Shown here piece after piece: positions 1 through 64,000 of a DNA stretch of 64,000 bases. Origin of the DNA: Flavobacteriaceae bacterium PS02334 (GTDB lineage: Bacteria; Bacteroidota; Bacteroidia; Flavobacteriales; Flavobacteriaceae); the NCBI GenBank assembly GCA_029959295.1, contig JASCOH010000003.1, forward strand, positions 372,001-436,000, read 5' to 3'. Position 1 is the stretch's first letter. Every line of letters starts with the position of its first letter. A program made the position numbers and the translations under genes. The notes beneath the pieces were generated by a model. That model was not told the origin of the DNA. It saw nothing but the letters and a program-made list of their open reading frames with translations, and made no database searches.

Positions 1-110
1 AAACCACAATCACTGTTAATTCTTTTAAAACCAATCAGCCATTGTCAAAAAATCAATTTACATTTGCAGAAAGTAAATACCCAAATTACTATATCAACAA
101 AATAGACTGA
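1..110 (+). CDS. LolA-like outer-membrane lipoprotein carrier, C-terminal end only
   Basis: Only the last 35 codons are present, in the frame ending with TGA at 108-110; the gene begins upstream of the window. The readable tail (ITVNSFKTNQPLS...FTFAESKYPNYYINKID) has the alternating beta-strand character and FxF..YPNYYI ending typical of flavobacterial LolA-family carriers, which shuttle lipoproteins across the periplasm. The following gene starts 7 bases later, so they are probably cotranscribed. Identification rests on a short tail and on the usual neighbour order, so it is moderate. Confidence 0.55.
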   Translation, partial: TTITVNSFKTNQPLSKNQFTFAESKYPNYYINKID

Positions 111-117
111 TCCATAG

Positions 118-1572
118 GTGAAAATTCTTGACAGATATCTTCTTACGACATTCCTTCAAACGCTTGGAACTGTTTTTATAATCTTATATTTTATATTTAT
201 TCTTCAAGCTGTCTGGCTTTTTATTGCTGAACTGGCAGGAAAAGACCTTGATATAATGCTTGTTGTAAAATTCCTCCTCTTCTACTCTCCAAAAATGATT
301 CCGCTGGTTTTGCCGCTGTCTATTCTTTTGGCATCGATCATGACTTTTGGAAATTTAGCAGAAAACTATGAGTTTGCTGCAATGAAATCTTCTGGAATTT
401 CTCTGCAAAGGGCTATGAAAAGCCTTACGGTTTTTATTCTGTTTTTAAGTTTGGTGGCCTTCTTTTTTGCTAATAACGTAATTCCTGCTGCAGAATATAA
501 ATTCATCAATTTACGTAGAGATATTGTACAAACCAAGCCAGCAATGGCTATTGCAGAAGGGCAATTCAGCGATATTGGCGAATACAATATTAAGGTAGAC
601 AAAAAATCTGGCGAAAAAGGTGAAAAACTTGAGAATATTACCATTCACAAAAAAGCTTTTAATGGCAACGGAAGTAATGTTGTAATCAAGGCAAAAAACG
701 GGCTCCTGATAAATAATGAGGAAGCGAGCAGACTTCAGATGATTCTTTATGACGGAAATTATTATGAAAATGTAATTCCGAAAAAATTTGAAGAACGAAA
801 AAAAGTGCCATTTATTAAAGGTTCTTTCAAAAAAGATATTATCAATATTGACCTTTCAAAACTGAATACGGTTGAAGATGAAGGCGATATTACCAATACG
901 AATTCGATGTTGAATGTTAGTGAATTGAATTATACTTTAGATTCGCTTCATAAAAATTTTGACAAAGACGTAGTTTCTTTTGCCGACAACTCTTACCAAA
1001 GAACAGGGATTACCAGCTTTGGAAAACCTGCAGTTGTTGCAAAAACAAAAAATGATTCGGTTATTCCCGACTTGCTTACACTCTATTCTGATACTGAAAA
1101 AGCAGGAATTTTGAATGTAGCTACAAGCAATTTGGCCAGTTCAAAATATACTGTCGAAGGCACAAAAAATGATCTCGAAGCAAAACAGAAAAATATCAAC
1201 AACCACTGGCTGGCACTTTATGAAAAATTCGTAATTGCTTACGCCTGTGTCTTGATGTTTTTTATTGGAGCGCCGTTGGGAGCGATTATCAGAAAAGGCG
1301 GTCTCGGACTTCCAATTGTATTTGCAACTTTGATTTTTATCTCTTTCCACTTCATTAATACTTTTGGAAAAAAATTAGCTCAGGAAAACGGAATTCCAGC
1401 CTTTTTAGGATCTTGGATGTCTTCTTTCGTATTGACTCCATTAGCAATTTTGCTTACCTACAGAGCTACAAACGACATCGGATTAATTAATATGGATGCG
1501 ATTTTGACCCCAATTCAAAATGCATTCAAAAAATTATTTAGAATTAAAAACAACAAACTTAAAAATGTCTAA
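118..1572 (+). CDS. LptF/LptG family permease
   Basis: A 484-residue membrane protein of the LptF/LptG family, whose members form the inner-membrane part of the LptB2FG complex that extracts lipopolysaccharide for transport to the outer membrane. It starts with GTG 7 bases after the upstream stop. It has the family layout: N-terminal transmembrane segments (about residues 10-35, 50-75, 95-120), a large periplasmic beta-rich middle (about 130-360), then three C-terminal segments (about 365-460). The N-terminus MKILDRYLLTTFLQTL and the motif FFIGAPLGAIIRKGGLGLP are family hallmarks. Its stop overlaps the ribB start (ATGTCTAA). Which of LptF or LptG it corresponds to cannot be told from the sequence. 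Confidence 0.9.
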   Translation: MKILDRYLLTTFLQTLGTVFIILYFIFILQAVWLFIAELAGKDLDIMLVVKFLLFYSPKMIPLVLPLSILLASIMTFGNLAENYEFAAMKSSGISLQRAMKSLTVFILFLSLVAFFFANNVIPAAEYKFINLRRDIVQTKPAMAIAEGQFSDIGEYNIKVDKKSGEKGEKLENITIHKKAFNGNGSNVVIKAKNGLLINNEEASRLQMILYDGNYYENVIPKKFEERKKVPFIKGSFKKDIINIDLSKLNTVEDEGDITNTNSMLNVSELNYTLDSLHKNFDKDVVSFADNSYQRTGITSFGKPAVVAKTKNDSVIPDLLTLYSDTEKAGILNVATSNLASSKYTVEGTKNDLEAKQKNINNHWLALYEKFVIAYACVLMFFIGAPLGAIIRKGGLGLPIVFATLIFISFHFINTFGKKLAQENGIPAFLGSWMSSFVLTPLAILLTYRATNDIGLINMDAILTPIQNAFKKLFRIKNNKLKNV

Positions 1573-2692
1573 CATACAACTAAACACAATAGAAGAAGCG
1601 ATCGAAGATATCCGTCAAGGAAAAGTAATCATCGTTGTTGATGATGAAGATCGTGAAAATGAAGGCGATTTTATTGCCGCTGCAGAAAAAGTTACTCCTG
1701 AAATGATCAATTTCATGGCCACACACGGACGCGGTTTAATCTGCGCGCCATTGACAGAATCAAGATGCAAAGAACTTGAATTGAATTTGATGGTAACTAA
1801 TAATACGGTTTTGCACGAGACACAATTTACAGTTTCTGTAGATTTGATCGGTCACGGCTGCACAACTGGAATTTCTGTTCATGACAGAGCAAAAACAATT
1901 CAATTTTTAGTAGACGATAACACAAAACCAGAAGATTTAGGGCGTCCTGGACATATTTTTCCTTTGCGTGCTAAACAAGGTGGCGTTTTAAGAAGAACTG
2001 GACATACAGAAGCTTCTATTGATTTGGCAAGATTGGCTGGATTTAAGCCTGCTGGAATTTTAGTTGAAATCTTAAATGAAGACGGTTCGATGGCACGCTT
2101 GCCTCAGCTTTTAGAAGTTGCCAAGAGATTTAACCTGAAAATTGTTTCTATAGAGGATTTGGTAGCTTACAGAATGCAACACGACAGCTTGATCCAAAAG
2201 AAAGAAGATTTTGAAGTTGAAACTCGTTTTGGCAATTTCAGGCTTCGTGCTTATGTACAAACCACAAACAAGCAAGTTCATGTTGCCCTGACTAAAGGAA
2301 GTTGGAACAACGGAGAGCCAGTTTTGACGAGAATTAATTCAACGCAAGTCAATAATGACATTCTAGGAACGCTGACAAGCGATGCTGACAAAAAATTAGA
2401 TGACATGTTCAGAAGAATTAATGAGGAAGGAAAAGGTGCTATTCTTTTCATAAATCAAGAAATTCAGCCAGGAGAACTGCTTAATCGCATCACAGAATTG
2501 AAATCTTTACAAGAAAAAGGCATAACAAAAGCGCCGCAAATTAAAATGGACGTGAAAGATTTTGGCATAGGAGCGCAAATTTTGCATGATATTGACATTA
2601 CAAAAATACGTTTGCTGTCAAATTCTGAGCAGGAAAAACGTGTCGGAATGATTGGATATGGCTTAGAAATCACAGAAAACGTGAGATTCTAG
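1565..2692 (+). CDS. ribB: 3,4-dihydroxy-2-butanone-4-phosphate synthase with degenerate GTP cyclohydrolase II domain
   Basis: A 375-residue RibBA-type protein of riboflavin synthesis. Residues about 1-205 are the DHBP-synthase domain that converts ribulose-5-phosphate to dihydroxybutanone phosphate; the acidic motif [28 protein letters not shown] and RPGHIFPL are intact. The C-terminal half has the GTP cyclohydrolase II fold, but the zinc-ligand stretch normally like VHSECLTGD..SLRCDCG reads [19 protein letters not shown], with all three cysteines missing, so this half is unlikely to hydrolyse GTP. ATG 1565 overlaps the preceding stop by 8 bases; an in-frame upstream ATG at 1520 lies inside lptF/G and is not favoured. 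Confidence 0.92.
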
Positions 2693-2787
2693 AAAAAAAT
2701 AAAAAATTATTTTTTCTATAAGTTAAAGAAAATGAATTGATTAATTCAGCATAGAAAAAAAAGTTATTTTTTTAGTCGCAAAATGTT

Positions 2788-2816
2788 TTGATAATCAAAA
2801 AAGGGTGTTATATTTG
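2788..2816 (+). promoter_or_regulatory. Bacteroidota-type promoter of tRNA-Ser
   Basis: TTG at 2788-2790 (-33 element, within TTTTG) and TATATTTG at 2809-2816 match the Bacteroidota primary sigma consensus TTG - TAnnTTTG, separated by 18 bases. The predicted start is near 2822, about 27 bases ahead of the mature tRNA. Confidence 0.75.
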
Positions 2817-2848
2817 CACTCGCAATCAGGTAATGAAAGCGACATACT

Positions 2849-2933
2849 GGAGAAATGGCAGAGCGGTCGAATGCGGCAGTCTTGAAAACTGTTGACTGTA
2901 ACAGGTCCGGGGGTTCGAATCCCTCTTTCTCCG
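2849..2933 (+). tRNA. tRNA-Ser(TGA)
   Basis: An 85-nt cloverleaf with a long variable arm. The acceptor stem GGAGAAA (2849-2855) pairs perfectly with TTTCTCC (2926-2932), followed by discriminator G2933. The anticodon loop CTTGAAA (2881-2887) carries TGA at 2883-2885, flanked by GCAGT/ACTGT. The T arm contains GGTTCGAATCC. CCA is not encoded. The tRNA lies directly ahead of an integrase gene and its 3' end is the likely integration site of the downstream element. Confidence 0.96.
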
Positions 2934-2936
2934 CGG
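2912..2936. other. Candidate attL core in the 3' end of tRNA-Ser
   Basis: A tyrosine-recombinase gene follows the tRNA within 300 bases, and all sequence to the window end looks like integrative-element DNA. Such elements usually recombine at the T arm and acceptor end of the tRNA, which is restored by the element copy. No second copy of the tRNA tail was noticed in the window, as expected if the right end lies beyond 64000. The precise core is inferred. Confidence 0.45.
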
Positions 2937-3000
2937 AATGAGTAAAAGACTCAAATTAAAATTTGAATTTACTCTTAAGATTATCTTGAAAAAGGCGTAA

Positions 3001-3034
3001 AACCTGCAAATCACAACGATTTGCGGGTTTTTTT
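3001..3034 (+). terminator. Rho-independent terminator after tRNA-Ser
   Basis: A 12-bp stem (AACCTGCAAATC at 3001-3012 with GATTTGCGGGTT at 3018-3029, one T-G wobble), loop ACAAC, then a run of seven T at 3028-3034. It would end tRNA transcription before the integrase. Confidence 0.85.
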
Positions 3035-3091
3035 GCTTTAGGGCCTATCGCCAAAATTTGCAAAACCACCCAAAGTAATTATGGCAGAACC

Positions 3092-3124
3092 GTGGCACTT
3101 TTTAAAGTAATAAAAAAGTGCCAC
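3092..3124. repeat. Perfect 12-bp inverted repeat beside the element end
   Basis: GTGGCACTTTTT (3092-3103) and AAAAAGTGCCAC (3113-3124) are exact inverted copies separated by 9 bases. It lies between the tRNA terminator and the integrase start, where integrase arm sites or an integrase operator would be expected. It is followed by A-rich, not T-rich, sequence on the plus strand, so a terminator for that strand is less likely. Confidence 0.7.
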
Positions 3125-3225
3125 AAAAACACCCGTAATCTACTGTATGGCAACCAGTAAACCTGTTTTACATCTTGATTTTGATACGCATTAATTCTAC
3201 ATTTATTAACTTTAATATCTGGATT

Positions 3226-4527
3226 ATGCTAGAAAACAGCTTTGGGCTCACCTTCTTTCTGAAGACCCCGAAAAAAAAGGAAAATATCAGGATGGTCTAC
3301 CTGCGAGTTACGGTAGACGGCATACCAAAAGAATCCTCAACAAAGCGCAGATGGGACATGACACGATGGGACCAGAAAATTGAGCGTGCGACAGGAAACA
3401 AGGAAGACGCCAGGACTCTCAACTTCTTCCTGGATTCAGTAGTGCAAAAAATAAATATTTTCAAGACTGAGTTGATGAACAGGGAACAAACGATAACCTC
3501 CCAGAAGATTATCGACTTGGTTAATGGAAAAATAGCATCAAAGACTAAAGTCCTTGAAGAATTTCAGAACCACAATGACAAAGTACACGAACTTGTGCCC
3601 AAAGAATATGCTATGGGGACTTACGATAGGTATGTGACAGCTAGAAGCCACGTTCAAGAATTTATGAAATCCGTATACGGCCGTGATGATATGGAATTCA
3701 GAGAACTGAATTATCAATTCATATGCAATTACGAACACTATCTAAAAACGGTAAGGGCCTGTAGCAACAACACGACCCTTAAATATATTTCTAATTTCAA
3801 GAAAATAATACTGATTGCGATAGAAAAGGAAATAATCCCGAAGGATCCCTTTTCCAGCTTCAAGGGAAAAAAAACAAAAATCCCAAAAAAACCACTCAGC
3901 GCAGGCGAACTTCATACGCTTCAAAAACATACATTCCATACCGAAAGGCTTGCCACAGTTAGAGATATCTTTATCTTCCAATGCTACACGGGACTTGCCT
4001 ACATTGACGCGTACCAGCTAAAAAAAACCGATATAAAGATCGGAAGCGATGGTGAGCGCTGGATCATGTCTGCCAGGCACAAGACAAAGTCTGAAACCAA
4101 CATACCCCTCCTGCCCGATGCTATCGCTGTTATGGAAAAATACGAAGACCATCCGATATGTGTTGAAAGAAATTCGGTGCTGCCGGTATCGTCAAACCAG
4201 AAGATGAACGAATACCTCAAGGAAATTGCGACGCTCTGTGGCTTCCAATTTGCCCTGAACACCCACAAGGCGAGAAGAACATTTGCCAGCACCGTTACTC
4301 TTAACAACGATGTTCCCATCAACGTCGTAAAGGAAATGCTCGGGCACCAGTCGGTCAGACAGACAGAAGAATACGCACTGACCGAGCAGAAAACTATTGG
4401 AAAGGAAATGTCTGAATTAAAGGAAAGGCTTCACCAAAATTCGCAACAGAGAAATGAGAATGCATCTGTAGCCATAGAAAGGCTCGAAAAGGAAATTGAG
4501 GAGCTAAAAAGAACTATTAGCGAGTAA
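3226..4527 (+). CDS. int: Tyrosine recombinase (integrase) of the element
   Basis: A 433-residue tyrosine recombinase expected to insert and excise the element at tRNA-Ser. An N-terminal arm-binding region (about 1-85, FFLKTPKKK..VYLRVT) precedes a SAM-like core-binding domain and the catalytic domain. Visible catalytic features are the box I region CYTGLAYIDAYQL, the beta-hairpin lysine in ARHKTKSE, HKARRTF (HxxR) and LGHQSVRQTEEYAL with the nucleophilic tyrosine. The box I arginine is replaced, as in several Bacteroidota integrases of the IntDOT type. ATG 3226 is chosen because the extra 17 codons reached by starting upstream are hydrophobic and unlike the family. The C-terminus ends in a short charged coiled coil. 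Confidence 0.93.
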   Translation: MLENSFGLTFFLKTPKKKENIRMVYLRVTVDGIPKESSTKRRWDMTRWDQKIERATGNKEDARTLNFFLDSVVQKINIFKTELMNREQTITSQKIIDLVNGKIASKTKVLEEFQNHNDKVHELVPKEYAMGTYDRYVTARSHVQEFMKSVYGRDDMEFRELNYQFICNYEHYLKTVRACSNNTTLKYISNFKKIILIAIEKEIIPKDPFSSFKGKKTKIPKKPLSAGELHTLQKHTFHTERLATVRDIFIFQCYTGLAYIDAYQLKKTDIKIGSDGERWIMSARHKTKSETNIPLLPDAIAVMEKYEDHPICVERNSVLPVSSNQKMNEYLKEIATLCGFQFALNTHKARRTFASTVTLNNDVPINVVKEMLGHQSVRQTEEYALTEQKTIGKEMSELKERLHQNSQQRNENASVAIERLEKEIEELKRTISE

Positions 4528-4694
4528 AAGGCAACTACGCTTTTCGGATCTACATTATTTCTCTATTGTTAATATATCAAAAAGAAAATGTACCTTCGAT
4601 AATTGCTTCTTGATATTCTTACAAAGCCACTCGATAGCAACCCTATAGCTTTCTAATTGATCGAAAGATAGAATAATAGTTAAAATTTCATATA

Positions 4695-6188
4695 ATGGTG
4701 ACCAATATTGAGTTTGAGATTGCGCCAATCGAGGAAGTTCCTGAAGCTATACTCGATATCATTAGCAAGTTTTTTTTATATCAGGAAAAGACAGAGCCAC
4801 TAGGAGATGATATTGTGAACATGATCGATGGATACCTGGAAGTATTTAAGGAAGATTTATATTGCCTCATTGAGTACCCTTATGTAGACAAGGTTTACAG
4901 AGACAGCTATTACAGTTATTATTCGTCTAAGCACTTGACATACCAGCGGGATAGCATAAGGGTTTCCATTTTTAGCTCTGAAATAAAACCTGAAGAATTT
5001 CTGGACGCGCAACAGCACGATGCCTTAAATGGCAAGTATCTGGGATATTTTACGGTCAGACCAACCCTTAATGCAATTTTCGGGCGATCGCTGGTCAGTC
5101 CATCTGCCTTGACAAACTGCAATTTTAAAATTTGCAGAAGCCGGCAGGAAAGTCTTGTTTATGGAGCTAAATTGTATACTGACGGTTTTCCACACAGTTC
5201 GCAGGATGAAGAAACGATTCTCTGTGCTGAAACTACTGTCTGGGGCTTGATGGAATATTTTTCTGCAAAGTATTCCGATTACAAACCTGCCCTGCCTTCG
5301 CAGATCCATGAAGTATTGAGAAGCATAATGATTCAGAGGCAGCTGCCTTCTCTCGGGCTTTCAATGGATCAGATATCCTTTGCATTGAAGGAATTCGGCT
5401 TTGGAACAAGGATCTACAACAGGGCACCGTATAGCAGTGAGATCTACAACATTATTGACTGCTATATTGATTCCGGAATCCCGATACTGATCGGACTCGA
5501 ATCTTCAAAGGCCGGACATGTGGTAATCGGCATCGGAAAGGAATATGATTACGGCTTTGATTTAGAAACGGTCCCTGCTTCAGATTTGGGTTCACACGGA
5601 CGCATAAAAAAATTTATCGAATACACCAATTTCCCAAAGAAATATGTCGTACAGGATGACAATATGCCTCCCTACACGATAATTGACATGGCGGATCCAG
5701 GTGTCCATTACGATCATCCCGATTTCGACGGCATGGAAGTAGATTCTATAATTGTGCCCCTCTATCCAAAAATATACTTGGAAGCGGAGGTTGCAAGGGA
5801 GCTATTCCTGCAGATCGTCAAGGATGAAAAAATAGGATATGATTTTGAAGACGGATTCATATTCAGGTACTTCCTGGCTTCAAGCCGCTCTTTTAAAAAC
5901 CACGTCAGCTTATCGGAAATGGATGAAGGGCTGAAATATAATATTCTTTCATGCAAAATGCCAAAGTTTGTGTGGTGTGGAGAAATCTACAGCGCTGGAA
6001 CGCGCGTGCGAGATGGAGAATATCCAATTAGCCTCCTCGTACTTGATGCTACGGAAGCCAATAAAACAGGAATCGATGCGCTCATATTTGCCGGATATCC
6101 AGATAATTGTATCAGGAAAAATGAAAATAATTATGTATCTTTGCAGGGCACTTTCGAAAAATATGCGTATTATAGCAATCTAAAGTAA
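4695..6188 (+). CDS. Papain-like (C39-like) cysteine-peptidase-fold protein
   Basis: A 497-residue cytoplasmic protein with no signal peptide. The middle resembles papain-fold peptidases of the C39-like group: a cysteine in QDEETILCAETTVWGLMEYF (C177), a helical stretch, then a histidine in AGHVVIGIG (H275), the order and spacing expected of a Cys-His pair. The N-terminal 150 residues and C-terminal 200 residues show no motif I recognise. A 62-residue gene follows 6 bases later and is probably translationally linked. It lies directly behind the integrase, a common slot for accessory or defence cargo. The peptidase role is inferred from motif pattern only. Confidence 0.6.
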   Translation: MVTNIEFEIAPIEEVPEAILDIISKFFLYQEKTEPLGDDIVNMIDGYLEVFKEDLYCLIEYPYVDKVYRDSYYSYYSSKHLTYQRDSIRVSIFSSEIKPEEFLDAQQHDALNGKYLGYFTVRPTLNAIFGRSLVSPSALTNCNFKICRSRQESLVYGAKLYTDGFPHSSQDEETILCAETTVWGLMEYFSAKYSDYKPALPSQIHEVLRSIMIQRQLPSLGLSMDQISFALKEFGFGTRIYNRAPYSSEIYNIIDCYIDSGIPILIGLESSKAGHVVIGIGKEYDYGFDLETVPASDLGSHGRIKKFIEYTNFPKKYVVQDDNMPPYTIIDMADPGVHYDHPDFDGMEVDSIIVPLYPKIYLEAEVARELFLQIVKDEKIGYDFEDGFIFRYFLASSRSFKNHVSLSEMDEGLKYNILSCKMPKFVWCGEIYSAGTRVRDGEYPISLLVLDATEANKTGIDALIFAGYPDNCIRKNENNYVSLQGTFEKYAYYSNLK

Positions 6189-6194
6189 ATAATC

Positions 6195-6383
6195 ATGGCG
6201 AGCAAAAGAATCAAAATATCATTTAAGAATGTTAATGAGGGAAGATTTACCGTCATTAGCAGTGCTGATATTTCCCAGAGTTCCAACCGTATTAAGACAG
6301 AAATGAAAGACGTTGTCCGAGAACATGAGAAGAGACAGGTGCTTTCTCAAAAAGAGGCATCAAAATTAGTCCTTAACTTTTAA
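6195..6383 (+). CDS. Small charged protein linked to the cysteine-peptidase-like gene
   Basis: A 62-residue basic protein (MASKRIKISF...) beginning 6 bases after the upstream stop and followed by a hairpin terminator, so the two genes form a compact operon. It has no membrane segment or signal peptide; the C-terminal half is predicted helical and charged (KDVVREHEKRQVLSQKEA). I do not recognise the family. The tight coupling makes it a possible partner, substrate or inhibitor of the larger protein. Confidence 0.55.
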   Translation: MASKRIKISFKNVNEGRFTVISSADISQSSNRIKTEMKDVVREHEKRQVLSQKEASKLVLNF

Positions 6384-6389
6384 ATATTT

Positions 6390-6416
6390 GTAAGTCCCGA
6401 TTATTTCGGGACTTAC
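6390..6416 (+). terminator. Hairpin terminator of the cysteine-peptidase operon
   Basis: GTAAGTCCCGA (6390-6400) pairs perfectly with TCGGGACTTAC (6406-6416) across a TTATT loop, 6 bases after the small gene's stop. It is followed by TATTTATTAG rather than a clean T run. Confidence 0.7.
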
Positions 6417-6709
6417 TATTTATTAGATCTTCGTAACTCAAAATAAATATTGAAGCACGTCCCATAGCTAAGAGTTAGCAGACAATTGATTCTACAAATA
6501 ATCAATCTGAAAAATGAACGATTAGCTACTTTTCTATTTTTATATATTTTAATCTACGCTATTTCCTGCAGCACAAAAAATTTAAAAATTTGCCCTGCTT
6601 TAACGGCTACATTTTTTTTCAATTCAAGGTTTGTTATTGGAAATATTAATTTCAAATTTCTTTACAAGTTCATTTTAATTTTTTTTTGCTCTGCTTTAAA
6701 ATTACACCT
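6417..6709. other. AT-rich stretch without a confident gene
   Basis: It contains long T runs and a 77-codon open frame (6486-6719, plus) whose hydrophobic, low-complexity composition looks like AT-rich background rather than a gene. It presumably holds the promoter of the gene starting at 6710; I see no clear TAnnTTTG box close to it. Confidence 0.4.
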
Positions 6710-7309
6710 ATGGAAATAAATTCAAAAGCCTGCAGTTACATTGATAATATGTCAATAACTCTTATGGAATTATTAAAAGTGGAAAAAAATATTTCAGTTC
6801 AGAACATCCAAAAACCACCAATTGGTTCTCTGGGGCAGCGAAACTTTTTAGATTTATCTGATAGAATTGATCCTGAAGCCATTATAGTAGAATCATTAAC
6901 ATCCCACTCCGGAGAAACTGTAGCAAAATATTTTCAGCATGGTGAATCTAAGGTCGGATATGATGAAGAAGCTTTCAAGCCATTCAAGAAATTTATAAAA
7001 AATATTTATAAAAATAAAGAAATCAGCAGTTGGGTTTCGGCTGGTTGCATTGAAGAACTTGCATTTAAATGGATAATCCAGGTTTATCAAAACCAAATGG
7101 TTGCAAAATTAAATTTGTCGTCATACTTGACCACAAACATCAATGAGAGGGTTTTAACTCAGAAATATCATTTTCCAATACTGAATCTAGACATCAGTTC
7201 AACTTTTAACCTAGGAGCCGTGTCAATAAGTTATTTTTCAAAGGAGGACTTTAAGTCGGCTCTTCCCAAAGTACTATATAATAAAAATTCAGGTATTGTT
7301 TCAGAATAA
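6710..7309 (+). CDS. Uncharacterised protein convergent with the CHAT gene
   Basis: A 199-residue protein of unknown family. Codon use and amino-acid pattern look genuine (helical segment around KPFKKFIKNIYKNKEISSWV; no signal peptide or membrane segment). ATG 6710 is chosen over an upstream in-frame TTG that would add a hydrophobic leader. Its last 79 bases overlap the end of the convergent CHAT gene on the opposite strand, an arrangement that could produce antisense transcripts. No motif allows a function to be assigned; its position suggests it belongs to the same accessory module. Confidence 0.55.
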   Translation: MEINSKACSYIDNMSITLMELLKVEKNISVQNIQKPPIGSLGQRNFLDLSDRIDPEAIIVESLTSHSGETVAKYFQHGESKVGYDEEAFKPFKKFIKNIYKNKEISSWVSAGCIEELAFKWIIQVYQNQMVAKLNLSSYLTTNINERVLTQKYHFPILNLDISSTFNLGAVSISYFSKEDFKSALPKVLYNKNSGIVSE

Positions 7310-9369
7310 TGAAGTTTTTTATCAGAGGTTAGTTTTTGAATATGAAAATCTAATGTTGAATATAATTCTCTTCTCTTTTCGAAAAACAAAGAGTCATTTA
7401 GAGCTACAGAATTAGATTTAACAAATTTATCCTGATCTAATTTGTACTTTTTTAAAAGTGAAAAATATGTTTCGTTTATAGTTGATGTTCTTATTACATG
7501 ACTGACAAATTCAAGCCAATTTTTATGAATCATATTTTCCAATACAAAACTTAGTTTTTCTAAAATTCTTAAATATAAAAATGATCCAGAATCTATTCCG
7601 ATTGGAATATAAGTAGAAGTTACGGCTAACGATCCAACTTCAAAAAATGCATTCGCAATAATATTATATGTACCATATGTCGGAGCAGTTCCACATGCCG
7701 AGATAAAAACTATTGGTGCGTATATTTCATTTTCAATTACATATTTTCCATCCAAAATTTCATCCTCAATACACAAATAAGTAGACTTTGTTTTTTCGTC
7801 TACTCCTCCATGGCAATCAAATACCAAAATATCAAGTTTAATTAAATGCACAATTTTTTTAACATCATCAATCGAATTACATTTTTTAACAATGAATCCA
7901 TGTAGATTTGCAGATTCAAAAACACGTTCATGCCAAAATTTAAATGCCTGATCACCACAACCAAGAATAATTAAAGTTTTCTTTAAAATATCTTTTGATA
8001 TTGAAAATTCAAAAGCCTCATTATATGTATAAATAGACATAAGACCATGTAAGGAAGTTTCTGGTAATCGGCAAATATCGTGGCTAAATGATAAAGGCAC
8101 ACCATCAATATTCAGCCATTCAACAGGTAAATCAGAAATAGCAATTATTTGACTATCTCTATTTTTAATTTTATTTTGGATTTTTGGACTTAGTACTTTT
8201 TTTGCTAAAATTCCACCAAATCGATTTATCGACTTTGCTATTTTTTTTCGGTTTTTTGTTATACTTAATGAATTGAAAAATAATGACCTAAAGAATGATA
8301 ATTATGTGTAAATAGATTTACCTTGTATTGGTAATCTAATAACTGGACTAAAATCAAATGTTGAATGTAGATATGAAACGTCATCGAGATATCTAATACG
8401 ATCCATTACAATTTGAGAACCAGCAACTGCTAATTTTAAATCTTCCTTTCCATTATGGTCAACAATATAGTTTTGAGTTTGCTCTGTTTGAATTAAATCA
8501 ATTCTTTTATCATTGTTGTATAGCTTTTTGATATCAGGATTATTAAACGGAAGAACTATTATTAATGGAGCTAATTTAGGTTCTATTTGTGTAACAAGAT
8601 TTGTTAGAGTTGTTTTAATTGCAATTTCACGAAAGAAATCAATTTTTCTAATTTGCTCTAAAAACAAATTTTGTCGATCAAAGGAATGTTTGTTTTTATG
8701 AGCTTTGCTTGTCTCATTTTTAATATCTTCTTTTATTTTTTGTCTTTCTTCATCATCATTTTGAATATTTCCATTGAAATTACCTATTATCTGGTTTGTC
8801 AAATGATAATTGCCTTTTGTAGGTGTAAAGAAATTGAATTTATTATAATCTTTATAATCTAAACTAATTGATAAATTTAATTTAATGTTTTAGAAATTCA
8901 TTAAATCCAAAATTTCTCTTTGATTACAAAAGATCTCGTTTAAGAATGAAAACGGTGATAAAACAACCTTATCTTTAAGGTTATTCACATTCTCTAAATT
9001 TCTAAAATAAAAAAAAATAAGTTTGTTTTTTCCAACTAACTTTTGATAAATTTCTTCATGTATTTTTGATTTAGAATCTAAAAATATTAATGTTAATTGA
9101 ACTGCATTAAGAGAATGTTCAATAATATTTTCGATACTGTGAGTGTAAAAGAATTTAAAATCTGTTCCATAAAACCACAATTTTTTGGAGTAAATTTCAA
9201 AAAAACTTATAGGATCGATTAGCTGTAATAAATCAACGGGACATTGCTTTATAAATTCAATTGTGTTATTATTGAATTCTTCTGGAGCCAAAAATGGCAA
9301 ATTGAAAGAATGTAAATCAGAAACTAAAATATATTGTATTGTACTTTTATTTTTAAATCGTGCTTTCAT
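7231..9369 (-). pseudogene. CHAT-domain (caspase-like) protease gene with two in-frame TAA codons
   Basis: One reading frame of 713 codons runs from ATG 9369 to TAA 7231-7233 and is interrupted only by TAA at 8890-8892 (codon 160) and TAA at 8302-8304 (codon 356); there is no frameshift. The third segment has CHAT (caspase HetF-associated with TPRs) features: VFDCHGG with H520, IVFISACGTAP with C559, then IIANAFFEVGSLAVTSTYIPI and the tail FLLYSTLGRAD. The sequence between the stops and the next possible start codons still reads as protein (for example DSQIIAISDLPVEWLNIDG just upstream of the GTG at 8100), and segments two and three have no plausible early start (TTG 8802 and GTG 8100 are internal codons). 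The first 355 codons match nothing I know. Most likely a recently inactivated gene; readthrough or sequencing error are alternatives. Confidence 0.7.
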
Positions 9370-9628
9370 TTTCTTATGTCCAGTGGCAAAATATTTGCTA
9401 ACCTTTTTATAACTCTACTCCACATATCGCAAACACCCATTTGTTTGGATATATTGTAAACCTTAACGTATTTATTGATACAATAGTAAACAAACAATCA
9501 ATAGACAAATTACGGATTTCCGTAATCGACATTAAATCTTTAAGATATCAAATTAAGGACTTTATCAGCAATAATCCTATAGGTATAAATATCTAGTTTT
9601 ACAAAAAAAGATGCCTAGGCATCTTTCT

Positions 9629-9877
9629 CTATTTAAATATATCGCTATCAAAAAAATCTTTCAGTGTAATTCCGAAAGCTTTACAAATTCTATTAACTGA
9701 ATAAATAGAGGGGCCTCTAGTGATATCCAATTTTTCCCAAGCCTGAAAATTTTGTCTATCAACTTCAATATTATTAGATAGACCAGATTTATTTTGACTT
9801 GCATTTTCTCTAAGTTCTTTAAGTCTTTTCTTTATCTGATCACGTAGCAATATATCTTCTGGTCTTAGTTTACCCAT
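9629..9877 (-). CDS. XRE-family helix-turn-helix regulator
   Basis: An 82-residue DNA-binding protein with an HTH_3/XRE domain filling residues about 10-75 (IKKRLKELRENASQNKSGLSN..VDRQNFQAWE.., then ICKAFGITLKDFF). It has no additional sensor domain. A perfect 10-bp inverted repeat lies 31 bases upstream of its start, consistent with autoregulation. It is the last gene of the AT-rich accessory block; it could control the neighbouring CHAT region or the adjacent RNA. Confidence 0.85.
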   Translation of the reverse strand: MGKLRPEDILLRDQIKKRLKELRENASQNKSGLSNNIEVDRQNFQAWEKLDITRGPSIYSVNRICKAFGITLKDFFDSDIFK

Positions 9878-9907
9878 GTTGCAATTTTGTTAATTTCAAT
9901 GATTTTT

Positions 9908-9929
9908 ATGTAATGCATTTGCATTACAT
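9908..9929. promoter_or_regulatory. Palindromic operator candidate upstream of the XRE gene
   Basis: ATGTAATGCA (9908-9917) and TGCATTACAT (9920-9929) are perfect inverted arms separated by TT. The position, 31-52 bases upstream of the XRE start codon, and the dyad symmetry fit a dimeric HTH repressor site. Confidence 0.6.
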
Positions 9930-10011
9930 TTAATTTTTATTTATTTTTGGCTTAGATTTATTAAATTTGCGATTCTTCATATAAAATATTTGAAGTATTC
10001 GCTTTGAATCT

Positions 10012-10120
10012 CGTTTCGGAAAACTGGCGTTTTTATAACCACGAGAGGATAAGTAAGATGCTCACGACCTAGGCGTGGGCTCACTTATTTGTGGTTGGGT
10101 ATGCCAGTACCTCTGAAACG
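10012..10120 (+). ncRNA. Candidate structured RNA: 109-nt extended multi-helix hairpin
   Basis: Five collinear helices nest without crossing: CGTTTC/GAAACG (10012-10017 with 10115-10120), ACTGGC/GCCAGT (10023-10028 with 10103-10108), AACCAC/GTGGTT (10037-10042 with 10091-10096), ATAAGT/ACTTAT (10049-10054 with 10083-10088) and GCTCACG/CGTGGGC (10060-10066 with 10074-10080). The seven-base apical loop ACCTAGG contains the self-complementary CCTAGG. A TAAATTTG box at 9962-9969 could be its -7 promoter element, and T runs follow near 10139. The rod-with-bubbles shape resembles 6S RNA (a 6S-Flavo class exists), but it could also be a leader element of the susC operon 300 bases downstream. The same helices form on the complementary strand, so the plus orientation rests on the promoter box. 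Confidence 0.55.
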
Positions 10121-10414
10121 ATAAGCTGAGTTCCGCGCTTTTTTATGGCCTTTAACCAAGGCACGCCCAGCTAAATTCAAAGCATTCTTCCTTTTTTTTA
10201 ATGCATTTCGCAAACGATTTCGTAAAATAAGTTAGTTCGGAAACGCGCTGCCTGCCCCTGGCTGCAACAGGCAACGGCAGCGTGCTTTCCTTTTCAAAAA
10301 AAGAAATGCCTATGTCCTAAATTCTACAAAAGAAAAAGCCCTCTAACCCGTCGTCGAAAACAGCTAGAGGACCAGAGCCAACAAAACATTGTTTCATCAA
10401 ACCATCCCAAAATT
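10121..10414 (+). promoter_or_regulatory. Long leader of the susC operon with a GC-rich hairpin
   Basis: No gene is present. A hairpin forms at 10244-10284: CGCTGCC (10246-10252) pairs with GGCAGCG (10276-10282), extended by G-T and C-G pairs, with an inner CCTG/CAGG stem. A weaker CCTCTA/TAGAGG pair lies near 10340-10372. GC content rises sharply from about 10240 onward, marking the start of the GC-rich cargo block. Confidence 0.45.
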
Positions 10415-13400
10415 ATGAAAAACCTTTCATATCTCAAGGGGAGGAAGGCTTTTTGGTGCCTTATTTTTCTAAGCGCGCCATTCCTCCACCCACCGGCTCA
10501 TGCCAGCGAGCCGGCAATCCATACCTTTTTACAGCAACAAAATACCGTATCGGGCACGGTCTCCGATGTCGCGGGAACGCTCCCCGGCGTCTCGGTTTCC
10601 GTAAAGGGAAAGCCCGGCGCCACGCTCTCTGATTCCAAAGGAGCCTACCGCATTGAAGCATATGCTGGAGAAATCCTTGTTTTTTCCTTCCTCGGCTATG
10701 CCACCCAGGAGATTGCTTTTTCGGGCAGTCCCACATTAGATATTGTACTGGTTCCAGACACCCGAACGCTCCAAGAGGTAACGGTCAATGCGGGCTACTA
10801 TTCCGTCAAGGACAAAGAAAGGACCGGAAGCATTTCCAGGGTCACTTCCGAGGATATCGAGACCCAGCCGGTTTCTAACGTGCTCGCCTCCCTGCAGGGG
10901 CGCATGGCGGGAGTATCCGTGACGCAGTCCACCGGAGTTCCCGGAGGCGGCTTCTCCATACAGATCCGAGGCCTGAACTCGTTGCGCGGGACAGGAAACG
11001 ATCCGCTCTATATTGTCAACGGGGTGCCTTTCGCCTCACAGCCTATGGGCAATTCAGAACTCAACAACGGGGTGCTCCAGTCGCTGGCCAGCCCGCTGAA
11101 CAGCATCAGCCCGTCCGACATCGAGAGCATCGAGGTGCTCAAGGATGCGGACGCTACCGCTATCTACGGCTCGAGGGGCGCCAACGGCGTGGTGCTCATA
11201 ACCACCAAAAAAGGAAAGGCCGGAAAATCCAGGCTGGAAGCCCGGGCGGCCACCACGGTCGGCAGGATGGCAGGACGCATGAAGCTGCTCAACACCCAGC
11301 AGTACCTGGACATGCGCCGCCAGGCCTTTATCAACGACGGGCTCGCGGACTACCCCTTTTCGGATTACGATATCAACGGGACCTGGAACCAGACCCGCGA
11401 AACGGACTGGCAGAAGGAGCTGATCGGCAGGGATGCCGCGGTATCCAGCCTGCAGCTCTCCCTCTCTGGGGGCAGCGCGGAAACGCAGTACGCGCTTTCC
11501 GGCACCTTCCGCAATGAGACGACCGTCTTTCCGGGAGATGCCCGCTACCGAAGGGCGGCGCTCCACTCCAGCGTTTCCCACCAGTCAAAGGACGACAGGC
11601 TCAGGATACGCTTTACAGCGGACTATTCAGACGACAGCAACAGGCTTCCGGGCGCTGACCTGACACGCCAGGCCTATACGCTTGCCCCCAACGCCCCCGA
11701 ACTGTACGCAGCGGACGGAGGCTTGAACTGGGAGGGCGGCACTTTTGAAAACCCGCTGTCCTACCTGCTGGGCACTTACCGCACCGCCACCCAGAACCTG
11801 ATCGCCAATGCCAGCCTTTCCTACAGCCTGGGCCACGGATTCGAGGCAAAATCCAGCTTCGGCTACACCGACACGCGCCTCTCCGAGAAAAGGACCAGAC
11901 CCAGCACCATGTATAATCCAATATACGAGACCACCAGCGCCGATTCGCAGCTGATCATAAACAGCAACCGGAGGAGCTCCTGGATAGCAGAACCGCAGGT
12001 GAGCTGGACGCACAGCTGGAACAAGGCAGCCCTTAACGTGCTGGCCGGGGCCACCTTCCAGAGCCTGGACCAGGAATCGCTTGCCATCGACGGCTACGGC
12101 TTTCCCAACAACGCCCTGATCAACACCCTGCTGGCCGCATCCTCTATCACCGTCCTTGACCACGGCATTTCACAATACCGCTACACTGCCTTTTTTGGAA
12201 GGCTGAATGCAAGCTGGGACGGGAGGTACATCATCAACCTGACCGGGCGCCGGGACGGAAGCAGCAGGTTCGGTACCGGCAACCGGTTTGCGAGCTTCGG
12301 CGCCGTAGGGGGCGCCTGGATATTCTCCAAAGAAAAGATGCTGGAAGACAGCGGGACGCTCAGCTTTGGCAAGCTGCGGGCAAGCTTAGGCACCACGGGC
12401 AACGACCAGATCGGCGACTACCAGTTTCTGGACACCTACTCGGTCACCGCTAATATCTATAACGGCGTCACAGGAATGGCCCCGTCCAGGCTCTTTAACC
12501 CTGCATTCGGATGGGAAACCAACCGGAAATTTGAAATGGCCCTGGAATTGGGATTCTTCAAGGACAGGATATTTCTGAGCGCGGCTTTTTTCCGCAACCT
12601 CTCCGGCAACCAGCTTGTAGGCATTCCGCTCCCAGGCACGACCGGATTCACGAGCCTGCAGTCCAACCTGAATGCTACGGTCGAAAACAGGGGCGTGGAA
12701 CTGGAGCTGCGCACAGAAAATATAAAGACTGGCACCTTCAGCTGGGCCTCATCCCTGAACCTTTCGGTACTCAGAAACAGGCTGCTGGAATTTCCGGGGC
12801 TGGAAGCCTCGACCTACCGCAACAATTTTGCTATCGGGGAATCACTGAACATCACAAGGCTCTACCAGCTGACAGGCATCGACCCCTCCACGGGACTTTA
12901 CACCTTCCGGGACTTTAATGGGGACGGCGCCATTACCTCCAGCGAGGACCGCCAGGTGCTTGGCGACACGACGCCTGATTTTTTCGGGGGTTTTTCCAAC
13001 AGCCTGACCTATAAAAACTGGTCGCTGGATTTCCTCTTCCAGTTCGTGCGCCAGCAGGGGCAGGACGTCAGGGCAGGCTTTCCGATTCCGGGATCCTTTT
13101 CCAACCAGCCACAGGAGGTACTGCAAAGCTTCCCGCAGGCGGGCGCTACCGTACAGCAGTACACCAGCGGGTCCAGCCCCGATGCGATCGAAGCTTTCGA
13201 TAGATACGTCCGAAGCGATGCCATGCTGTGCGATGCGTCTTATGTCAGGATGAAGTCGCTGGTGCTCGCCTACCGCATTCCGGCCCTGTCCAAAAACTGC
13301 GAGGCAAGCCTCTACTTCCAGGGCCAGAACCTGTTCACCCTTACCCGCTACAAGGGTCCCGATCCGGAGAACCAGTCCGGTTCCTTCCTGCCCCCGCTGC

Positions 13401-13438
13401 GGCAGCTTACCCTTGGCATACAGCTCACGGTAAAATAA
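10415..13438 (+). CDS. SusC/RagA-family TonB-linked outer membrane protein
   Basis: A 1007-residue outer-membrane transporter that with its SusD partner imports glycans or peptides using TonB energy. A signal peptide (about 1-30, ending HASEP) is followed by a carboxypeptidase-D regulatory-like domain (about 45-110, VSGTVSDVAGTLPGVSVSVKG), then the plug domain with SusC hallmarks (LQGRMAGVSVTQ, IQIRGLNS, PLYIVNGVPF, IESIEVLKDADATAIYGSRGANGVVLITTKKG, about 150-270) and a C-terminal beta barrel. It is GC-rich like its neighbours and unlike the tra backbone. SusD starts 62 bases after its stop. With an S9 peptidase in the same operon, a peptide cargo (as for RagAB) is a reasonable inference. Confidence 0.95.
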   Translation: MKNLSYLKGRKAFWCLIFLSAPFLHPPAHASEPAIHTFLQQQNTVSGTVSDVAGTLPGVSVSVKGKPGATLSDSKGAYRIEAYAGEILVFSFLGYATQEIAFSGSPTLDIVLVPDTRTLQEVTVNAGYYSVKDKERTGSISRVTSEDIETQPVSNVLASLQGRMAGVSVTQSTGVPGGGFSIQIRGLNSLRGTGNDPLYIVNGVPFASQPMGNSELNNGVLQSLASPLNSISPSDIESIEVLKDADATAIYGSRGANGVVLITTKKGKAGKSRLEARAATTVGRMAGRMKLLNTQQYLDMRRQAFINDGLADYPFSDYDINGTWNQTRETDWQKELIGRDAAVSSLQLSLSGGSAETQYALSGTFRNETTVFPGDARYRRAALHSSVSHQSKDDRLRIRFTADYSDDSNRLPGADLTRQAYTLAPNAPELYAADGGLNWEGGTFENPLSYLLGTYRTATQNLIANASLSYSLGHGFEAKSSFGYTDTRLSEKRTRPSTMYNPIYETTSADSQLIINSNRRSSWIAEPQVSWTHSWNKAALNVLAGATFQSLDQESLAIDGYGFPNNALINTLLAASSITVLDHGISQYRYTAFFGRLNASWDGRYIINLTGRRDGSSRFGTGNRFASFGAVGGAWIFSKEKMLEDSGTLSFGKLRASLGTTGNDQIGDYQFLDTYSVTANIYNGVTGMAPSRLFNPAFGWETNRKFEMALELGFFKDRIFLSAAFFRNLSGNQLVGIPLPGTTGFTSLQSNLNATVENRGVELELRTENIKTGTFSWASSLNLSVLRNRLLEFPGLEASTYRNNFAIGESLNITRLYQLTGIDPSTGLYTFRDFNGDGAITSSEDRQVLGDTTPDFFGGFSNSLTYKNWSLDFLFQFVRQQGQDVRAGFPIPGSFSNQPQEVLQSFPQAGATVQQYTSGSSPDAIEAFDRYVRSDAMLCDASYVRMKSLVLAYRIPALSKNCEASLYFQGQNLFTLTRYKGPDPENQSGSFLPPLRQLTLGIQLTVK

Positions 13439-13500
13439 TTGACCACAAAAACATGATTGAAGTGCGTTACCTAATATCCTATAAATTTAAAACGACCGTA

Positions 13501-14868
13501 ATGAAAAAGCTAAAATACATCCTGTTCACGGCACTTGCCGGACTGCTCGCCTGCGATTCCTTTACCGAGCTGGACGCGCCCCCTACGCAGATCGCCTCAT
13601 CTGAGGTATTTATCGACAAGTCTGGGGCTGAATCGGCCCTGGCGGACATATACGCCCGCATCCGGGAAGAAGGCGCGGTCTCCGGCAACGCCTCCGCAGG
13701 CACGGTGCTTCTCGCCAATTATGCCGACGACCTCACCTTCTACGGAGCCAACGCGAACCTGGAACAGTTCTCCAGGCACACCCTTGTAGATTCGAACACC
13801 TACCTCAACACGCTGTGGCGCGCGGCCTATTCCCAGATCTATGCCGTCAATTCCTTCCGGGAGGGCGTGCTGGGCGCCCAGCATATCGGGGAAGAAGACA
13901 GGGATCGATTTCTGGGTGAGGCATTGTTCCTGAGAGGATTTCTCCATTTCTATCTTGTCAACATTTTCGGGAGCATACCCTACGTCACCTCGACCGACTA
14001 TGAGGTAAACCGATCCGTCGGGAAGATTTCTGAGCAGCAGGCCTATGGGCTTATCGTGCAGGACCTGCTCCTTGCAGCGGAATTGATTCCAGAAACGTAC
14101 CCGTCGGCTGAGCCGGTCCGCCCCAACAAGTCGGCCGTACATGCGCTACTTTCCAGGGTACGCCTCTACACGGGAGACTGGCAGGAAGCCGCAGCGTATG
14201 CCACCCTGGTCATCGAAAGCCCAATGTACAGCTGGCAGCAGGATCTGGACCAGGAGTTCCTGCGAACGAGCCCCGCTACCATATGGTCACTGCATCCAGG
14301 GCTGGCCGGAGTGAATACCAGGGACGCCCGCAGCTTCGTGTTTTTCGCCGGACCGCCTTCCATACCGACGCTCTCCCCCGAACTGTACGCTTCGTTCGAG
14401 GACGGCGACCTGCGCAGGACGGCCTGGGTGACGGAAATACAGGGAACAGGCGGACCATGGTACCATGCCAGCAAATACAAGAAAATTACCAATACCGGAT
14501 CCTCTGAAGAATACACCGTGCTTTTCAGGCTGGCCGAGATGCACCTGATCAGGGCCGAATGCAGGACTATGCTGCACGACCTTGAGGGTGCCAGGTCCGA
14601 TATCGACAAGATACGCAGCCGCGCCGGCCTGGGAGGCACCACAGCGTCCACGGAGCAGGCACTCCTCGCGGCCGTGCTGCAGGAGCGCAGGCTCGAGCTC
14701 TTCGCCGAGCAGGGGCACCGGTTCTTCGACCTGAAACGCACTGGAAACGCCGACCAGGTACTTTCCATCGCAAAGCCCAACTGGAGGCCCACCGGTGTGG
14801 TGTTCCCACTGCCCCTGAACGAGCTGCTTCTAAACGGGAACCTGCTTCCCCAAAATCCAGGATACTGA
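13501..14868 (+). CDS. SusD/RagB-family substrate-binding lipoprotein
   Basis: A 455-residue surface lipoprotein forming the lid of the SusC channel. It has a lipoprotein signal with lipobox LLAC (residues 15-18, ACDSF), an N-terminal SusD-like region and the C-terminal RagB/SusD signature (ALFLRGFLHFYLVNIFGSIPY; later RLAEMHLIRAEC and LQERRLELFAEQGHRFFDLKR). The open frame extends upstream into susC, but the start at 13501 is fixed by the signal peptide. Its TGA is one base before the next ATG. Confidence 0.95.
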   Translation: MKKLKYILFTALAGLLACDSFTELDAPPTQIASSEVFIDKSGAESALADIYARIREEGAVSGNASAGTVLLANYADDLTFYGANANLEQFSRHTLVDSNTYLNTLWRAAYSQIYAVNSFREGVLGAQHIGEEDRDRFLGEALFLRGFLHFYLVNIFGSIPYVTSTDYEVNRSVGKISEQQAYGLIVQDLLLAAELIPETYPSAEPVRPNKSAVHALLSRVRLYTGDWQEAAAYATLVIESPMYSWQQDLDQEFLRTSPATIWSLHPGLAGVNTRDARSFVFFAGPPSIPTLSPELYASFEDGDLRRTAWVTEIQGTGGPWYHASKYKKITNTGSSEEYTVLFRLAEMHLIRAECRTMLHDLEGARSDIDKIRSRAGLGGTTASTEQALLAAVLQERRLELFAEQGHRFFDLKRTGNADQVLSIAKPNWRPTGVVFPLPLNELLLNGNLLPQNPGY

Positions 14869-14869
14869 T

Positions 14870-17365
14870 ATGGCAAAGCTAATAGTACTTCTGGTGACGC
14901 TGCTGGTCGGCTGCTGGGCACACGGACAGTCAGCCGGAGCCATACCGCAAAACGATTACGATCTCTGGACACGTCTTGGTGATGAGCGGATGTCGGCGGA
15001 CGGGAAATGGGTTACATTTACATTGTCAGGGCCCCATGGAAAGGATACCCTGTGCCTGCAAGAAGCCAAGACTAAGAAACTGCAGAAGTTTAGCCGGGGC
15101 ACTGATGGAAAATTTTCTCCTGAAGCAGGCTGGTTCATGTATACCTCCTCTGGCAATACAATCCTTATCAACCTGGCTTCCGGCACCGCAGCGAGCGTGG
15201 CAGGCACAAAGAAGGCGGCGTTCGGAAACCGCGGCGCTGCGGTGCTTGCAAAGGATTCGACGCTTTCCATTTTCAGAAGCAAGTGGCCTGCGCCTAAAGT
15301 AATAGGGAGTGTCCGTGATTTTAGTTTCAGCGATAGCGGGCATCTTGCCATTGCATACGGGAAAGGCATCCAGGTCCTGAGAAAAGCGGACGCTGTGGCC
15401 TTTTGGATTTCAGGTTCCATGCCGGCGGACCGGCTATGGTGGGACCATTCCGGAACGCCCCTTTTTTATTTGGCCGAAAGTGGCAGTGACGGAAAGACGC
15501 TGGCCGCAATCGGCATCACAGACAAAAATCATGTGCAAATCGAGACCGAAACACTCTCCAGGCTCCAGATTGCGCTGGCGCCACAAAGCCCGATCGTTGC
15601 AAATCTGGATGCTACCGAATGCTTCGTATGGGCATCACCGATTAAAAAAACCGCGCTTGCCGCAGACTCCCTTGTGGAAATATGGAAATCCTCCAGCCCG
15701 CTGCAGTACGGTGCCCAGCGAGAATTTGACCTGATCCCGAATCTGCCCCGCTCCTACCGGTGGGATCTGCAAAATGGCACGCTTGAAAAAGTGGCGCCAG
15801 ACTCGCTCTTCCTGCAGCGGATTTTGCCCGACAGGAATTATGTCCTGGCGTACAACCCCATCCGCGCAGGACAGCTCCACCTGGACATTCCCGAAACAGA
15901 CTATTACCTTAAAAATGTCAGCACCGGCAAGCTTGCGCTGCTGCTGACAGGACAGCCTACAGCGACCGGCGCCCTGATGCCCTCGCCGACAGGCGACCAT
16001 ATCGGCTACCGCGGCGAGAAAGGCTGGATGCACTATGACCTGGAACGCAACACGCATACCCTGGTACTGGAAAATGCAACTGCAGGGGATGCTTCGGGGA
16101 GCGACGCCGGAGGCCTGTCAAGCCCAGGGTGGACTGCGGACGGAAAATACTGCATTGTCCATTCGGGAGCAGATTTCTGGCTCACCGGCAAAGACGGAAC
16201 CCGCAACATTAATATGACCCGCGACGCAGCGCCCAATATAAAATTCAAGCTCATCGGGGAAATGCACAAAAACCTGCAGCAATTTTCAAGTGCCGAGATA
16301 GCCTACAGCCACCTGGACATAGATCGGGGCATTTTTTTTCACGCCTACAGTACCGAGATGGCCTCACTTTTATACCGGTGGACGCAGAAAAAGGGATTGG
16401 AACTTATGTACCGGAGCCCTGGAAAGGCAAAAGTCTGCTCTGTAACGGACGACTACCGCACCTTACTTCTAAGGGAAGAAAGCGATAAGGAGCCCGCAAG
16501 CCTGCTCCTGCTGGATCTCGCTACCGGCCATAAGAAAATGCTCTACCAGTCCAATAGGCAGTACCTGCATTACGGCATCCCCATTGTAGACCTCATGCCG
16601 TTCAGCACTGCTGACGCGCGGCAGCTGAATGCGCTGCTGCACTACCCTGCGAGCTATGACCCGCAGAAGAAATATCCCATGATTGTATATGTATATGAAA
16701 TGCTGTCCCAAAACCGGTACGAATATAATATGCCCACCAACTTCAGCCCAACGGGATTTGCCGTTGCCAACTATACGAACGACGGCTACTTTGTGCTGCA
16801 GCCCGACATCAGGCACATCACCGGCAATCCCGGTTCATCGACTGTAGACTGTGTCGTAAGTGCCGTGGAGAGCGCATGCAAGAGGGCAAGCATAGACCGC
16901 CAGAAGATTGGAATGATCGGCCACTCCTATGGCGGGCACGAGACGGCTCTGACGATCACCAAGACTCCTATATTTGCAGCTGCCGTAGCTGGTGCCGCCT
17001 CCTCCAATATGATCAGCGACTACCTCAGCATTAATGACATCACAGGCCGAATCAAGTTCTGGAAATTTGAATCCCAGCAGTACAGGATGGGCGGGGATCC
17101 TTTTAGCAGCATGGACCGCTACTTGGAAAATTCTCCGGTACTACATGCCGCGAAGATCGTAACACCGCTGCTTAGCTGGTCCGGGAAAGCGGACGGAACT
17201 GTAGACTTCCGCCAGAGCGTGGAGATGCACTTGGCTTTGAAGAGGCTTGGGAAGGAAAGCATCCTGCTAGCATATCCGGAGGAGGGACATATACTCTCGC
17301 AGCCGGAGGCGCAGTCCGACCTTACCAAGCGCATAAAGGCATGGTTTGACAGCTACCTGAAATAA
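14870..17365 (+). CDS. S9-family (prolyl oligopeptidase-type) serine peptidase, secreted
   Basis: An 831-residue exported peptidase: signal peptide about 1-20 (LLVGCWAHGQS), a beta-propeller-like N-terminal region to about residue 560 and a C-terminal alpha/beta-hydrolase domain. The triad is visible: nucleophile S686 in GHSYGG, D775 in SGKADGTVD and H807 in EEGHIL. It starts one base after susD, so it belongs to the same transcript and probably cleaves peptides delivered to or released from the SusCD pair in the periplasm. A lipoprotein reading (VGC at 13-15) is possible but less convincing. Confidence 0.9.
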   Translation: MAKLIVLLVTLLVGCWAHGQSAGAIPQNDYDLWTRLGDERMSADGKWVTFTLSGPHGKDTLCLQEAKTKKLQKFSRGTDGKFSPEAGWFMYTSSGNTILINLASGTAASVAGTKKAAFGNRGAAVLAKDSTLSIFRSKWPAPKVIGSVRDFSFSDSGHLAIAYGKGIQVLRKADAVAFWISGSMPADRLWWDHSGTPLFYLAESGSDGKTLAAIGITDKNHVQIETETLSRLQIALAPQSPIVANLDATECFVWASPIKKTALAADSLVEIWKSSSPLQYGAQREFDLIPNLPRSYRWDLQNGTLEKVAPDSLFLQRILPDRNYVLAYNPIRAGQLHLDIPETDYYLKNVSTGKLALLLTGQPTATGALMPSPTGDHIGYRGEKGWMHYDLERNTHTLVLENATAGDASGSDAGGLSSPGWTADGKYCIVHSGADFWLTGKDGTRNINMTRDAAPNIKFKLIGEMHKNLQQFSSAEIAYSHLDIDRGIFFHAYSTEMASLLYRWTQKKGLELMYRSPGKAKVCSVTDDYRTLLLREESDKEPASLLLLDLATGHKKMLYQSNRQYLHYGIPIVDLMPFSTADARQLNALLHYPASYDPQKKYPMIVYVYEMLSQNRYEYNMPTNFSPTGFAVANYTNDGYFVLQPDIRHITGNPGSSTVDCVVSAVESACKRASIDRQKIGMIGHSYGGHETALTITKTPIFAAAVAGAASSNMISDYLSINDITGRIKFWKFESQQYRMGGDPFSSMDRYLENSPVLHAAKIVTPLLSWSGKADGTVDFRQSVEMHLALKRLGKESILLAYPEEGHILSQPEAQSDLTKRIKAWFDSYLK

Positions 17366-17381
17366 GGGCGTAAAATACAAA

Positions 17382-17405
17382 AGCCGAAGCTGTTGGGCTT
17401 CGGCT
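17382..17405 (-). terminator. Terminator between the S9 peptidase and the convergent DUF6520 gene
   Basis: AGCCGAAGC (17382-17390) pairs with GCTTCGGCT (17397-17405), loop of six. Read on the minus strand the stem is followed by TTTTGTATTTT, so it mainly serves the minus-strand operon; it may also slow plus-strand transcripts. Confidence 0.75.
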
Positions 17406-17427
17406 CAGGTTTCAGTCTAAAAACGAG

Positions 17428-17697
17428 CTACTGGTCGATCTTCCAGAGAAGTGTCGGACATGAGGTACCGCTCGCATTCAGCCTTCTCAGCTGCACTGCT
17501 CCAAAAAGACAGGGCTGTCCATTGTCTACATCTTGGCAGTCAATCATCTTGTTTTCACAATTGCCAGGCGAGGTCTGGATGTAGCCCTTGTGCACGGCAA
17601 GCGTACTTTTTTCAGCTGGCTTAAATGCAAATGCACTAAAAATCGCTAGACCGAATGCAGATAGCATTAGTGCCGGTCTCATTAATGAATTTTTCAT
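17428..17697 (-). CDS. Small secreted cysteine-bearing protein, DUF6520-like
   Basis: An 89-residue protein with an N-terminal signal sequence (about 1-25, ALMLSAFGLAIFSAFA) and a short mature part GYIQTSPGNCENKMIDCQ..PC...SCPTLLWK with four cysteines. The pattern GYIQTSPG..C plus a C-terminal SCP..L fits the small exported proteins annotated DUF6520 in Flavobacteriia, whose function is unknown. It follows the MauE/DoxX gene by 77 bases on the same strand and is presumably cotranscribed; the membrane redox partner could act on its cysteines. Confidence 0.7.
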   Translation of the reverse strand: MKNSLMRPALMLSAFGLAIFSAFAFKPAEKSTLAVHKGYIQTSPGNCENKMIDCQDVDNGQPCLFGAVQLRRLNASGTSCPTLLWKIDQ

Positions 17698-17774
17698 AAT
17701 AATATCTATTTTTGTTACTGATCTACTCTATTACAGGTTTTCGATCCTCCCCCTGACACTGCAGTATTTCTTGA

Positions 17775-19262
17775 TTAATAAAATTCTTTTTTGAGCCTGT
17801 AAGTCCTGATAAAATTTCCATTAAGCACATAGATCAAGTCTCCGGAAACGCGAAAGTCTTTAAGCCTGGCATTCGGCTTGTCGTCGATGTAAAAACTGAA
17901 ACGGTAGGTTCCGTCCATAAAATCGTAAACATCTATGATCGAATTCGCATCCCAATTTTCTCTCGGCTCATATTGCCCAAGAAGCCCGGCGTGGACGTAG
18001 AGAAATCTTCCATACGTTGCAGTGCGCCTGTTTACTGTCACAGCAGGCTCACTCAACTTGGAGCCGCGCTGCGAACGCACAAACTTGACTTTTATTTTGG
18101 CGCGGGTATTCGTATCTATCGTATTCCCATAGCGCGTGGCCTCCATCAGCGTATCGCTTACGGCATACTGGTTTCGGTAGTAGTAGGTATACAATATCTT
18201 GCCATACTGCTTATTATACAGGTGCGTCCCGTCAGTATCGAAGAGCCCGTCAACCTGCTTGGTCAGTATATTAGGGTTCAATTTCACATCAATAGACTTT
18301 CCGACGGTAATTAGTCCCAACACGGTCTCATTCGTTTGGGTGCTGATAGCCCTGATAGCGCCTCTAGTAGGGCTGATAGGAACATAAGATGTAAAATAGG
18401 CCTGTCTGTTAATGTACGGGTAGGCTTTCCAGTTTACCGTATCGCCTTTATATACATAGGCTTCGACGCCATCCCAGATATAAAAATTAGGCGGGTCTAC
18501 AACCAGGTTTAAGCTCTTGTATTTTGTTCGAACGTCTTCAATGTCTATAGTATGCACCTTTGTCAAGTTCAGGGAAGAATCTAATTCGGTAACACTCAAT
18601 GGCGCAGTATAATTACCAAGATAAACCTTGCCGGCGCTGTAACCTGCTATGTAATAAGAATTAAATTTCAGATCCACTTCGTTTCCTGCCGTAATGGGGT
18701 GATGCGGGAAGCTTCTCGTAAAATTATTCCTCTGGTGCTTCATTTTTTCCGATACTTGGAACAGTGCGTAAATGGACACGGAGCCGGCGGCCAGCAAAAG
18801 CAGAAGGTATGCCAGCACGCGCTTCATGCTATGCCTGCTCGGCAACAACACGGCAATCGCTGCCATAAAGACAAAAATCAAATTGAAAAAAAGATGCTGC
18901 TTCCAACCCAGGCCCTCCAGTATGCCACCACAGGAACAGGGAATAAATGGGCTGTAATTGATCATCACATAAATGTAGGCAGTGAACAGGCCCATTAAGA
19001 AATAGCTTATGTAAAAAGCCAACTTTCTTGTCTTCGGAAATACCAGAAGCATTGCAAGCACCAGCTCCAAAAAAGGAACGAAGAACGACGCAGCACCTGC
19101 AAAGGAACTTACCAGAGGCGACTGCCCGAGCTGTACCTGAAAGTTCTCGAAATCCAGCAACTTGCTTACTGCAGCGTAGACAAAAAGTAGCACAAAGAGA
19201 TATGCTATGATTTCAATTGTCCAGTTCATTATTCTGCTATCGGTTTTCATAATGCGATTCAT
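17775..19262 (-). CDS. MauE/DoxX-family redox-associated membrane protein with C-terminal extracytoplasmic domain
   Basis: A 495-residue protein. The N-terminal 170 residues form a four-helix MauE/DoxX-like unit (EIIAYLFVLLFVYAAVSKLLDFENF, LELVLAMLLVF, then PFIPCSCGGILEGLGWKQHLFFN with the CxC motif typical of MauE relatives). A further helix near 155-175 leads into a about 300-residue C-terminal region with repeated beta-strand blocks, probably a propeller facing the periplasm. MauE relatives help disulphide formation or reduction of exported partners. Two motif repeats 44-78 bases upstream of its start match the array in front of the AraC operon. Starts at 19262, 19250 or 19226 are possible. 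Confidence 0.75.
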   Translation of the reverse strand: MNRIMKTDSRIMNWTIEIIAYLFVLLFVYAAVSKLLDFENFQVQLGQSPLVSSFAGAASFFVPFLELVLAMLLVFPKTRKLAFYISYFLMGLFTAYIYVMINYSPFIPCSCGGILEGLGWKQHLFFNLIFVFMAAIAVLLPSRHSMKRVLAYLLLLLAAGSVSIYALFQVSEKMKHQRNNFTRSFPHHPITAGNEVDLKFNSYYIAGYSAGKVYLGNYTAPLSVTELDSSLNLTKVHTIDIEDVRTKYKSLNLVVDPPNFYIWDGVEAYVYKGDTVNWKAYPYINRQAYFTSYVPISPTRGAIRAISTQTNETVLGLITVGKSIDVKLNPNILTKQVDGLFDTDGTHLYNKQYGKILYTYYYRNQYAVSDTLMEATRYGNTIDTNTRAKIKVKFVRSQRGSKLSEPAVTVNRRTATYGRFLYVHAGLLGQYEPRENWDANSIIDVYDFMDGTYRFSFYIDDKPNARLKDFRVSGDLIYVLNGNFIRTYRLKKEFY

Positions 19263-19305
19263 TAAATTTCGTATTGTAAAATTCTGAATACTAAAATGAA
19301 AACGG

Positions 19306-19340
19306 TTAGCGAATCGGGAGTAAATTTTACCGATTCGGGA
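19306..19340. promoter_or_regulatory. Two direct repeats (21-bp spacing) upstream of the MauE gene
   Basis: TTAGCGAATCGGGA (19306-19319) and TTACCGATTCGGGA (19327-19340) share a core ending in TCGGGA and lie exactly 21 bases apart, two helical turns. They resemble the four-copy array at 21268-21343. The arrangement is typical of AraC-family half-sites, and an AraC-family gene lies between the two arrays. Confidence 0.65.
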
Positions 19341-19446
19341 TAATTTTGTAAGCTTTCAGAAAATGAATCTTTTGGGCTCGGATGCTGTAGATTTGCCGAC
19401 ACGGTTCGGCGGCACTCGGTAGTGCCTCACTGCAGAAAGGCCGGGA

Positions 19447-19659
19447 CTATGTAAACCTGTTCTTTAAATCTCCAGCACCGCAATACTGATTGCCAGGGAT
19501 CTGGCTACCTATTGTTACAGAACCGCTGCCCGACCCATTAAGAAATGTTTGTTTCTGGCAATGCACAAAATCAGAATGTCCACTATGGAAAGTAAGGTAA
19601 GGCTTATTGCAGGAAGTACCTGCATCGCCTGCTATGTGGCCCTGCCAAATAACTACCAT
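19447..19659 (-). CDS. Possible small protein, doubtful
   Basis: A 70-codon frame (MVVIWQGHIAGDAG...) with three cysteines and a glycine/serine-rich centre (FLNGSGSGSVTIGS). It has no signal peptide and begins inside the relic reading frame that precedes it, so it may be non-coding debris or the tail of a decayed gene. I do not recognise it; it is listed because 19341-19652 otherwise contains nothing I can identify. Confidence 0.2.
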   Translation of the reverse strand: MVVIWQGHIAGDAGTSCNKPYLTFHSGHSDFVHCQKQTFLNGSGSGSVTIGSQIPGNQYCGAGDLKNRFT

Positions 19660-19879
19660 ATATGGTCGCGGCCGAGTAAGAGGAAGCGGGCCGCTACACC
19701 GCCCGGACCTTCGAAAAGATAGTCTATCCGGCCCTTGTCCTTCCAGTCGGTCCCGATGCTGAAGGCAGGAATGTACTCTCGAAGTTGGGCCGGTTAACCG
19801 CGCTCACAGTGAGATTCTGAAGACCTAACCTAAGGCCGTGATACTGTTTCAAATATTCCAAAACAATCTGGGGAGGCTC
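19653..19879 (-). pseudogene. Gene relic with a frameshift, directly behind the AraC gene
   Basis: On the minus strand, the frame following the AraC stop reads EPPQIVLEYLKQYHGLRLG then LQNLTVSAVNRPNFESTFL, and after a one-base shift near 19763-19771 continues PAFSIGTDWKDKGRIDYLFE then GPGGVAARFLLLGRDHIW to a TAG at 19653. The two pieces join smoothly at the protein level, so it looks like the 3' end of a decayed gene that lost its front part. No family could be assigned with confidence; GC-rich composition matches the surrounding cargo. Confidence 0.4.
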
Positions 19880-20785
19880 CTATAACAGGCGGTGCAAATC
19901 TTTCGGCGACATCCCGAACCGCCTCTTGAATGTACGGGAGAAGTTCGGGTAGCTGCTGAACCCGTTCATCTGGGCGATCTTCTTGAGCGGGATCTCGGTC
20001 TGCTCGATCATAAGGTACGCCCTTTTCAGCCGCTCCTCCGTATAGAACTGGTAGATGCTGTTGTGCAGGAAATGGCGGAAGCCCTCCTTGAGCTTGAACT
20101 CGTTGGTACCGAACTGACGCGAAAGCTCCTTGATGCTCGGCAGTGGCTGGTGCAGGTGCCCAAGAATATAGTCGTAGACTTTCTGGATCAGCCTGGCATC
20201 GGACCTGCTCGGGTACTTCCCCTTCCCGATGCTTTTCTCCCGGCTTTCTCCTGTACTGCCCGAATTGACCAGATAGGGAGCCTGGCAGGACAGTACCCAT
20301 CCCTTTCCGCTTGCCAGCCTTTCCAGATAGCAGTCGATGGTGACCGTCAAGCTGTTGGCTGAAATGAAATGAAGCGACGTCCTGCCGCCCAGTCGAATGT
20401 CTCCGCCTGACTGCTGTTCCTTCATGATCACATACGCTTCCATTGCGCCGCCGAGCAATGCCGCTATCGGCTTGCCGATCAGTTCTGAAGGCTCAAGCCC
20501 CAGAAGCGCCATAGCCCCACTGCTCGACCCAACAATCCGGTCGCCCTCGTCCAGCAAAAGGGTTGCCGAAGCCTCTAGCATCCTGACACCGTGCGTATTG
20601 ATATGGCCTGAAAACAGGACAGATTCCCGGAGTTCCTCTGCGACCATGTTCATCAAGACGACAAGCGTTTCTAGCTCGTCGTCCAGTCCGCTTCCGGGTA
20701 TCTGCCTGTTGAAATTGCCCCTTGCCATCTCAAAGAGCATCTGGTGCATCGCTACGATCCGCTTGTGGTTGTGGGGTCTTTTCAT
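19880..20785 (-). CDS. AraC-family regulator with PAS-like sensor region
   Basis: A 301-residue transcription factor. The C-terminal 100 residues hold two helix-turn-helix units of the AraC type (LIQKVYDYILGHLHQPLPSIKELSRQFG and KIAQMNGFSSYPNFSRTFKRRFGMSP). The middle (about 70-180) reads as a PAS-like fold (LLLDEGDRIVGSSSGAMALLGLEPSELIGKPI), suggesting it senses a small molecule or redox cue. It lies 34 bases behind the STAS-like gene, so the two are probably one operon read from a promoter overlapping the repeat array at 21268-21343. It is the best candidate to bind that array and the one in front of the MauE gene. Confidence 0.88.
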   Translation of the reverse strand: MKRPHNHKRIVAMHQMLFEMARGNFNRQIPGSGLDDELETLVVLMNMVAEELRESVLFSGHINTHGVRMLEASATLLLDEGDRIVGSSSGAMALLGLEPSELIGKPIAALLGGAMEAYVIMKEQQSGGDIRLGGRTSLHFISANSLTVTIDCYLERLASGKGWVLSCQAPYLVNSGSTGESREKSIGKGKYPSRSDARLIQKVYDYILGHLHQPLPSIKELSRQFGTNEFKLKEGFRHFLHNSIYQFYTEERLKRAYLMIEQTEIPLKKIAQMNGFSSYPNFSRTFKRRFGMSPKDLHRLL

Positions 20786-20819
20786 CTTTTGGCCTGTTGG
20801 TTGGTAAATGCTATAGGGT

Positions 20820-21209
20820 TCAATGCTGCAGAAAGCCTGCCAGATACGAAAGCGCTTCCGATTCTTCGGTAAAGATTTGGGTAGGGACCGCCGGCTTGCT
20901 GATTTCGAGATAGAAAGTGCTTACTGTCAGCGAAACATTCTCCCCGACCAGAAGCCCTACTGCCAAAGCCAGGACAGAACCCGAGTTGGCAAGATAGTCT
21001 CGTCCGGCCTTGTCTACCGACAGCACGCCCCGCATATCGCAGAGCACGGGCAGGCACCTTTCGTCCTGGAAGCGTATCCGGTCCGCTACCACGCACTTTG
21101 CGGCTTCGATATCGATTACGGTATCCTGCTTGTACCTGAAGAAGAGAATTCCGCCTGCCGTCCAGAAACTTGCGTAGCGGTTCTCATAAAAGTCATGTGC
21201 TGCAATCAT
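20820..21209 (-). CDS. STAS-like (DUF7793-type) protein
   Basis: A 129-residue soluble protein with alternating beta/alpha pattern (ILFFRYKQDTVIDIEAAKCVVADRIRF...PVLCDMRGVLSVDKAGRDYLAN...). The CDMRG loop followed by an alpha helix resembles the SpoIIAA/STAS phospho-acceptor region, though the usual serine position is not obvious. Similar small proteins precede AraC/PAS regulators in Flavobacteriia. It may modulate the downstream AraC regulator; the exact role is unknown. Confidence 0.6.
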   Translation of the reverse strand: MIAAHDFYENRYASFWTAGGILFFRYKQDTVIDIEAAKCVVADRIRFQDERCLPVLCDMRGVLSVDKAGRDYLANSGSVLALAVGLLVGENVSLTVSTFYLEISKPAVPTQIFTEESEALSYLAGFLQH

Positions 21210-21267
21210 GTCCTTACGATTTGGGTTTGTAACTTAACAAAAATATAAAGATTTGAAAAGACAACGA

Positions 21268-21343
21268 TTGCCAAATAGGGATTATTTGATGCCAATAAGG
21301 GACATTTCTTGCCTAATCGGGAATTTGGCTTGCCTAATCGGGA
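21268..21343. promoter_or_regulatory. Four direct repeats at 20-21 bp spacing
   Basis: Copies start at 21268 (TTGCCAAATAGGGA), 21289 (ATGCCAATAAGGGA), 21309 (TTGCCTAATCGGGA) and 21330 (TTGCCTAATCGGGA); spacings are 21, 20 and 21. The last two are identical. The array sits between the divergent STAS/AraC operon (start 21209) and the oxoamine-synthase gene (start 21455) and could control both. Two further copies lie at 19306-19340. Confidence 0.8.
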
Positions 21344-21454
21344 GCAATTCACACTTGGATGAAAATACTTTCATTTTTTATAAGGACTTTTAGGTAGGCA
21401 ATTAGCAGGGCCTTAAACTTCCAACTTAAAACAAACGCAAAAAAAAACCAGATC

Positions 21455-23869
21455 ATGGCAAAAATCAAGCACAACAATTTCATCGACACGGTGGACGGGG
21501 TCTTCTCGGCCGCAAAAGAAGGCGGCGTACTGCACCTCTATGCGGAAGGTGCGACGCTCAAAGGAAGAACCATTACGGTCGCCGGAAGGGAGATGCTCCA
21601 CTTCGGAACCACTGGCTACCTCGGCCTGGAGCAGGACAGCAGACTTAAGAACGCCGCCATCGACGCGATCCAGAACTACGGCACGCAATTCCCGCTCTCC
21701 AAGTCCTACATCTCCCACCCGCTCTACGCGGCGCTGGAAAGCAAGATCGGACAGATGTACGGAATCCCTCCGGTCATCTTGAAAAACAGCACGCTCGGGC
21801 ACCTCGGCGTGATCCCGACCCTGATCAGGGATGAGGATGCCGTCATCCTGGACCACCAGGTGCACTGGAGCGTGCAGAACGCCTGTCAGGTGCTGAAGCT
21901 CCGGGGCATACCCGTGGATATGGTCCGGCACAGCAAGCTAGACATGCTGGAAGACCTGTTGCGGAAACGCAGCACGAGAACCGGCAATATCTGGTACATG
22001 GCCGACGGGGTCTATTCCATGTTCGGGGACTACGCTCCTGTTGCAGAACTGCTTGAGCTGGCCCAGAAATATCCGCAGCTCCGCTTGTATTTCGACGACG
22101 TGCACGGGATGAGTTGGAAAGGACGCAACGGTACGGGATTCGTTCTGGACAGGATGGGCGAGCTTCCTGAAAACGTGGTCCTGGTAAGCACGCTCAGCAA
22201 GACCTTCGGAGCCAGCGGGGCCACTTTTTTCTGCAGCGATGCGGCGATGCGGGACAAGATCCGAAATTTCGGAGGCCCACTGACCTTTTCCGCACAGCTC
22301 GAGCCCGCCTCGGTAGCGGCAGCGATCGCCTCGGCAGACATCCACATCTCTCCTGAAATTACAGAACTGCAACAGGGCCTTGCTACAAAGACCTCGCTTT
22401 TTAACGCCCTCCTTTGCGACAGCGGCCTTCCCATAGCAGCCCAGAACGACTCGCCCGTATTCTTCCTGGCCATGGGGACGCCTGCGACTGCTTATAATTT
22501 CACAAAGAGGCTCTTTGCAGATGGGTTCTATCTCAACGTGGGTATCTACCCGGCCGTGCCTATCAAAAATACCGGCATCAGGATCACGATTTCTTCCCAC
22601 AACCATGCCCAGGATATTGAGGCCCTGTCCCAGGCGATGGCATTCCATTTCCCCAAGGCCCTTGAAGCTACCGGCACCACCGAGGCCAGTATCAGGACTG
22701 CCTTCAAGATGGAAGCCATTCCCGCAACGCCACATCCTGCGCAGCTTGACGGCCTGCAGGTTCATGAAGCACTCACGATTGCCGCTATTGACAGGGCAGA
22801 CTGGAACACCCGTGTCGGACAGCACGGCATGCTCGACTGGGACGGGATGGCCTATCTGGAAAAGGCTTTTGCCGGATGCAACGATCCAAAAAACCGCTTG
22901 GATTTTTATTACTACACTGTAAGGGACGCCGCCGGGAGCATAGTCCTTATGGCCTTTTTTACCTACGGCCTTTGGAAGGACGACCTGATGGCCACGGAAT
23001 CCGTCTCCCGCCATCTCGAGGAAATCCGCAAGTCCGCCCCGCTCTACTTGACCTCAAGGGTACTGTCGCTTGGCTCCCTTTTCACCGAAGGGCAGCACTG
23101 GCATATCGACAGCGCGCATCCGCTGGCGGAGCCTGCCATGCGCCTCCTTCTGGATACTGCAGCCACGCTCTACGAAAAATTGGACGCCGACATGCTGGTG
23201 CTCCGCGACTTTGATCCAGGAACGAGATGGGATGCCCTGATACAGGCACAGGGCTTCTTCAGGATGGACATGCCGGAATCCTGCGTCCTCGAAAGAAAGC
23301 ATTGGGAGACCCGTGACGAATTTGCGGCACTGCTGGGCCCCAGATCGCGCAGGCATTTTAAAAAAGAGGTGCTCCCCTTCGAAAATTACTACGACATCAC
23401 ATATAGGGAGACCCTAGACAGCACGGAACTGGAAAGGGCGCACCAGCTGTACTGCAATGTCCACGAAAAAAACCTTGCGGTTAATACCTTCCGGTATCAA
23501 AAGGAAGTGTTCGAGGCGATGAGCGACAGCCCCAACTGGGAATTTCTGTTGCTTTCGCTAAAAGAAAGCAGCGGCGCACCATTCGTTGGGGTTATGTTCT
23601 GCTATAAAAATGGCTCTGCCTCCTATGTCCCGATATTGGTGGGCATGGACTATGCAGCAGGAAGAGGAGTCGGGCTCTACCGCCAGCTGCTCTTCCAGAC
23701 CGCCACGCGAGCCCGGGACCTCGGCATGCAACGGGTAGACTTCGGAATATCGGCTTCTTTCGAGAAGCGAAAGCTTGGAGCGGCAGTTTTTCCAAAAGTC
23801 GCGTATGTACAGTCGCGGGACAACTATGCGATGGAGCTCATGCAGACGCTCCAGAACGAAAACAGGTAG
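21455..23869 (+). CDS. Alpha-oxoamine synthase (PLP) fused to a GNAT-like acyltransferase
   Basis: An 804-residue fusion. Residues about 1-410 are a fold-type I PLP enzyme of the oxoamine-synthase group (relatives: serine palmitoyltransferase, 8-amino-7-oxononanoate synthase, CqsA), which condense an amino acid with an acyl thioester. Visible are GTTGYLGL, LDHQVHWSVQNA, the Asp-His motif in YFDDVHGMSWKGRNGTG and the PLP lysine K249 in STLSKTFGASG. Residues about 430-800 resemble GNAT/BioF2-type acyltransferases (SRRHFKKEVLPFENYYDITY; GVGLYRQLLFQTATRARDLGMQRVDFG). The product could be an amino-ketone or N-acylated lipid-like molecule; substrate unknown. It is GC-rich and has an AraC-type repeat array upstream. 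Confidence 0.82.
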   Translation: MAKIKHNNFIDTVDGVFSAAKEGGVLHLYAEGATLKGRTITVAGREMLHFGTTGYLGLEQDSRLKNAAIDAIQNYGTQFPLSKSYISHPLYAALESKIGQMYGIPPVILKNSTLGHLGVIPTLIRDEDAVILDHQVHWSVQNACQVLKLRGIPVDMVRHSKLDMLEDLLRKRSTRTGNIWYMADGVYSMFGDYAPVAELLELAQKYPQLRLYFDDVHGMSWKGRNGTGFVLDRMGELPENVVLVSTLSKTFGASGATFFCSDAAMRDKIRNFGGPLTFSAQLEPASVAAAIASADIHISPEITELQQGLATKTSLFNALLCDSGLPIAAQNDSPVFFLAMGTPATAYNFTKRLFADGFYLNVGIYPAVPIKNTGIRITISSHNHAQDIEALSQAMAFHFPKALEATGTTEASIRTAFKMEAIPATPHPAQLDGLQVHEALTIAAIDRADWNTRVGQHGMLDWDGMAYLEKAFAGCNDPKNRLDFYYYTVRDAAGSIVLMAFFTYGLWKDDLMATESVSRHLEEIRKSAPLYLTSRVLSLGSLFTEGQHWHIDSAHPLAEPAMRLLLDTAATLYEKLDADMLVLRDFDPGTRWDALIQAQGFFRMDMPESCVLERKHWETRDEFAALLGPRSRRHFKKEVLPFENYYDITYRETLDSTELERAHQLYCNVHEKNLAVNTFRYQKEVFEAMSDSPNWEFLLLSLKESSGAPFVGVMFCYKNGSASYVPILVGMDYAAGRGVGLYRQLLFQTATRARDLGMQRVDFGISASFEKRKLGAAVFPKVAYVQSRDNYAMELMQTLQNENR

Positions 23870-23939
23870 CCCTCTCGAGAAAATGAAGCAATATCCATCT
23901 TTGCCAACCTTGCAGTTTAAGCACTCTACAAAAGAATGC

Positions 23940-23969
23940 GGGAGGCCTGCGCTATGGCGCAGCCCTCCC
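23940..23969 (+). terminator. Strong hairpin between the fusion enzyme and rteC
   Basis: GGGAGG (23940-23945) pairs with CCTCCC (23964-23969), a C-C mismatch follows, then CTGCGC (23947-23952) pairs with GCGCAG (23957-23962) around a TATG loop. It ends the upstream gene or controls rteC, and argues against starting rteC at the ATG at 23936, which lies just before the hairpin. Confidence 0.65.
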
Positions 23970-23998
23970 ATTGTTTAAAACTTATAAAACTTGCAGAC

Positions 23999-24850
23999 AT
24001 GATACGATCCATCTACCGGGACGCCCTCGGCACCATTCGGAATGCGGAGCAGAAGATCAGCTTCGAGCCCGCCGCCATCATTGAGGAATCCTACCACATG
24101 ACTACCGTGCTTCGCGGCCTTCTGTCGCAAATGAAGAGCCACGTGCTTGAAAAGGGCTTCGCAGACGATAACGAGGAAATCGAGTTCTTCAAGACCATCA
24201 AGCCCCAGATACTGGGCAAGCTCATCTACTACAACAAGGTGTTCCGCACCGAGGCCTCCTGCCCGGTCGGCGGGGGCACCCTCTACCACAAATACTTTAC
24301 TGGCGAACTGCACCAGCTCAAGCAGGAATACAAGGAGCACATCTGCAATACCGACTTCTACCGCTATTACCGGCTGGGGCGAACCGACTGGGACCATCAT
24401 TTCTTCCAGCTCGGAAAAATCGACCTCCATTCCGGGGTTAACAGCTTCGTATTCGAGATCGACACGCAGTTTTCCACCTATTACGACTACAAGGTCGCCC
24501 GCATCATCTCCAACGAGCTCCTCTACAACTATCTGCTGTCCAGAATAACCCCCGATGAGCCTGAAGGCCTGTTCTTCCCCGAGGAAAATGGAAAGGCGAA
24601 AGACATCCTGTGGACCGATTCGAAAAGCGCGCTCATCGAACTGATCTATGCCCTGCACGCCTCGGGAAGCATCTCCAACGGCAAGGTGGGCATCCGCAGG
24701 ATCAGCTCCATCTTCCAGAACCTGTTCCGCATCCAGCTCGGCGACGTACACCACGCCTTCCACCGGATGAAAGACCGCAACGAGAGCAGGAGCATCTACC
24801 TTGACCAGCTCAAGGCTTCCCTGACCCAGCACATGGATCGGGACCTCTAG
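23999..24850 (+). CDS. rteC: RteC-like regulator of element excision/transfer
   Basis: A 283-residue protein matching the RteC family of Bacteroidota conjugative elements; in CTnDOT RteC activates excision genes. It is all-helical in the N-terminal part (SFEPAAIIEESYHMTTVLRGLLSQMKSHV) with EIEFFKTIKPQILGKLIYYNKVF, FYRYYRLGRTDWDHHFFQLG and a C-terminal winged-helix-like segment (LIELIYALHASGSISNGKVGIRRISSIFQNLF). ATG 23999 is preferred because the longer start (23936) would place a strong hairpin in the coding region. An excisionase-like gene follows on the same strand. Confidence 0.88.
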   Translation: MIRSIYRDALGTIRNAEQKISFEPAAIIEESYHMTTVLRGLLSQMKSHVLEKGFADDNEEIEFFKTIKPQILGKLIYYNKVFRTEASCPVGGGTLYHKYFTGELHQLKQEYKEHICNTDFYRYYRLGRTDWDHHFFQLGKIDLHSGVNSFVFEIDTQFSTYYDYKVARIISNELLYNYLLSRITPDEPEGLFFPEENGKAKDILWTDSKSALIELIYALHASGSISNGKVGIRRISSIFQNLFRIQLGDVHHAFHRMKDRNESRSIYLDQLKASLTQHMDRDL

Positions 24851-25116
24851 AGCACTTCACGTCATGCCCATCCGTGCCAATTGGCACCATATTTAATGGA
24901 AACCGGCTTTCGCGCTGAAAAAATGTTTCGTCGTCTGCCCGGCCCTCGGAAACCTCGGCTTTCGGCGATTCTGTTAATTTTTTGCTAATACGGCCCAGCC
25001 CATTGGCACTGCTTGGCTTCGTAACTTCCTGGGGCTTCGCAACTTTGCCTTGCGATCCCGAACTATTTCCGGCACATGTGCCGCTACATCAGGGAACGCC
25101 AGCAAAAACCACAGCC

Positions 25117-25422
25117 ATGAATATTGACAGAACCGAATTTATCGCCTGGATGGAGCGCATCATGCAGCGCTTCGACCTGCTGGGCGAAAACATGAGAAAG
25201 CAGCAAGACAGCAGGGGATCCATCGACGGGGAGGAACTGCTCGACAACCAGGACGTGATGCAGCTGCTGAAGGTCAGCTCCCGCTCGCTGCAACGCTACC
25301 GCTCTGCCGGCAGGCTTCCCTACTACACCATCAGCGGCAAGCTCTACTACAAGCTCACCGACGTGCACCAGTTCATACGCGAAAGCCTGAGCGGTGCCGG
25401 ACGCAGAAAGGACGCTGAGTGA
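25117..25422 (+). CDS. MerR/excisionase-type helix-turn-helix protein
   Basis: A 101-residue protein with a MerR-like winged helix (NQDVMQLLKVSSRSLQRYRSAGRLPYYTISGKLYYKLTDVHQFI, about residues 43-88) preceded by a helical region (MNIDRTEFIAWMERIMQRFDLL). This is the layout of Xis2c/Xis2d-type directionality factors of CTnDOT-like elements. The ATG at 25117 is chosen because the longer frame starting at 24982 has a non-family proline-rich lead. The 266 bases before it hold no gene. Confidence 0.8.
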   Translation: MNIDRTEFIAWMERIMQRFDLLGENMRKQQDSRGSIDGEELLDNQDVMQLLKVSSRSLQRYRSAGRLPYYTISGKLYYKLTDVHQFIRESLSGAGRRKDAE

Positions 25423-25503
25423 CAAACGAAGACACGCAATGCCAGCGGCGCGATTGCAAAGAAGCAGCTTCTTTACTTTGGAACCAAGAAAAAATGATGC
25501 GCT

Positions 25504-26973
25504 ATGGAAAAGGATTTTGAAAACATGAAATTACTCCGTGAGCCGCAGCCGGACATGCTCCTGGCCAGGGACATGGAAAAGAACACCATACGGGCAGTCA
25601 CGGGCGTAGGCCCGAAAGGCCGCCTGAAGACCGTGGGTCCCGATCCCAAAAACCAGCCCCAGTTCATGCGTATCAACCCGCATGGGGATGCCTTTACTAA
25701 TTTTTTTTCCAACTTTCTCAGCCAGCTCAAGAATCCCACGCGCTTTGCCTTTTTCCTTTCGCATTCCAGCGAGGCCTCCCAAAAGGCGGCGCAGCTGCAG
25801 CGGCTGGCCGACAGGCCTGCCCGTGAAGAAAGCATCAAAATGCCCCACTTGAAAGACCGTCAAGAAATCCACGACACGCACAATCACAAAAACCGCAATA
25901 GTATGGAAAATGAGAACACTGCCCCGCAAGACGGCGGCTACCGCTACAAGGCCGAGGACATCGACTGGGCGACGATGAACAGCATGGGCCTCAGCCAGGA
26001 AAGGCTGGAAAAGATGAACCTGATGGATCCCCTGCTGAGGGGCTACAAGACCAACGAGCTGGTGCCTGTCACCATCAACCTGGGCACGGCCATCAGCCGC
26101 ACCGACGCCAGGCTGTCCCTGCAAGCCAACGAGGAGGGCAAAGTCACGGTAGCTATCCACGGCATCCGAAAAGAACCCAACCTTAACTATCCCTTCTTCG
26201 GGCACGAGTTTACCAAGGAAGACAAGGCCAGCCTGCTGCAGATGGGGAATATGGGCCGCACGGTGGAACTTGAAAACCCAAAGACAGGGGAAATGATACC
26301 CTCCATCATCAGCATAGACCGGCTGACCAACGAGCTGGTCGCCCTGCGCTCAGAATTCATAAAGATCCCCGATGAGATCAAGGGGATCAAGCTCGACGAT
26401 GCCCAAAAGCAGGCCCTGACGGAAGGCAAGCCGCTTTACCTGGAAGGGATGATTTCCAAAAAAGGAACGGAATTCTCGGCAACGGTCCAGTTCAATGCCG
26501 ACAAGCACTACGTGGAATTCCTGTTCGACAGGGGCAACACCAGCAGGCAGGCGCAAGGCAACGGGCAGACCAATGCGCAAGGCAACCAGCAGGACAAAAC
26601 GCAGGAAGCTCCAAAAACGTTCCGCGGCAAGGAACTGACCGACGAGCAGCATAAGGATTTGAAAAACGGCCAGACCATCTACATTGACGGATTGAAAGAT
26701 AAAAAAGGACAGCCCTACCAAGGCTATATCACTTTCAATAATGAAAACGGCAAAACAAATTTTGAATTTCCCAATCAGTACAAGGAAAGGGTAAAACCAG
26801 CTGAAGCGCACAAAACGCAGACCGCGGTCAATTCGGAGGGCAAGACCAATGAAGCAACCAAAAAAATCAACGAGCCTTTGAAATCGGGACAGCAGAATCC
26901 GAAAAACAAGCAACAGCAGGAACAACAGGAAAAGCCCAAAGCTCCGGCAAAATCCAAGGGCAGAAAAATGTAA
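25504..26973 (+). CDS. DUF4099/DUF3945-type conjugative-element protein
   Basis: A 489-residue soluble protein regularly found ahead of topB in Bacteroidota conjugative elements. It contains a DUF4099-like segment (IDWATMNSMGLSQERLEKMNLMDPLLRGYKTNELVPVTI split around residues 150-195) and DUF3945-like repeats (LDDAQKQALTEGKPLYLEGMISKKG and LTDEQHKDLKNGQTIYIDGLKDKKG), and ends in a lysine-rich low-complexity tail with KSKGRKM. The role is unknown, probably in DNA processing during transfer. The gene is GC-rich in its first 1.1 kb and turns AT-rich at the end; topB begins 7 bases after it. Confidence 0.8.
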   Translation: MEKDFENMKLLREPQPDMLLARDMEKNTIRAVTGVGPKGRLKTVGPDPKNQPQFMRINPHGDAFTNFFSNFLSQLKNPTRFAFFLSHSSEASQKAAQLQRLADRPAREESIKMPHLKDRQEIHDTHNHKNRNSMENENTAPQDGGYRYKAEDIDWATMNSMGLSQERLEKMNLMDPLLRGYKTNELVPVTINLGTAISRTDARLSLQANEEGKVTVAIHGIRKEPNLNYPFFGHEFTKEDKASLLQMGNMGRTVELENPKTGEMIPSIISIDRLTNELVALRSEFIKIPDEIKGIKLDDAQKQALTEGKPLYLEGMISKKGTEFSATVQFNADKHYVEFLFDRGNTSRQAQGNGQTNAQGNQQDKTQEAPKTFRGKELTDEQHKDLKNGQTIYIDGLKDKKGQPYQGYITFNNENGKTNFEFPNQYKERVKPAEAHKTQTAVNSEGKTNEATKKINEPLKSGQQNPKNKQQQEQQEKPKAPAKSKGRKM

Positions 26974-26979
26974 CAGTGT

Positions 26980-29064
26980 ATGAAAACAATCATTGCAGAA
27001 AAACCAAGCGTAGCAAGGGAAATAGCCGGAATTGTAGGAGCAACGGAGAAAAAAGACGGGTACATTACAGGCAACGGCTATTTTGTTACGTGGGCATTTG
27101 GTCATTTAATTGGCTTAGGAATGCCCGAAGATTACGGGATTTCGGGATTTGACAAAACAGCTTTGCCGATTTTACCAAACCCTTTTTTACTCACCGTCCG
27201 GAAAGTGAAAAAGGACAAAGACTACTCTGCCGATACGGGTGCATTAAAGCAATTGAAAGTTATTGAACAGCTTTTCAATAAAAGTGAACGCATTATTGTA
27301 GCTACCGATGCAGGGCGTGAAGGTGAATTGATATTCCGATACATTTATGAATATTTGAAATGCAGCAAACCTTTTGAACGCCTTTGGATAAGTTCATTGA
27401 CCGAAAAAGCCATCAAGCAGGGATTTGAAAACTTGAAACCTGGAGCAGCATTTGACGGATTATTTCAGTCTGCACAAGGCAGAAGCCGAGCCGATTGGTT
27501 GGTAGGTATTAATGCCACACAAGCATTGAGCATTGCCGCAGGAAATGGCATTTATTCGCTCGGAAGGGTGCAAACGCCAACATTGGCTTTAATATGCAAA
27601 CGCTATCTGGAAAACAAAGATTTTACAGTCAAGAACTATTGGCAGATACAACTGTCGCTCAACAAAGCATCAATAGATTTTAAAAGTATTTCCCAAACAA
27701 AGTGGGAAGCCCCAAAACTTGCCGATGCTGCGCTGAAAGCCATCCAGCGCAGCGGCGCGGCAACGATCGTATCCGTTGAAACCAAAAATGCAACAGAACA
27801 GCCTCCCCTGCTTTTTGACCTGACCGGCCTGCAAAAGGAAGCAAACAAAAAACTAAACCTTTCTGCCGAAGAAACGCTGAACATTGCCCAAAGCCTGTAC
27901 GAAAAGAAGTTTATCACATACCCACGAACCGGAAGCAAATATATTCCTGAAGATGTTTGGACAGAAATTCCCAACCTCGTGAGGGCTTTGCAGGACAGGG
28001 AAACCTGCAAGCAAGCCATATCAAAAATGAAATGGGGACGCTTCAATAAACGTATCGTGAATGATCTGCGTGTTACCGACCACCACGGATTATTGGTTAC
28101 GGACAAAATCCCGTCAGTACTGAACGCAAAGGAAAATGCAGTTTATGACATGATTGCCTTTCGCTTGCTCGAAGCTCTTTCACAAGCCTGTATCAAGGAG
28201 ATTACTGATGTCGGCTTACAGGCATTACATTACGATTTTATGGCAAAAGGCTGTACGGTTTTAGAAGCAGGATGGCGTTCTATTAGAGGAAATTTCTCCG
28301 ATGATGACACCGAAGTTTTACAGGATTTACCAGAATTGAATAAGGACGACGAACTCAAGATAAAAGAAGCCTCAGTTCTCGAAAAGAAAACCAAACCGCC
28401 TGGGCTTTATACCGAAGCAGGGCTTTTATCGGCTATGGAAAGTGCCGGAAAAGAAATAGAAAATGAGGATGAACGCAAGGCTTTGCAAAACATCGGTATA
28501 GGCACTCCAGCTACAAGAGCTTCAATCATCGAAACCCTGTTTGCCCGAAATTATATCCAACGGGAAAAGAAATCTTTAATACCAACTGAAAAGGGATTAC
28601 AGGTTTATGAATTGGTCAAAGACGGAAAAATTGCGGACGTTGCAATGACAGCCGAATGGGAATTGGCTTTGCAGAAAATCGAAAACAACGAAATGAATGC
28701 AGAAAAATTTCAAAAGGAAATGGAAAACTACGCTTCAACTATTACCAATGAATTGTTGCAAACTTCGATAGCTCAAAACAATCTACCCAAATTGGTTTGT
28801 CCGAAATGTAAAACCCAACATTTGATTATCCGTGATAAAATCGTGAAATGTCCTGATGAGGTTTGTAATTGGGTACAATTTCGCAATGTTTGTGGAATAC
28901 AAATTACTATAGCCGATATTGAAAGCCTTGTCAATAAAAAGAAAACTTCACTCATAAAAGGTATGAAAAGCAAAGCCGGAAAAAAATTTGATGCTTATAT
29001 ATTGTTGAATGAGGATTGCAAAACCTCTTTTGAATTTGAAAACAATAAACCTAAGCGGAAATAA
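26980..29064 (+). CDS. topB: DNA topoisomerase III of the element
   Basis: A 694-residue type IA topoisomerase. It has the TOPRIM domain at the start (IIAEKPSVAREIA, ATDAGREGELIFRYI), the catalytic tyrosine Y314 in KKFITYPRTGSKYI, and a C-terminal zinc-ribbon remnant (LVCPKCKTQHLIIRDKIVKCPDE..C). It decatenates DNA during replication and transfer of conjugative elements. Its ATG lies 7 bases behind the preceding gene and its TAA overlaps the next ATG (TAATG). A GC-rich patch at about 27720-27840 in an otherwise AT-rich gene suggests recombination with a homologue. Confidence 0.95.
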   Translation: MKTIIAEKPSVAREIAGIVGATEKKDGYITGNGYFVTWAFGHLIGLGMPEDYGISGFDKTALPILPNPFLLTVRKVKKDKDYSADTGALKQLKVIEQLFNKSERIIVATDAGREGELIFRYIYEYLKCSKPFERLWISSLTEKAIKQGFENLKPGAAFDGLFQSAQGRSRADWLVGINATQALSIAAGNGIYSLGRVQTPTLALICKRYLENKDFTVKNYWQIQLSLNKASIDFKSISQTKWEAPKLADAALKAIQRSGAATIVSVETKNATEQPPLLFDLTGLQKEANKKLNLSAEETLNIAQSLYEKKFITYPRTGSKYIPEDVWTEIPNLVRALQDRETCKQAISKMKWGRFNKRIVNDLRVTDHHGLLVTDKIPSVLNAKENAVYDMIAFRLLEALSQACIKEITDVGLQALHYDFMAKGCTVLEAGWRSIRGNFSDDDTEVLQDLPELNKDDELKIKEASVLEKKTKPPGLYTEAGLLSAMESAGKEIENEDERKALQNIGIGTPATRASIIETLFARNYIQREKKSLIPTEKGLQVYELVKDGKIADVAMTAEWELALQKIENNEMNAEKFQKEMENYASTITNELLQTSIAQNNLPKLVCPKCKTQHLIIRDKIVKCPDEVCNWVQFRNVCGIQITIADIESLVNKKKTSLIKGMKSKAGKKFDAYILLNEDCKTSFEFENNKPKRK

Positions 29065-29951
29065 TGGAAAATAAGCTCATCATTACCAGCAAGGAGATTG
29101 AAAATCGAATTTATAACATTAGAGGGCATCAGGTTATGCTTGATAGCGACCTCGCAGGAATTTATCAGGTAGAAACAAAAGTTTTCAACCAAGCGGTCAA
29201 GCGGAATGCAGAGCGTTTTCCCGAAAACTTTCGTTTCCAATTGACACAGGATGAATTTGACACCATCAACTTGAGGTCACAAATTGTGACCTCAAGTTTG
29301 AATTACGGTGGAAGGCGTTATTTACCCTACGTTTTCAGTGAGCAAGGTATCGCAATGCTATCTGCCATATTGCGTAGCGAAGTAGCTGTGAAAGTCAGCA
29401 TTGAAATAATGAATGCCTTTGTAGAAATGCGAAAAATCCTCATTAGCAATGCTTCGCTTTTTCATCGATTGGATAAGATTGAAATTAAACAATCAGAAAC
29501 CGACCAGAAATTTGAAGAAATATTTAAGGTTTTGGAAAGTGATAAACTCCACAGCGAAAAAGGTGTTTTCTATAACGGACAAATTTTCGATGCCTATACC
29601 TTTGTTTCAGATATTATCCGCAATGCCAAAACCTCTATCATTTTGTTGGATAATTATGTGGACGATACGGTTCTTACTTTGCTGAGCAAACGAAATAATA
29701 ACGTTACTGCCACTATTTACACCAAAAACATCAGCAATCAATTACGGTTAGACCTGCAACGATACAACAGCCAATATCCTCGAATTGAAATTCAAATTTT
29801 TTCCAATGCTCACGACCGTTTTTTGATTATTGACAATGTGGAACTTTACCACATCGGAGCATCACTGAAAGACTTGGGCAAAAAATGGTTTGCCTTTTCG
29901 AGAATAGATGTTGAAGTCGGCAGAATGCTTCAAATCTTAAACAACCAATAA
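29064..29951 (+). CDS. ORF6N-domain protein with phospholipase-D-like C-terminus
   Basis: A 295-residue protein. The N-terminal 130 residues are the ORF6N (KilA-N-associated) DNA-binding domain (IYNIRGHQVMLDSDLAGIY, RFPENFRFQLTQDEF, YVFSEQGIAMLSAIL). A linker leads to a C-terminal region with strands and HDRFLIIDNVELYHIGASLKDLG, similar to one HKD motif of the phospholipase-D superfamily, although lysine is replaced by arginine. Its ATG overlaps the topB stop, so it is cotranslated. ORF6N proteins occur widely on mobile elements, with unclear function. Confidence 0.85.
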   Translation: MENKLIITSKEIENRIYNIRGHQVMLDSDLAGIYQVETKVFNQAVKRNAERFPENFRFQLTQDEFDTINLRSQIVTSSLNYGGRRYLPYVFSEQGIAMLSAILRSEVAVKVSIEIMNAFVEMRKILISNASLFHRLDKIEIKQSETDQKFEEIFKVLESDKLHSEKGVFYNGQIFDAYTFVSDIIRNAKTSIILLDNYVDDTVLTLLSKRNNNVTATIYTKNISNQLRLDLQRYNSQYPRIEIQIFSNAHDRFLIIDNVELYHIGASLKDLGKKWFAFSRIDVEVGRMLQILNNQ

Positions 29952-29954
29952 ACA

Positions 29955-29980
29955 AACCCCTCTGAAATCTCGGAGGGGTT
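29955..29980. terminator. Bidirectional terminator between ORF6N and the copper operon
   Basis: AACCCCTCTGA (29955-29965) pairs with TCGGAGGGGTT (29970-29980), one T-G wobble, four-base loop AATC. It separates the convergent ORF6N gene (end 29951) and multicopper oxidase gene (end 29993). Confidence 0.8.
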
Positions 29981-29992
29981 AGTTTATAAGGT

Positions 29993-32263
29993 CTAATAAT
30001 TGAGCGTTAACCCGGCTCCAAAACCCATATCGCTATCATAATGGGTACGAATACCAATGTTTTTATTGATAATATACCTAAGCTCTCCCATATATTCCAT
30101 ATCGGTGTTGACCATAAAACCCGCCCTCAATCTTTTTGTAATCGGAATGTCTTCACGCATCAACGACAAACGTACAATACCATCGTGATATACTTCTGCC
30201 TGAAAGTTTACTAACATTGGCAAAGTGTACATAAAACCTAAACTAATGGCCCTACGTGTATCTTTTTCATTTTTCTGTCCAAATAAATTGGTTTCGTGTT
30301 CATCCATACCCATTTTACGATACCTCCAGTCAAAACCGATAAATGGCATAAACCATTGCATTTTACCAATATATCGTCCTAAATGAGTTTCTACTTCATA
30401 ACCATGCATATCATTATAGCCTAAACGCCATTCTGTACCTAAGCTCCATCTTGAGTTTTGAAGCATTGCGTCACCATCATTTCCGTTGGTAGCAAAATCA
30501 TTCTGAGCCATAAAGTGTGGCATATTGCTTTCTCTTTGCAACATATTATATGCTTGCTTCTTGTCAGGCAAATTTGGATTTTGATAATCGTCAACCGCAA
30601 ATACCCTGTTCATCCCCGACATCATATGATAAAGTATATGGCAATGGAAAAACCAATCTCCCTCCTCGTTTGCTAAAAATTCGATGGTATCTGTTTCCAT
30701 TGGCATAATATCCAATACATTTTTAAGTGGTGATTTTTCGCCCTTACCATTAATTACTCTAAAGTCAAAACCGTGCAAGTGCATCGGATGTCGCATCATT
30801 GAGTTATTGTAAAGGGTAATGCGTAAGATTTCTCCTTTCTTTACAGGGATTTTATCAACTTCTGATAGGATTTTGTTATCCATACTCCACACATAGCGGT
30901 TCATATTTCCTGTAAGCGTAAATTTCAATTCTTTTACTGGAGCATCTTTAGGAAGTTCCGTATTTGAAGGAGATTGTAACATTGCATAATTCAGTGTTTT
31001 TATTTCTCCCAAAGCATTTGCATTGTAACGGTTGGGATCATTTTCCATATTCATATTGTGTTGGCTATGATCTTCTTTCTGCTCACTATCTCCTGTGATT
31101 TCGGGATACATTACCACATTCATATCCATTTGGTTCAAGCTCATTTTCATTCCCATATCATCCAAATCGCCATTCATCTTCATCATATCATTCATCATTT
31201 TCATCCCCTGAAAATATTTAAGGCGAGGAAGCGGAGAAATAAGCTGTTTAATACCATTGCCCACAAAAAAACTTGCAGATTGTGTTCGGTCTTCAGTAGT
31301 GGCTAGAAACTCATAGGCAACTCCATCGTCAGGAATTGTTACTACTATATCATAAGTTTCGGAAACTGCAATGATTAATCTATCTACCTCTACTGGCTCT
31401 ACATCATTACCATCATTGGCTACTACAGTAATTTTACCTCCTGCATATCGCAACCAAAAATAAGAGGATGCCCCGCCATTTGACACTCGTAATCTTACTT
31501 TATCTCCTGCTTTTAATGTTTTACCATCAACCTTTTTTAAATCACTAGAATGATTTCCGTTAATTAATATTTTGTCATAATACACATCGCTTACGTCCAT
31601 TGCCAACATCCGTTTCCATTCGTTGGTCAATTTGGTTTTGAAATGCCCCTCCCTGATGGCTTCCGCATAGGACTGTGTAGCGTTCTTTTTTATCGCAGCC
31701 CAATCATTGGCATTATGCAACATACGGTTAATGTTATCGGGATTTAGGTTCGTCCATTCGCTTAAAATGATGGGTACGGCCGGCAAATCATCAATTCCGT
31801 TTCTAAAGGTTTTATCATTCTCCCTTTTTTTCATTACAAAACTGCCATACATTCCAATCTGCTCCTGTAAACCTGAATGGGAATGGTACCAATGCGTTCC
31901 GTGTTGGATGATCGGAAAACGATAGGTATAAGTTGTACCTGCTTCAATAGGTTTTTGTGTAAGCCACGGCACACCATCTTCTTTATTAGGCAGGAACACT
32001 CCGTGCCAATGGAGCGAGGTACTTTCTTTCAATTGGTTATGGACTACTATTTCGGCTGTATCGCCTTCTGTGAAAGTGAGCGTTGGCATCGGTATTTGAC
32101 CGTTTACGGCAATGGCTCTTTTTTCTTTGCCTGCGTAGTTTACAAGTGTATCTTTTACATACAACTCGTATCGCACTACTTTTTGGGCAAAAACAGATTG
32201 CGAACATAGCAGTATAAATACCGCTTGCAACAATCTTCTTTTACTATTTATGGGTATATTCAT
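29993..32263 (-). CDS. Multicopper oxidase (CopA-type) fused to a CopB-like barrel domain
   Basis: A 756-residue exported copper-resistance protein. Residues 1-26 are a signal peptide. The cupredoxin domains carry all copper-ligand motifs: LHWHG, HWYHSHSG, HPMHLHG and HCHILYHM. A methionine-rich stretch (KMMNDMMKMNGDLDDMGMK, about 350-400) resembles metal-binding loops of CopA. After about residue 590 the sequence changes to repeated amphipathic strands (WRLGYNDMHGYEVETHLGRY..., LRYIINKNIGIRTHYDSDMGFGAG), resembling the CopB outer-membrane barrel, so both functions seem joined in one chain. Probably oxidises Cu(I) in the periplasm. It is the last gene of a copper cluster on the minus strand. 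Confidence 0.9.
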   Translation of the reverse strand: MNIPINSKRRLLQAVFILLCSQSVFAQKVVRYELYVKDTLVNYAGKEKRAIAVNGQIPMPTLTFTEGDTAEIVVHNQLKESTSLHWHGVFLPNKEDGVPWLTQKPIEAGTTYTYRFPIIQHGTHWYHSHSGLQEQIGMYGSFVMKKRENDKTFRNGIDDLPAVPIILSEWTNLNPDNINRMLHNANDWAAIKKNATQSYAEAIREGHFKTKLTNEWKRMLAMDVSDVYYDKILINGNHSSDLKKVDGKTLKAGDKVRLRVSNGGASSYFWLRYAGGKITVVANDGNDVEPVEVDRLIIAVSETYDIVVTIPDDGVAYEFLATTEDRTQSASFFVGNGIKQLISPLPRLKYFQGMKMMNDMMKMNGDLDDMGMKMSLNQMDMNVVMYPEITGDSEQKEDHSQHNMNMENDPNRYNANALGEIKTLNYAMLQSPSNTELPKDAPVKELKFTLTGNMNRYVWSMDNKILSEVDKIPVKKGEILRITLYNNSMMRHPMHLHGFDFRVINGKGEKSPLKNVLDIMPMETDTIEFLANEEGDWFFHCHILYHMMSGMNRVFAVDDYQNPNLPDKKQAYNMLQRESNMPHFMAQNDFATNGNDGDAMLQNSRWSLGTEWRLGYNDMHGYEVETHLGRYIGKMQWFMPFIGFDWRYRKMGMDEHETNLFGQKNEKDTRRAISLGFMYTLPMLVNFQAEVYHDGIVRLSLMREDIPITKRLRAGFMVNTDMEYMGELRYIINKNIGIRTHYDSDMGFGAGLTLNY

Positions 32264-32285
32264 TTTGATATTTTATTAATGAAAC

Positions 32286-32735
32286 TCATTCCTGTTCTTT
32301 TAGCCAGTCGGTTAAAGTATTGATTTGCTCGTCATTCAGTTTTGCATCTTTGTGCATCAGTGTATATGAGGACAGGGGCATTTGCTTCGTTTTTATTTGT
32401 TCTTTGATTGAGTTTAATAATCTTTCTTGTTTCCTGTTTGAGTATATACCCCATTCATTGAAATTCAAATCTTCTTTTGCGTTTTTGATGTGGCTCTCTA
32501 CCAATGCTCTTGCGGGCTGTATGTAATCGTACCAAACATACTTGGTATTGTTGCTATGGCAATCGTAGCAAGAGGTTTGGAACATCGTTTTTACTTGAAC
32601 AGGCATTTCATAGAATTGGGTAAAATCGGTTGTGTAAACCTGCCCTTTATCTACATTAAGGGCAGGCTGATAAAATTGAATTGCAATAAAAATAAACAGC
32701 ACTATTGCTAATATTATCTTTAATACTTTCTTCAT
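32286..32735 (-). CDS. Haem-binding-domain (cytochrome-c-like) membrane-anchored protein
   Basis: A 149-residue protein with one N-terminal anchor (about 5-22, ILAIVLFIFIAIQFY) and a periplasmic domain with a single CxxCH site (CYDCHSN, about 55-60). It matches the haem-binding domain family of Bacteroidota. It lies in the copper cluster between the oxidase and a DUF3347 gene (one base gap upstream), so it may pass electrons for the oxidase; that role is inferred. Confidence 0.85.
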   Translation of the reverse strand: MKKVLKIILAIVLFIFIAIQFYQPALNVDKGQVYTTDFTQFYEMPVQVKTMFQTSCYDCHSNNTKYVWYDYIQPARALVESHIKNAKEDLNFNEWGIYSNRKQERLLNSIKEQIKTKQMPLSSYTLMHKDAKLNDEQINTLTDWLKEQE

Positions 32736-32736
32736 T

Positions 32737-33399
32737 TTAAAATTCTTTTTTTACAGAACCGCAGGTGAGCATCTGACTACCGTAGTACGGATTTTTTATT
32801 GCTTTAGCTTCGCTAATCCAAACAGCACCTTTTCCGTCATTGTACATTGGGCAATAGTCCTGATATAATTTTTGAGTTGTTCCAAACAATGCGATAAGGT
32901 CGGAAACGTCTTTACTTAACGATGCTAAATGCTCTCTCTGGTGGTCTATTTTACCAGCATTGTCGCCAATGTGTTCTGCATTTTCCTTAGCATTTTCGAA
33001 AACATCCATAAACTCCTTATGCTTGTTGGCAGGTATGGTTTTCATATCCACCTTCTTTAAAGTAGTAAAAAGTTGTTTTCCAGCATTTGCAGCTGCTTTA
33101 TCATTATCAGCAACAAGTGCATTTTTTAAAGCCAAATAATCCTTAATTATCGGTGTGATTGTAAAATTTTGTGCTTGTTCCTTTACAGTGGACGTTTCCT
33201 CTTTCTGAGAAGACGTATCTGTAGACGTAACAGTAGCTACAGTATCATTTTGTACCGCTGATGACAAATCCTTAGTTTCTGATACTGCGGTAGTATCATT
33301 AGCCTGCTGTTCGCTATTTTTATTGGAAGATTGGTTGCAGGAAATTGTTATTGTTGCAACTGTTACTAATGTAATGACTGAGAAAATTATATTTTTCAT
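32737..33399 (-). CDS. DUF3347-domain lipoprotein
   Basis: A 220-residue exported protein. Its N-terminus ends in a lipobox-like TISC (about 17-20), followed by a serine/threonine-rich spacer (about 20-75) and a DUF3347 helical domain with the C-terminal motif DYCPMYNDGKGAVWISEAKAI then NPYYGSQMLTCGS. The conserved CPM..C pair fits metal binding, and this domain is repeated in the neighbour at 33973-34851. Periplasmic copper handling is inferred from the cluster. Confidence 0.88.
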   Translation of the reverse strand: MKNIIFSVITLVTVATITISCNQSSNKNSEQQANDTTAVSETKDLSSAVQNDTVATVTSTDTSSQKEETSTVKEQAQNFTITPIIKDYLALKNALVADNDKAAANAGKQLFTTLKKVDMKTIPANKHKEFMDVFENAKENAEHIGDNAGKIDHQREHLASLSKDVSDLIALFGTTQKLYQDYCPMYNDGKGAVWISEAKAIKNPYYGSQMLTCGSVKKEF

Positions 33400-33438
33400 T
33401 TTATTTATTTTTGATATTATTGAAGAAATTTATCTTAT

Positions 33439-33960
33439 TTATTTGTTTTCAAATTCATTTAGCTTACGCTTCATAAATTCGATTTCTTGTGCCTGTGTTT
33501 CCAGTATGTTTTTTTGTAACTGTAACAATTCGGGGTCGGTAAGCTTAGCTTTTTCAGACATCAATACTGCTGCTGCGTGATGTGGTATCATACCTTTTAC
33601 AAACTCCTTATCGCCCACAAATAATTGCTCCCGAATACCAAACCAAGAAAAGATGCCAATCGCAAAGGAAACCGTTATGATTGCCCAGTTGATTTTTTTG
33701 TTTTCATACATTCCTTTCATTATCAATAGTTCTATAATCAACATTGCAGAAACCATCAGCAATGTCATATACAAATTATTGATGTTCAGGATAAGGTTCT
33801 GTAAGCCGTCAATCATAGCATACATAATGAAGTACATAGCTATGAACATAGCAACAGCCATTACAGCAAAGCGTTTGTACATTGCTAAAGAGTGATTAGT
33901 ATTATGCTTTTCATTCTTATGGTTATGTTGCATTTCGTGTTGGTTTTCCATACTTTCCAT
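33439..33960 (-). CDS. DUF305-family membrane protein
   Basis: A 173-residue protein: a His-rich leader (MESMENQHEMQHNHKNEKHN), three or four transmembrane helices (about 30-110), then a DUF305-type domain with MIPHHAAAVLMSEKA and TQAQEIEFMKRKL. DUF305 proteins are common in copper and heavy-metal clusters and probably bind metal through the HH pair. It lies between two DUF3347 genes in the same strand direction. Confidence 0.88.
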   Translation of the reverse strand: MESMENQHEMQHNHKNEKHNTNHSLAMYKRFAVMAVAMFIAMYFIMYAMIDGLQNLILNINNLYMTLLMVSAMLIIELLIMKGMYENKKINWAIITVSFAIGIFSWFGIREQLFVGDKEFVKGMIPHHAAAVLMSEKAKLTDPELLQLQKNILETQAQEIEFMKRKLNEFENK

Positions 33961-33972
33961 AACAATAGCGTT

Positions 33973-34851
33973 TTATTTGTTATTAATAGTTTCCTGTACG
34001 CTTCCGCAAGTAAGCATTTTGGAGCCGTAATACGGGTTTTTAATTGCTTCTTCTTTGCTTAGCCAATTTGCTCCTTTACCATTATTGTACATTGGGCAAT
34101 GCTGATAATAAACAGGTGTTTCTTGTTTTGAAACTTTGGCTAATTCGTACATATTATTAGCCAGTAAAGCGAAAATTTCTCTTTGTTTGGTAACATCTTT
34201 TGCTACAGCAATTTTTTCTGCATTAGCAGTTAAATCCTTCATTACTTTCATCCAAACGGTATGTTCTTCATTAGAAAGTTTCGTCATTTCTACTGCTTTA
34301 ATTGCTTTTACCAGTTCAGAAGCTTTTGCAGATGAAGTACCTGCATCGGTTTTCACCAAAGCATCTTTCACAGAAAAATAATTATCGAAAACGGCTTTCA
34401 GTTGTGGTGCATTTTGGGTTGCAGCGGTATTTGTTTGAGCCATTTCGCCGTGGTTGCTGTGTTCGTTTTTCATATCCATACCGGCATCTTTAGTTTTTGC
34501 AACTGGTTTTAATTCTCTATTGTATTGGCAGCATCCGGATAGTTTAGCATAAACATCATCAGGTGCTAAAAATTTTTCACTGTCGTACCCTACTAAAGCA
34601 ATACGTTTCAGAATTTCATCCTGGCTTGTTTTTTTATCATCATAGTTGAGAATAGCCATTTTGGTATCTTTATTCCATTCTACTGTGGCAACATTTTTTA
34701 CATTTCCTGCTTTTTCAATGGTAGTTTTGCACATTTCGCAGTTGCCATATATTTTTACGGTTTCTGTTTTTGCATTTTTGATTTGTGCAAAACTGTTTAC
34801 GGCTGATAGTAATACAGTGATTACCATCAATATTTTTGAAATTGATTTCAT
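33973..34851 (-). CDS. HMA-domain plus DUF3347 exported protein
   Basis: A 292-residue exported protein with signal peptide (about 1-22, SAVNSFAQ), a heavy-metal-associated (HMA) fold with the CxxC site GNCEMCKTTIEKAG (about 36-49), a cysteine pair LSGCCQYN near residue 107, and a C-terminal DUF3347 domain ending CPMYNNGKGANWLSKEEA..YYGSKMLTCGS. It probably binds and hands over periplasmic copper. Its last two thirds parallels the gene at 32737-33399. Confidence 0.88.
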   Translation of the reverse strand: MKSISKILMVITVLLSAVNSFAQIKNAKTETVKIYGNCEMCKTTIEKAGNVKNVATVEWNKDTKMAILNYDDKKTSQDEILKRIALVGYDSEKFLAPDDVYAKLSGCCQYNRELKPVAKTKDAGMDMKNEHSNHGEMAQTNTAATQNAPQLKAVFDNYFSVKDALVKTDAGTSSAKASELVKAIKAVEMTKLSNEEHTVWMKVMKDLTANAEKIAVAKDVTKQREIFALLANNMYELAKVSKQETPVYYQHCPMYNNGKGANWLSKEEAIKNPYYGSKMLTCGSVQETINNK

Positions 34852-34947
34852 TTTGGATTTTTTTTAATTTAATAAGATATACGAAGAATTTGCGAAAACT
34901 GGATTTAGCTTTCGACAAGGCACACGTATGGCTAACAAGCCATCGTT

Positions 34948-35340
34948 TTAGCTTATTTTAGGCGGTTGCCAAATGGAAGAGTAACCTGAAGAATAATAGG
35001 CTTGTTTGAAACCGAATTTTTGCTTTTTAGTTTCGCCAAAAGGGTGTGTTATTTTTAAATCGATGGGGATTTGTAAACTTACCGAAGATGAAGAAGTGCT
35101 ACATCCGCAAGAACTGTGCTTACAATTGCCGTCGCAGTCGTGACCATCTTTACATTTTTTACAGGACTTGTCCTTGCAACTGCTTTTATGTTCTGCTTTT
35201 GCAGATTGGTCTTTTGAGCAACTTTTTTGTTCTGTATTGGCTGTTTTTTTGGCACAAGCATAGCTTATGCTTGGCATTAGGAAAAAGCCCAAACACAATA
35301 AGATGACAAAGCTGATATGTTTACTCAAATTTTTCAACAT
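34948..35340 (-). CDS. Cysteine-rich exported protein, metallothionein-like centre
   Basis: A 130-residue protein with signal peptide (about 1-28, LGFFLMPSISYA) and a dense Cys/Lys segment (CSKDQSAKAEHKSSCKDKSC, KKCKDGHDCDGNCKHSSCGC; about 40-80), then a serine run and a Cys-free tail ending QPPKIS. About a dozen cysteines in 40 residues suggest copper sequestration. A TATATTTG box lies at 35395-35402 (minus strand), 55 bases upstream of the start, and probably begins this part of the copper operon. I know no precise family name. Confidence 0.7.
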   Translation of the reverse strand: MLKNLSKHISFVILLCLGFFLMPSISYACAKKTANTEQKSCSKDQSAKAEHKSSCKDKSCKKCKDGHDCDGNCKHSSCGCSTSSSSVSLQIPIDLKITHPFGETKKQKFGFKQAYYSSGYSSIWQPPKIS

Positions 35341-35523
35341 TACAAAATTATGAAATTATTTCTTTTAATTGCTATATTTTATTTTCATAAACTTCAAATA
35401 TAGAAATTCAGACAAACTGTTTAAATGACTAATTTGCATTGTCATTTTTATGTTCCTTGAGTAAATACCTGTTTAATTATTTGTTATACACTATCTAATC
35501 AAACGGGTATCTATAGATTAAAA

Positions 35524-35775
35524 TTATTCCACGATTAGTGGTTCTATTGTAAAACCTGCTTTTTTAACCGTATCTATAATTTCCCGTTCGGTAATTCCTT
35601 TCGATTTTACGGTCAATACTTTATCTTTATTTGTCGTGTCCACTTCCCAATAGCAAACTCCTTCTGCATTATCCAAATGAGGTTTTACAGATGCTACACA
35701 TCCACCACAATTAATATTTGTTTTGAATCGTAAATCTTGATTATTCTTTTCCATTTTGTTTATTGAATAATTCAT
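35524..35775 (-). CDS. HMA-domain copper chaperone-like protein
   Basis: A small protein (83 residues from ATG 35775, or 76 from the in-frame ATG at 35754, which has the A-rich upstream sequence typical of the phylum). It has the ferredoxin-like HMA fold with the metal site NCGGCVASVKPHL and a C-terminal IIDTVKKAGFTIE. It starts directly after the P-type ATPase stop, so it is cotranslated and probably delivers Cu(I) to that pump. Confidence 0.88.
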   Translation of the reverse strand: MNYSINKMEKNNQDLRFKTNINCGGCVASVKPHLDNAEGVCYWEVDTTNKDKVLTVKSKGITEREIIDTVKKAGFTIEPLIVE

Positions 35776-38316
35776 TTAAAGTTTAAAACTGCGTAATCGC
35801 AATGCATTTACGATTACCGATACAGAACTTAAAGACATTGCTAAAGCTGCAATCATTGGTGATAATAAAATTCCGAAAAACGGATATAAAATACCTGCTG
35901 CAATTGGAACACCAAGCACATTGTAGAAAAAGGCAAAGAATAAGTTTTGCTTGATGTTTTTCATAACAGCATGGCTCAAATTTTTTGCTTTAACTATACC
36001 TAATAAATCGCCTTTTACTAAAGTTATTTTGGCACTTTCTATGGCTACGTCGGTTCCAGTTCCCATAGCTATTCCGATATTGGCTTGTGCTAATGCCGGA
36101 GCATCATTTATACCATCACCAGCCATAGCTACAATTTTCCCTTCTGCTTGTAAACGTTTAATTTCGTTGAGTTTATCTTCGGGTAAGCATCCTGCTTTAT
36201 AGGAAGACAAACCTAATTCATCCGCTACTGCTTTGGCTGTATTAACATTGTCGCCAGTAAGCATAATTACTTCTACACCTTGGAGCATTAGTTCTTTTAT
36301 CGCTGCTGCACTCGAAGTTTTTATCGCATCGGCAATTGAAACAAAGCCAACTGTAACACCATCAACAGCAATGTAAGAAACCGTTTTACCAAGTTTTTGT
36401 TCTGCAATAATTTTGTTTTCTAAATCGTCAGAAATAGTTGCCTTAACCTGTTCCATTAGTTTTTTATTGCCTAATGCTACTTTTCTATTGGTAACCGTTC
36501 CTGTAACTCCTTTTCCTGTAACATTTTCAAAATCTTTGACTTCAATTAATGAAATAGATTTTGTTTTGGCATAATTGACTACTGCTTGTGCCAATGGATG
36601 TTCACTGTATTGGTTTAAGGAAGCTATATTTTGCAATAAATCATCCTCGTTATTAGTTGATGCGTAAATTTTTTCTACCGAAGGTTTTCCCTCTGTTAGC
36701 GTTCCTGTTTTATCTGTTATTAAAACATCTACCTTATTCATATTTTCTAAGGCTTCGGCATTTTTAATTAATACTCCAGATTGTGCTCCTTTGCCCACAC
36801 CCACCATCACAGACATCGGCGTGGCTAAACCTAAAGCACAAGGACAAGCTATGATTAAAACTGCAATGGCATTTATAAATCCATAAACCTTCGCTGGTTC
36901 TGGACCAAATAGTGCCCAAACAAAAAAGGTAATTACTGAAATGATTACTACAATGGGTACAAAATATTTAGAAATACTATCGGCTAATTTTTGAATGGGT
37001 GCTCTTGAACGAGAAGCATCGTTAACCATTTGTACAATTTGAGAAAGTAATGTTTCAGAACCTACTTTTTCGGCCATCATTATAAATGATTTGTTCCCGT
37101 TGATTGTTCCCGAAATTACATTATCGTCTTTCTTTTTGTCAACGGGAATTGGTTCTCCTGTAATCATTGCTTCATCAATACTGCTTTCACCATCGGTTAT
37201 TTTTCCGTCAACTGGAATTTTATCTCCTGGTTTTACGCGTAATAAATCACCTTTCTTAATATCATGAATGGAAATCACTTTATCGCCTCCTTCACCAATC
37301 AAAGTAGCTTCTGTTGGCGCTAATTGTAATAACGCTTTTATAGCTCCACTGGTTTGGCTATGTGCTCTTGCTTCTAACAATTGTCCCAACAAGACCAGTG
37401 TAATGATTACTGTTGCTGCTTCAAAATAAAGATGAATGGTTCCGTGTTCGGTTTTAAATTCTTCGGGAAAGATATTCGGAAACAGCATTCCTACAATACT
37501 AAACAAAAATGCAACTCCAGTTCCTATTCCGATAAGGGTAAACATATTTAGATTCCAAGTGATTATGGATTTCCAAGCTCGTACAAAAAACATCCAACCA
37601 GCATAGAAAATAACAGGAATTGAAAACAGAAATTGCACCCAGTTCCACATGTTGCTGTCCATTATTTGAAATAACGGATTGTTATGCACCATTTCCATCA
37701 TGGCAATAATGAAAATTGGCACCGTAAAGAGGGTTGCAATTTTCATTTTTTTAAGCAAATCCAGATAGGTTTTTTTTTCTTCGGAATCGCTTGGTTCCAT
37801 GGGTACTAAATCCATTCCGCATATAGGACATGAACCCGGACTATCTTGAATAACTTCGGGATGCATTGGGCAGGTGTACATCGTTTTCTTTACATTCAAT
37901 TCTGCTTCTTTTACCAAATGCATTCCACAAACAGGGCAATCGCCAGCTTTATCATAGGTTTTATCGCCTTCACAATGCATTGGGCAATAGTATTTGCCTT
38001 TTATATTGCTAGTCACTTCGATTATCTTTTTATCATCGTGAGAATGAGCGGAGCAACAGGATTTTGCCACTGGTTCATTTGTCGTGGTATGTTGTAGGCT
38101 TTTGTTATTGCTCATTTCTATGGTATATTTTCCAACAGCGGTTAATGCTTTTTGCAATTGTGTAGTTGGAATGTGTTTATCCATTGTCAGGGTAGCTGAG
38201 TTTTCATCTTTTGAAACTTCAACATTTGTCACATTTTCAACCTTTAATAAAGCCGATTTCACTTTTGCTTCGCAACCTCCACAGGTCATACCTGTTACTT
38301 GATATTTGTGTACCAT
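35776..38316 (-). CDS. copA: Copper-exporting P1B-type ATPase
   Basis: An 846-residue heavy-metal pump. Domains in order: N-terminal HMA with GMTCGGCEAKV (about 8-18), two metal-binding ribbons (CPMHCEGDKTYDKAGDCPVCG and CPMHPEVIQDSPGSCPICGM, about 115-175), membrane helices, the actuator motif DGESSIDEAMITGEPIPV, the ion-site motif ACPCALGLATP, the phosphorylation site DKTGTLTEG and the hinge MAGDGINDAPALAQA. CPC and the HMA suggest Cu(I)/Ag(I). It heads the operon with the chaperone behind it, and a metal-domain AraC regulator lies upstream on the same strand. Confidence 0.94.
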   Translation of the reverse strand: MVHKYQVTGMTCGGCEAKVKSALLKVENVTNVEVSKDENSATLTMDKHIPTTQLQKALTAVGKYTIEMSNNKSLQHTTTNEPVAKSCCSAHSHDDKKIIEVTSNIKGKYYCPMHCEGDKTYDKAGDCPVCGMHLVKEAELNVKKTMYTCPMHPEVIQDSPGSCPICGMDLVPMEPSDSEEKKTYLDLLKKMKIATLFTVPIFIIAMMEMVHNNPLFQIMDSNMWNWVQFLFSIPVIFYAGWMFFVRAWKSIITWNLNMFTLIGIGTGVAFLFSIVGMLFPNIFPEEFKTEHGTIHLYFEAATVIITLVLLGQLLEARAHSQTSGAIKALLQLAPTEATLIGEGGDKVISIHDIKKGDLLRVKPGDKIPVDGKITDGESSIDEAMITGEPIPVDKKKDDNVISGTINGNKSFIMMAEKVGSETLLSQIVQMVNDASRSRAPIQKLADSISKYFVPIVVIISVITFFVWALFGPEPAKVYGFINAIAVLIIACPCALGLATPMSVMVGVGKGAQSGVLIKNAEALENMNKVDVLITDKTGTLTEGKPSVEKIYASTNNEDDLLQNIASLNQYSEHPLAQAVVNYAKTKSISLIEVKDFENVTGKGVTGTVTNRKVALGNKKLMEQVKATISDDLENKIIAEQKLGKTVSYIAVDGVTVGFVSIADAIKTSSAAAIKELMLQGVEVIMLTGDNVNTAKAVADELGLSSYKAGCLPEDKLNEIKRLQAEGKIVAMAGDGINDAPALAQANIGIAMGTGTDVAIESAKITLVKGDLLGIVKAKNLSHAVMKNIKQNLFFAFFYNVLGVPIAAGILYPFFGILLSPMIAALAMSLSSVSVIVNALRLRSFKL

Positions 38317-38402
38317 TTTGTATGAGTTTTATTATGATACAAAGTTCCATACTGTTTCCATTTTTTCGTTGTGGAATTTTGGGAATGATTTGTAAGATTT
38401 AC

Positions 38403-38966
38403 TTAGACCTTATCCAAAGGTTTTCTTTTATCTTCCCGTATTTGCTTGAAATAACTTGGGGTAAGTCCTGTTACCTTTTTGAATTGGTTGCTTAAATAGG
38501 CTACACTTGAGTAATTTAAACGGAAAGCAATTTCACTCAAAGACAGTTCATCATATACCAATAATTCTTTTACCTTCTCTATTTTTTGGGCAATAAAATA
38601 CTTTTCAATCGTAGTACCTTCTATCTCAGAAAACAGGTTGGACAGATAATTATAATCATGATGCAGTTTGCTGCTTAATATATCTGACAGATTTTTTTTG
38701 GTGTCGTTGTCCTGATGATGCACAAGGTCAATAATTATATTCTTTATCTTTTCAATGATGAGGCTTTTTCTATCATCTATTACCTCAAAACCTAACAAAA
38801 TTAGAGCCTTTTCCAATTTATCTTTTTCCTCAGTAGTAGGCTCTTTATCCAATATGACTTCTCCCAACCTTATATTTTTTACCTCTAAATCGAATTTATC
38901 CAATTCATTTTGTACTACCATAATACAGCGGTTGCAAACCATGTTTTTAATAAAGAGTGTCGTCAT
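38403..38966 (-). CDS. AraC-family regulator with N-terminal HMA-like metal-binding domain
   Basis: A 187-residue protein. Residues 1-65 resemble an HMA domain (TLFIKNMVCNRCIMVVQNEL with a CxxC at 10-13; ..LEKALILLGFEVID), and residues about 85-180 are an AraC-type double helix-turn-helix (LSLSEIAFRLNYSSVAYLSNQFKKVTGLTPSYFKQ). This pairing suggests direct sensing of Cu(I) and control of the adjacent pump operon. A minus-strand TAAATTTG box at 38999-39006 is 33-40 bases upstream of its start. Confidence 0.85.
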   Translation of the reverse strand: MTTLFIKNMVCNRCIMVVQNELDKFDLEVKNIRLGEVILDKEPTTEEKDKLEKALILLGFEVIDDRKSLIIEKIKNIIIDLVHHQDNDTKKNLSDILSSKLHHDYNYLSNLFSEIEGTTIEKYFIAQKIEKVKELLVYDELSLSEIAFRLNYSSVAYLSNQFKKVTGLTPSYFKQIREDKRKPLDKV

Positions 38967-39048
38967 ATTTATTACCTATTCATATTAAGCAGAATAGCCA
39001 AATTTACGATTTAAATTAAAGCATAAATATTATGTTGAATATTGTTTT

Positions 39049-41046
39049 TTATTCCCGCACCAAATGCTGTAAATCAGGGTCATTATTAATCCGCTCCAAT
39101 TCCGTTTTAATAACCTGAACAATGTCTTGTTTGATCTCTTTATAATTCGTTTCTATTTCCTGCTTCATTTTATCATCGCCGTGTTCATTAACAAAGGATA
39201 TGATTTGCGGTATCTCCTGATAAGCTCTAGTTTCTGCGGCAACTTTTTCATTGTCCACAACAATTTCAGCGTGAAATATTTTTTGCTCAATACGTTCATC
39301 AAAGTTATCGGATACAGACCCCACAAACATACCTTGTGTTAGTGTTGAAATTTTGGAAGCTGGAATAAGACTATCTAATTGTGTGGAAATGGAAGTTGAC
39401 GTATCATTTCGGTTGATTGATATACTTTGACGCTTTTGCAATACTTTCCCGAACCTTTCCGAAAGGCTCTTTGCAGTTTCGCCAATTACCTGACCCGAAA
39501 ATATATTGCCCACAGTGTTTTGGATAACCTTTGCTTCTTTATCGCCATAATCCCTTATCAATTGCGAAAAATCTTGAAAACCCAAACAAACTGCCACCTT
39601 ATTACTTCGGGCAGTTGCAATAAGATTATCTAATCCACGAAAATAAATAGTGGGCAACTCATCAATAATAACAGAACTCTTTAATTGCCCTTTTTTGTTA
39701 ATGAGTTTGACAATCCTTGAATTATACAATCCCAAAGCTGCCGAATAAATATTTTGACGGTCGGGATTGTTTCCAACACAAAGGATTTTCGGTTCTTTGG
39801 GATTGTTGATGTCCAGTGAAAAATCATCGCCAGTCATTACCCAATACAATTGTGGCGAAATCATTCTTGATAAAGGAATTTTTGCTGATGCAATCTGCCC
39901 CTGTAATTGGTCTTGTGCGCCACTTTGCCACGCATCCATAAACGGCGAAAGATAATTTTCCAAATCGGGATATGAAGTTAAAATAGTAAATACGTCCGAA
40001 TACTTTTTATTCAGCAATTCAATGGCGTGTGGGAATGTACAGTACTTACCGTTCTCATAGATTTTGAGATACCAGATAATTGCTGCCAACAAAATAATTG
40101 GGCTTTCCACAAAGAAATCGCCTTGCTTCTGTATCCAGCTACGATTGAGGTTCAGCATTATGGTATATGCGGCTTCGTAAGCATCGGAAATGTCTGTCAT
40201 AAAGATGGGATTGAGTGGATTGCAACGGTGGCTCTTACGTGGGTCGTCAAAATTAATGATGTAGAATTTGGGTTGTACTTTATACTTATCTCTGTGTTCT
40301 AATAAATGATTGTAGGCAATAGTAGAAAGGTCGTCAAACTTGAAATCGTAGATGTACATTGAGAACCCTTTCTCAATCTGTTGCTTGATATAGTTGTTTA
40401 CGATAGCATACGATTTTCCGGAACCTGGCGTTCCTAAAACAATGGTTGCGCGAAAAGGATTGACGATGTTTATCCAGCCGTTATTCCATTTGTTTTTGTA
40501 ATAAAATTTTGTGGGAAGATTGACAGAATATTCATTTTCCATCAATTTGGTTTCCTGCTGAAAGCTTTCGTTTTCATTATTGAAAACATCGTCCATCAGG
40601 TTGGTGCGAAGTAAACGGCTCATCCAAACGCCAGCTACCATCAAAGCGATGTAGCCTAAACCTGTGGTAAGGACATAAAGGAATGTAGCTGTGTTTAATG
40701 ATAACTTTAGTAAAGGTGTGTTCAGAAAAAACAGGACAAAGCCAGTTCCCCAAGCCACATAAATTTTAGTCCAAGTTATTTTTTCATTTTTAATACCTTT
40801 GGTTCCCAAACAACTCAAAGCCAACAATACCAAAGCAAATACTTTGGTATATAAGGTATGCGAAAACAATCCAGCGGTCAGTTGAAAATTGCCTAATATT
40901 TTGTTGATGAGTTCCAGTGTCCAGCCACGTTCTATAAAGAAACCATAACAAAACCAATAAAGGTGCATCAGTACCAAAAAAATACTGACTGCCCGCATAA
41001 AAGCCATAATCTTGGCAAGTCCTCTTAAATCATCTTCTCCCTGCAT
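39049..41046 (-). CDS. mobC: Type IV coupling protein MobC (VirD4/TraG-like)
   Basis: A 665-residue coupling ATPase that brings the relaxase-DNA complex to the transfer channel. The N-terminus carries the YWFCY segment (LYWFCYGFF) and four or five membrane helices (to about residue 165). The cytoplasmic part has Walker A GTPGSGKSYAI (about residue 205-215) and Walker B-like VIIDELPTIYF. It belongs to the mob module, but its partner genes mobB and mobA are separated from it by an inserted mercury module. Confidence 0.93.
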   Translation of the reverse strand: MQGEDDLRGLAKIMAFMRAVSIFLVLMHLYWFCYGFFIERGWTLELINKILGNFQLTAGLFSHTLYTKVFALVLLALSCLGTKGIKNEKITWTKIYVAWGTGFVLFFLNTPLLKLSLNTATFLYVLTTGLGYIALMVAGVWMSRLLRTNLMDDVFNNENESFQQETKLMENEYSVNLPTKFYYKNKWNNGWINIVNPFRATIVLGTPGSGKSYAIVNNYIKQQIEKGFSMYIYDFKFDDLSTIAYNHLLEHRDKYKVQPKFYIINFDDPRKSHRCNPLNPIFMTDISDAYEAAYTIMLNLNRSWIQKQGDFFVESPIILLAAIIWYLKIYENGKYCTFPHAIELLNKKYSDVFTILTSYPDLENYLSPFMDAWQSGAQDQLQGQIASAKIPLSRMISPQLYWVMTGDDFSLDINNPKEPKILCVGNNPDRQNIYSAALGLYNSRIVKLINKKGQLKSSVIIDELPTIYFRGLDNLIATARSNKVAVCLGFQDFSQLIRDYGDKEAKVIQNTVGNIFSGQVIGETAKSLSERFGKVLQKRQSISINRNDTSTSISTQLDSLIPASKISTLTQGMFVGSVSDNFDERIEQKIFHAEIVVDNEKVAAETRAYQEIPQIISFVNEHGDDKMKQEIETNYKEIKQDIVQVIKTELERINNDPDLQHLVRE

Positions 41047-41219
41047 TATTTTAATTTTTAATGTTAGGGCGTGAATTTAAAAGGTCTAAAGAGTGGTTAT
41101 AAGAATGTGGCACTCAATGGCGGTGCATGGTACTGTTTGGCGGAGAGATAAGAGGTGTAGCTCCTATGACCACTTTGTATAGTAACATTTATAGAGGATC
41201 AAAATAAAAGACACTTTTA

Positions 41220-41255
41220 GTTGCTAACCTTTTTTGTTTTCTGTCCGTTAGCAAC
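41220..41255 (-). terminator. Hairpin at the end of the mercury module
   Basis: GTTGCTAAC (41220-41228) and GTTAGCAAC (41247-41255) are perfect inverted arms around an 18-base loop. It overlaps the stop codon of the GDCCVxC gene. The long loop and lack of a clear T tract make termination plausible but not firm. Confidence 0.45.
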
Positions 41256-41454
41256 ATTTTTTGTCTTGCTGAATGGGTGGACAAGGAACATTTCCGTAAC
41301 TGCAATAAACACAACAGTCTCCTTGTTTTGGTTTAAGAACTTGTTTGCACTTTTCACATTCGTAGAAATATTGGCAAGCATCTGTCGGCATTGTTTCTTC
41401 TTTCTTGTGTTCGCAGTTGGGGCAGATTATTGTTGATTGCAATTTGATTTCCAT
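41248..41454 (-). CDS. GDCCVxC-domain protein
   Basis: A 68-residue cysteine-rich protein with paired CxxC knuckles (CPNCEHKKEETMPTDACQYF, CEKCKQVL) and the signature GDCCVYCSYGNVPCPP, ending QDKKCC. This small family is regularly encoded beside mercury transporters in Bacteroidota. It sits 6 bases behind merTP on the same strand, so it is the third gene of the module and may bind mercury or buffer thiols. Confidence 0.85.
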   Translation of the reverse strand: MEIKLQSTIICPNCEHKKEETMPTDACQYFYECEKCKQVLKPKQGDCCVYCSYGNVPCPPIQQDKKCC

Positions 41455-41460
41455 TTCATT

Positions 41461-42054
41461 TTATTTTTTGTCGGTTACAGAATATCCTGTCGAGTTTATT
41501 GCTTTTTCAATTTCAAAAATGTTAGTTTTTGAGTTGTCAAATTTTACGATTGCGTTTTCTTTTTCGTATGAGGCGTTTGAACTTATTATTCCTGTCAATT
41601 TATTTACTTCATGGTTTACGTGTTCGCCACAACTTGCACAAGTCATTCCGCTAATCGTAAATTCTACTTTTTGAATATTGGATTTGTCCACCACTATAAT
41701 TTGCTTTTCTGTCTTTGGGTAGAAAATGCTTGAGTAGTATGGAAAGACAAGCATTACGATTGCAAATGCTGTTACAATTCCTAAAAACATTTTTGACTGA
41801 ATGAATTTTGGTTTTTCTTCTGTCTCACAATTGCAATCTATTTGCTTTTTGGGTTTCAACTTTTGATACCAAGCAAAACCAAGAACCAAAATTGTCAACC
41901 CAATAAAATACGGTCGAAAAGGTTCAAGCCAAGAAAAAGTGGAAGTAAGACCGCTTGTTCCTGCAATAAGAGCTAATACGGGTGTGATGCAACAAAGAGA
42001 AGCTGCAATTGCAGTCAAAAGTCCTGCACCAATTAATTTTTTGTCTGTTTTCAT
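41461..42054 (-). CDS. merTP: Mercuric transport protein MerTP (fused MerT and MerP)
   Basis: A 197-residue fusion. MerT-like membrane helices carry CCITPVLAL (Cys pair near residues 21-22) and an internal CNCETEE segment (about 74-76). After a fourth helix the C-terminal MerP-like HMA domain has GMTCASCGEHV. It moves Hg(II) into the cell for reduction or detoxification; no merA reductase is seen in this window. Start overlaps the ArsR-family stop by four bases (ATGA), so they are translated together. Confidence 0.92.
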   Translation of the reverse strand: MKTDKKLIGAGLLTAIAASLCCITPVLALIAGTSGLTSTFSWLEPFRPYFIGLTILVLGFAWYQKLKPKKQIDCNCETEEKPKFIQSKMFLGIVTAFAIVMLVFPYYSSIFYPKTEKQIIVVDKSNIQKVEFTISGMTCASCGEHVNHEVNKLTGIISSNASYEKENAIVKFDNSKTNIFEIEKAINSTGYSVTDKK

Positions 42055-42425
42055 ATTGTTTCCAAAATTTTGTTTTCGCCAAGGATTTTGAAAAACGGGT
42101 TCAGCATTTTTTCATACTCTTTAGCCAATGAGTAAAAAATGGTTTGAGCTTCTCGTTCTGCTTCAATGAGTTTTCTGTCTTTGAGTTTTCGTAAGTGCTG
42201 TGAAACTGCTGAAATTGTCATACCAAGTATGTCGCTTATGTCACAAACACAAAGCCGTTTTTCTTCATAAAGCAGAAAGAGGATTTTCAGCCTTACATTG
42301 TTTCCCGCTAATTCAAGTCCGTTCGATAAATAGTCAAACGAACCATTGAGTTCTGAAACTCTGTCTTTACAACGGTTTATTTGTTTAATGTCCGCTTGTT
42401 GTCGTATGCAAGAATTATTGTCCAT
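42051..42425 (-). CDS. ArsR-family metalloregulator of the mercury module
   Basis: A 124-residue winged-helix repressor: residues about 40-110 are the ArsR core (RLKILFLLYEEKRLCVCDISDILGMTISAVSQHLRKLKDRKLIEAE split over two motifs), with the CVCD thiol pair at the alpha-3 position that binds soft metals. ATG 42425 is chosen because the upstream in-frame start at 42476 would lie within the promoter. The predicted transcription start is only a few bases from this ATG, so the message may be nearly leaderless. It probably represses itself and merTP until Hg(II) binds. Confidence 0.9.
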   Translation of the reverse strand: MDNNSCIRQQADIKQINRCKDRVSELNGSFDYLSNGLELAGNNVRLKILFLLYEEKRLCVCDISDILGMTISAVSQHLRKLKDRKLIEAEREAQTIFYSLAKEYEKMLNPFFKILGENKILETI

Positions 42426-42429
42426 AGTG

Positions 42430-42468
42430 CAAAGATAGCTAATTCGTTTATTTAAGCAAGTACTTAAA
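42430..42468 (-). promoter_or_regulatory. Promoter and operator of the mercury module
   Basis: On the minus strand, TTG (42457-42459) and TATCTTTG (42430-42437) are separated by 19 bases, matching the Bacteroidota consensus. TTTAAGCAAGTACTTAAA (42451-42468) is an imperfect palindrome (arms TTTAAG/CTTAAA) covering the -33 element, the position expected for an ArsR-type repressor. Confidence 0.75.
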
Positions 42469-42498
42469 TATAACAAATAGAATTAAAAATCTAACCTA

Positions 42499-43776
42499 TT
42501 ACAGTCTTCTTTTTTTCTTCTTCATTTTGTTAGCAAAATCCTGTTCCTCGTAATCATCGCCCTGGGCTTCGGGAAGCAAACCGCCTAATGCCTCAATCAA
42601 ACCGTCTTCGTGTTTTTCAGAAGTATTCAGGAAGTCGAACAAATGATGTGGTTCTTCCGCAGGAAGATCTGCATCATTCGGTCTTGATATTTTCGATTGT
42701 AGTTCAACTGGTTCTTTAATGTCGGGTTTGATATTATTGTTCCAATAATCATTAAAGGTATTGGCAGAAAGTTCTGTTCCTAAACGGGAACCGTTCCAAA
42801 CCGCTTTGGAATTGTGGTCAATAAATGTGATACCATAAATACGCCCTGTATCATTCCGGCGCACTACTACGTTAATGCCCTGTTCCGTTAACTGCTTTTT
42901 AAATGCCTGTTCATCGCTCGTGGTTTTCAGGGCAATGGTAATGGCAGCTTTGATAGTTGGCTTTGTCGGGTGGTCTTTCAAAGCCTCTTTGCATTTCGCA
43001 AAATGCAATTCCAAAGTCGGAAGCCCTGCGCTCTTTCCGAAAAGCGAAGCCTTGAATGGATGTCCGGCCCTTTCTCCTTTTTCATTTAACGGAATATACA
43101 ATAAACCCTGCTGAGATTTTCCCTGCAATTCGTCCTCAACTTTTTCAGTAGTAATATTGAATAACGAAAGCAATGCGTTGTATTCGCCCAATGTCTGGTA
43201 TTGGTAATAGTTCGGTAAATGGCGAACTACCGAAGCTATCTGACTTTTTACATCACCTTTCTGGTAATTCACAGGGCTAAAAATCTTATCGTTCTGCTTG
43301 TGTTCCTTATCTGTTGCAGATACCAATCCGTGTTGCCTTTCGAGTTCTCGGCACACATTCATAGACCGCATTTTCTCAAATTTATCTGAAATCTTTTTGC
43401 CTTCTTCATTCACACAAACCGAAACAATATGTATGTGCGTTCTGTCGATATCAGTATGCTTGAACACGACAAAAGGCTGTTCGCCATAACCCATTTCACG
43501 CATATACTGCTCTGCCAACTCCCTAAATTTTTCATCACTAACATTATCTTTCGGGTCTGGATTGAGCGAAATATGCAACGTATGTTTTTCGGTATTTCGA
43601 TTTGCAATAAGATAAGGTGTAAAAGATTGGCTTAATTGTGCTACAGAATAATGTCCGCTTGGTGTTTCAATTATCTTATTAGCAAACAGAATTTGTCCGT
43701 TTTCCTTTTCCACTTTAAGATTATTGTACGCCAAAGCACCATATAAATTACTGCTTCTTCCAATTTTTGCTATCAT
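42499..43776 (-). CDS. mobB: Relaxase MobB
   Basis: A 425-residue relaxase/mobilisation nuclease. The catalytic domain (about 1-170) starts IAKIGRSSNLYGALAYNNLKV and has the histidine motif HTDIDRTHIHIVSVCVNEEG; the first half has HTLHISLNPDP. The C-terminal part is helical and ends KKKKRRL. It nicks oriT and leads the strand into the recipient. mobA lies two bases upstream on the same strand; the candidate oriT is just beyond. Confidence 0.93.
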   Translation of the reverse strand: MIAKIGRSSNLYGALAYNNLKVEKENGQILFANKIIETPSGHYSVAQLSQSFTPYLIANRNTEKHTLHISLNPDPKDNVSDEKFRELAEQYMREMGYGEQPFVVFKHTDIDRTHIHIVSVCVNEEGKKISDKFEKMRSMNVCRELERQHGLVSATDKEHKQNDKIFSPVNYQKGDVKSQIASVVRHLPNYYQYQTLGEYNALLSLFNITTEKVEDELQGKSQQGLLYIPLNEKGERAGHPFKASLFGKSAGLPTLELHFAKCKEALKDHPTKPTIKAAITIALKTTSDEQAFKKQLTEQGINVVVRRNDTGRIYGITFIDHNSKAVWNGSRLGTELSANTFNDYWNNNIKPDIKEPVELQSKISRPNDADLPAEEPHHLFDFLNTSEKHEDGLIEALGGLLPEAQGDDYEEQDFANKMKKKKRRL

Positions 43777-43778
43777 TT

Positions 43779-44219
43779 TTAGACCTGTTTTTTCAGATGT
43801 TTTGCTTCAAATTCTTCGATTAGATGAATTATTTTTTGGCATAACAATACCATTTCAATCGTCTGTTTTTCCAATTTATAGAGGTAGGCAGATCCTTTTT
43901 TCTCTGAAAAATTCTTGTACAATAGCTTTACAACTTGGTTATAATTTACACCTACCGAGCGAAACTGGCTGTGAAACGAGGTCAATCGCATATAGAAATC
44001 AACTGTTCCTTTATCAATTTGAATGGTCTTTATCTTTTTTTCAAAGATGCAAGAGGTTATAAAATGTGCCTTTACCTGCATTCCCGATTGGTCAAAGAGC
44101 GAAAGAAATCGGCTGTGCTCTTCTGCATTAAAGGAAATTGTATATCTAATCTTCGCCGGGTCTTCTTTAGGTCGGCGTCCGGTCTTTTTTAATTGTTTTC
44201 TGTTGTTTTCGTTCATCAC
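43779..44219 (-). CDS. mobA: Relaxosome accessory protein MobA
   Basis: A 146-residue protein with a basic head (KQLKKTGRRPKEDPAKIRYTISFNAEEHSRF split; RRPKEDP near residue 14) fitting the ribbon-helix-helix nicking-accessory family. It is first in the mob operon, two bases ahead of mobB, and next to the candidate oriT, and probably bends or marks oriT for the relaxase. Confidence 0.88.
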   Translation of the reverse strand: MMNENNRKQLKKTGRRPKEDPAKIRYTISFNAEEHSRFLSLFDQSGMQVKAHFITSCIFEKKIKTIQIDKGTVDFYMRLTSFHSQFRSVGVNYNQVVKLLYKNFSEKKGSAYLYKLEKQTIEMVLLCQKIIHLIEEFEAKHLKKQV

Positions 44220-44280
44220 AAATCCATTTATAATTTACACAAAACCCTGACTTCGGAAGGTGTTTTTCAGCCCCCGGCAG

Positions 44281-44336
44281 GGCAAGTTGTTTTGAGCATC
44301 CGAAATCGTTTCGAGATGCTCAAAACACAACTTGCC
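44281..44336. other. Candidate oriT: long hairpin upstream of mobA
   Basis: GGCAAGTTGTTTTGAGCATC (44281-44300) is the reverse complement of 44315-44336 except for a 2-base AC insertion in the right arm. Inside lies a second perfect stem CGAAA TCG TTTCG (44301-44313). A shorter hairpin AATCCG/CGGATT follows at 44356-44377. The position between the mob operon and the divergent parA/tra genes, with no gene from 44220 to 44910, fits an origin of transfer; a nick site was not identified. Confidence 0.6.
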
Positions 44337-44583
44337 GTGTTCGGTTGAACACAAAAATCCGCCCTTCGGGACGGATTATATGTAACAGGGAAAAACGGCT
44401 CGATGTCACTCCTGTTTATTTTCCATTGTGTCGAAAGGCTTCGCATAATCTGTTAATAAATTATTTTACAAAGTAAAGATCTGTTTTCCAGAATATTGTA
44501 ATAAAACCACTAGACAAACTCTGCCTTTGAATGCCAAGCACGCCACACATCATTAACGAGCTAATTCAATCGCTTTATTTGCT

Positions 44584-44711
44584 TTATGCTTTTAATACAG
44601 GCTATAAAAAATGTGCAGAGGTATGTAAGAAAGGGGTATTTGGATACAGCTATTTTGGAATAAAAGCATAAGGTTTTAAAAGCATAAAAATGTAAGAATG
44701 TAAAAGCATAA
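44584..44711. repeat. Iteron-like TAAAAGCATAA repeats upstream of parA
   Basis: TAAAAGCATAA occurs at 44661-44671, 44677-44687 and 44701-44711 in direct orientation and as the inverted copy TTATGCTTTTA at 44584-44594. They lie 200-330 bases upstream of the parA-like start. They may bind the ParA/ParB-like transfer proteins or an initiator. Between 44712 and 44910 I see no further structure. Confidence 0.6.
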
Positions 44712-44910
44712 AAGTGGTAAAGCAATTTACCGATTGCAACGTTTGCCATTTGCTAAAAATTATTAATCACCAAGCTGTAATGAAAGCAAACAACAATCAA
44801 GGAAATTTTCAAAAAGGGAATACAGGCATACGGAAATTCGGTACTATCCAAATACAACGATATTCAAACCTGCCAAACAAATAAAATGTGCAACAGTAAA
44901 TATTTAAAAA

Positions 44911-45678
44911 ATGGAAACAAAAATGAAAACCTTAAAAATCAGTTTTTCAACGCCTAAGGGCGGTGTTGGAAAATCTACCATGACTGCACTGCTTTCAAGC
45001 GTATTGCATTATCGTTTAGGATTTAACGTCCTTGTAATGGATTGTGATTTCCCACAACACAGTCTAGCCAATATGAGAGAAAGGGATTTGAAGACGATCA
45101 TGCAGAATGACTACCATAAGAGAGCTGCAATGAAGCTGTACCAAAATATCAACAAGAAGGCATATCCGATTATCAGTTGTAAAGCGGAGGATGCCTTGCC
45201 AAAGGCTTTGGAATACGTAAATGAATCTGCAATAGAGCCTGATATGATTTTTTTTGACCTTCCTGGCACAGCCAACACAAAAGGCGTGCTTACTACCTTA
45301 AGAGCAATGGATTTTATTTTTTCTCCAATCACTGCTGACCGGCTTGTTATGCAAAGCACGTTGAGCTTTACTAAGGCATTCCTTGGTTTACCCGAGACAG
45401 ATGAGAGCAATAAGGATCAAAAAATGTGGCTGTTTTGGAACCAGGTAGATGGTCGGGAAAAGACAGGAATATACGAGGCCTATCAAGGTGTTATTGACGA
45501 GCTTGATTTAGCTGTAATGGCCTCAAAAATAATGGACAGCAAACGTTTCAGGAAAGAGACGGATGATACGCTCAACAGTATATTTCGCTCAAGTTTGCTG
45601 CCTGCCGAACCACAGCTTATGAAAGTGACCAGAATGGATTTGTTTGTCGAGGAGTTTTTAAAAATTGTTAATCTCTAA
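44911..45678 (+). CDS. traA: ParA-family ATPase (TraA-like)
   Basis: A 255-residue ParA/MinD-type ATPase with deviant Walker A STPKGGVGKSTM (residues about 12-23), VMDCDFPQHS, and DMIFFDLPGT. In Bacteroides elements this gene opens the tra operon and is called TraA. It may position the element or activate transfer. Starts at 44911 or 44923 are possible. DUF3408 gene follows 11 bases later. Confidence 0.9.
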   Translation: METKMKTLKISFSTPKGGVGKSTMTALLSSVLHYRLGFNVLVMDCDFPQHSLANMRERDLKTIMQNDYHKRAAMKLYQNINKKAYPIISCKAEDALPKALEYVNESAIEPDMIFFDLPGTANTKGVLTTLRAMDFIFSPITADRLVMQSTLSFTKAFLGLPETDESNKDQKMWLFWNQVDGREKTGIYEAYQGVIDELDLAVMASKIMDSKRFRKETDDTLNSIFRSSLLPAEPQLMKVTRMDLFVEEFLKIVNL

Positions 45679-45689
45679 AATACCTAAGG

Positions 45690-46094
45690 ATGTCCATAGA
45701 TAAAAGAAGAAAAGACTTTGACAAACCTGCTGTTGATGAAGAGTTAATCATGAACATCATGAGTGGCAATAAGTCTTCAACTCTACCCGAAGCTAATCAG
45801 CAAAAAAAAATACAGAAGGAACCAAAACCAAAAGAGAAAGCCCGCACTGCTTCTTCAAAGAAAGTGGATTATGAGGAGCTATTTCTGGTCAATCGGTTTC
45901 CTTCAGGCCGTAGTGGAAAGGTTGTTTACATACGTCCCGAATATCACGAAAGGTTAATCCGCATTGTGCAATTAACCAGGGAAGAAAAGACAACGCTTTA
46001 CTCCTATATTGACAACATCCTTGAACATCACTTCAAGGAGTTTGGGGATGATATTACCGATTATTTCAACGAACGTTTTAAACCCATTTTATAA
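45690..46094 (+). CDS. traB: DUF3408-family conjugation protein (TraB-like)
   Basis: A 134-residue protein. The N-terminal half is charged and disordered (KKIQKEPKPKEKARTASSKK), the C-terminal half is a ribbon-helix-helix-like domain (VVYIRPEYHERLIRIVQLTR, IDNILEHHFKEF) typical of DUF3408. It is probably a DNA-binding partner of the ParA-like protein, as both genes are 11 bases apart at the start of the tra operon. Confidence 0.85.
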   Translation: MSIDKRRKDFDKPAVDEELIMNIMSGNKSSTLPEANQQKKIQKEPKPKEKARTASSKKVDYEELFLVNRFPSGRSGKVVYIRPEYHERLIRIVQLTREEKTTLYSYIDNILEHHFKEFGDDITDYFNERFKPIL

Positions 46095-46097
46095 GCT

Positions 46098-46748
46098 ATG
46101 GAAAATGTAATTGTGATATGCCTGCTGATAGTCATTGCCCTGCTTTTGCACGACAAGATTATCATCAAGAAAAGGTCGGAGCAACCACCGAAACAGGAAA
46201 AAATTAATCCAGACCTGCCGGATATTATGGGGCAGCCCAAGCCAGTAAGAAGCCTTTCACTTCCAAACAGTGCCAGTGAGAGACAAATTGAGGAAACAGA
46301 GATAAATCCCGATAATTTAGACATTGAATACGACGAAAATGAAAACGTCGGCATTCAAATTCCGCAGGAAGAGCTGGACGAGGTTTTCAGTAATATGCCT
46401 GATTTTGAACAGGAAGAAGAAGAAGAAGAAGAAGAAGAAGAATGGAACAGGTACGGAATATCCGCAGGTGATGGCAGTCTTGCCCAAGGGGTTACCTATG
46501 ATGAACTAAGCTCCGCAGTGGCGTTACTCCAAAAAGAAAATTTGGAGAAAGCCCAAAAAGAAACGGCAGTTGCGATAGTTCAAAAATTACAGGGTACTGA
46601 ATTATTCAGCCTGCTGGAGAATTCCATAGAGGGTGCTTCAAGAAAAATAGCCATACTGCTGGACAGCACTCTCTCTGAAACTGGTTCCGGTTCTTCTACT
46701 TTGCGGAAAAATGATTTGGATGATTTTGATATTGGGGAGTTTGTCTGA
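46098..46748 (+). CDS. traD: Conjugal transfer protein TraD-like, with poly-glutamate tract
   Basis: A 216-residue protein with one N-terminal membrane helix (about 4-18) and a long acidic cytoplasmic part. Ten identical GAA codons (46413-46442) give a run of ten glutamates around residues 106-115. The C-terminal 80 residues are helical (TYDELSSAVALLQKENLEKA) and belong to the TraD-like family of Bacteroidota elements. Function unknown; starts three bases after traB. Confidence 0.75.
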   Translation: MENVIVICLLIVIALLLHDKIIIKKRSEQPPKQEKINPDLPDIMGQPKPVRSLSLPNSASERQIEETEINPDNLDIEYDENENVGIQIPQEELDEVFSNMPDFEQEEEEEEEEEEWNRYGISAGDGSLAQGVTYDELSSAVALLQKENLEKAQKETAVAIVQKLQGTELFSLLENSIEGASRKIAILLDSTLSETGSGSSTLRKNDLDDFDIGEFV

Positions 46749-46786
46749 TAAGACAGCTTCCCATTGTCTTTTAATATCGAATAATT

Positions 46787-47611
46787 ATGAAAGAAAAAAG
46801 AACGTTACCAACGATTAATATTGAAGGAACAGAGTTCCTTGTCGATGTAAACAAATTAGAGCTGTCCCAGAAAGGCAATCCAAAGAACACCATATCGATT
46901 TTTCACATGCGGGATTTGGGGGACGGTTATGAGTTCCCCTATGGCTTACAGGAAAGGAATATTCCACACCTGTATTCCAGCAATGAAAAAGTAACAGTCA
47001 CGATACCGGAATTGGTTAGGCTTGACCCGCAGGGCATGGCAGCCAAGTACAACATTGCAGATGTTACGGAAAAGTCTGATTTCGATCTGATGGTCGATCA
47101 GGAGGCGCTTCGAAAACGTATCCGTTTAGGACAGCTTCCAACGGTTGATATTGCCGGGCATATCTTCTACGCAGATGCGAGAATGGACCTGTTGCGACCG
47201 AAAGATGATTTTACGACCTTGGGTATCCGCTTCTCAGAAATTGAGCATTATTTCGATCAAGAGAAAAACTGCTACATTATTCCATACAATCCCGCCACAC
47301 ATCAGTTTCAGGAACTGGACTATGATACCATCACGGAATATCCGAAAGAACTGCTGGCGGTAGAATTCCCCCATGAATACACACTCGATCCCATAGGATG
47401 GAACAGGCGCAACGGATTTGATGAAACCCAGAATTTAAAGAAAGCAGGTTTGAAGCTGGAATTTACAGCCCGGACAATTCCTTGGAATGAAACTGGCATT
47501 GATGAAACAATAAAAGAAAACCTGAAACGATTACAACCCGAAAAAATAAAGTCTGGTCAATCTGAGTCAACTCCCGACAATCCTGCGAAAAAAAGAGGTC
47601 GAAAGATGTAA
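46787..47611 (+). CDS. Conserved conjugative-element protein of unknown function
   Basis: A 274-residue soluble protein (LPTINIEGTEFLVDVNKLEL..., PTVDIAGHIFYADARMDLLRPKDDF) with two related N-terminal and middle segments (EFLVDV and IFYADA units), suggesting an internal duplication. The C-terminus KKRGRKM resembles that of the DUF3945-type protein at 25504. Proteins like this are common between traD and traE in these elements. A strong terminator follows, so the operon is interrupted here. Confidence 0.75.
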   Translation: MKEKRTLPTINIEGTEFLVDVNKLELSQKGNPKNTISIFHMRDLGDGYEFPYGLQERNIPHLYSSNEKVTVTIPELVRLDPQGMAAKYNIADVTEKSDFDLMVDQEALRKRIRLGQLPTVDIAGHIFYADARMDLLRPKDDFTTLGIRFSEIEHYFDQEKNCYIIPYNPATHQFQELDYDTITEYPKELLAVEFPHEYTLDPIGWNRRNGFDETQNLKKAGLKLEFTARTIPWNETGIDETIKENLKRLQPEKIKSGQSESTPDNPAKKRGRKM

Positions 47612-47631
47612 GCCAGCATAAATAACAACAG

Positions 47632-47664
47632 AGCGTCAAACATTTCTTGTTTGACGCTTTTTTT
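47632..47664 (+). terminator. Rho-independent terminator before traE
   Basis: AGCGTCAAAC (47632-47641) pairs perfectly with GTTTGACGCT (47649-47658), followed by seven T (47658-47664). It splits traA-traD from the traE-traQ block. Confidence 0.88.
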
Positions 47665-47807
47665 ATGCATATCCTCTGCACGAAATGCCATTTTCAGCCA
47701 AAGAATTCCGCGGACTGCCACTTTATTATAACGCTTCCATTTCCATAACATCTTTGTCTCCAAGCCCGCAGAATTCGGGAAATAACAACAATCTAATGTG
47801 TTCGATC

Positions 47808-48113
47808 ATGGAAAAACAAAGAAAAAAAATCCTGCCCGCAGCAGTGGCAATGCTGACAGGTTTCGGTGCGCTGGCCCAGGGCAATGGTACCGCCGGCATC
47901 AACGAAGCCACGCAGATGGTCACCTCCTATTTCGACCCCGCAACCCAGCTCATCTATGCCATAGGCGCAGTCGTCGGGTTGATAGGCGGCGTCAAAGTGT
48001 ACAACAAGTTCAGCAGCGGAGATCCCGACACCAGCAAGACGGCAGCAAGCTGGTTCGGCGCCTGCATCTTCCTGATTGTCGCGGCCACCGTCTTGAGATC
48101 CTTCTTCCTTTAA
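47808..48113 (+). CDS. traE: TraE-like (DUF4134) conjugation protein
   Basis: A 101-residue pilin-like membrane protein of the DUF4134 family, comparable in place to VirB2: signal or first helix (about 8-24, ILPAAVAMLTGFGALAQ), then GINEATQMVTSYFDPATQLIYAIGAVVGL and a second helix. ATG 47808 is chosen for the signal sequence; an upstream ATG at 47685 gives an unrelated lead. The gene is clearly richer in G+C than traG. Confidence 0.92.
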   Translation: MEKQRKKILPAAVAMLTGFGALAQGNGTAGINEATQMVTSYFDPATQLIYAIGAVVGLIGGVKVYNKFSSGDPDTSKTAASWFGACIFLIVAATVLRSFFL

Positions 48114-48124
48114 TCCCTTGCCTT

Positions 48125-48454
48125 ATGAATTACAATATCAACAAGGGAATCGGAAGGACGGTGGAATTCAAGGGGCTGAAAGCACAATACCTGTTCATTT
48201 TTGCAGGCGGACTGCTCGGTATGCTTATCCTCGTGATGATACTATATATGGCTGGAGTAAACTCGTACATCTGGTTGTTTATCGGAACTGTAGGTGCTTC
48301 GCTGATTGTGTGGCAGACCTTTTCTCTCAATAAAAAGTATGGAGAACACGGATTAATGAAAATCGGTGCAAGAAAAAGGCATCCCAGATACATCATCTGC
48401 CGAAAACCCGTAAGACGCTATTTAAAATTCACTCCTAAACAAAATTACGTATGA
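48125..48454 (+). CDS. traF: TraF-like (DUF4133) conjugation protein
   Basis: A 109-residue protein with two transmembrane helices (about 24-46 and 50-70) and the basic stretch ARKRHPRYIICRKPVRRYLK, matching DUF4133, the VirB3-like member. It starts 11 bases after traE and its TGA overlaps the traG ATG (ATGA). Confidence 0.9.
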   Translation: MNYNINKGIGRTVEFKGLKAQYLFIFAGGLLGMLILVMILYMAGVNSYIWLFIGTVGASLIVWQTFSLNKKYGEHGLMKIGARKRHPRYIICRKPVRRYLKFTPKQNYV

Positions 48455-50955
48455 GAAACGCAGCAAAGACCACCACACTGGAAAACAAATTCCCTTTATT
48501 GGCAGTAGAAAACAACTGCATTCTTTCTAAAGATGCAGTCATTACCGCTTGTTTTGAAGTGCGTTTGCCGGAATTGTTTACGGTAGCTTCTGCGGAATAT
48601 GAAGCCATTCATTCCGCCTGGCACAAGGCTATCAAGACTTTGCCAGATTTTACGGTAGTGCACAAACAGGACTGGTACATCAAGGAAAACTACGCACCTG
48701 ATTTAGCAACGGTTGACCAGAGTTTTTTGGCTAAATCTTATCAACGCCACTTCAATGAGCGACCGTTTCTAAATCATTATTGCTATCTGTTCCTGACCAA
48801 AACTTCTAAGGAACGAATGCGCATGCAAAGTAACTTCAGTTCGCTTTGCAAAGGATCTCTTATCCCGAAAGAAATCAGGGACAAGGAAGCGATAAACCGA
48901 TTTATGGAAGCCGTTGCACAGTTTGAGCGGATTGTAAACGATAGCGGATTTGTAAGCCTGCAACGCCTGACAGAAGATGACATTATCGGAACGGACCAAA
49001 AGCAAGGATTGTTGGAACAATACCTGACACTTTCAAGAGAAGCAGGTACGCCAATGCAGGACATCGCACTTGGAACAGAAGAAGTTCGTATCGGCAATAA
49101 AAGATTGAGCCTCCACACTTTGTCCGACACAGACGATTTGCCCGGAACGGTATCGGCTGATGCCCGTTTTGAAAAATTATCTACCGACCGAAGTGATTGT
49201 CGTTTGTCTTTCGCTGCACCGGTCGGACTGCTCCTTAGCTGTAACCATATCTACAACCAATATTTGTTTTTAGATAACAGTGAAGACAACCTGCAAAAAT
49301 TCGAGAAGTCCGCAAGAAACATGCACTCATTGGCTCGTTACAGCCGAGCCAATCAGATCAACAAAGAATGGATAGAAAAGTACCTGAACGAAGCACACAG
49401 CTTTGGGTTGTCTTCTATCCGTGCGCATTTCAGCATTATGGCTTGGTCCGAAGACCCTGCGGAACTGAAACAATTGAAAAATGACTGCGGAAGTGCATTG
49501 GCTTTGATGGAATGCAAGCCACGCCATAACACCACGGATGTAGCCACTTTGTATTGGGCAGGAATGCCGGGCAATGCAGGAGATTTTCCGAGCGAGGAAA
49601 GTTTTTACACGTTCATAGAACCTGCTTTGTGCTTTTTTACGGAAGAAACCAATTACCACAATTCGCCATCGCCATTCGGAATAAAAATGGCTGACCGATT
49701 GACCGGAAAGCCCATCCATTTGGACATATCGGATTTGCCGATGAAGCGCGGCATCATCACCAACCGTAACAAGTTTATACTCGGTCCGTCGGGAAGCGGA
49801 AAGTCATTCTTCACCAACCATATGGTACGGCAGTATTACGAGCAGGGCGCCCACGTTTTGCTCGTGGATACGGGTAATTCTTATCAGGGATTGTGTGAAC
49901 TCATAAAAGGCAAGACCAAAGGCGAAGACGGTGTTTATTTCACTTACACCGAAGACAATCCGATTGCCTTTAATCCTTTCTACACCGATGATGGCATGTT
50001 CGATATTGAAAAGCGTGAAAGTATCAAGACTTTGATACTGACGCTTTGGAAACGTGATGATGAACCGCCAACCCGTTCGGAGGAAGTTGCCCTTTCTAAT
50101 GCTGTAAGTGGTTACATAGAACGCATTAGACAGGATGATGCTTATCCCTCTTTTAATGGTTTTTATGAGTATGTAAAAGGCGATTACCGAAAGGTTTTGG
50201 AACTAAAAGAAGTAAGGGAAAAAGATTTTGATATTGCCAATTTCCTGAACGTTCTCGAACCTTATTACAAAGGTGGCGAATATGATTATCTGCTCAATTC
50301 GGATAAACAATTAGACCTGCTTTCCAAACGCTTTATCGTGTTTGAAATTGATGCGATTAAAGACCATAAAATCCTCTTTCCGATTGTAACCATCATCATT
50401 ATGGAAGTTTTCATTAATAAAATGAGAAGACTTAAAGGTATTCGAAAACTCATCTTGATTGAAGAGGCCTGGAAAGCGATTGCAAAGGAAGGAATGGCAG
50501 AATACATCAAGTATCTGTTCAAGACCGTTCGTAAATTTTTTGGAGAAGCAATCGTCGTAACACAGGAAGTGGACGACATCATCCAGTCGCCTATCGTCAA
50601 GGAAAGCATCATCAACAACTCCGACTGCAAGATCCTGCTGGACCAGCGCAAGTATATGAACAAATTCGATGACATTCAGGCAATGCTGGGGCTTACAGAC
50701 AAGGAAAAAGGACAGGTGCTTTCTATCAATATGAATAATGATATAAGCCGACTGTACAAAGAAGTTTGGATAGGTTTAGGTGGAACACATTCGGCAGTTT
50801 ATGCCACCGAAGTGAGCTTGGAAGAATATCTCGCATACACCACAGAAGAAATCGAAAAATTAGAAGTGATGCAACTCGCTTCTGAATTGGATGGCAATGT
50901 AGAACTCGCCATCAAGCACATCGCAATGCAGCGACGTGATAAAGTAAATCAATAA
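48451..50955 (+). CDS. traG: TraG-family conjugation ATPase (VirB4-like)
   Basis: An 834-residue secretion ATPase. Walker A GPSGSGKSFFTNHM is near residue 450 and Walker B RKLILIEEAWKAI near 670; the N-terminal part has the VirB4/TraG_N pattern. It powers pilus assembly and DNA transfer. It overlaps traF by four bases. A GC-rich patch about 50560-50660 inside an AT-richer gene looks like recombined sequence. Confidence 0.95.
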   Translation: MRNAAKTTTLENKFPLLAVENNCILSKDAVITACFEVRLPELFTVASAEYEAIHSAWHKAIKTLPDFTVVHKQDWYIKENYAPDLATVDQSFLAKSYQRHFNERPFLNHYCYLFLTKTSKERMRMQSNFSSLCKGSLIPKEIRDKEAINRFMEAVAQFERIVNDSGFVSLQRLTEDDIIGTDQKQGLLEQYLTLSREAGTPMQDIALGTEEVRIGNKRLSLHTLSDTDDLPGTVSADARFEKLSTDRSDCRLSFAAPVGLLLSCNHIYNQYLFLDNSEDNLQKFEKSARNMHSLARYSRANQINKEWIEKYLNEAHSFGLSSIRAHFSIMAWSEDPAELKQLKNDCGSALALMECKPRHNTTDVATLYWAGMPGNAGDFPSEESFYTFIEPALCFFTEETNYHNSPSPFGIKMADRLTGKPIHLDISDLPMKRGIITNRNKFILGPSGSGKSFFTNHMVRQYYEQGAHVLLVDTGNSYQGLCELIKGKTKGEDGVYFTYTEDNPIAFNPFYTDDGMFDIEKRESIKTLILTLWKRDDEPPTRSEEVALSNAVSGYIERIRQDDAYPSFNGFYEYVKGDYRKVLELKEVREKDFDIANFLNVLEPYYKGGEYDYLLNSDKQLDLLSKRFIVFEIDAIKDHKILFPIVTIIIMEVFINKMRRLKGIRKLILIEEAWKAIAKEGMAEYIKYLFKTVRKFFGEAIVVTQEVDDIIQSPIVKESIINNSDCKILLDQRKYMNKFDDIQAMLGLTDKEKGQVLSINMNNDISRLYKEVWIGLGGTHSAVYATEVSLEEYLAYTTEEIEKLEVMQLASELDGNVELAIKHIAMQRRDKVNQ

Positions 50956-50981
50956 TCAATAACATTTTAAAAATTCAAGAA

Positions 50982-51614
50982 ATGAAAAAAGTAATGTATT
51001 TGGTGTGTACGGCACTAATGTTAGCCGCAGCGCCTTCAGCAAAAGCTCAGTTAGTCGTAACCGACCCTACCAATCTGGCATCCGGCATTCTCAATAGTGC
51101 CAATGAAATCGTTCAGACTTCTTCGACGGTAAGCAATGTCGTGAAGAACTTTAACGAAGTGAAGAAAGTGTACGAGCAAGGAAAAGAATATTATGACAAG
51201 CTTAAAGCGGTAAACAACCTCGTGAAAGATGCCCGAAAGGTGCAACAAACGGTACTATTGGTAGGCGATGTTTCGGAAATGTATGTGCATAATTTCGGCA
51301 AAATGATGAACGACCCGAATTTTTCCGCCCAAGAACTGGCAGCTATCGCCAACGGCTACTCAGCATTGCTTAATGAAAGTACCGAATTGCTGAAAGAACT
51401 GAAGCAGATTGTAAACGCTTCCAGCTTATCATTGAATGACAAAGAACGTATGGATATTATTGACCGTGTGTACAAAGAAGTGAAAGAATACCACAGCCTG
51501 GTGCGCTATTACACCAATAAAAATATTTCCGTGAGTTTTTTAAGAGCGAAAAAGCAAAACAATACCAAGAGAGTGCTTGACCTCTATGGAACTCCAAACC
51601 AAAAATATTGGTAA
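50982..51614 (+). CDS. traI: TraI-like (DUF4141) conjugation protein
   Basis: A 210-residue exported protein: signal peptide (about 1-22, APSAKAQ) and a long helical coiled region (TVSNVVKNFNEVKKVYEQGK...) of the DUF4141 family. It resembles the VirB5-like minor pilin proteins in place and secondary structure. Start 26 bases after traG. Confidence 0.9.
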   Translation: MKKVMYLVCTALMLAAAPSAKAQLVVTDPTNLASGILNSANEIVQTSSTVSNVVKNFNEVKKVYEQGKEYYDKLKAVNNLVKDARKVQQTVLLVGDVSEMYVHNFGKMMNDPNFSAQELAAIANGYSALLNESTELLKELKQIVNASSLSLNDKERMDIIDRVYKEVKEYHSLVRYYTNKNISVSFLRAKKQNNTKRVLDLYGTPNQKYW

Positions 51615-51616
51615 TT

Positions 51617-52612
51617 ATGGAATTTGATAATCTTCACGAAGTCCTGCGCTCATTATATGATGAGATGTTACCGCTGTCCGCCGATATGGCGGCAGTGGCT
51701 AAAGGAGTAGCAGGTTTGGGAGCGTTGTTATATGTCGCCCTGAAGGTATGGCAGGCCTTGAGCCGAGCGGAACCTATTGATATGTATCCATTGCTTCGTC
51801 CCTTTGCTTTAGGTATCTGCATTATGTTTTTCCCAACTATCGTGCTGGGAACCATCAATGCGGTACTAAGCCCCGTGGTACAGGGAACACACGCTATCCT
51901 CGAAAATCAGGTGCTTGACCTCAATGATCTGCAGGCTAAAAAAGACCTTTTGGAACGGGAAGCAATGTTGCGAAATCCAGAAACGGCGTACCTTATTTCG
52001 GACGAAGAGTTTGACAAGAGGCTTGAGGAACTAGGCTGGTCGCCTTCCGATTTGGCAACAATGTCTGGGATGTATATGGAACGTGGCATGCACAGTGTGG
52101 AACAGTCGGTCAAGAATTGGTTTCGTAACCTGCTGGAGGTACTGTTTCAAGCAGCCGCTTTGGTTATTGATACCATCCGGACGTTTTTTCTCATCGTTCT
52201 GTCCATACTCGGACCAATTGCTTTTGCTATTGCTGTGTGGGATGGTTTTCAGTCCACGCTTACCCAATGGCTTACCCGATACGTCAGCGTTTACCTGTGG
52301 CTTCCGATATCTGATTTGTTCAGTTCTATGCTTGCCAAGATACAATCTCTGAGTATCGAAAAAGATATAGCAATGCTCGCCGACCCGACTTACATACCCG
52401 ATACTGGCAATACGGTGTACATCATTTTTATGATAATAGGCATCGTGGGTTACTTCACTATCCCAACGGTGGCAGGCTGGGTAATACAGGCAGGCGGAGC
52501 AGGAAACTTTACCCGAAATGTAAATCAAGCTGCAATGAAAACCGGAAACATTGCCGGGGCTGGCGCAGGTTCAGCCATTGGAAACATTGGTGGGAAACTA
52601 ATGAATAAATAA
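51617..52612 (+). CDS. traJ: TraJ-like multi-spanning conjugation protein
   Basis: A 331-residue protein with six or so transmembrane helices (for example LRPFALGICIMFFPTIVLGTI, FLIVLSILGPIAFAIAVW, IIFMIIGIVGYFTIPTVAGW) in the TraJ (VirB6-like) pattern, ending in a glycine-rich tail (GNIAGAGAGSAIGNIGGK). ATG 51617 fits the family; the in-frame TTG at 51608 would overlap traI. Part of the inner-membrane transfer channel. Confidence 0.92.
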   Translation: MEFDNLHEVLRSLYDEMLPLSADMAAVAKGVAGLGALLYVALKVWQALSRAEPIDMYPLLRPFALGICIMFFPTIVLGTINAVLSPVVQGTHAILENQVLDLNDLQAKKDLLEREAMLRNPETAYLISDEEFDKRLEELGWSPSDLATMSGMYMERGMHSVEQSVKNWFRNLLEVLFQAAALVIDTIRTFFLIVLSILGPIAFAIAVWDGFQSTLTQWLTRYVSVYLWLPISDLFSSMLAKIQSLSIEKDIAMLADPTYIPDTGNTVYIIFMIIGIVGYFTIPTVAGWVIQAGGAGNFTRNVNQAAMKTGNIAGAGAGSAIGNIGGKLMNK

Positions 52613-52632
52613 ACAATTAATCATTTAGAAAA

Positions 52633-53256
52633 ATGGAATTTAAAACGCTAAGAAATATAGAAAACAGCTTTCAGCAGATAAGATTGTATGCTATTATGTT
52701 TGCTGTCCTCTGCATTGGTGTGGTAGGATTTGCCGTATGGCAGTCCTACCGTTTTGCAGAAGAGCAACGCCAGAAAATCTATGTATTGGATAATGGTAAA
52801 TCATTGATGCTTGCCTTATCGCAAGATGCAAGCATCAACCGTCCTGTGGAAGCGAGGGAACACGTTAGACGTTTTCACGAGCTGTTCTTTACGCTTGCAC
52901 CCGATAAAAACGCTATCGAAAGTAATATGAGCAGGGCGTTCAACCTTGCGGATAAAAGTGCTTTTGATTATTACAAAGACTTATCGGAAAAAGGATATTA
53001 CAACCGTATCATTTCGGGAAATGTACAGCAACGCATCGAAGTAGATAGCGTGGTTTGCAATTTCGACAGGCATCCTTATGCAGTGCAAACCTATGCCAAA
53101 CAATTCATCATCCGTTCGAGCAATGTAACCAGACGTAGCCTGATTACTTCTTGCTATCTCGTGAATTCTGTTCGTTCAGACAACAATCCGCAGGGTTTTA
53201 ATATTGAAAAGTTTGCGGTGGTAGAAAACAAAGATGTAGAAGTCATCGAACGTTAA
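52633..53256 (+). CDS. traK: TraK-like (VirB8-like) conjugation protein
   Basis: A 207-residue protein with one N-terminal helix (about 17-37, LYAIMFAVLCIGVVGFAVW) and a periplasmic domain (REHVRRFHELFFTLAPDKNA...), the TraK family of Bacteroides elements. It is thought to bridge inner and outer parts of the channel. Cotranscribed with traJ (20-base gap). Confidence 0.92.
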   Translation: MEFKTLRNIENSFQQIRLYAIMFAVLCIGVVGFAVWQSYRFAEEQRQKIYVLDNGKSLMLALSQDASINRPVEAREHVRRFHELFFTLAPDKNAIESNMSRAFNLADKSAFDYYKDLSEKGYYNRIISGNVQQRIEVDSVVCNFDRHPYAVQTYAKQFIIRSSNVTRRSLITSCYLVNSVRSDNNPQGFNIEKFAVVENKDVEVIER

Positions 53257-53267
53257 AAACACAAGTT

Positions 53268-53555
53268 ATGAAAAAATTAAGAGCAAATCTGGACAGATAC
53301 TTTGAAAAGTTTGATGAACGTTGGCAAGCATTGTCAATGCGGAAACAGCATCAATATACGCTGTACTTCTTTGTGGGTTATCTGCTACTTACCGCAGGTG
53401 TTATTTGCAAAGTTTGGTACGACACCTCAAAGTCGGAAAACGATATGGTTATTAAACATATCGAAAATCCTGTCCCCAAAAAAGATGAAAGCCCTGCAAA
53501 GTTGCAGGACACATTATCAACAATTCTAAAAAATAAAATTTATGAAAGAAAATGA
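53268..53555 (+). CDS. traL: TraL-like (DUF3989) conjugation protein
   Basis: A 95-residue membrane protein: basic N-terminus (FDERWQALSMRKQHQYTLYF), one helix (about 36-52, VGYLLLTAGVICKVWY) and a charged tail. It matches DUF3989. It overlaps traM by 14 bases, so the two are translationally coupled. Confidence 0.85.
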   Translation: MKKLRANLDRYFEKFDERWQALSMRKQHQYTLYFFVGYLLLTAGVICKVWYDTSKSENDMVIKHIENPVPKKDESPAKLQDTLSTILKNKIYERK

Positions 53556-54861
53556 GAACAAAAAATCGGTTGTTCGAGTAACAGAAGGAAACCCGACAGC
53601 AACCGCTGATGTACCACAAGACGGCACACAGAATAAAGCAGAAAAGCTAAAAAAGCCATTGATATTTGCTTTAATGGGGATTGTCTTTGTGGGTTGTATG
53701 TATCTGATATTTAAACCTGGCGAAGATAAAAATTCATTGGAAAATATTGGGCTGAACGATGCCGTACCGCAGGCTACTGATGCAGGAATGCCTGCCAATA
53801 AAGGCAAGGCATACGAGCAAGATATGCTGGAAAGCAAAGAGCAGGAAAAACGCAACGCACTGGCTACACTTTCGGATTATTGGAACACGGACAGCACACA
53901 GCACAGTGAAGAACAACTTCTTGAAAAAGACGAAACCGAAGGCAAAAGTCTGGCTAGAAAAGATAATCCTGCACTTAAAAGTTACCGCAATGCACAAAGT
54001 ACATTGGGTTCATTTTATCAGAATGACAATTCGGAAACTATGGAACTCCGCAGGCAACTGGATGATATGAAAGAAAAGCTGGCAGAAAAAAATGTGCCTC
54101 GTTCTGTAACGGTTGATGACCAATTGGCTTTGATGGAAAAATCCTATCAAATGGCAGCAAAATATCTTCCTCAAAATACAAATGCAGGAAATTCTGCTCC
54201 TGACAATGCCTCAAGCCAAACAACATCCACGTCAGAAAAAGAGCATTTTGTAGCATTTACACCTGCAAGAAAAAATACTGTATCTGCTTTGTATCGTGAA
54301 CCTTCTGATAGTGCTTTTTTAGCAGATTGGAACGAAACAAAAAACCGTGGATTTTATACAGCTGGTTCGGAAAAGCAAGTGGTTCAACCTAAAAATAGCA
54401 TCAAAGCTTGTGTACACGATGCACAAACAGTTATCGGAGAAACAGGCGTTCGTTTACGATTGTTGGAACCTGCACAAACACCACAAAGAACCATTCCGAA
54501 AGGAACAATTGTAACGGCAAATGCAAAATTTCAGAATGGCAGATTACAGCTAAAAATTACCTCCATAGAATTAGAAGGTAACATTATTCCTGTTGAGATA
54601 ACCATATATGATTTGGATGGACAACAAGGATTGAACGTGCCCAATTCTCCTGAACGAAGTGCAATTACAGACATTGTTGCCAATATGGGCAATGCTACAG
54701 GTTCAAGCTTTAGTATGAATTCTTCAACAGGACAACAAATTGCTTCCGACCTCAGCAAAAGTGCGGTGCAAGGCATATCGGGTTATTTCGCCAAAAAAGT
54801 GAGAGCGCCAAAAGTTACTTTAAAAGCTGGATATCAAGTCTTTTTGGTATCTAAAAAATAA
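53542..54861 (+). CDS. traM: TraM-like (VirB10-like) conjugation protein
   Basis: A 439-residue protein with one membrane anchor (about 36-54, LIFALMGIVFVGCMYLIF), a long low-complexity periplasmic linker (about 60-230) and a C-terminal conserved domain (SIKACVHDAQTVIGETGVRL, IPKGTIVTANAKFQNGRLQL, VRAPKVTLKAGYQVFLVSKK) of the conjugative-transposon TraM family, likely linking inner and outer membranes. Confidence 0.92.
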   Translation: MKENENKKSVVRVTEGNPTATADVPQDGTQNKAEKLKKPLIFALMGIVFVGCMYLIFKPGEDKNSLENIGLNDAVPQATDAGMPANKGKAYEQDMLESKEQEKRNALATLSDYWNTDSTQHSEEQLLEKDETEGKSLARKDNPALKSYRNAQSTLGSFYQNDNSETMELRRQLDDMKEKLAEKNVPRSVTVDDQLALMEKSYQMAAKYLPQNTNAGNSAPDNASSQTTSTSEKEHFVAFTPARKNTVSALYREPSDSAFLADWNETKNRGFYTAGSEKQVVQPKNSIKACVHDAQTVIGETGVRLRLLEPAQTPQRTIPKGTIVTANAKFQNGRLQLKITSIELEGNIIPVEITIYDLDGQQGLNVPNSPERSAITDIVANMGNATGSSFSMNSSTGQQIASDLSKSAVQGISGYFAKKVRAPKVTLKAGYQVFLVSKK

Positions 54862-54938
54862 TGTTCAATTAAAATTAATAAAACAATGAAACCTGTCCTA
54901 GACAAGCTTCATCAAAATTTAAAATAAATATTAAGAAG

Positions 54939-55832
54939 ATGAAAAAATACATAAAAACCTTTTGGGCATTTGCCCTGATATTCGGCTTTGCTGTACAATC
55001 GTATGCACAAGACAGCATCAGAACACCTCTTGAACTAGGCAAGATAGAACCTTACAAGATGGAAGTTACCTACGATAAAACTTCGCATCTGATTTTCCCA
55101 AGCGCTATTCGTTATGTGGATTTGGGTAGCGAATACTTAATTGCAGGAAAAGCAGAAGATGCAGAAAATGTGCTCCGCGTAAAAGCATCGGTCAAGGACT
55201 TCGGGCCTGAAACCAATTTTTCGGTGATTACCGATGACGGCCGTTTCTACAGCTTCGACGCCTATTATAGTGCGTACCCGTCTACATTGAGCTACAACCT
55301 TCAGGCAATGCAAAAGGCGGTGGATAAATCCGCCGGACAGGATGTGCTTTTTGAAGAATTGGGCAATAATTCTCCGTCATTGGCAGGTTTGCTTTTGGAA
55401 ACCATTTACAATAAAGACAAACGCATTATAAAACATATTGGGGCGAAAAGTTTCGGCATCCAGTTTATTTTGAAAGGTATCTACATCCACAACGGTAAAT
55501 ATTATTTCCATACAGAATTCAGAAACCGTACCAATGTGCCTTTCCAGATAGATTTTGTGAATTTCAAAGTCGTAGATAAGAAGATAGCCAAACGTACCGC
55601 AGTGCAGGAAAGACCAATGACACCACTTAGAACCTACAAGCCTTTGGAAGAAATTGGACGAAAAGCAATCGAGCAAAACGTGTTTCTGCTGGACCAATTT
55701 ACCATTGATGATGACAAGGTTTTGATGATTGAAATTTTCGAAAAAAATGGTGGCAGGCACCAAACGCTCCAGGTGCAAAATTCGGATTTGATAAAAGCCC
55801 GATTGATAAGCGACATGCACCTGAAATTCTAA
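54939..55832 (+). CDS. traN: TraN-like (VirB9-like) conjugation protein
   Basis: A 297-residue periplasmic protein: signal peptide (about 1-24, FAVQSYAQ), then a beta-rich DUF4138 domain (KMEVTYDKTSHLIFPSAIRY, YFHTEFRNRTNVPFQIDFVN). It forms part of the outer-membrane side of the transfer channel with TraM and TraO. The middle (55190-55330) is a GC-rich patch. Confidence 0.92.
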   Translation: MKKYIKTFWAFALIFGFAVQSYAQDSIRTPLELGKIEPYKMEVTYDKTSHLIFPSAIRYVDLGSEYLIAGKAEDAENVLRVKASVKDFGPETNFSVITDDGRFYSFDAYYSAYPSTLSYNLQAMQKAVDKSAGQDVLFEELGNNSPSLAGLLLETIYNKDKRIIKHIGAKSFGIQFILKGIYIHNGKYYFHTEFRNRTNVPFQIDFVNFKVVDKKIAKRTAVQERPMTPLRTYKPLEEIGRKAIEQNVFLLDQFTIDDDKVLMIEIFEKNGGRHQTLQVQNSDLIKARLISDMHLKF

Positions 55833-55852
55833 TAATCTTTTAAAGCAATTAT

Positions 55853-56413
55853 ATGAAAAAATATATCTACACCGTGATGCTCGTGCTAGTGGGCATCACG
55901 GTTGCACAGGCACAACGACTGCTTCCAAAGCAAAAAGGAATTGAACTGAGTGCGGGCATTTTATCCAATGATAAAATAGGCAATGATTATTACCTCAATA
56001 TCGGGATGACCGTGAACGCTAAAAACGGCAATTACCAATTTTGGGCATTGGAATATGCGCACCAATACCACGAGTACAAAGACATCCGTATTCCGCAAGA
56101 AACTTTTACTGCCGAAGCTGGTTACAGCTTTTTCCTGTTGGGAGATACTCGTAAAAACATCACGCTAAATTTAGGAATAACAGGTATAGCTGGTTATGAA
56201 AGCATCAACCGTGGCGAACCACTCTTGTATGATGGTGCAAAGATTTTGAGCGAAGACAACTTCATCTACGGAGCTGGAGGACGAATAACATTTGAAACGT
56301 ACCTATCAGACCATTTTGTGTTGGTTTTGGCTGGGCGTACAAAATTTTTCTGGGGTACGGATTTACAACAGTTCCGACCGTCAGCAGGTGTTGGACTAAG
56401 GTTTAATTTTTAA
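55853..56413 (+). CDS. traO: TraO-like outer-membrane conjugation protein
   Basis: A 186-residue protein with a signal peptide (about 1-20, ITVAQAQ) and eight or so amphipathic strands (GIELSAGILSNDKIG..., VGLRFNF terminus), a small beta barrel of the conjugal transfer TraO family. It sits 20 bases behind traN. Confidence 0.9.
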   Translation: MKKYIYTVMLVLVGITVAQAQRLLPKQKGIELSAGILSNDKIGNDYYLNIGMTVNAKNGNYQFWALEYAHQYHEYKDIRIPQETFTAEAGYSFFLLGDTRKNITLNLGITGIAGYESINRGEPLLYDGAKILSEDNFIYGAGGRITFETYLSDHFVLVLAGRTKFFWGTDLQQFRPSAGVGLRFNF

Positions 56414-56426
56414 AACATAAAAAACA

Positions 56427-56876
56427 ATGACAGCAATATTCAATAAATTCAGACTAGGATTAGTGCCGATATATTTACTCCTGGCAATCCTAACAGCTTC
56501 GGTTACTTTGGTATCTTGCAGCAAAGATGATGCACTCGAAATACAGAACGATTTTCCTTTCGAGGTAAACGTGATGCCAGTATCCAAAGATGTTGCCAAT
56601 GGGCAAACTGTAGAAATACGTGTTACCATACAGCGAACAGGCAATTACAGCAATGCACAGCATTTTCTCCGCTATTTTCAATTTGACGGACAAGGCACAC
56701 TACGTTATTATGATGAAACGCCCTACTTGCCGAACGATCTGTATCCATTGCGAACAGAGCAGTTCCGCTTGTATTATACTTCCACGTCTGCCGTATCACA
56801 ATCTTTTGATGTATGGATTTCGGACAGCTTCGGAAACGAAAAGCAATTGAGCTTTCAGTTCGACAGCTCTGATTAA
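56427..56876 (+). CDS. traQ: TraQ-like (DUF3872) lipoprotein
   Basis: A 149-residue lipoprotein with lipobox VSCSKDD (Cys about residue 31) and a DUF3872 domain (FPFEVNVMPVSKDVANGQTV...). It is the last tra gene seen; the usual following genes (TraP primase, lysozyme) are absent here, and a terminator plus an IS110 transposase follow. Confidence 0.9.
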   Translation: MTAIFNKFRLGLVPIYLLLAILTASVTLVSCSKDDALEIQNDFPFEVNVMPVSKDVANGQTVEIRVTIQRTGNYSNAQHFLRYFQFDGQGTLRYYDETPYLPNDLYPLRTEQFRLYYTSTSAVSQSFDVWISDSFGNEKQLSFQFDSSD

Positions 56877-56895
56877 GAGCAAAGTCCATCCAGAT

Positions 56896-56924
56896 AAAGC
56901 CGACTCCCAAAGTCGGCTTTTTTT
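56896..56924 (+). terminator. Rho-independent terminator of the tra operon
   Basis: AAAGCCGACT (56896-56905) pairs with AGTCGGCTTT (56911-56920), loop CCCAA, followed by a continuous T run to 56924. Confidence 0.9.
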
Positions 56925-57249
56925 GTCCCTTGTTGCGGCAGATGACACCGAGGATAGTATTTGCCGCCGCACTCATCCTTCCCTATTCCGGTCTGTGTCT
57001 GGGCTTATAATCACCAACCGCCTTAACAGTTATCCTGCAAATAAGCGGCGTTCTTTTGCTTCTCCTATGTTTGCATAATATAATCTAAGTGAAGAAGGGC
57101 GAGAGCAGATTTTGCTTTAAATAGCCTTATGGTATATTCAAGAAAAGAGACTGCCTCCTCTTCTTTAACCTTTTAGAATCTGAACAGAATGTAAGGAATT
57201 TGCTCATTTGTATGAGTCTTATAGCCAGTATATCCAGTCAGGAGAAAAG
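56925..57249. other. Non-coding leader of the IS110 transposase (probable element end, possible guide RNA)
   Basis: No gene is seen between the traQ terminator and the transposase start. IS110-group elements carry a structured guide (bridge/seek) RNA in the non-coding end next to tnpA; this 325-base stretch is the place to expect it. I could not mark the element boundary or a core dinucleotide. Confidence 0.4.
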
Positions 57250-58326
57250 ATGAAGAAAGGTTATCACTTACCTAAACCAAATAAGATGAAGGTATCATTA
57301 AAGCAGACAGTAGGGATTGATGTTGCTCAAAATGAATTAGTTGTATCACTTGGTAGAATGGATGAACAGATGAGCATTGAAATTTATGACTATAAAGTAT
57401 TTCCTAACAATAAAAAAGGTTTTTCAAGTCTTGTATCGTGGGTAAATAAACAGACATCTACTACAACGGATGTACGGTACATAATGGAAGCTACAGGAGT
57501 TTACCACGAATCCTTGGCCTATTATCTTTGCAGTATTAAAAAACAAGTAAGTATTGTTCTGCCAAATAAGATTAGTAATTATGTCAGAACACTTGACATA
57601 AAAACCATAACTGACAAAAGCGCTTCACAAGCCATTTCGAGATTTGGTTTAGAAAGGCAGTTGGAAGTTTGGCAACCTCCTTTAAAAATATTCAATGATT
57701 TGAAACAGCTTTGTCGGGAACGAGAGCAGCTGGTACATGAGCGTACAATGTTAAAAAATCAATTGCATGCAGAACGTACTTCTGCAACTTCAAGTGAAAG
57801 CTCAGTCAAACGAACTAAAAGAAGAATAGCTTTTATTGATTTGCAGGAAAAAGAGATAAGAGAAGAAATCGCAGTACTTATTAAAACTGACAAAGCACTA
57901 GTGGAAAAGATGAAGATAGTATCTTCTATTCCTGGAATCGGAAGCCTAACTGCTGTAACAATTATTGCCGAAACTAATGGATTTGAGTTAATAAAGAATA
58001 AAAGACAGTTGGTCAGTTATGCTGGATTAGATGTCAGGGAGAAGACATCGGGAACTTCTGTGAAATCCAAACCCCGAATATCCAAACGCGGTAACAGGAA
58101 TTTAAGGAAAGTAATGCACTTTCCTGCATTGGCTGCAATAAGGACGGATGAACGGTTCAGAAATATTTTCCTAAGAATAGTTTCAAAGCATGGCATTAAA
58201 ATGAAGGCAATTGTAGCCATTCAAAGGAAATTACTGGAATTAACATACATACTATGGAAAAATAATGCCTATTACGATCCATGTTTTGATTACTGTCTTG
58301 GTCCATCAGTAGCAATAACAGTATAA
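57250..58326 (+). mobile_element. IS110-family transposase gene
   Basis: A 358-residue DEDD transposase from ATG 57250 (an earlier in-frame start at 57208 adds an unlikely 14 residues). N-terminal RuvC-like domain: VGIDVAQNELVV, YIMEATGVYHESLAYYL and TDKSASQAISRFG. C-terminal Tnp_20 part: IVSSIPGIGSLTAVTIIAETNGF, YAGLDVREKTSGTSV, RGNRNLRKVMHF. These elements lack long terminal inverted repeats and use a guide RNA. It lies directly behind the tra terminator and may have displaced the usual downstream transfer genes. The 58327-58540 spacer has only AT-rich sequence. Confidence 0.92.
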
Positions 58327-58540
58327 AAAAGTATTAAAACTATTTTTTTTAATTAAAAGGGTATTGGCTTATTTGCTATTATCCAAGGATTCTATATGTT
58401 GAATTTAAAGAAATATTCTTTCAAATACATAGATTTATCCAAAAAAAATCCAGTTAATTTGACGGACTTATAACACTCAATTTATTAGGCTGGGTTCGTT
58501 ATTATTGGTATATTGCGATATTTAATTTTTTCATCTTAAT

Positions 58541-59728
58541 ATGCAGGATAAAATCAATTTTAGGGTTTTCAGAGACTTTGTGCAATCAAGCAATTTTGGA
58601 GGTTTTCTCCTTTTTTTATGCGTTATAATTTCATTGATAATTGCAAATACATCACTAGCAGTTCCATTACAAAATTTATTGGACACAAAACTTGGTTTTG
58701 AAAATAAAGGCATTCATCTCAATTACTCTATCAGTATGTGGGTCAACGATGGATTGATGGCCATCTTTTTCCTCTTGGTGGGATTGGAAATAAAAAGAGA
58801 AATAGTCGAAGGGGAACTTTCCTCACCAAAAAAAGCTGTTCTGCCGATCATTGCCGCTATTGGTGGAGCTGTTGTACCCGCTTTAATATATTTAGGTTTT
58901 AATTCAGGAAGTGAGACTGGTGGCGGATGGGGTATTCCAATGGCCACCGATATCGCTTTTGCACTCGCTGTTATTTCTCTATTGGATAAACGGGTGCCAA
59001 GCAGTTTGAAAATATTCCTGGCCGCATTGGCAATCGTAGACGACCTCATTGCTATTTTAGTCATTGCGATATTTTATTCAGAAGGAATTGAATTTGCTTA
59101 CCTTGGACTGGCTGGAATAGGAATGATAATCCTGATAGTTATGAATCGCTTAAATGTGAAAAATCCTTACCTGTACCTAATTCCTGGCGTGTTTATATGG
59201 TACTTTGTACATCATTCCGGTATTCACGCCACTATTGCCGGAGTATTGGTAGCGATGACTTTGCCTACAAATGATACTGATACAGAATCACCTTTAGAAA
59301 GATTGGAACACGCCCTTGTAAAACCGGTTAATTTTCTGATCATTCCCATATTTGCGTTTGCCAATACTAATATCACGATTCAGCAGGAAATGATTGAAGG
59401 ACTGACCTCTCCTTTAGGCTTGGGGATTTCTTTGGGACTGATTTTCGGTAAACCAATCGGCATTGTGACAACCTCTTTTATCTGTTCTAAATTGGGTATC
59501 GGCCAACTGCCAGAAAACAGCAAAATGCTACATATGGTGGGATTGGGACTGCTTGCCGGAATAGGCTTTACGATGTCTATCTTTATATCGATACTATCAT
59601 TTGATAACCAAATACTCATTGAGGAGGCAAAATTATCTGTTCTGATTACCTCATTAATTGCAGGTATTTTAGGGTATGTGATTTTAAACTTCTCGGGTAA
59701 AAGAAAAAGTTGGAAGGCTGAAAGGTAG
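58541..59728 (+). CDS. nhaA: Na+/H+ antiporter NhaA
   Basis: A 395-residue, 11-12-helix antiporter. Diagnostic: FLLVGLEIKREIVEGELSSP, GIPMATDIAFALAVISLL, and the paired aspartates of AIVDDLIAILVIAIFYS. It extrudes Na+ against protons. Its stop lies within a small hairpin (59716-59735), and the next genes are convergent. Whether it belongs to the fluoride region beside it is unclear. Confidence 0.95.
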   Translation: MQDKINFRVFRDFVQSSNFGGFLLFLCVIISLIIANTSLAVPLQNLLDTKLGFENKGIHLNYSISMWVNDGLMAIFFLLVGLEIKREIVEGELSSPKKAVLPIIAAIGGAVVPALIYLGFNSGSETGGGWGIPMATDIAFALAVISLLDKRVPSSLKIFLAALAIVDDLIAILVIAIFYSEGIEFAYLGLAGIGMIILIVMNRLNVKNPYLYLIPGVFIWYFVHHSGIHATIAGVLVAMTLPTNDTDTESPLERLEHALVKPVNFLIIPIFAFANTNITIQQEMIEGLTSPLGLGISLGLIFGKPIGIVTTSFICSKLGIGQLPENSKMLHMVGLGLLAGIGFTMSIFISILSFDNQILIEEAKLSVLITSLIAGILGYVILNFSGKRKSWKAER

Positions 59729-59735
59729 ATTTCAG
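59716..59735 (+). terminator. Hairpin at the end of nhaA
   Basis: GCTGAAA (59716-59722) pairs with TTTCAGC (59729-59735) across GGTAGA, and TTTCTTG follows. The nhaA stop lies in the loop. A modest terminator shared with the convergent DUF190 gene. Confidence 0.55.
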
Positions 59736-59769
59736 CTTTCTTGTTAGATTAAATGGGGTTAAATCTTTA

Positions 59770-60114
59770 TCATAATATGATTTGCACTATGGGATGCAGC
59801 AAAATGCTAACAGCCTCTTGAAGCTCCGCTTCATTGTCTTTCAGAAAGGTTTGTAATTTTAGTTCCTCATCAATTAGTTCAAGGCACACTGTGTTTTTGA
59901 GTGGCGGCAGTTCTGATAGATTATATACTATATTCTCATCACCCAGATAACCTGCACTGGCATTGAAAATATTCGCCTGAAGTATTTTCTGCTCTTTGGC
60001 AGCTTTGAGCAATTGATTGCTTAAACTGCTATTCCACAGCTTTTGCCAAAAGGATAATTTTTTGGATTTCTGACCGAATTTGAAATATATTATTAATAAT
60101 TGATACTGTTCCAT
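59770..60114 (-). CDS. DUF190 (PII-like) protein
   Basis: A 114-residue small soluble protein resembling DUF190: a core ILQANIFNASAGYLGDENI followed by PPLKNTVCLELIDEELKLQTFL fits the PII-like beta-alpha-beta pattern. Such proteins are often encoded beside fluoride channels (CrcB/Fluc or CLC-F). It starts 15 bases after the CLC gene, in the same riboswitch-controlled operon. The precise role is not known. Confidence 0.7.
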   Translation of the reverse strand: MEQYQLLIIYFKFGQKSKKLSFWQKLWNSSLSNQLLKAAKEQKILQANIFNASAGYLGDENIVYNLSELPPLKNTVCLELIDEELKLQTFLKDNEAELQEAVSILLHPIVQIIL

Positions 60115-60129
60115 AATTGCTTTGAATTT

Positions 60130-61437
60130 TTATTTAAGGTTGGAAATGGTCTTATCTGAATAATTGGTAAAACGGCTGTGCTTGGGTTCGCCTATTTTCT
60201 GTCTGCCGTAAATGCTGTTATGTCCTGAAAAGAGGTAAGACACCACGCAGGCAATAGCCACATAAATACCGCAGTCTGCTCCAAACAGTTCAATTCCCAT
60301 GAGCATACAAGCCAACGGCGTATTGGTAGCCCCGGCAAATACGGCAACAAAACCCATACCTGCCAATAGCCCGACCGGTAATGGAATGATTAAAGACAGG
60401 GCACTGCCCAATGCTGCACCGATAAAGAACATGGGTGTAACCTCGCCACCCTTAAAGCCTGCTGCAAGTGTGACAATCGTAAAAGCCATTTTAAGGGCAA
60501 AGTCATATGGAGGTAACTGCACTTCAAAAGACTGCACAATGACAGGAATGCCTAATCCGATATATTTAGTAGTGCCAATAGCCAGCACAGCCAATGCGAC
60601 AATAATACCGCCTGTGAAAGGACGCATTGGCGGGAAGGTTATGTGTTTTTTAAATTGACCTGCTGTCCAGTGAATGACTTTACTGAAACAGGCCGCACAG
60701 AGACCGAATAAGACACCAGCTATAATACTGTATAGAACTGGCAAAAAGTCGAGTTCGGGCAAAATGCTGATATGATAATGAGTATGCTTCGCCTGCCAGA
60801 GATGCGTAGTCCAATCGGCAAAAATGGCTGAGGCAAAAGCCGGAAATATGGCATTGTAACGGATACGTCCAATCATAAAAACTTCCAACCCAAAGACTGC
60901 TCCGGCCAATGGGGTACCAAAAACAGAACCGAAACCTGCGGCAATAGCAGAAATGATAAGTATAGTACGCTCTGAAGAAGAAAGCCTGAAAGGTTTGCTG
61001 AACTGGTCTGCAATGGCTCCTGCCATCTGCAAAGCTGTTCCTTCACGTCCTGCTGAACCGCCGAAAAAATGTGTGACCATCGTTCCGAGGTAAACAAACG
61101 GAGCCATATGGAATGGGATTACTTTCTGAGGTTCGTGTATGGTGTCTATCAAAAGGTTATTTCCGGCTTCGGCATCTTTACCGTAATAGTAGTACAAAAG
61201 ACCAATAAGCAGACCGCCAATAGGAAGCAGCGCAATGAGCCATTGATTGCTTTCCCTGAAATAGGTAGCACAATCCAGTGAAATCAGAAAACCTGCCGAT
61301 GCTGAACCGACGGCAAGCCCTATGACCAAACTGATACAAAGCCATTTGAATACATACGGGAGTGCCGGATAATTTCTGAAAAATACTGTGAATTGAAGTA
61401 AGGCCGTTTTAGCAAAGGAACGCTGATTTTTTGACAT
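60130..61437 (-). CDS. CLC-family channel/antiporter, probably fluoride-specific (CLC-F/EriC-F)
   Basis: A 435-residue CLC protein with about 11 helices. The gating-glutamate loop reads GGSAGREGTALQMAG and the second ion motif GFKGGEVTPMFFIGAALG. Databases usually call it a voltage-gated chloride channel; here a fluoride riboswitch precedes it, so fluoride export is more likely. It is followed closely by DUF190. It has no cytoplasmic CBS pair. Confidence 0.88.
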   Translation of the reverse strand: MSKNQRSFAKTALLQFTVFFRNYPALPYVFKWLCISLVIGLAVGSASAGFLISLDCATYFRESNQWLIALLPIGGLLIGLLYYYYGKDAEAGNNLLIDTIHEPQKVIPFHMAPFVYLGTMVTHFFGGSAGREGTALQMAGAIADQFSKPFRLSSSERTILIISAIAAGFGSVFGTPLAGAVFGLEVFMIGRIRYNAIFPAFASAIFADWTTHLWQAKHTHYHISILPELDFLPVLYSIIAGVLFGLCAACFSKVIHWTAGQFKKHITFPPMRPFTGGIIVALAVLAIGTTKYIGLGIPVIVQSFEVQLPPYDFALKMAFTIVTLAAGFKGGEVTPMFFIGAALGSALSLIIPLPVGLLAGMGFVAVFAGATNTPLACMLMGIELFGADCGIYVAIACVVSYLFSGHNSIYGRQKIGEPKHSRFTNYSDKTISNLK

Positions 61438-61470
61438 AATATACCTGATTAAAATGTTTTACATTTAATT

Positions 61471-61530
61471 TAATCAGGCGTCATCAGCTTTTTTAAAAGC
61501 GGTTGGGTAAGGAAGAACACCATTTCCTTT
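61471..61530 (-). promoter_or_regulatory. Fluoride (crcB) riboswitch
   Basis: On the minus strand the sequence has the class-defining blocks in order: GGAAATGGTGTTCTTCC, then AACCGC, a short A/T spacer, and GCTGATGACGCCTG. It lies 34-93 bases upstream of the CLC start. A second stem (61444-61478, CCTGATTAAA with TTTAATCAGG plus an inner ATGT/ACAT stem) uses the last bases of the aptamer and sits 6 bases from the ATG, so ligand binding probably frees the ribosome-binding region. Confidence 0.92.
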
Positions 61531-61538
61531 TGTTGATG

Positions 61539-61546
61539 CAAATGTA
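61539..61546 (-). promoter_or_regulatory. -7 promoter box of the fluoride operon
   Basis: TACATTTG on the minus strand matches TAnnTTTG and would start transcription right at the riboswitch 5' end (near 61532). No good -33 TTG was found at the usual distance. Confidence 0.55.
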
Positions 61547-61614
61547 TAAAATATATTCAGATTTGCACTATTTACTATTGGAAAAAGTTATCGCCTGTAT
61601 TGTCAGTAACGTAT

Positions 61615-62745
61615 TTAAATTTGAAATAACACATATCCTAATAAGGAACCGCCCAAAACTACAACAGCACTATTTAATTTTTTGTATCCAAAAGTTATTG
61701 CAATGCTCAAAACTGCAATTAACATCGTCCGCCAATCAGTAATGGTTTCTTTACCCATTTCATAGCACACAGCCATAATTATGGCTACCGATGCTACATT
61801 TACAGCATCTAAAAAGGATGACAATCCTTTAGAATTTCGTAACTTTTTCATTAACGGATTAAGCAGTGCTACAAAAACAAATGAGGGAAGAAAAATAGCA
61901 ACAGTTGAAATAAAAGCACCTGAAACCCCATTGATTTGAAAGCCGATAAACGTTACCGACGAAAAAACAGGACCAGGTGTGAACTGACCTACCGCAATGG
62001 CATCCATCAATTGCTGTCTTGTGAGCAGACCTGTTGCTACCAATTCTGTATCTAAAAAGGCAAACAGCACATATCCGCTCCCATAAAGTATGGAGCCAAT
62101 TTTAAGAAATGTCCAAAACAGTTTGGCATTTGTCGCTGTCCAAAAAGTTGTCTGTGTAATTTGAAGAAAGGTAAACGGAACAATACTTTGCAAAATATCA
62201 TTTTGCCTGTTCTGAACCGTGTGCAATCCAAATGCTAACAAACCTGCACCAAACATTAAATAAATTTCATTAACTCCAAACACCGCTGCGAACAAAACAG
62301 CAATACCAATAAGAGCTAAATTTATGGATTTGACAGATTGTTTTGCCAATGGATAAATTGCAGCCAGAATGATGGCTATTATAGCAGGTTTGATACCATA
62401 GATAAAAGGTTGTACTTCGGGTAGCTGTCCGTAAAGGCTATACAAATACGCTAAAATTCCAGTTATAAATACAGCAGGCAGAATAAAACATAAACCTGCT
62501 ATTATCAATCCTTTCCAACCGCCTTTATCATATCCAATATGAATAGCCATTTCCGTGCTGTTAGGTCCTGGAATAAGGTTGGTAGCACCCAGCAGATCCA
62601 AAAAATGCTGTTCGTTCATCCATTTTCGTCTTACCACCACTTCATCCCGCATCATGGCAATATGTGCTGCTGGCCCTCCAAACCCTATAATACCTAAATT
62701 ACCGAAAACTTTTGCTATTTCTTTTAGCTTTGTTTTATGCTCCAT
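61615..62745 (-). CDS. chrA: Chromate transporter ChrA
   Basis: A 376-residue long-chain ChrA with two homologous halves. The first has GFGGPAAHIAMMRDEVV and NLIPGPNSTEMAIHIGY; the second has GSGYVLFAFL and GQFTPGPVFSSVTFIGF. It exports chromate. Its start overlaps the end of the DoxX gene by 22 bases, so the two are coupled. Confidence 0.93.
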   Translation of the reverse strand: MEHKTKLKEIAKVFGNLGIIGFGGPAAHIAMMRDEVVVRRKWMNEQHFLDLLGATNLIPGPNSTEMAIHIGYDKGGWKGLIIAGLCFILPAVFITGILAYLYSLYGQLPEVQPFIYGIKPAIIAIILAAIYPLAKQSVKSINLALIGIAVLFAAVFGVNEIYLMFGAGLLAFGLHTVQNRQNDILQSIVPFTFLQITQTTFWTATNAKLFWTFLKIGSILYGSGYVLFAFLDTELVATGLLTRQQLMDAIAVGQFTPGPVFSSVTFIGFQINGVSGAFISTVAIFLPSFVFVALLNPLMKKLRNSKGLSSFLDAVNVASVAIIMAVCYEMGKETITDWRTMLIAVLSIAITFGYKKLNSAVVVLGGSLLGYVLFQI

Positions 62746-63167
62746 TTGTTTGTCAATGTTTTGTCAGCCGACCAACGACCTCCACCTTTTATCAATAGAA
62801 AGACACTCCCCAAAAGCATCGCCCAATCTGTACGGCTTCCATGCATCATTTCCCAAAATCCTTTTTCGGCTAAAAGCTCTGATTTGGTTGTTGCAATAGC
62901 AGCGAACATAATAATGATAAGAGGAACGCTAGCCAATCTTGTTAGAAGTCCAACAAGAATTAGAAGTCCACAAATAATTTCAAAACTTCCAACTAAACCG
63001 CCTAAAAATTCAGGAGAAGGCAAACCAATTTTTTCAAATCGCCCGGCTCCAAGTTTGTCGGCAAATAAAAATTTCTGAATTCCTTCTGAAAGAAAAACCG
63101 CACCTACCATCAATCGAATTAAAATGGTGGTTTTGGAATGATCTGTGTGAATAGTTTTTAAATTCAT
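62724..63167 (-). CDS. DoxX-family membrane protein
   Basis: A 147-residue, four-helix protein of the DoxX family (IRLMVGAVFLSEGIQKFLF, FLGGLVGSFEIICGLLILVGL, WAMLLGSVFLLIKGGGRW). DoxX relatives occur in oxidative-stress and respiratory contexts. It precedes and overlaps chrA and may support it; the role is uncertain. Confidence 0.88.
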   Translation of the reverse strand: MNLKTIHTDHSKTTILIRLMVGAVFLSEGIQKFLFADKLGAGRFEKIGLPSPEFLGGLVGSFEIICGLLILVGLLTRLASVPLIIIMFAAIATTKSELLAEKGFWEMMHGSRTDWAMLLGSVFLLIKGGGRWSADKTLTNKWSIKQS

Positions 63168-63193
63168 CGATATAAATTATTATCGTATCAAAA

Positions 63194-64000
63194 TTAGCTA
63201 TAATACCTTTTCTTTAACCACAAACTTGCCCTAACCAAAAGTATCAGAACAGGAACCTCAACCAGTGGACCGATAACTCCAACAAATGCCTGTGGCGAAT
63301 GAATACCGAAAACCGCTATAGCTACAGCTATTGCTAATTCAAAATTGTTTCCTGTGGCAGTAAAGGCGATAGAAGCGTTTTTGTCGTAAGGCAATTTCAA
63401 AGATTTATTGATAAAAAAGCTCACGAAAAACATCAATACAAAATAGATGATTAAGGGTATGGCTACTTTTATCACATCCATTGGTAACTCTACTATTTTG
63501 TCGCCTTTCAAGCTAAACATCAATACGATAGTAAAGAGTAAAGCATACAAAGTAATAGGCGATATTTTGGGTACGAATGTTCTGTTATACCATTCAATGC
63601 CTTGTGTTTTGACTAAAAAATAACGACTTAAAAAACCTGCCAAAAACGGAATTCCTAAGTATATCAATACGCTTTCTGTTACGTCTTTCATAGATACATT
63701 TACGTTGAAATTGGCTAAACCTAATTTACTCGGTAATACATTGATGAAAAGCCAAACCAAAACACTGTAACTCAATATCTGAAAGATACTATTTAAAGCA
63801 ACCAACATAGCGGTATATTCTCTGTTGGCTTTTGCCAAATCACTCCATACAATAACCATGGCGATACACCTTGCTAAGCCTATCAGTATTAAGCCTGTCA
63901 TATAATCTGGTTCGTTGCGTAAAAACAAAACAGCTAATCCGAACATTAATACTGTACCGATTAGCCAATTCAACAATAAGGATATGCCGATTACTTTTTT
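63194..64000 (-). CDS. ACR3-family arsenite efflux transporter, 5' end cut off
   Basis: The reading frame runs from the window edge to 63194; the N-terminus lies beyond 64000. About 269 residues are present, with helices and ACR3 motifs: [24 protein letters not shown] with the conserved cysteine, and [21 protein letters not shown]. It exports arsenite. Together with chrA this marks another metal-resistance block. Confidence 0.92.

Follow-up and report, generated by a model that had tools for sequence, protein, structure and literature searches.

A bovA pseudogene of the Borvo anti-phage family, probably of recent origin, beside a second damaged-looking gene

The minus-strand frame at 9369-7231 of the window (the whole 64,000-nucleotide stretch of DNA analysed here) is a pseudogene of the Borvo anti-phage family and not a working member of it. 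It is probably recent, and it lies beside a second gene that also looks damaged. Our preferred reading, to which we assign a probability of about 0.87, is that the frame is a recently inactivated copy of bovA within a low-G+C segment that holds an integrase gene next to a tRNA-Ser gene. Two in-frame nonsense codons are present in the sequence, and they would have cost the gene its function. The positions of these features are collected in the table.

Features of the bovA pseudogene and its surroundings, in window coordinates
Feature	Coordinates	Strand	Remarks
bovA pseudogene (Borvo-type CHAT protein)	7231..9369	-	712 codons, two of them internal TAA, plus terminal TAA
First nonsense codon, TAA	8890..8892	-	codon 160
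Second nonsense codon, TAA	8302..8304	-	codon 356
Segment 1	8893..9369	-	N-terminal 159 residues from ATG
Segment 2	8305..8889	-	195 residues; first ATG/GTG/TTG is TTG at 8802
Segment 3	7231..8301	-	356 residues, CHAT protease part; first ATG/GTG/TTG is GTG at 8100
Predicted catalytic His codon, H520	7810..7812	-	motif FDCHGG; from alignment
Predicted catalytic Cys codon, C559	7693..7695	-	motif ISACGT; from alignment
Convergent ORF, 207 aa	6686..7309	+	41% identical (28/68 residues) to part of a 451-aa protein (L056)
Tyrosine recombinase (integrase) adjoining tRNA-Ser	3175..4527	+	
tRNA-Ser (tga)	2849..2934	+	possible integration site

Read directly, the bovA frame runs from an ATG start through 712 codons to a terminal TAA, and it can be followed end to end without any frameshift. 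It holds two internal stops, compared with 33-92 in the other five frames. When the bases of the region were shuffled 2000 times, the mean number of stops was 63.4 (range 38-92). The openness of this frame is not a product of chance. A previous sequence-only reading had described three segments in one frame, parted by TAA codons at 8890-8892 and 8302-8304, and the frame, coordinates and codons are exactly as it claimed.

The description of Borvo is credited to Millman et al. 2022 in PMC10952713, which lists the system with a CHAT protease domain. Phages are reported to escape it through DNA polymerase mutations, and its activation is described in the same source as not understood (PMC11348598). 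With X placed at the stops, residues 7-703 of the window frame match positions 5-706 of the 720-position PADLOC BovA profile (PDLC03831; E 7e-46). Segment 3 alone matches profile positions 361-706 (E 1.3e-43). Searched by itself, segment 1 gives no match at E values up to 1 in Pfam, PADLOC or NCBIfam, and segment 2 gives none in Pfam or PADLOC and a single chance-level row in NCBIfam (E 0.13). The near-full-length match to BovA nevertheless indicates that segments 1 and 2 form the N-terminal half of the same protein. The earlier description of a CHAT protein with an unknown N-terminal half thus holds for the CHAT part, whereas the other half can be assigned to a known family. Every one of the 10 sequences in alignment A2 also matches BovA (best E 1e-221). 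The Pfam CHAT model PF12770 matches five of the 11 members of alignment A4 at E values up to 0.1 (best 5.5e-11) and does not match the window copy.

The window gene shares with Borvo the near-full-length profile match, a CHAT protease with a His/Cys pair and a length of ∼700-750 codons, which in intact relatives form a single gene. It differs in being cut by two in-frame TAA codons, so that it is not a single intact ORF, and it is only 21% identical to the Klebsiella member of the family (L024). This Klebsiella sequence was included in A2 and left out of A4.

The predicted caspase-like catalytic dyad is formed by H520 and C559, both of which are invariant in A2 (10 sequences) and in A4 (11 sequences), and the earlier proposal that this pair is intact is borne out. 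When a profile of the C-terminal part is aligned with the CHAT protein 8rot_B (E 0.0023), the same two residues fall on its His and Cys. Of the 45 positions that are invariant in ten intact relatives, the window copy keeps 42, these two included; the altered ones are positions 512, 516 and 556. Measured on matched sets, it retains 90-94% of invariant positions, compared with 86-100% for intact copies. Segment 3 is 46.5% identical to L005 and 46.2% to L006, which are 40.6% identical to each other. The corresponding values for segment 1 are 26.5% and 19.9%, with 28.7% between L005 and L006, and this lower likeness could mean some relaxation in the N-terminal part. A structure model of one relative was poor (mean pLDDT 47.5).

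If the stops were natural gene ends, some relatives should begin or end there, a finding that had been named as grounds for abandoning the pseudogene interpretation. We opened 14 distinct loci, the window included, of which 10 come from Bacteroidota. In eleven of them the gene is intact, a single frame of 697-753 residues: L004 (Leptospira biflexa plasmid), L005, L006, L007, L008 (Flavobacterium hydatis, 733 aa), L010, L011, L012, L024 (Klebsiella), L026 and L027. All 11 run through both sites, and none starts or ends at either one. The stops are therefore lesions. The alignment of relatives also agrees with the suggestion that coding continues past both stops, since homology runs across each of them without a change of frame. 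In L005, the closest full-length relative (39-40% identity), the match is free of gaps around the second stop. The first stop falls where conservation is low but alignment is still possible, in a stretch that is longer in some relatives.

By analogy with its family and with other CHAT effectors, an intact BovA would sense infection via its N-terminal half. Its caspase-like C-terminal His/Cys protease would then cut cell proteins, and growth would be stopped or the cell killed. In the window copy, translation should end after 159 residues, ahead of the protease, and behind the stops there is no ATG, GTG or TTG start that would spare the conserved core.

The position of these starts also bears on a different reading, in which the segments are made separately and come together as a complex, either working or silent. 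Past the stops the frames remain open for 195 and 356 codons, with the core residues retained. Moreover, Streptococcus thermophilus has a "Borvo-like" system, in which two genes are annotated as BovA, that is reported to be active against phages (PMC12322248), so a divided BovA, as far as that report goes, is not automatically dead. However, segment 2 would have to start at best at the TTG at 8802. The GTG at 8100 is codon 424, inside the conserved core and downstream of the invariant D413-W418, and a segment 3 begun there would be missing part of that core. In the 11 intact relatives opened, the gene is never divided at these sites. We consider separate production of the segments very unlikely. 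Equally improbable is the more elaborate version of this idea, in which short polypeptides from one transcript would assemble only when needed and the protease would otherwise be kept off. If true, such a divided BovA would be a means of restraining a cell-killing protease.

Readthrough of both TAA codons, yielding a little full-length protein and thereby keeping a toxic protease low, would account for a frame that is otherwise open and for its conserved residues. This option, already ranked lower in the sequence-only reading, is disfavored because TAA is the usual stop here: among 86 ORFs that reach 250 codons or more, taken from the window and from six further stretches of its genome, 69 end in TAA. 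Two successive readthrough events would multiply to a very small yield, and no intact relative opened has a stop at either site. We regard readthrough as exceedingly improbable. Slightly less so, but still quite unlikely, is that a sequencing or assembly error placed the stops in an intact gene. The genome is a draft of 69 contigs, and retention of 42 of 45 invariant residues would suit an undamaged gene. On the other hand, completeness and contamination of the assembly are rated at 100% and 0.26%, and the neighboring gene looks damaged too. Two separate base errors in 2.1 kb, both of them nonsense and neither a frameshift, would also be unexpected.

For the recently inactivated bovA copy, the retention of the catalytic pair and of nearly all invariant positions fits a recent loss, and on the whole the sequence is not visibly decayed; the proposal of recent inactivation is thus well supported. 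The earlier reading had also drawn attention to the presence of two nonsense changes without any indel. The pattern itself is real, but it is less informative than was supposed. Of all single substitutions in the bovA frame, 5.8% would create a stop. At assumed indel:substitution ratios of 0.05, 0.1, 0.15 and 0.25, the probability that both of two disabling lesions are nonsense is 0.29, 0.13, 0.08 and 0.035, respectively, which is not very surprising. The missing indel is therefore weak evidence for anything. The loss may have come about through relaxed selection or through the burden that the protease imposes, and selection against a toxic protease, which the earlier reading suggested, is only a possible cause. 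A near-identical intact copy was not found in the collections searched. Because the closest relative is only 39-40% identical over its whole length, the lesions are not datable from substitutions.

Three of the 14 loci are broken, each by a different kind of lesion: nonsense in the window copy, an IS21-like insertion in L013 and a truncation in L009. In L013 (Litoribacter populi, 2134-6993), two ORFs of 523 and 263 aa, which we take to be IS21 IstA and IstB, interrupt bovA within its conserved ISDLP motif. For L009 (Pontibacter harenae), tblastn found nothing of the bovA N-terminal part. The three lesion kinds are in line with rapid gain and loss of defense genes. Pseudogenes of restriction-modification and CRISPR systems have already been described (PMC8791490), and the present gene is mostly an ordinary case of such loss; a single pseudogene changes no general picture. 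What the comparison contributes is a group of distant relatives of Borvo, and the residues invariant among them can direct studies of intact members.

Among 398 sampled same-genus genomes, with at most two candidates scored per genome, there were four BovA matches with E < 1e-40, three of them intact and the fourth the broken window copy. The genus is probably Flavobacterium, since one of its genomes encodes the same 733-aa protein as F. hydatis. A scan of genome contigs with A1 returned nine loci, one of which is a duplicate of L002. No relatives were obtained from viral contigs scanned with A1, or from genome and viral contigs scanned with segment 3 alone. L002 and L007 carry the same protein, as do L008 and L025, and plasmid hit H2 is the same plasmid as H1. 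The intactness count excludes plasmid hits H3 and H5-H10 and phage hits H11-H13, which were not opened. A further candidate, L003 (G303; E 8e-4 over 77 residues, with one TGA), was rejected as a chance match after its three forward frames were viewed.

The genes near the bovA relatives include a CBASS cyclase, capP, type I restriction genes and a type ISP restriction gene. At L002 (2735-3646; the same protein as L007), the gene immediately after an intact BovA gene encodes a CBASS CD-NTase (PADLOC cyclase, E 3.3e-121). Two other CHAT systems were compared with the window gene. The likeness to TPR-CHAT/Csx29 of type III-E CRISPR (Craspase) is limited to the protease core, and its gRAMP/Cas7-11 partner is unmatched among the nine pieces scanned around the window bovA. 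Indeed, no Cas match to PADLOC or Pfam was found in these nine pieces (three of its own and six flanking). SAVED-CHAT is a CBASS-type effector, and neither its SAVED domain nor its cyclase was matched in the same nine pieces.

The G+C content over the bovA region is 0.23-0.29. Of seven other genome stretches taken for comparison, six have values of 0.35-0.37 and one has 0.42. The integrase is a possible carrier of this low-G+C cargo. A search of the window for a second copy of the tRNA-Ser 3′ end, allowing up to two mismatches, found only the tRNA itself. The match of the convergent ORF to L056 stops at ∼7246, which is 15 bases within the bovA pseudogene as counted from its 3′ end. This ORF, which has one relative among 199 family genomes sampled (its own genome included), is probably 3′-truncated, and a deletion or rearrangement at the bovA 3′ end probably cut it.

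Several other features of the window were observed. Between the integrase and the convergent ORF, a gene at 4695-6188 (+) encodes a 497-aa protein that by eye resembles papain-like (C39/C10) peptidases and has no Pfam match. It is followed by a 62-aa gene. The pair recurs with 69% DNA identity in L015, in a 4.5-kb stretch that shows neither integrase nor bovA.

Upstream of the bovA pseudogene, an element of ∼190 bp at 9975-10145 (+) is found in many same-genus genomes with roughly 80-91% identity among the matches listed. Among these same listed matches, some genomes carry two copies, and the second copy in this genome is at C69:7298-7533. The element folds as a long rod (z -4.78), and by eye it starts like a promoter and ends in a T-run. 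Although it has no match in Rfam at the gathering score, we consider it a candidate 6S-like RNA. Farther along, at 10415-27000, lies a block with genes that look SusC/SusD-like by eye. Its G+C content is mostly 0.53-0.58, compared with the 0.35-0.37 of six of the seven other stretches, and the block is probably foreign.
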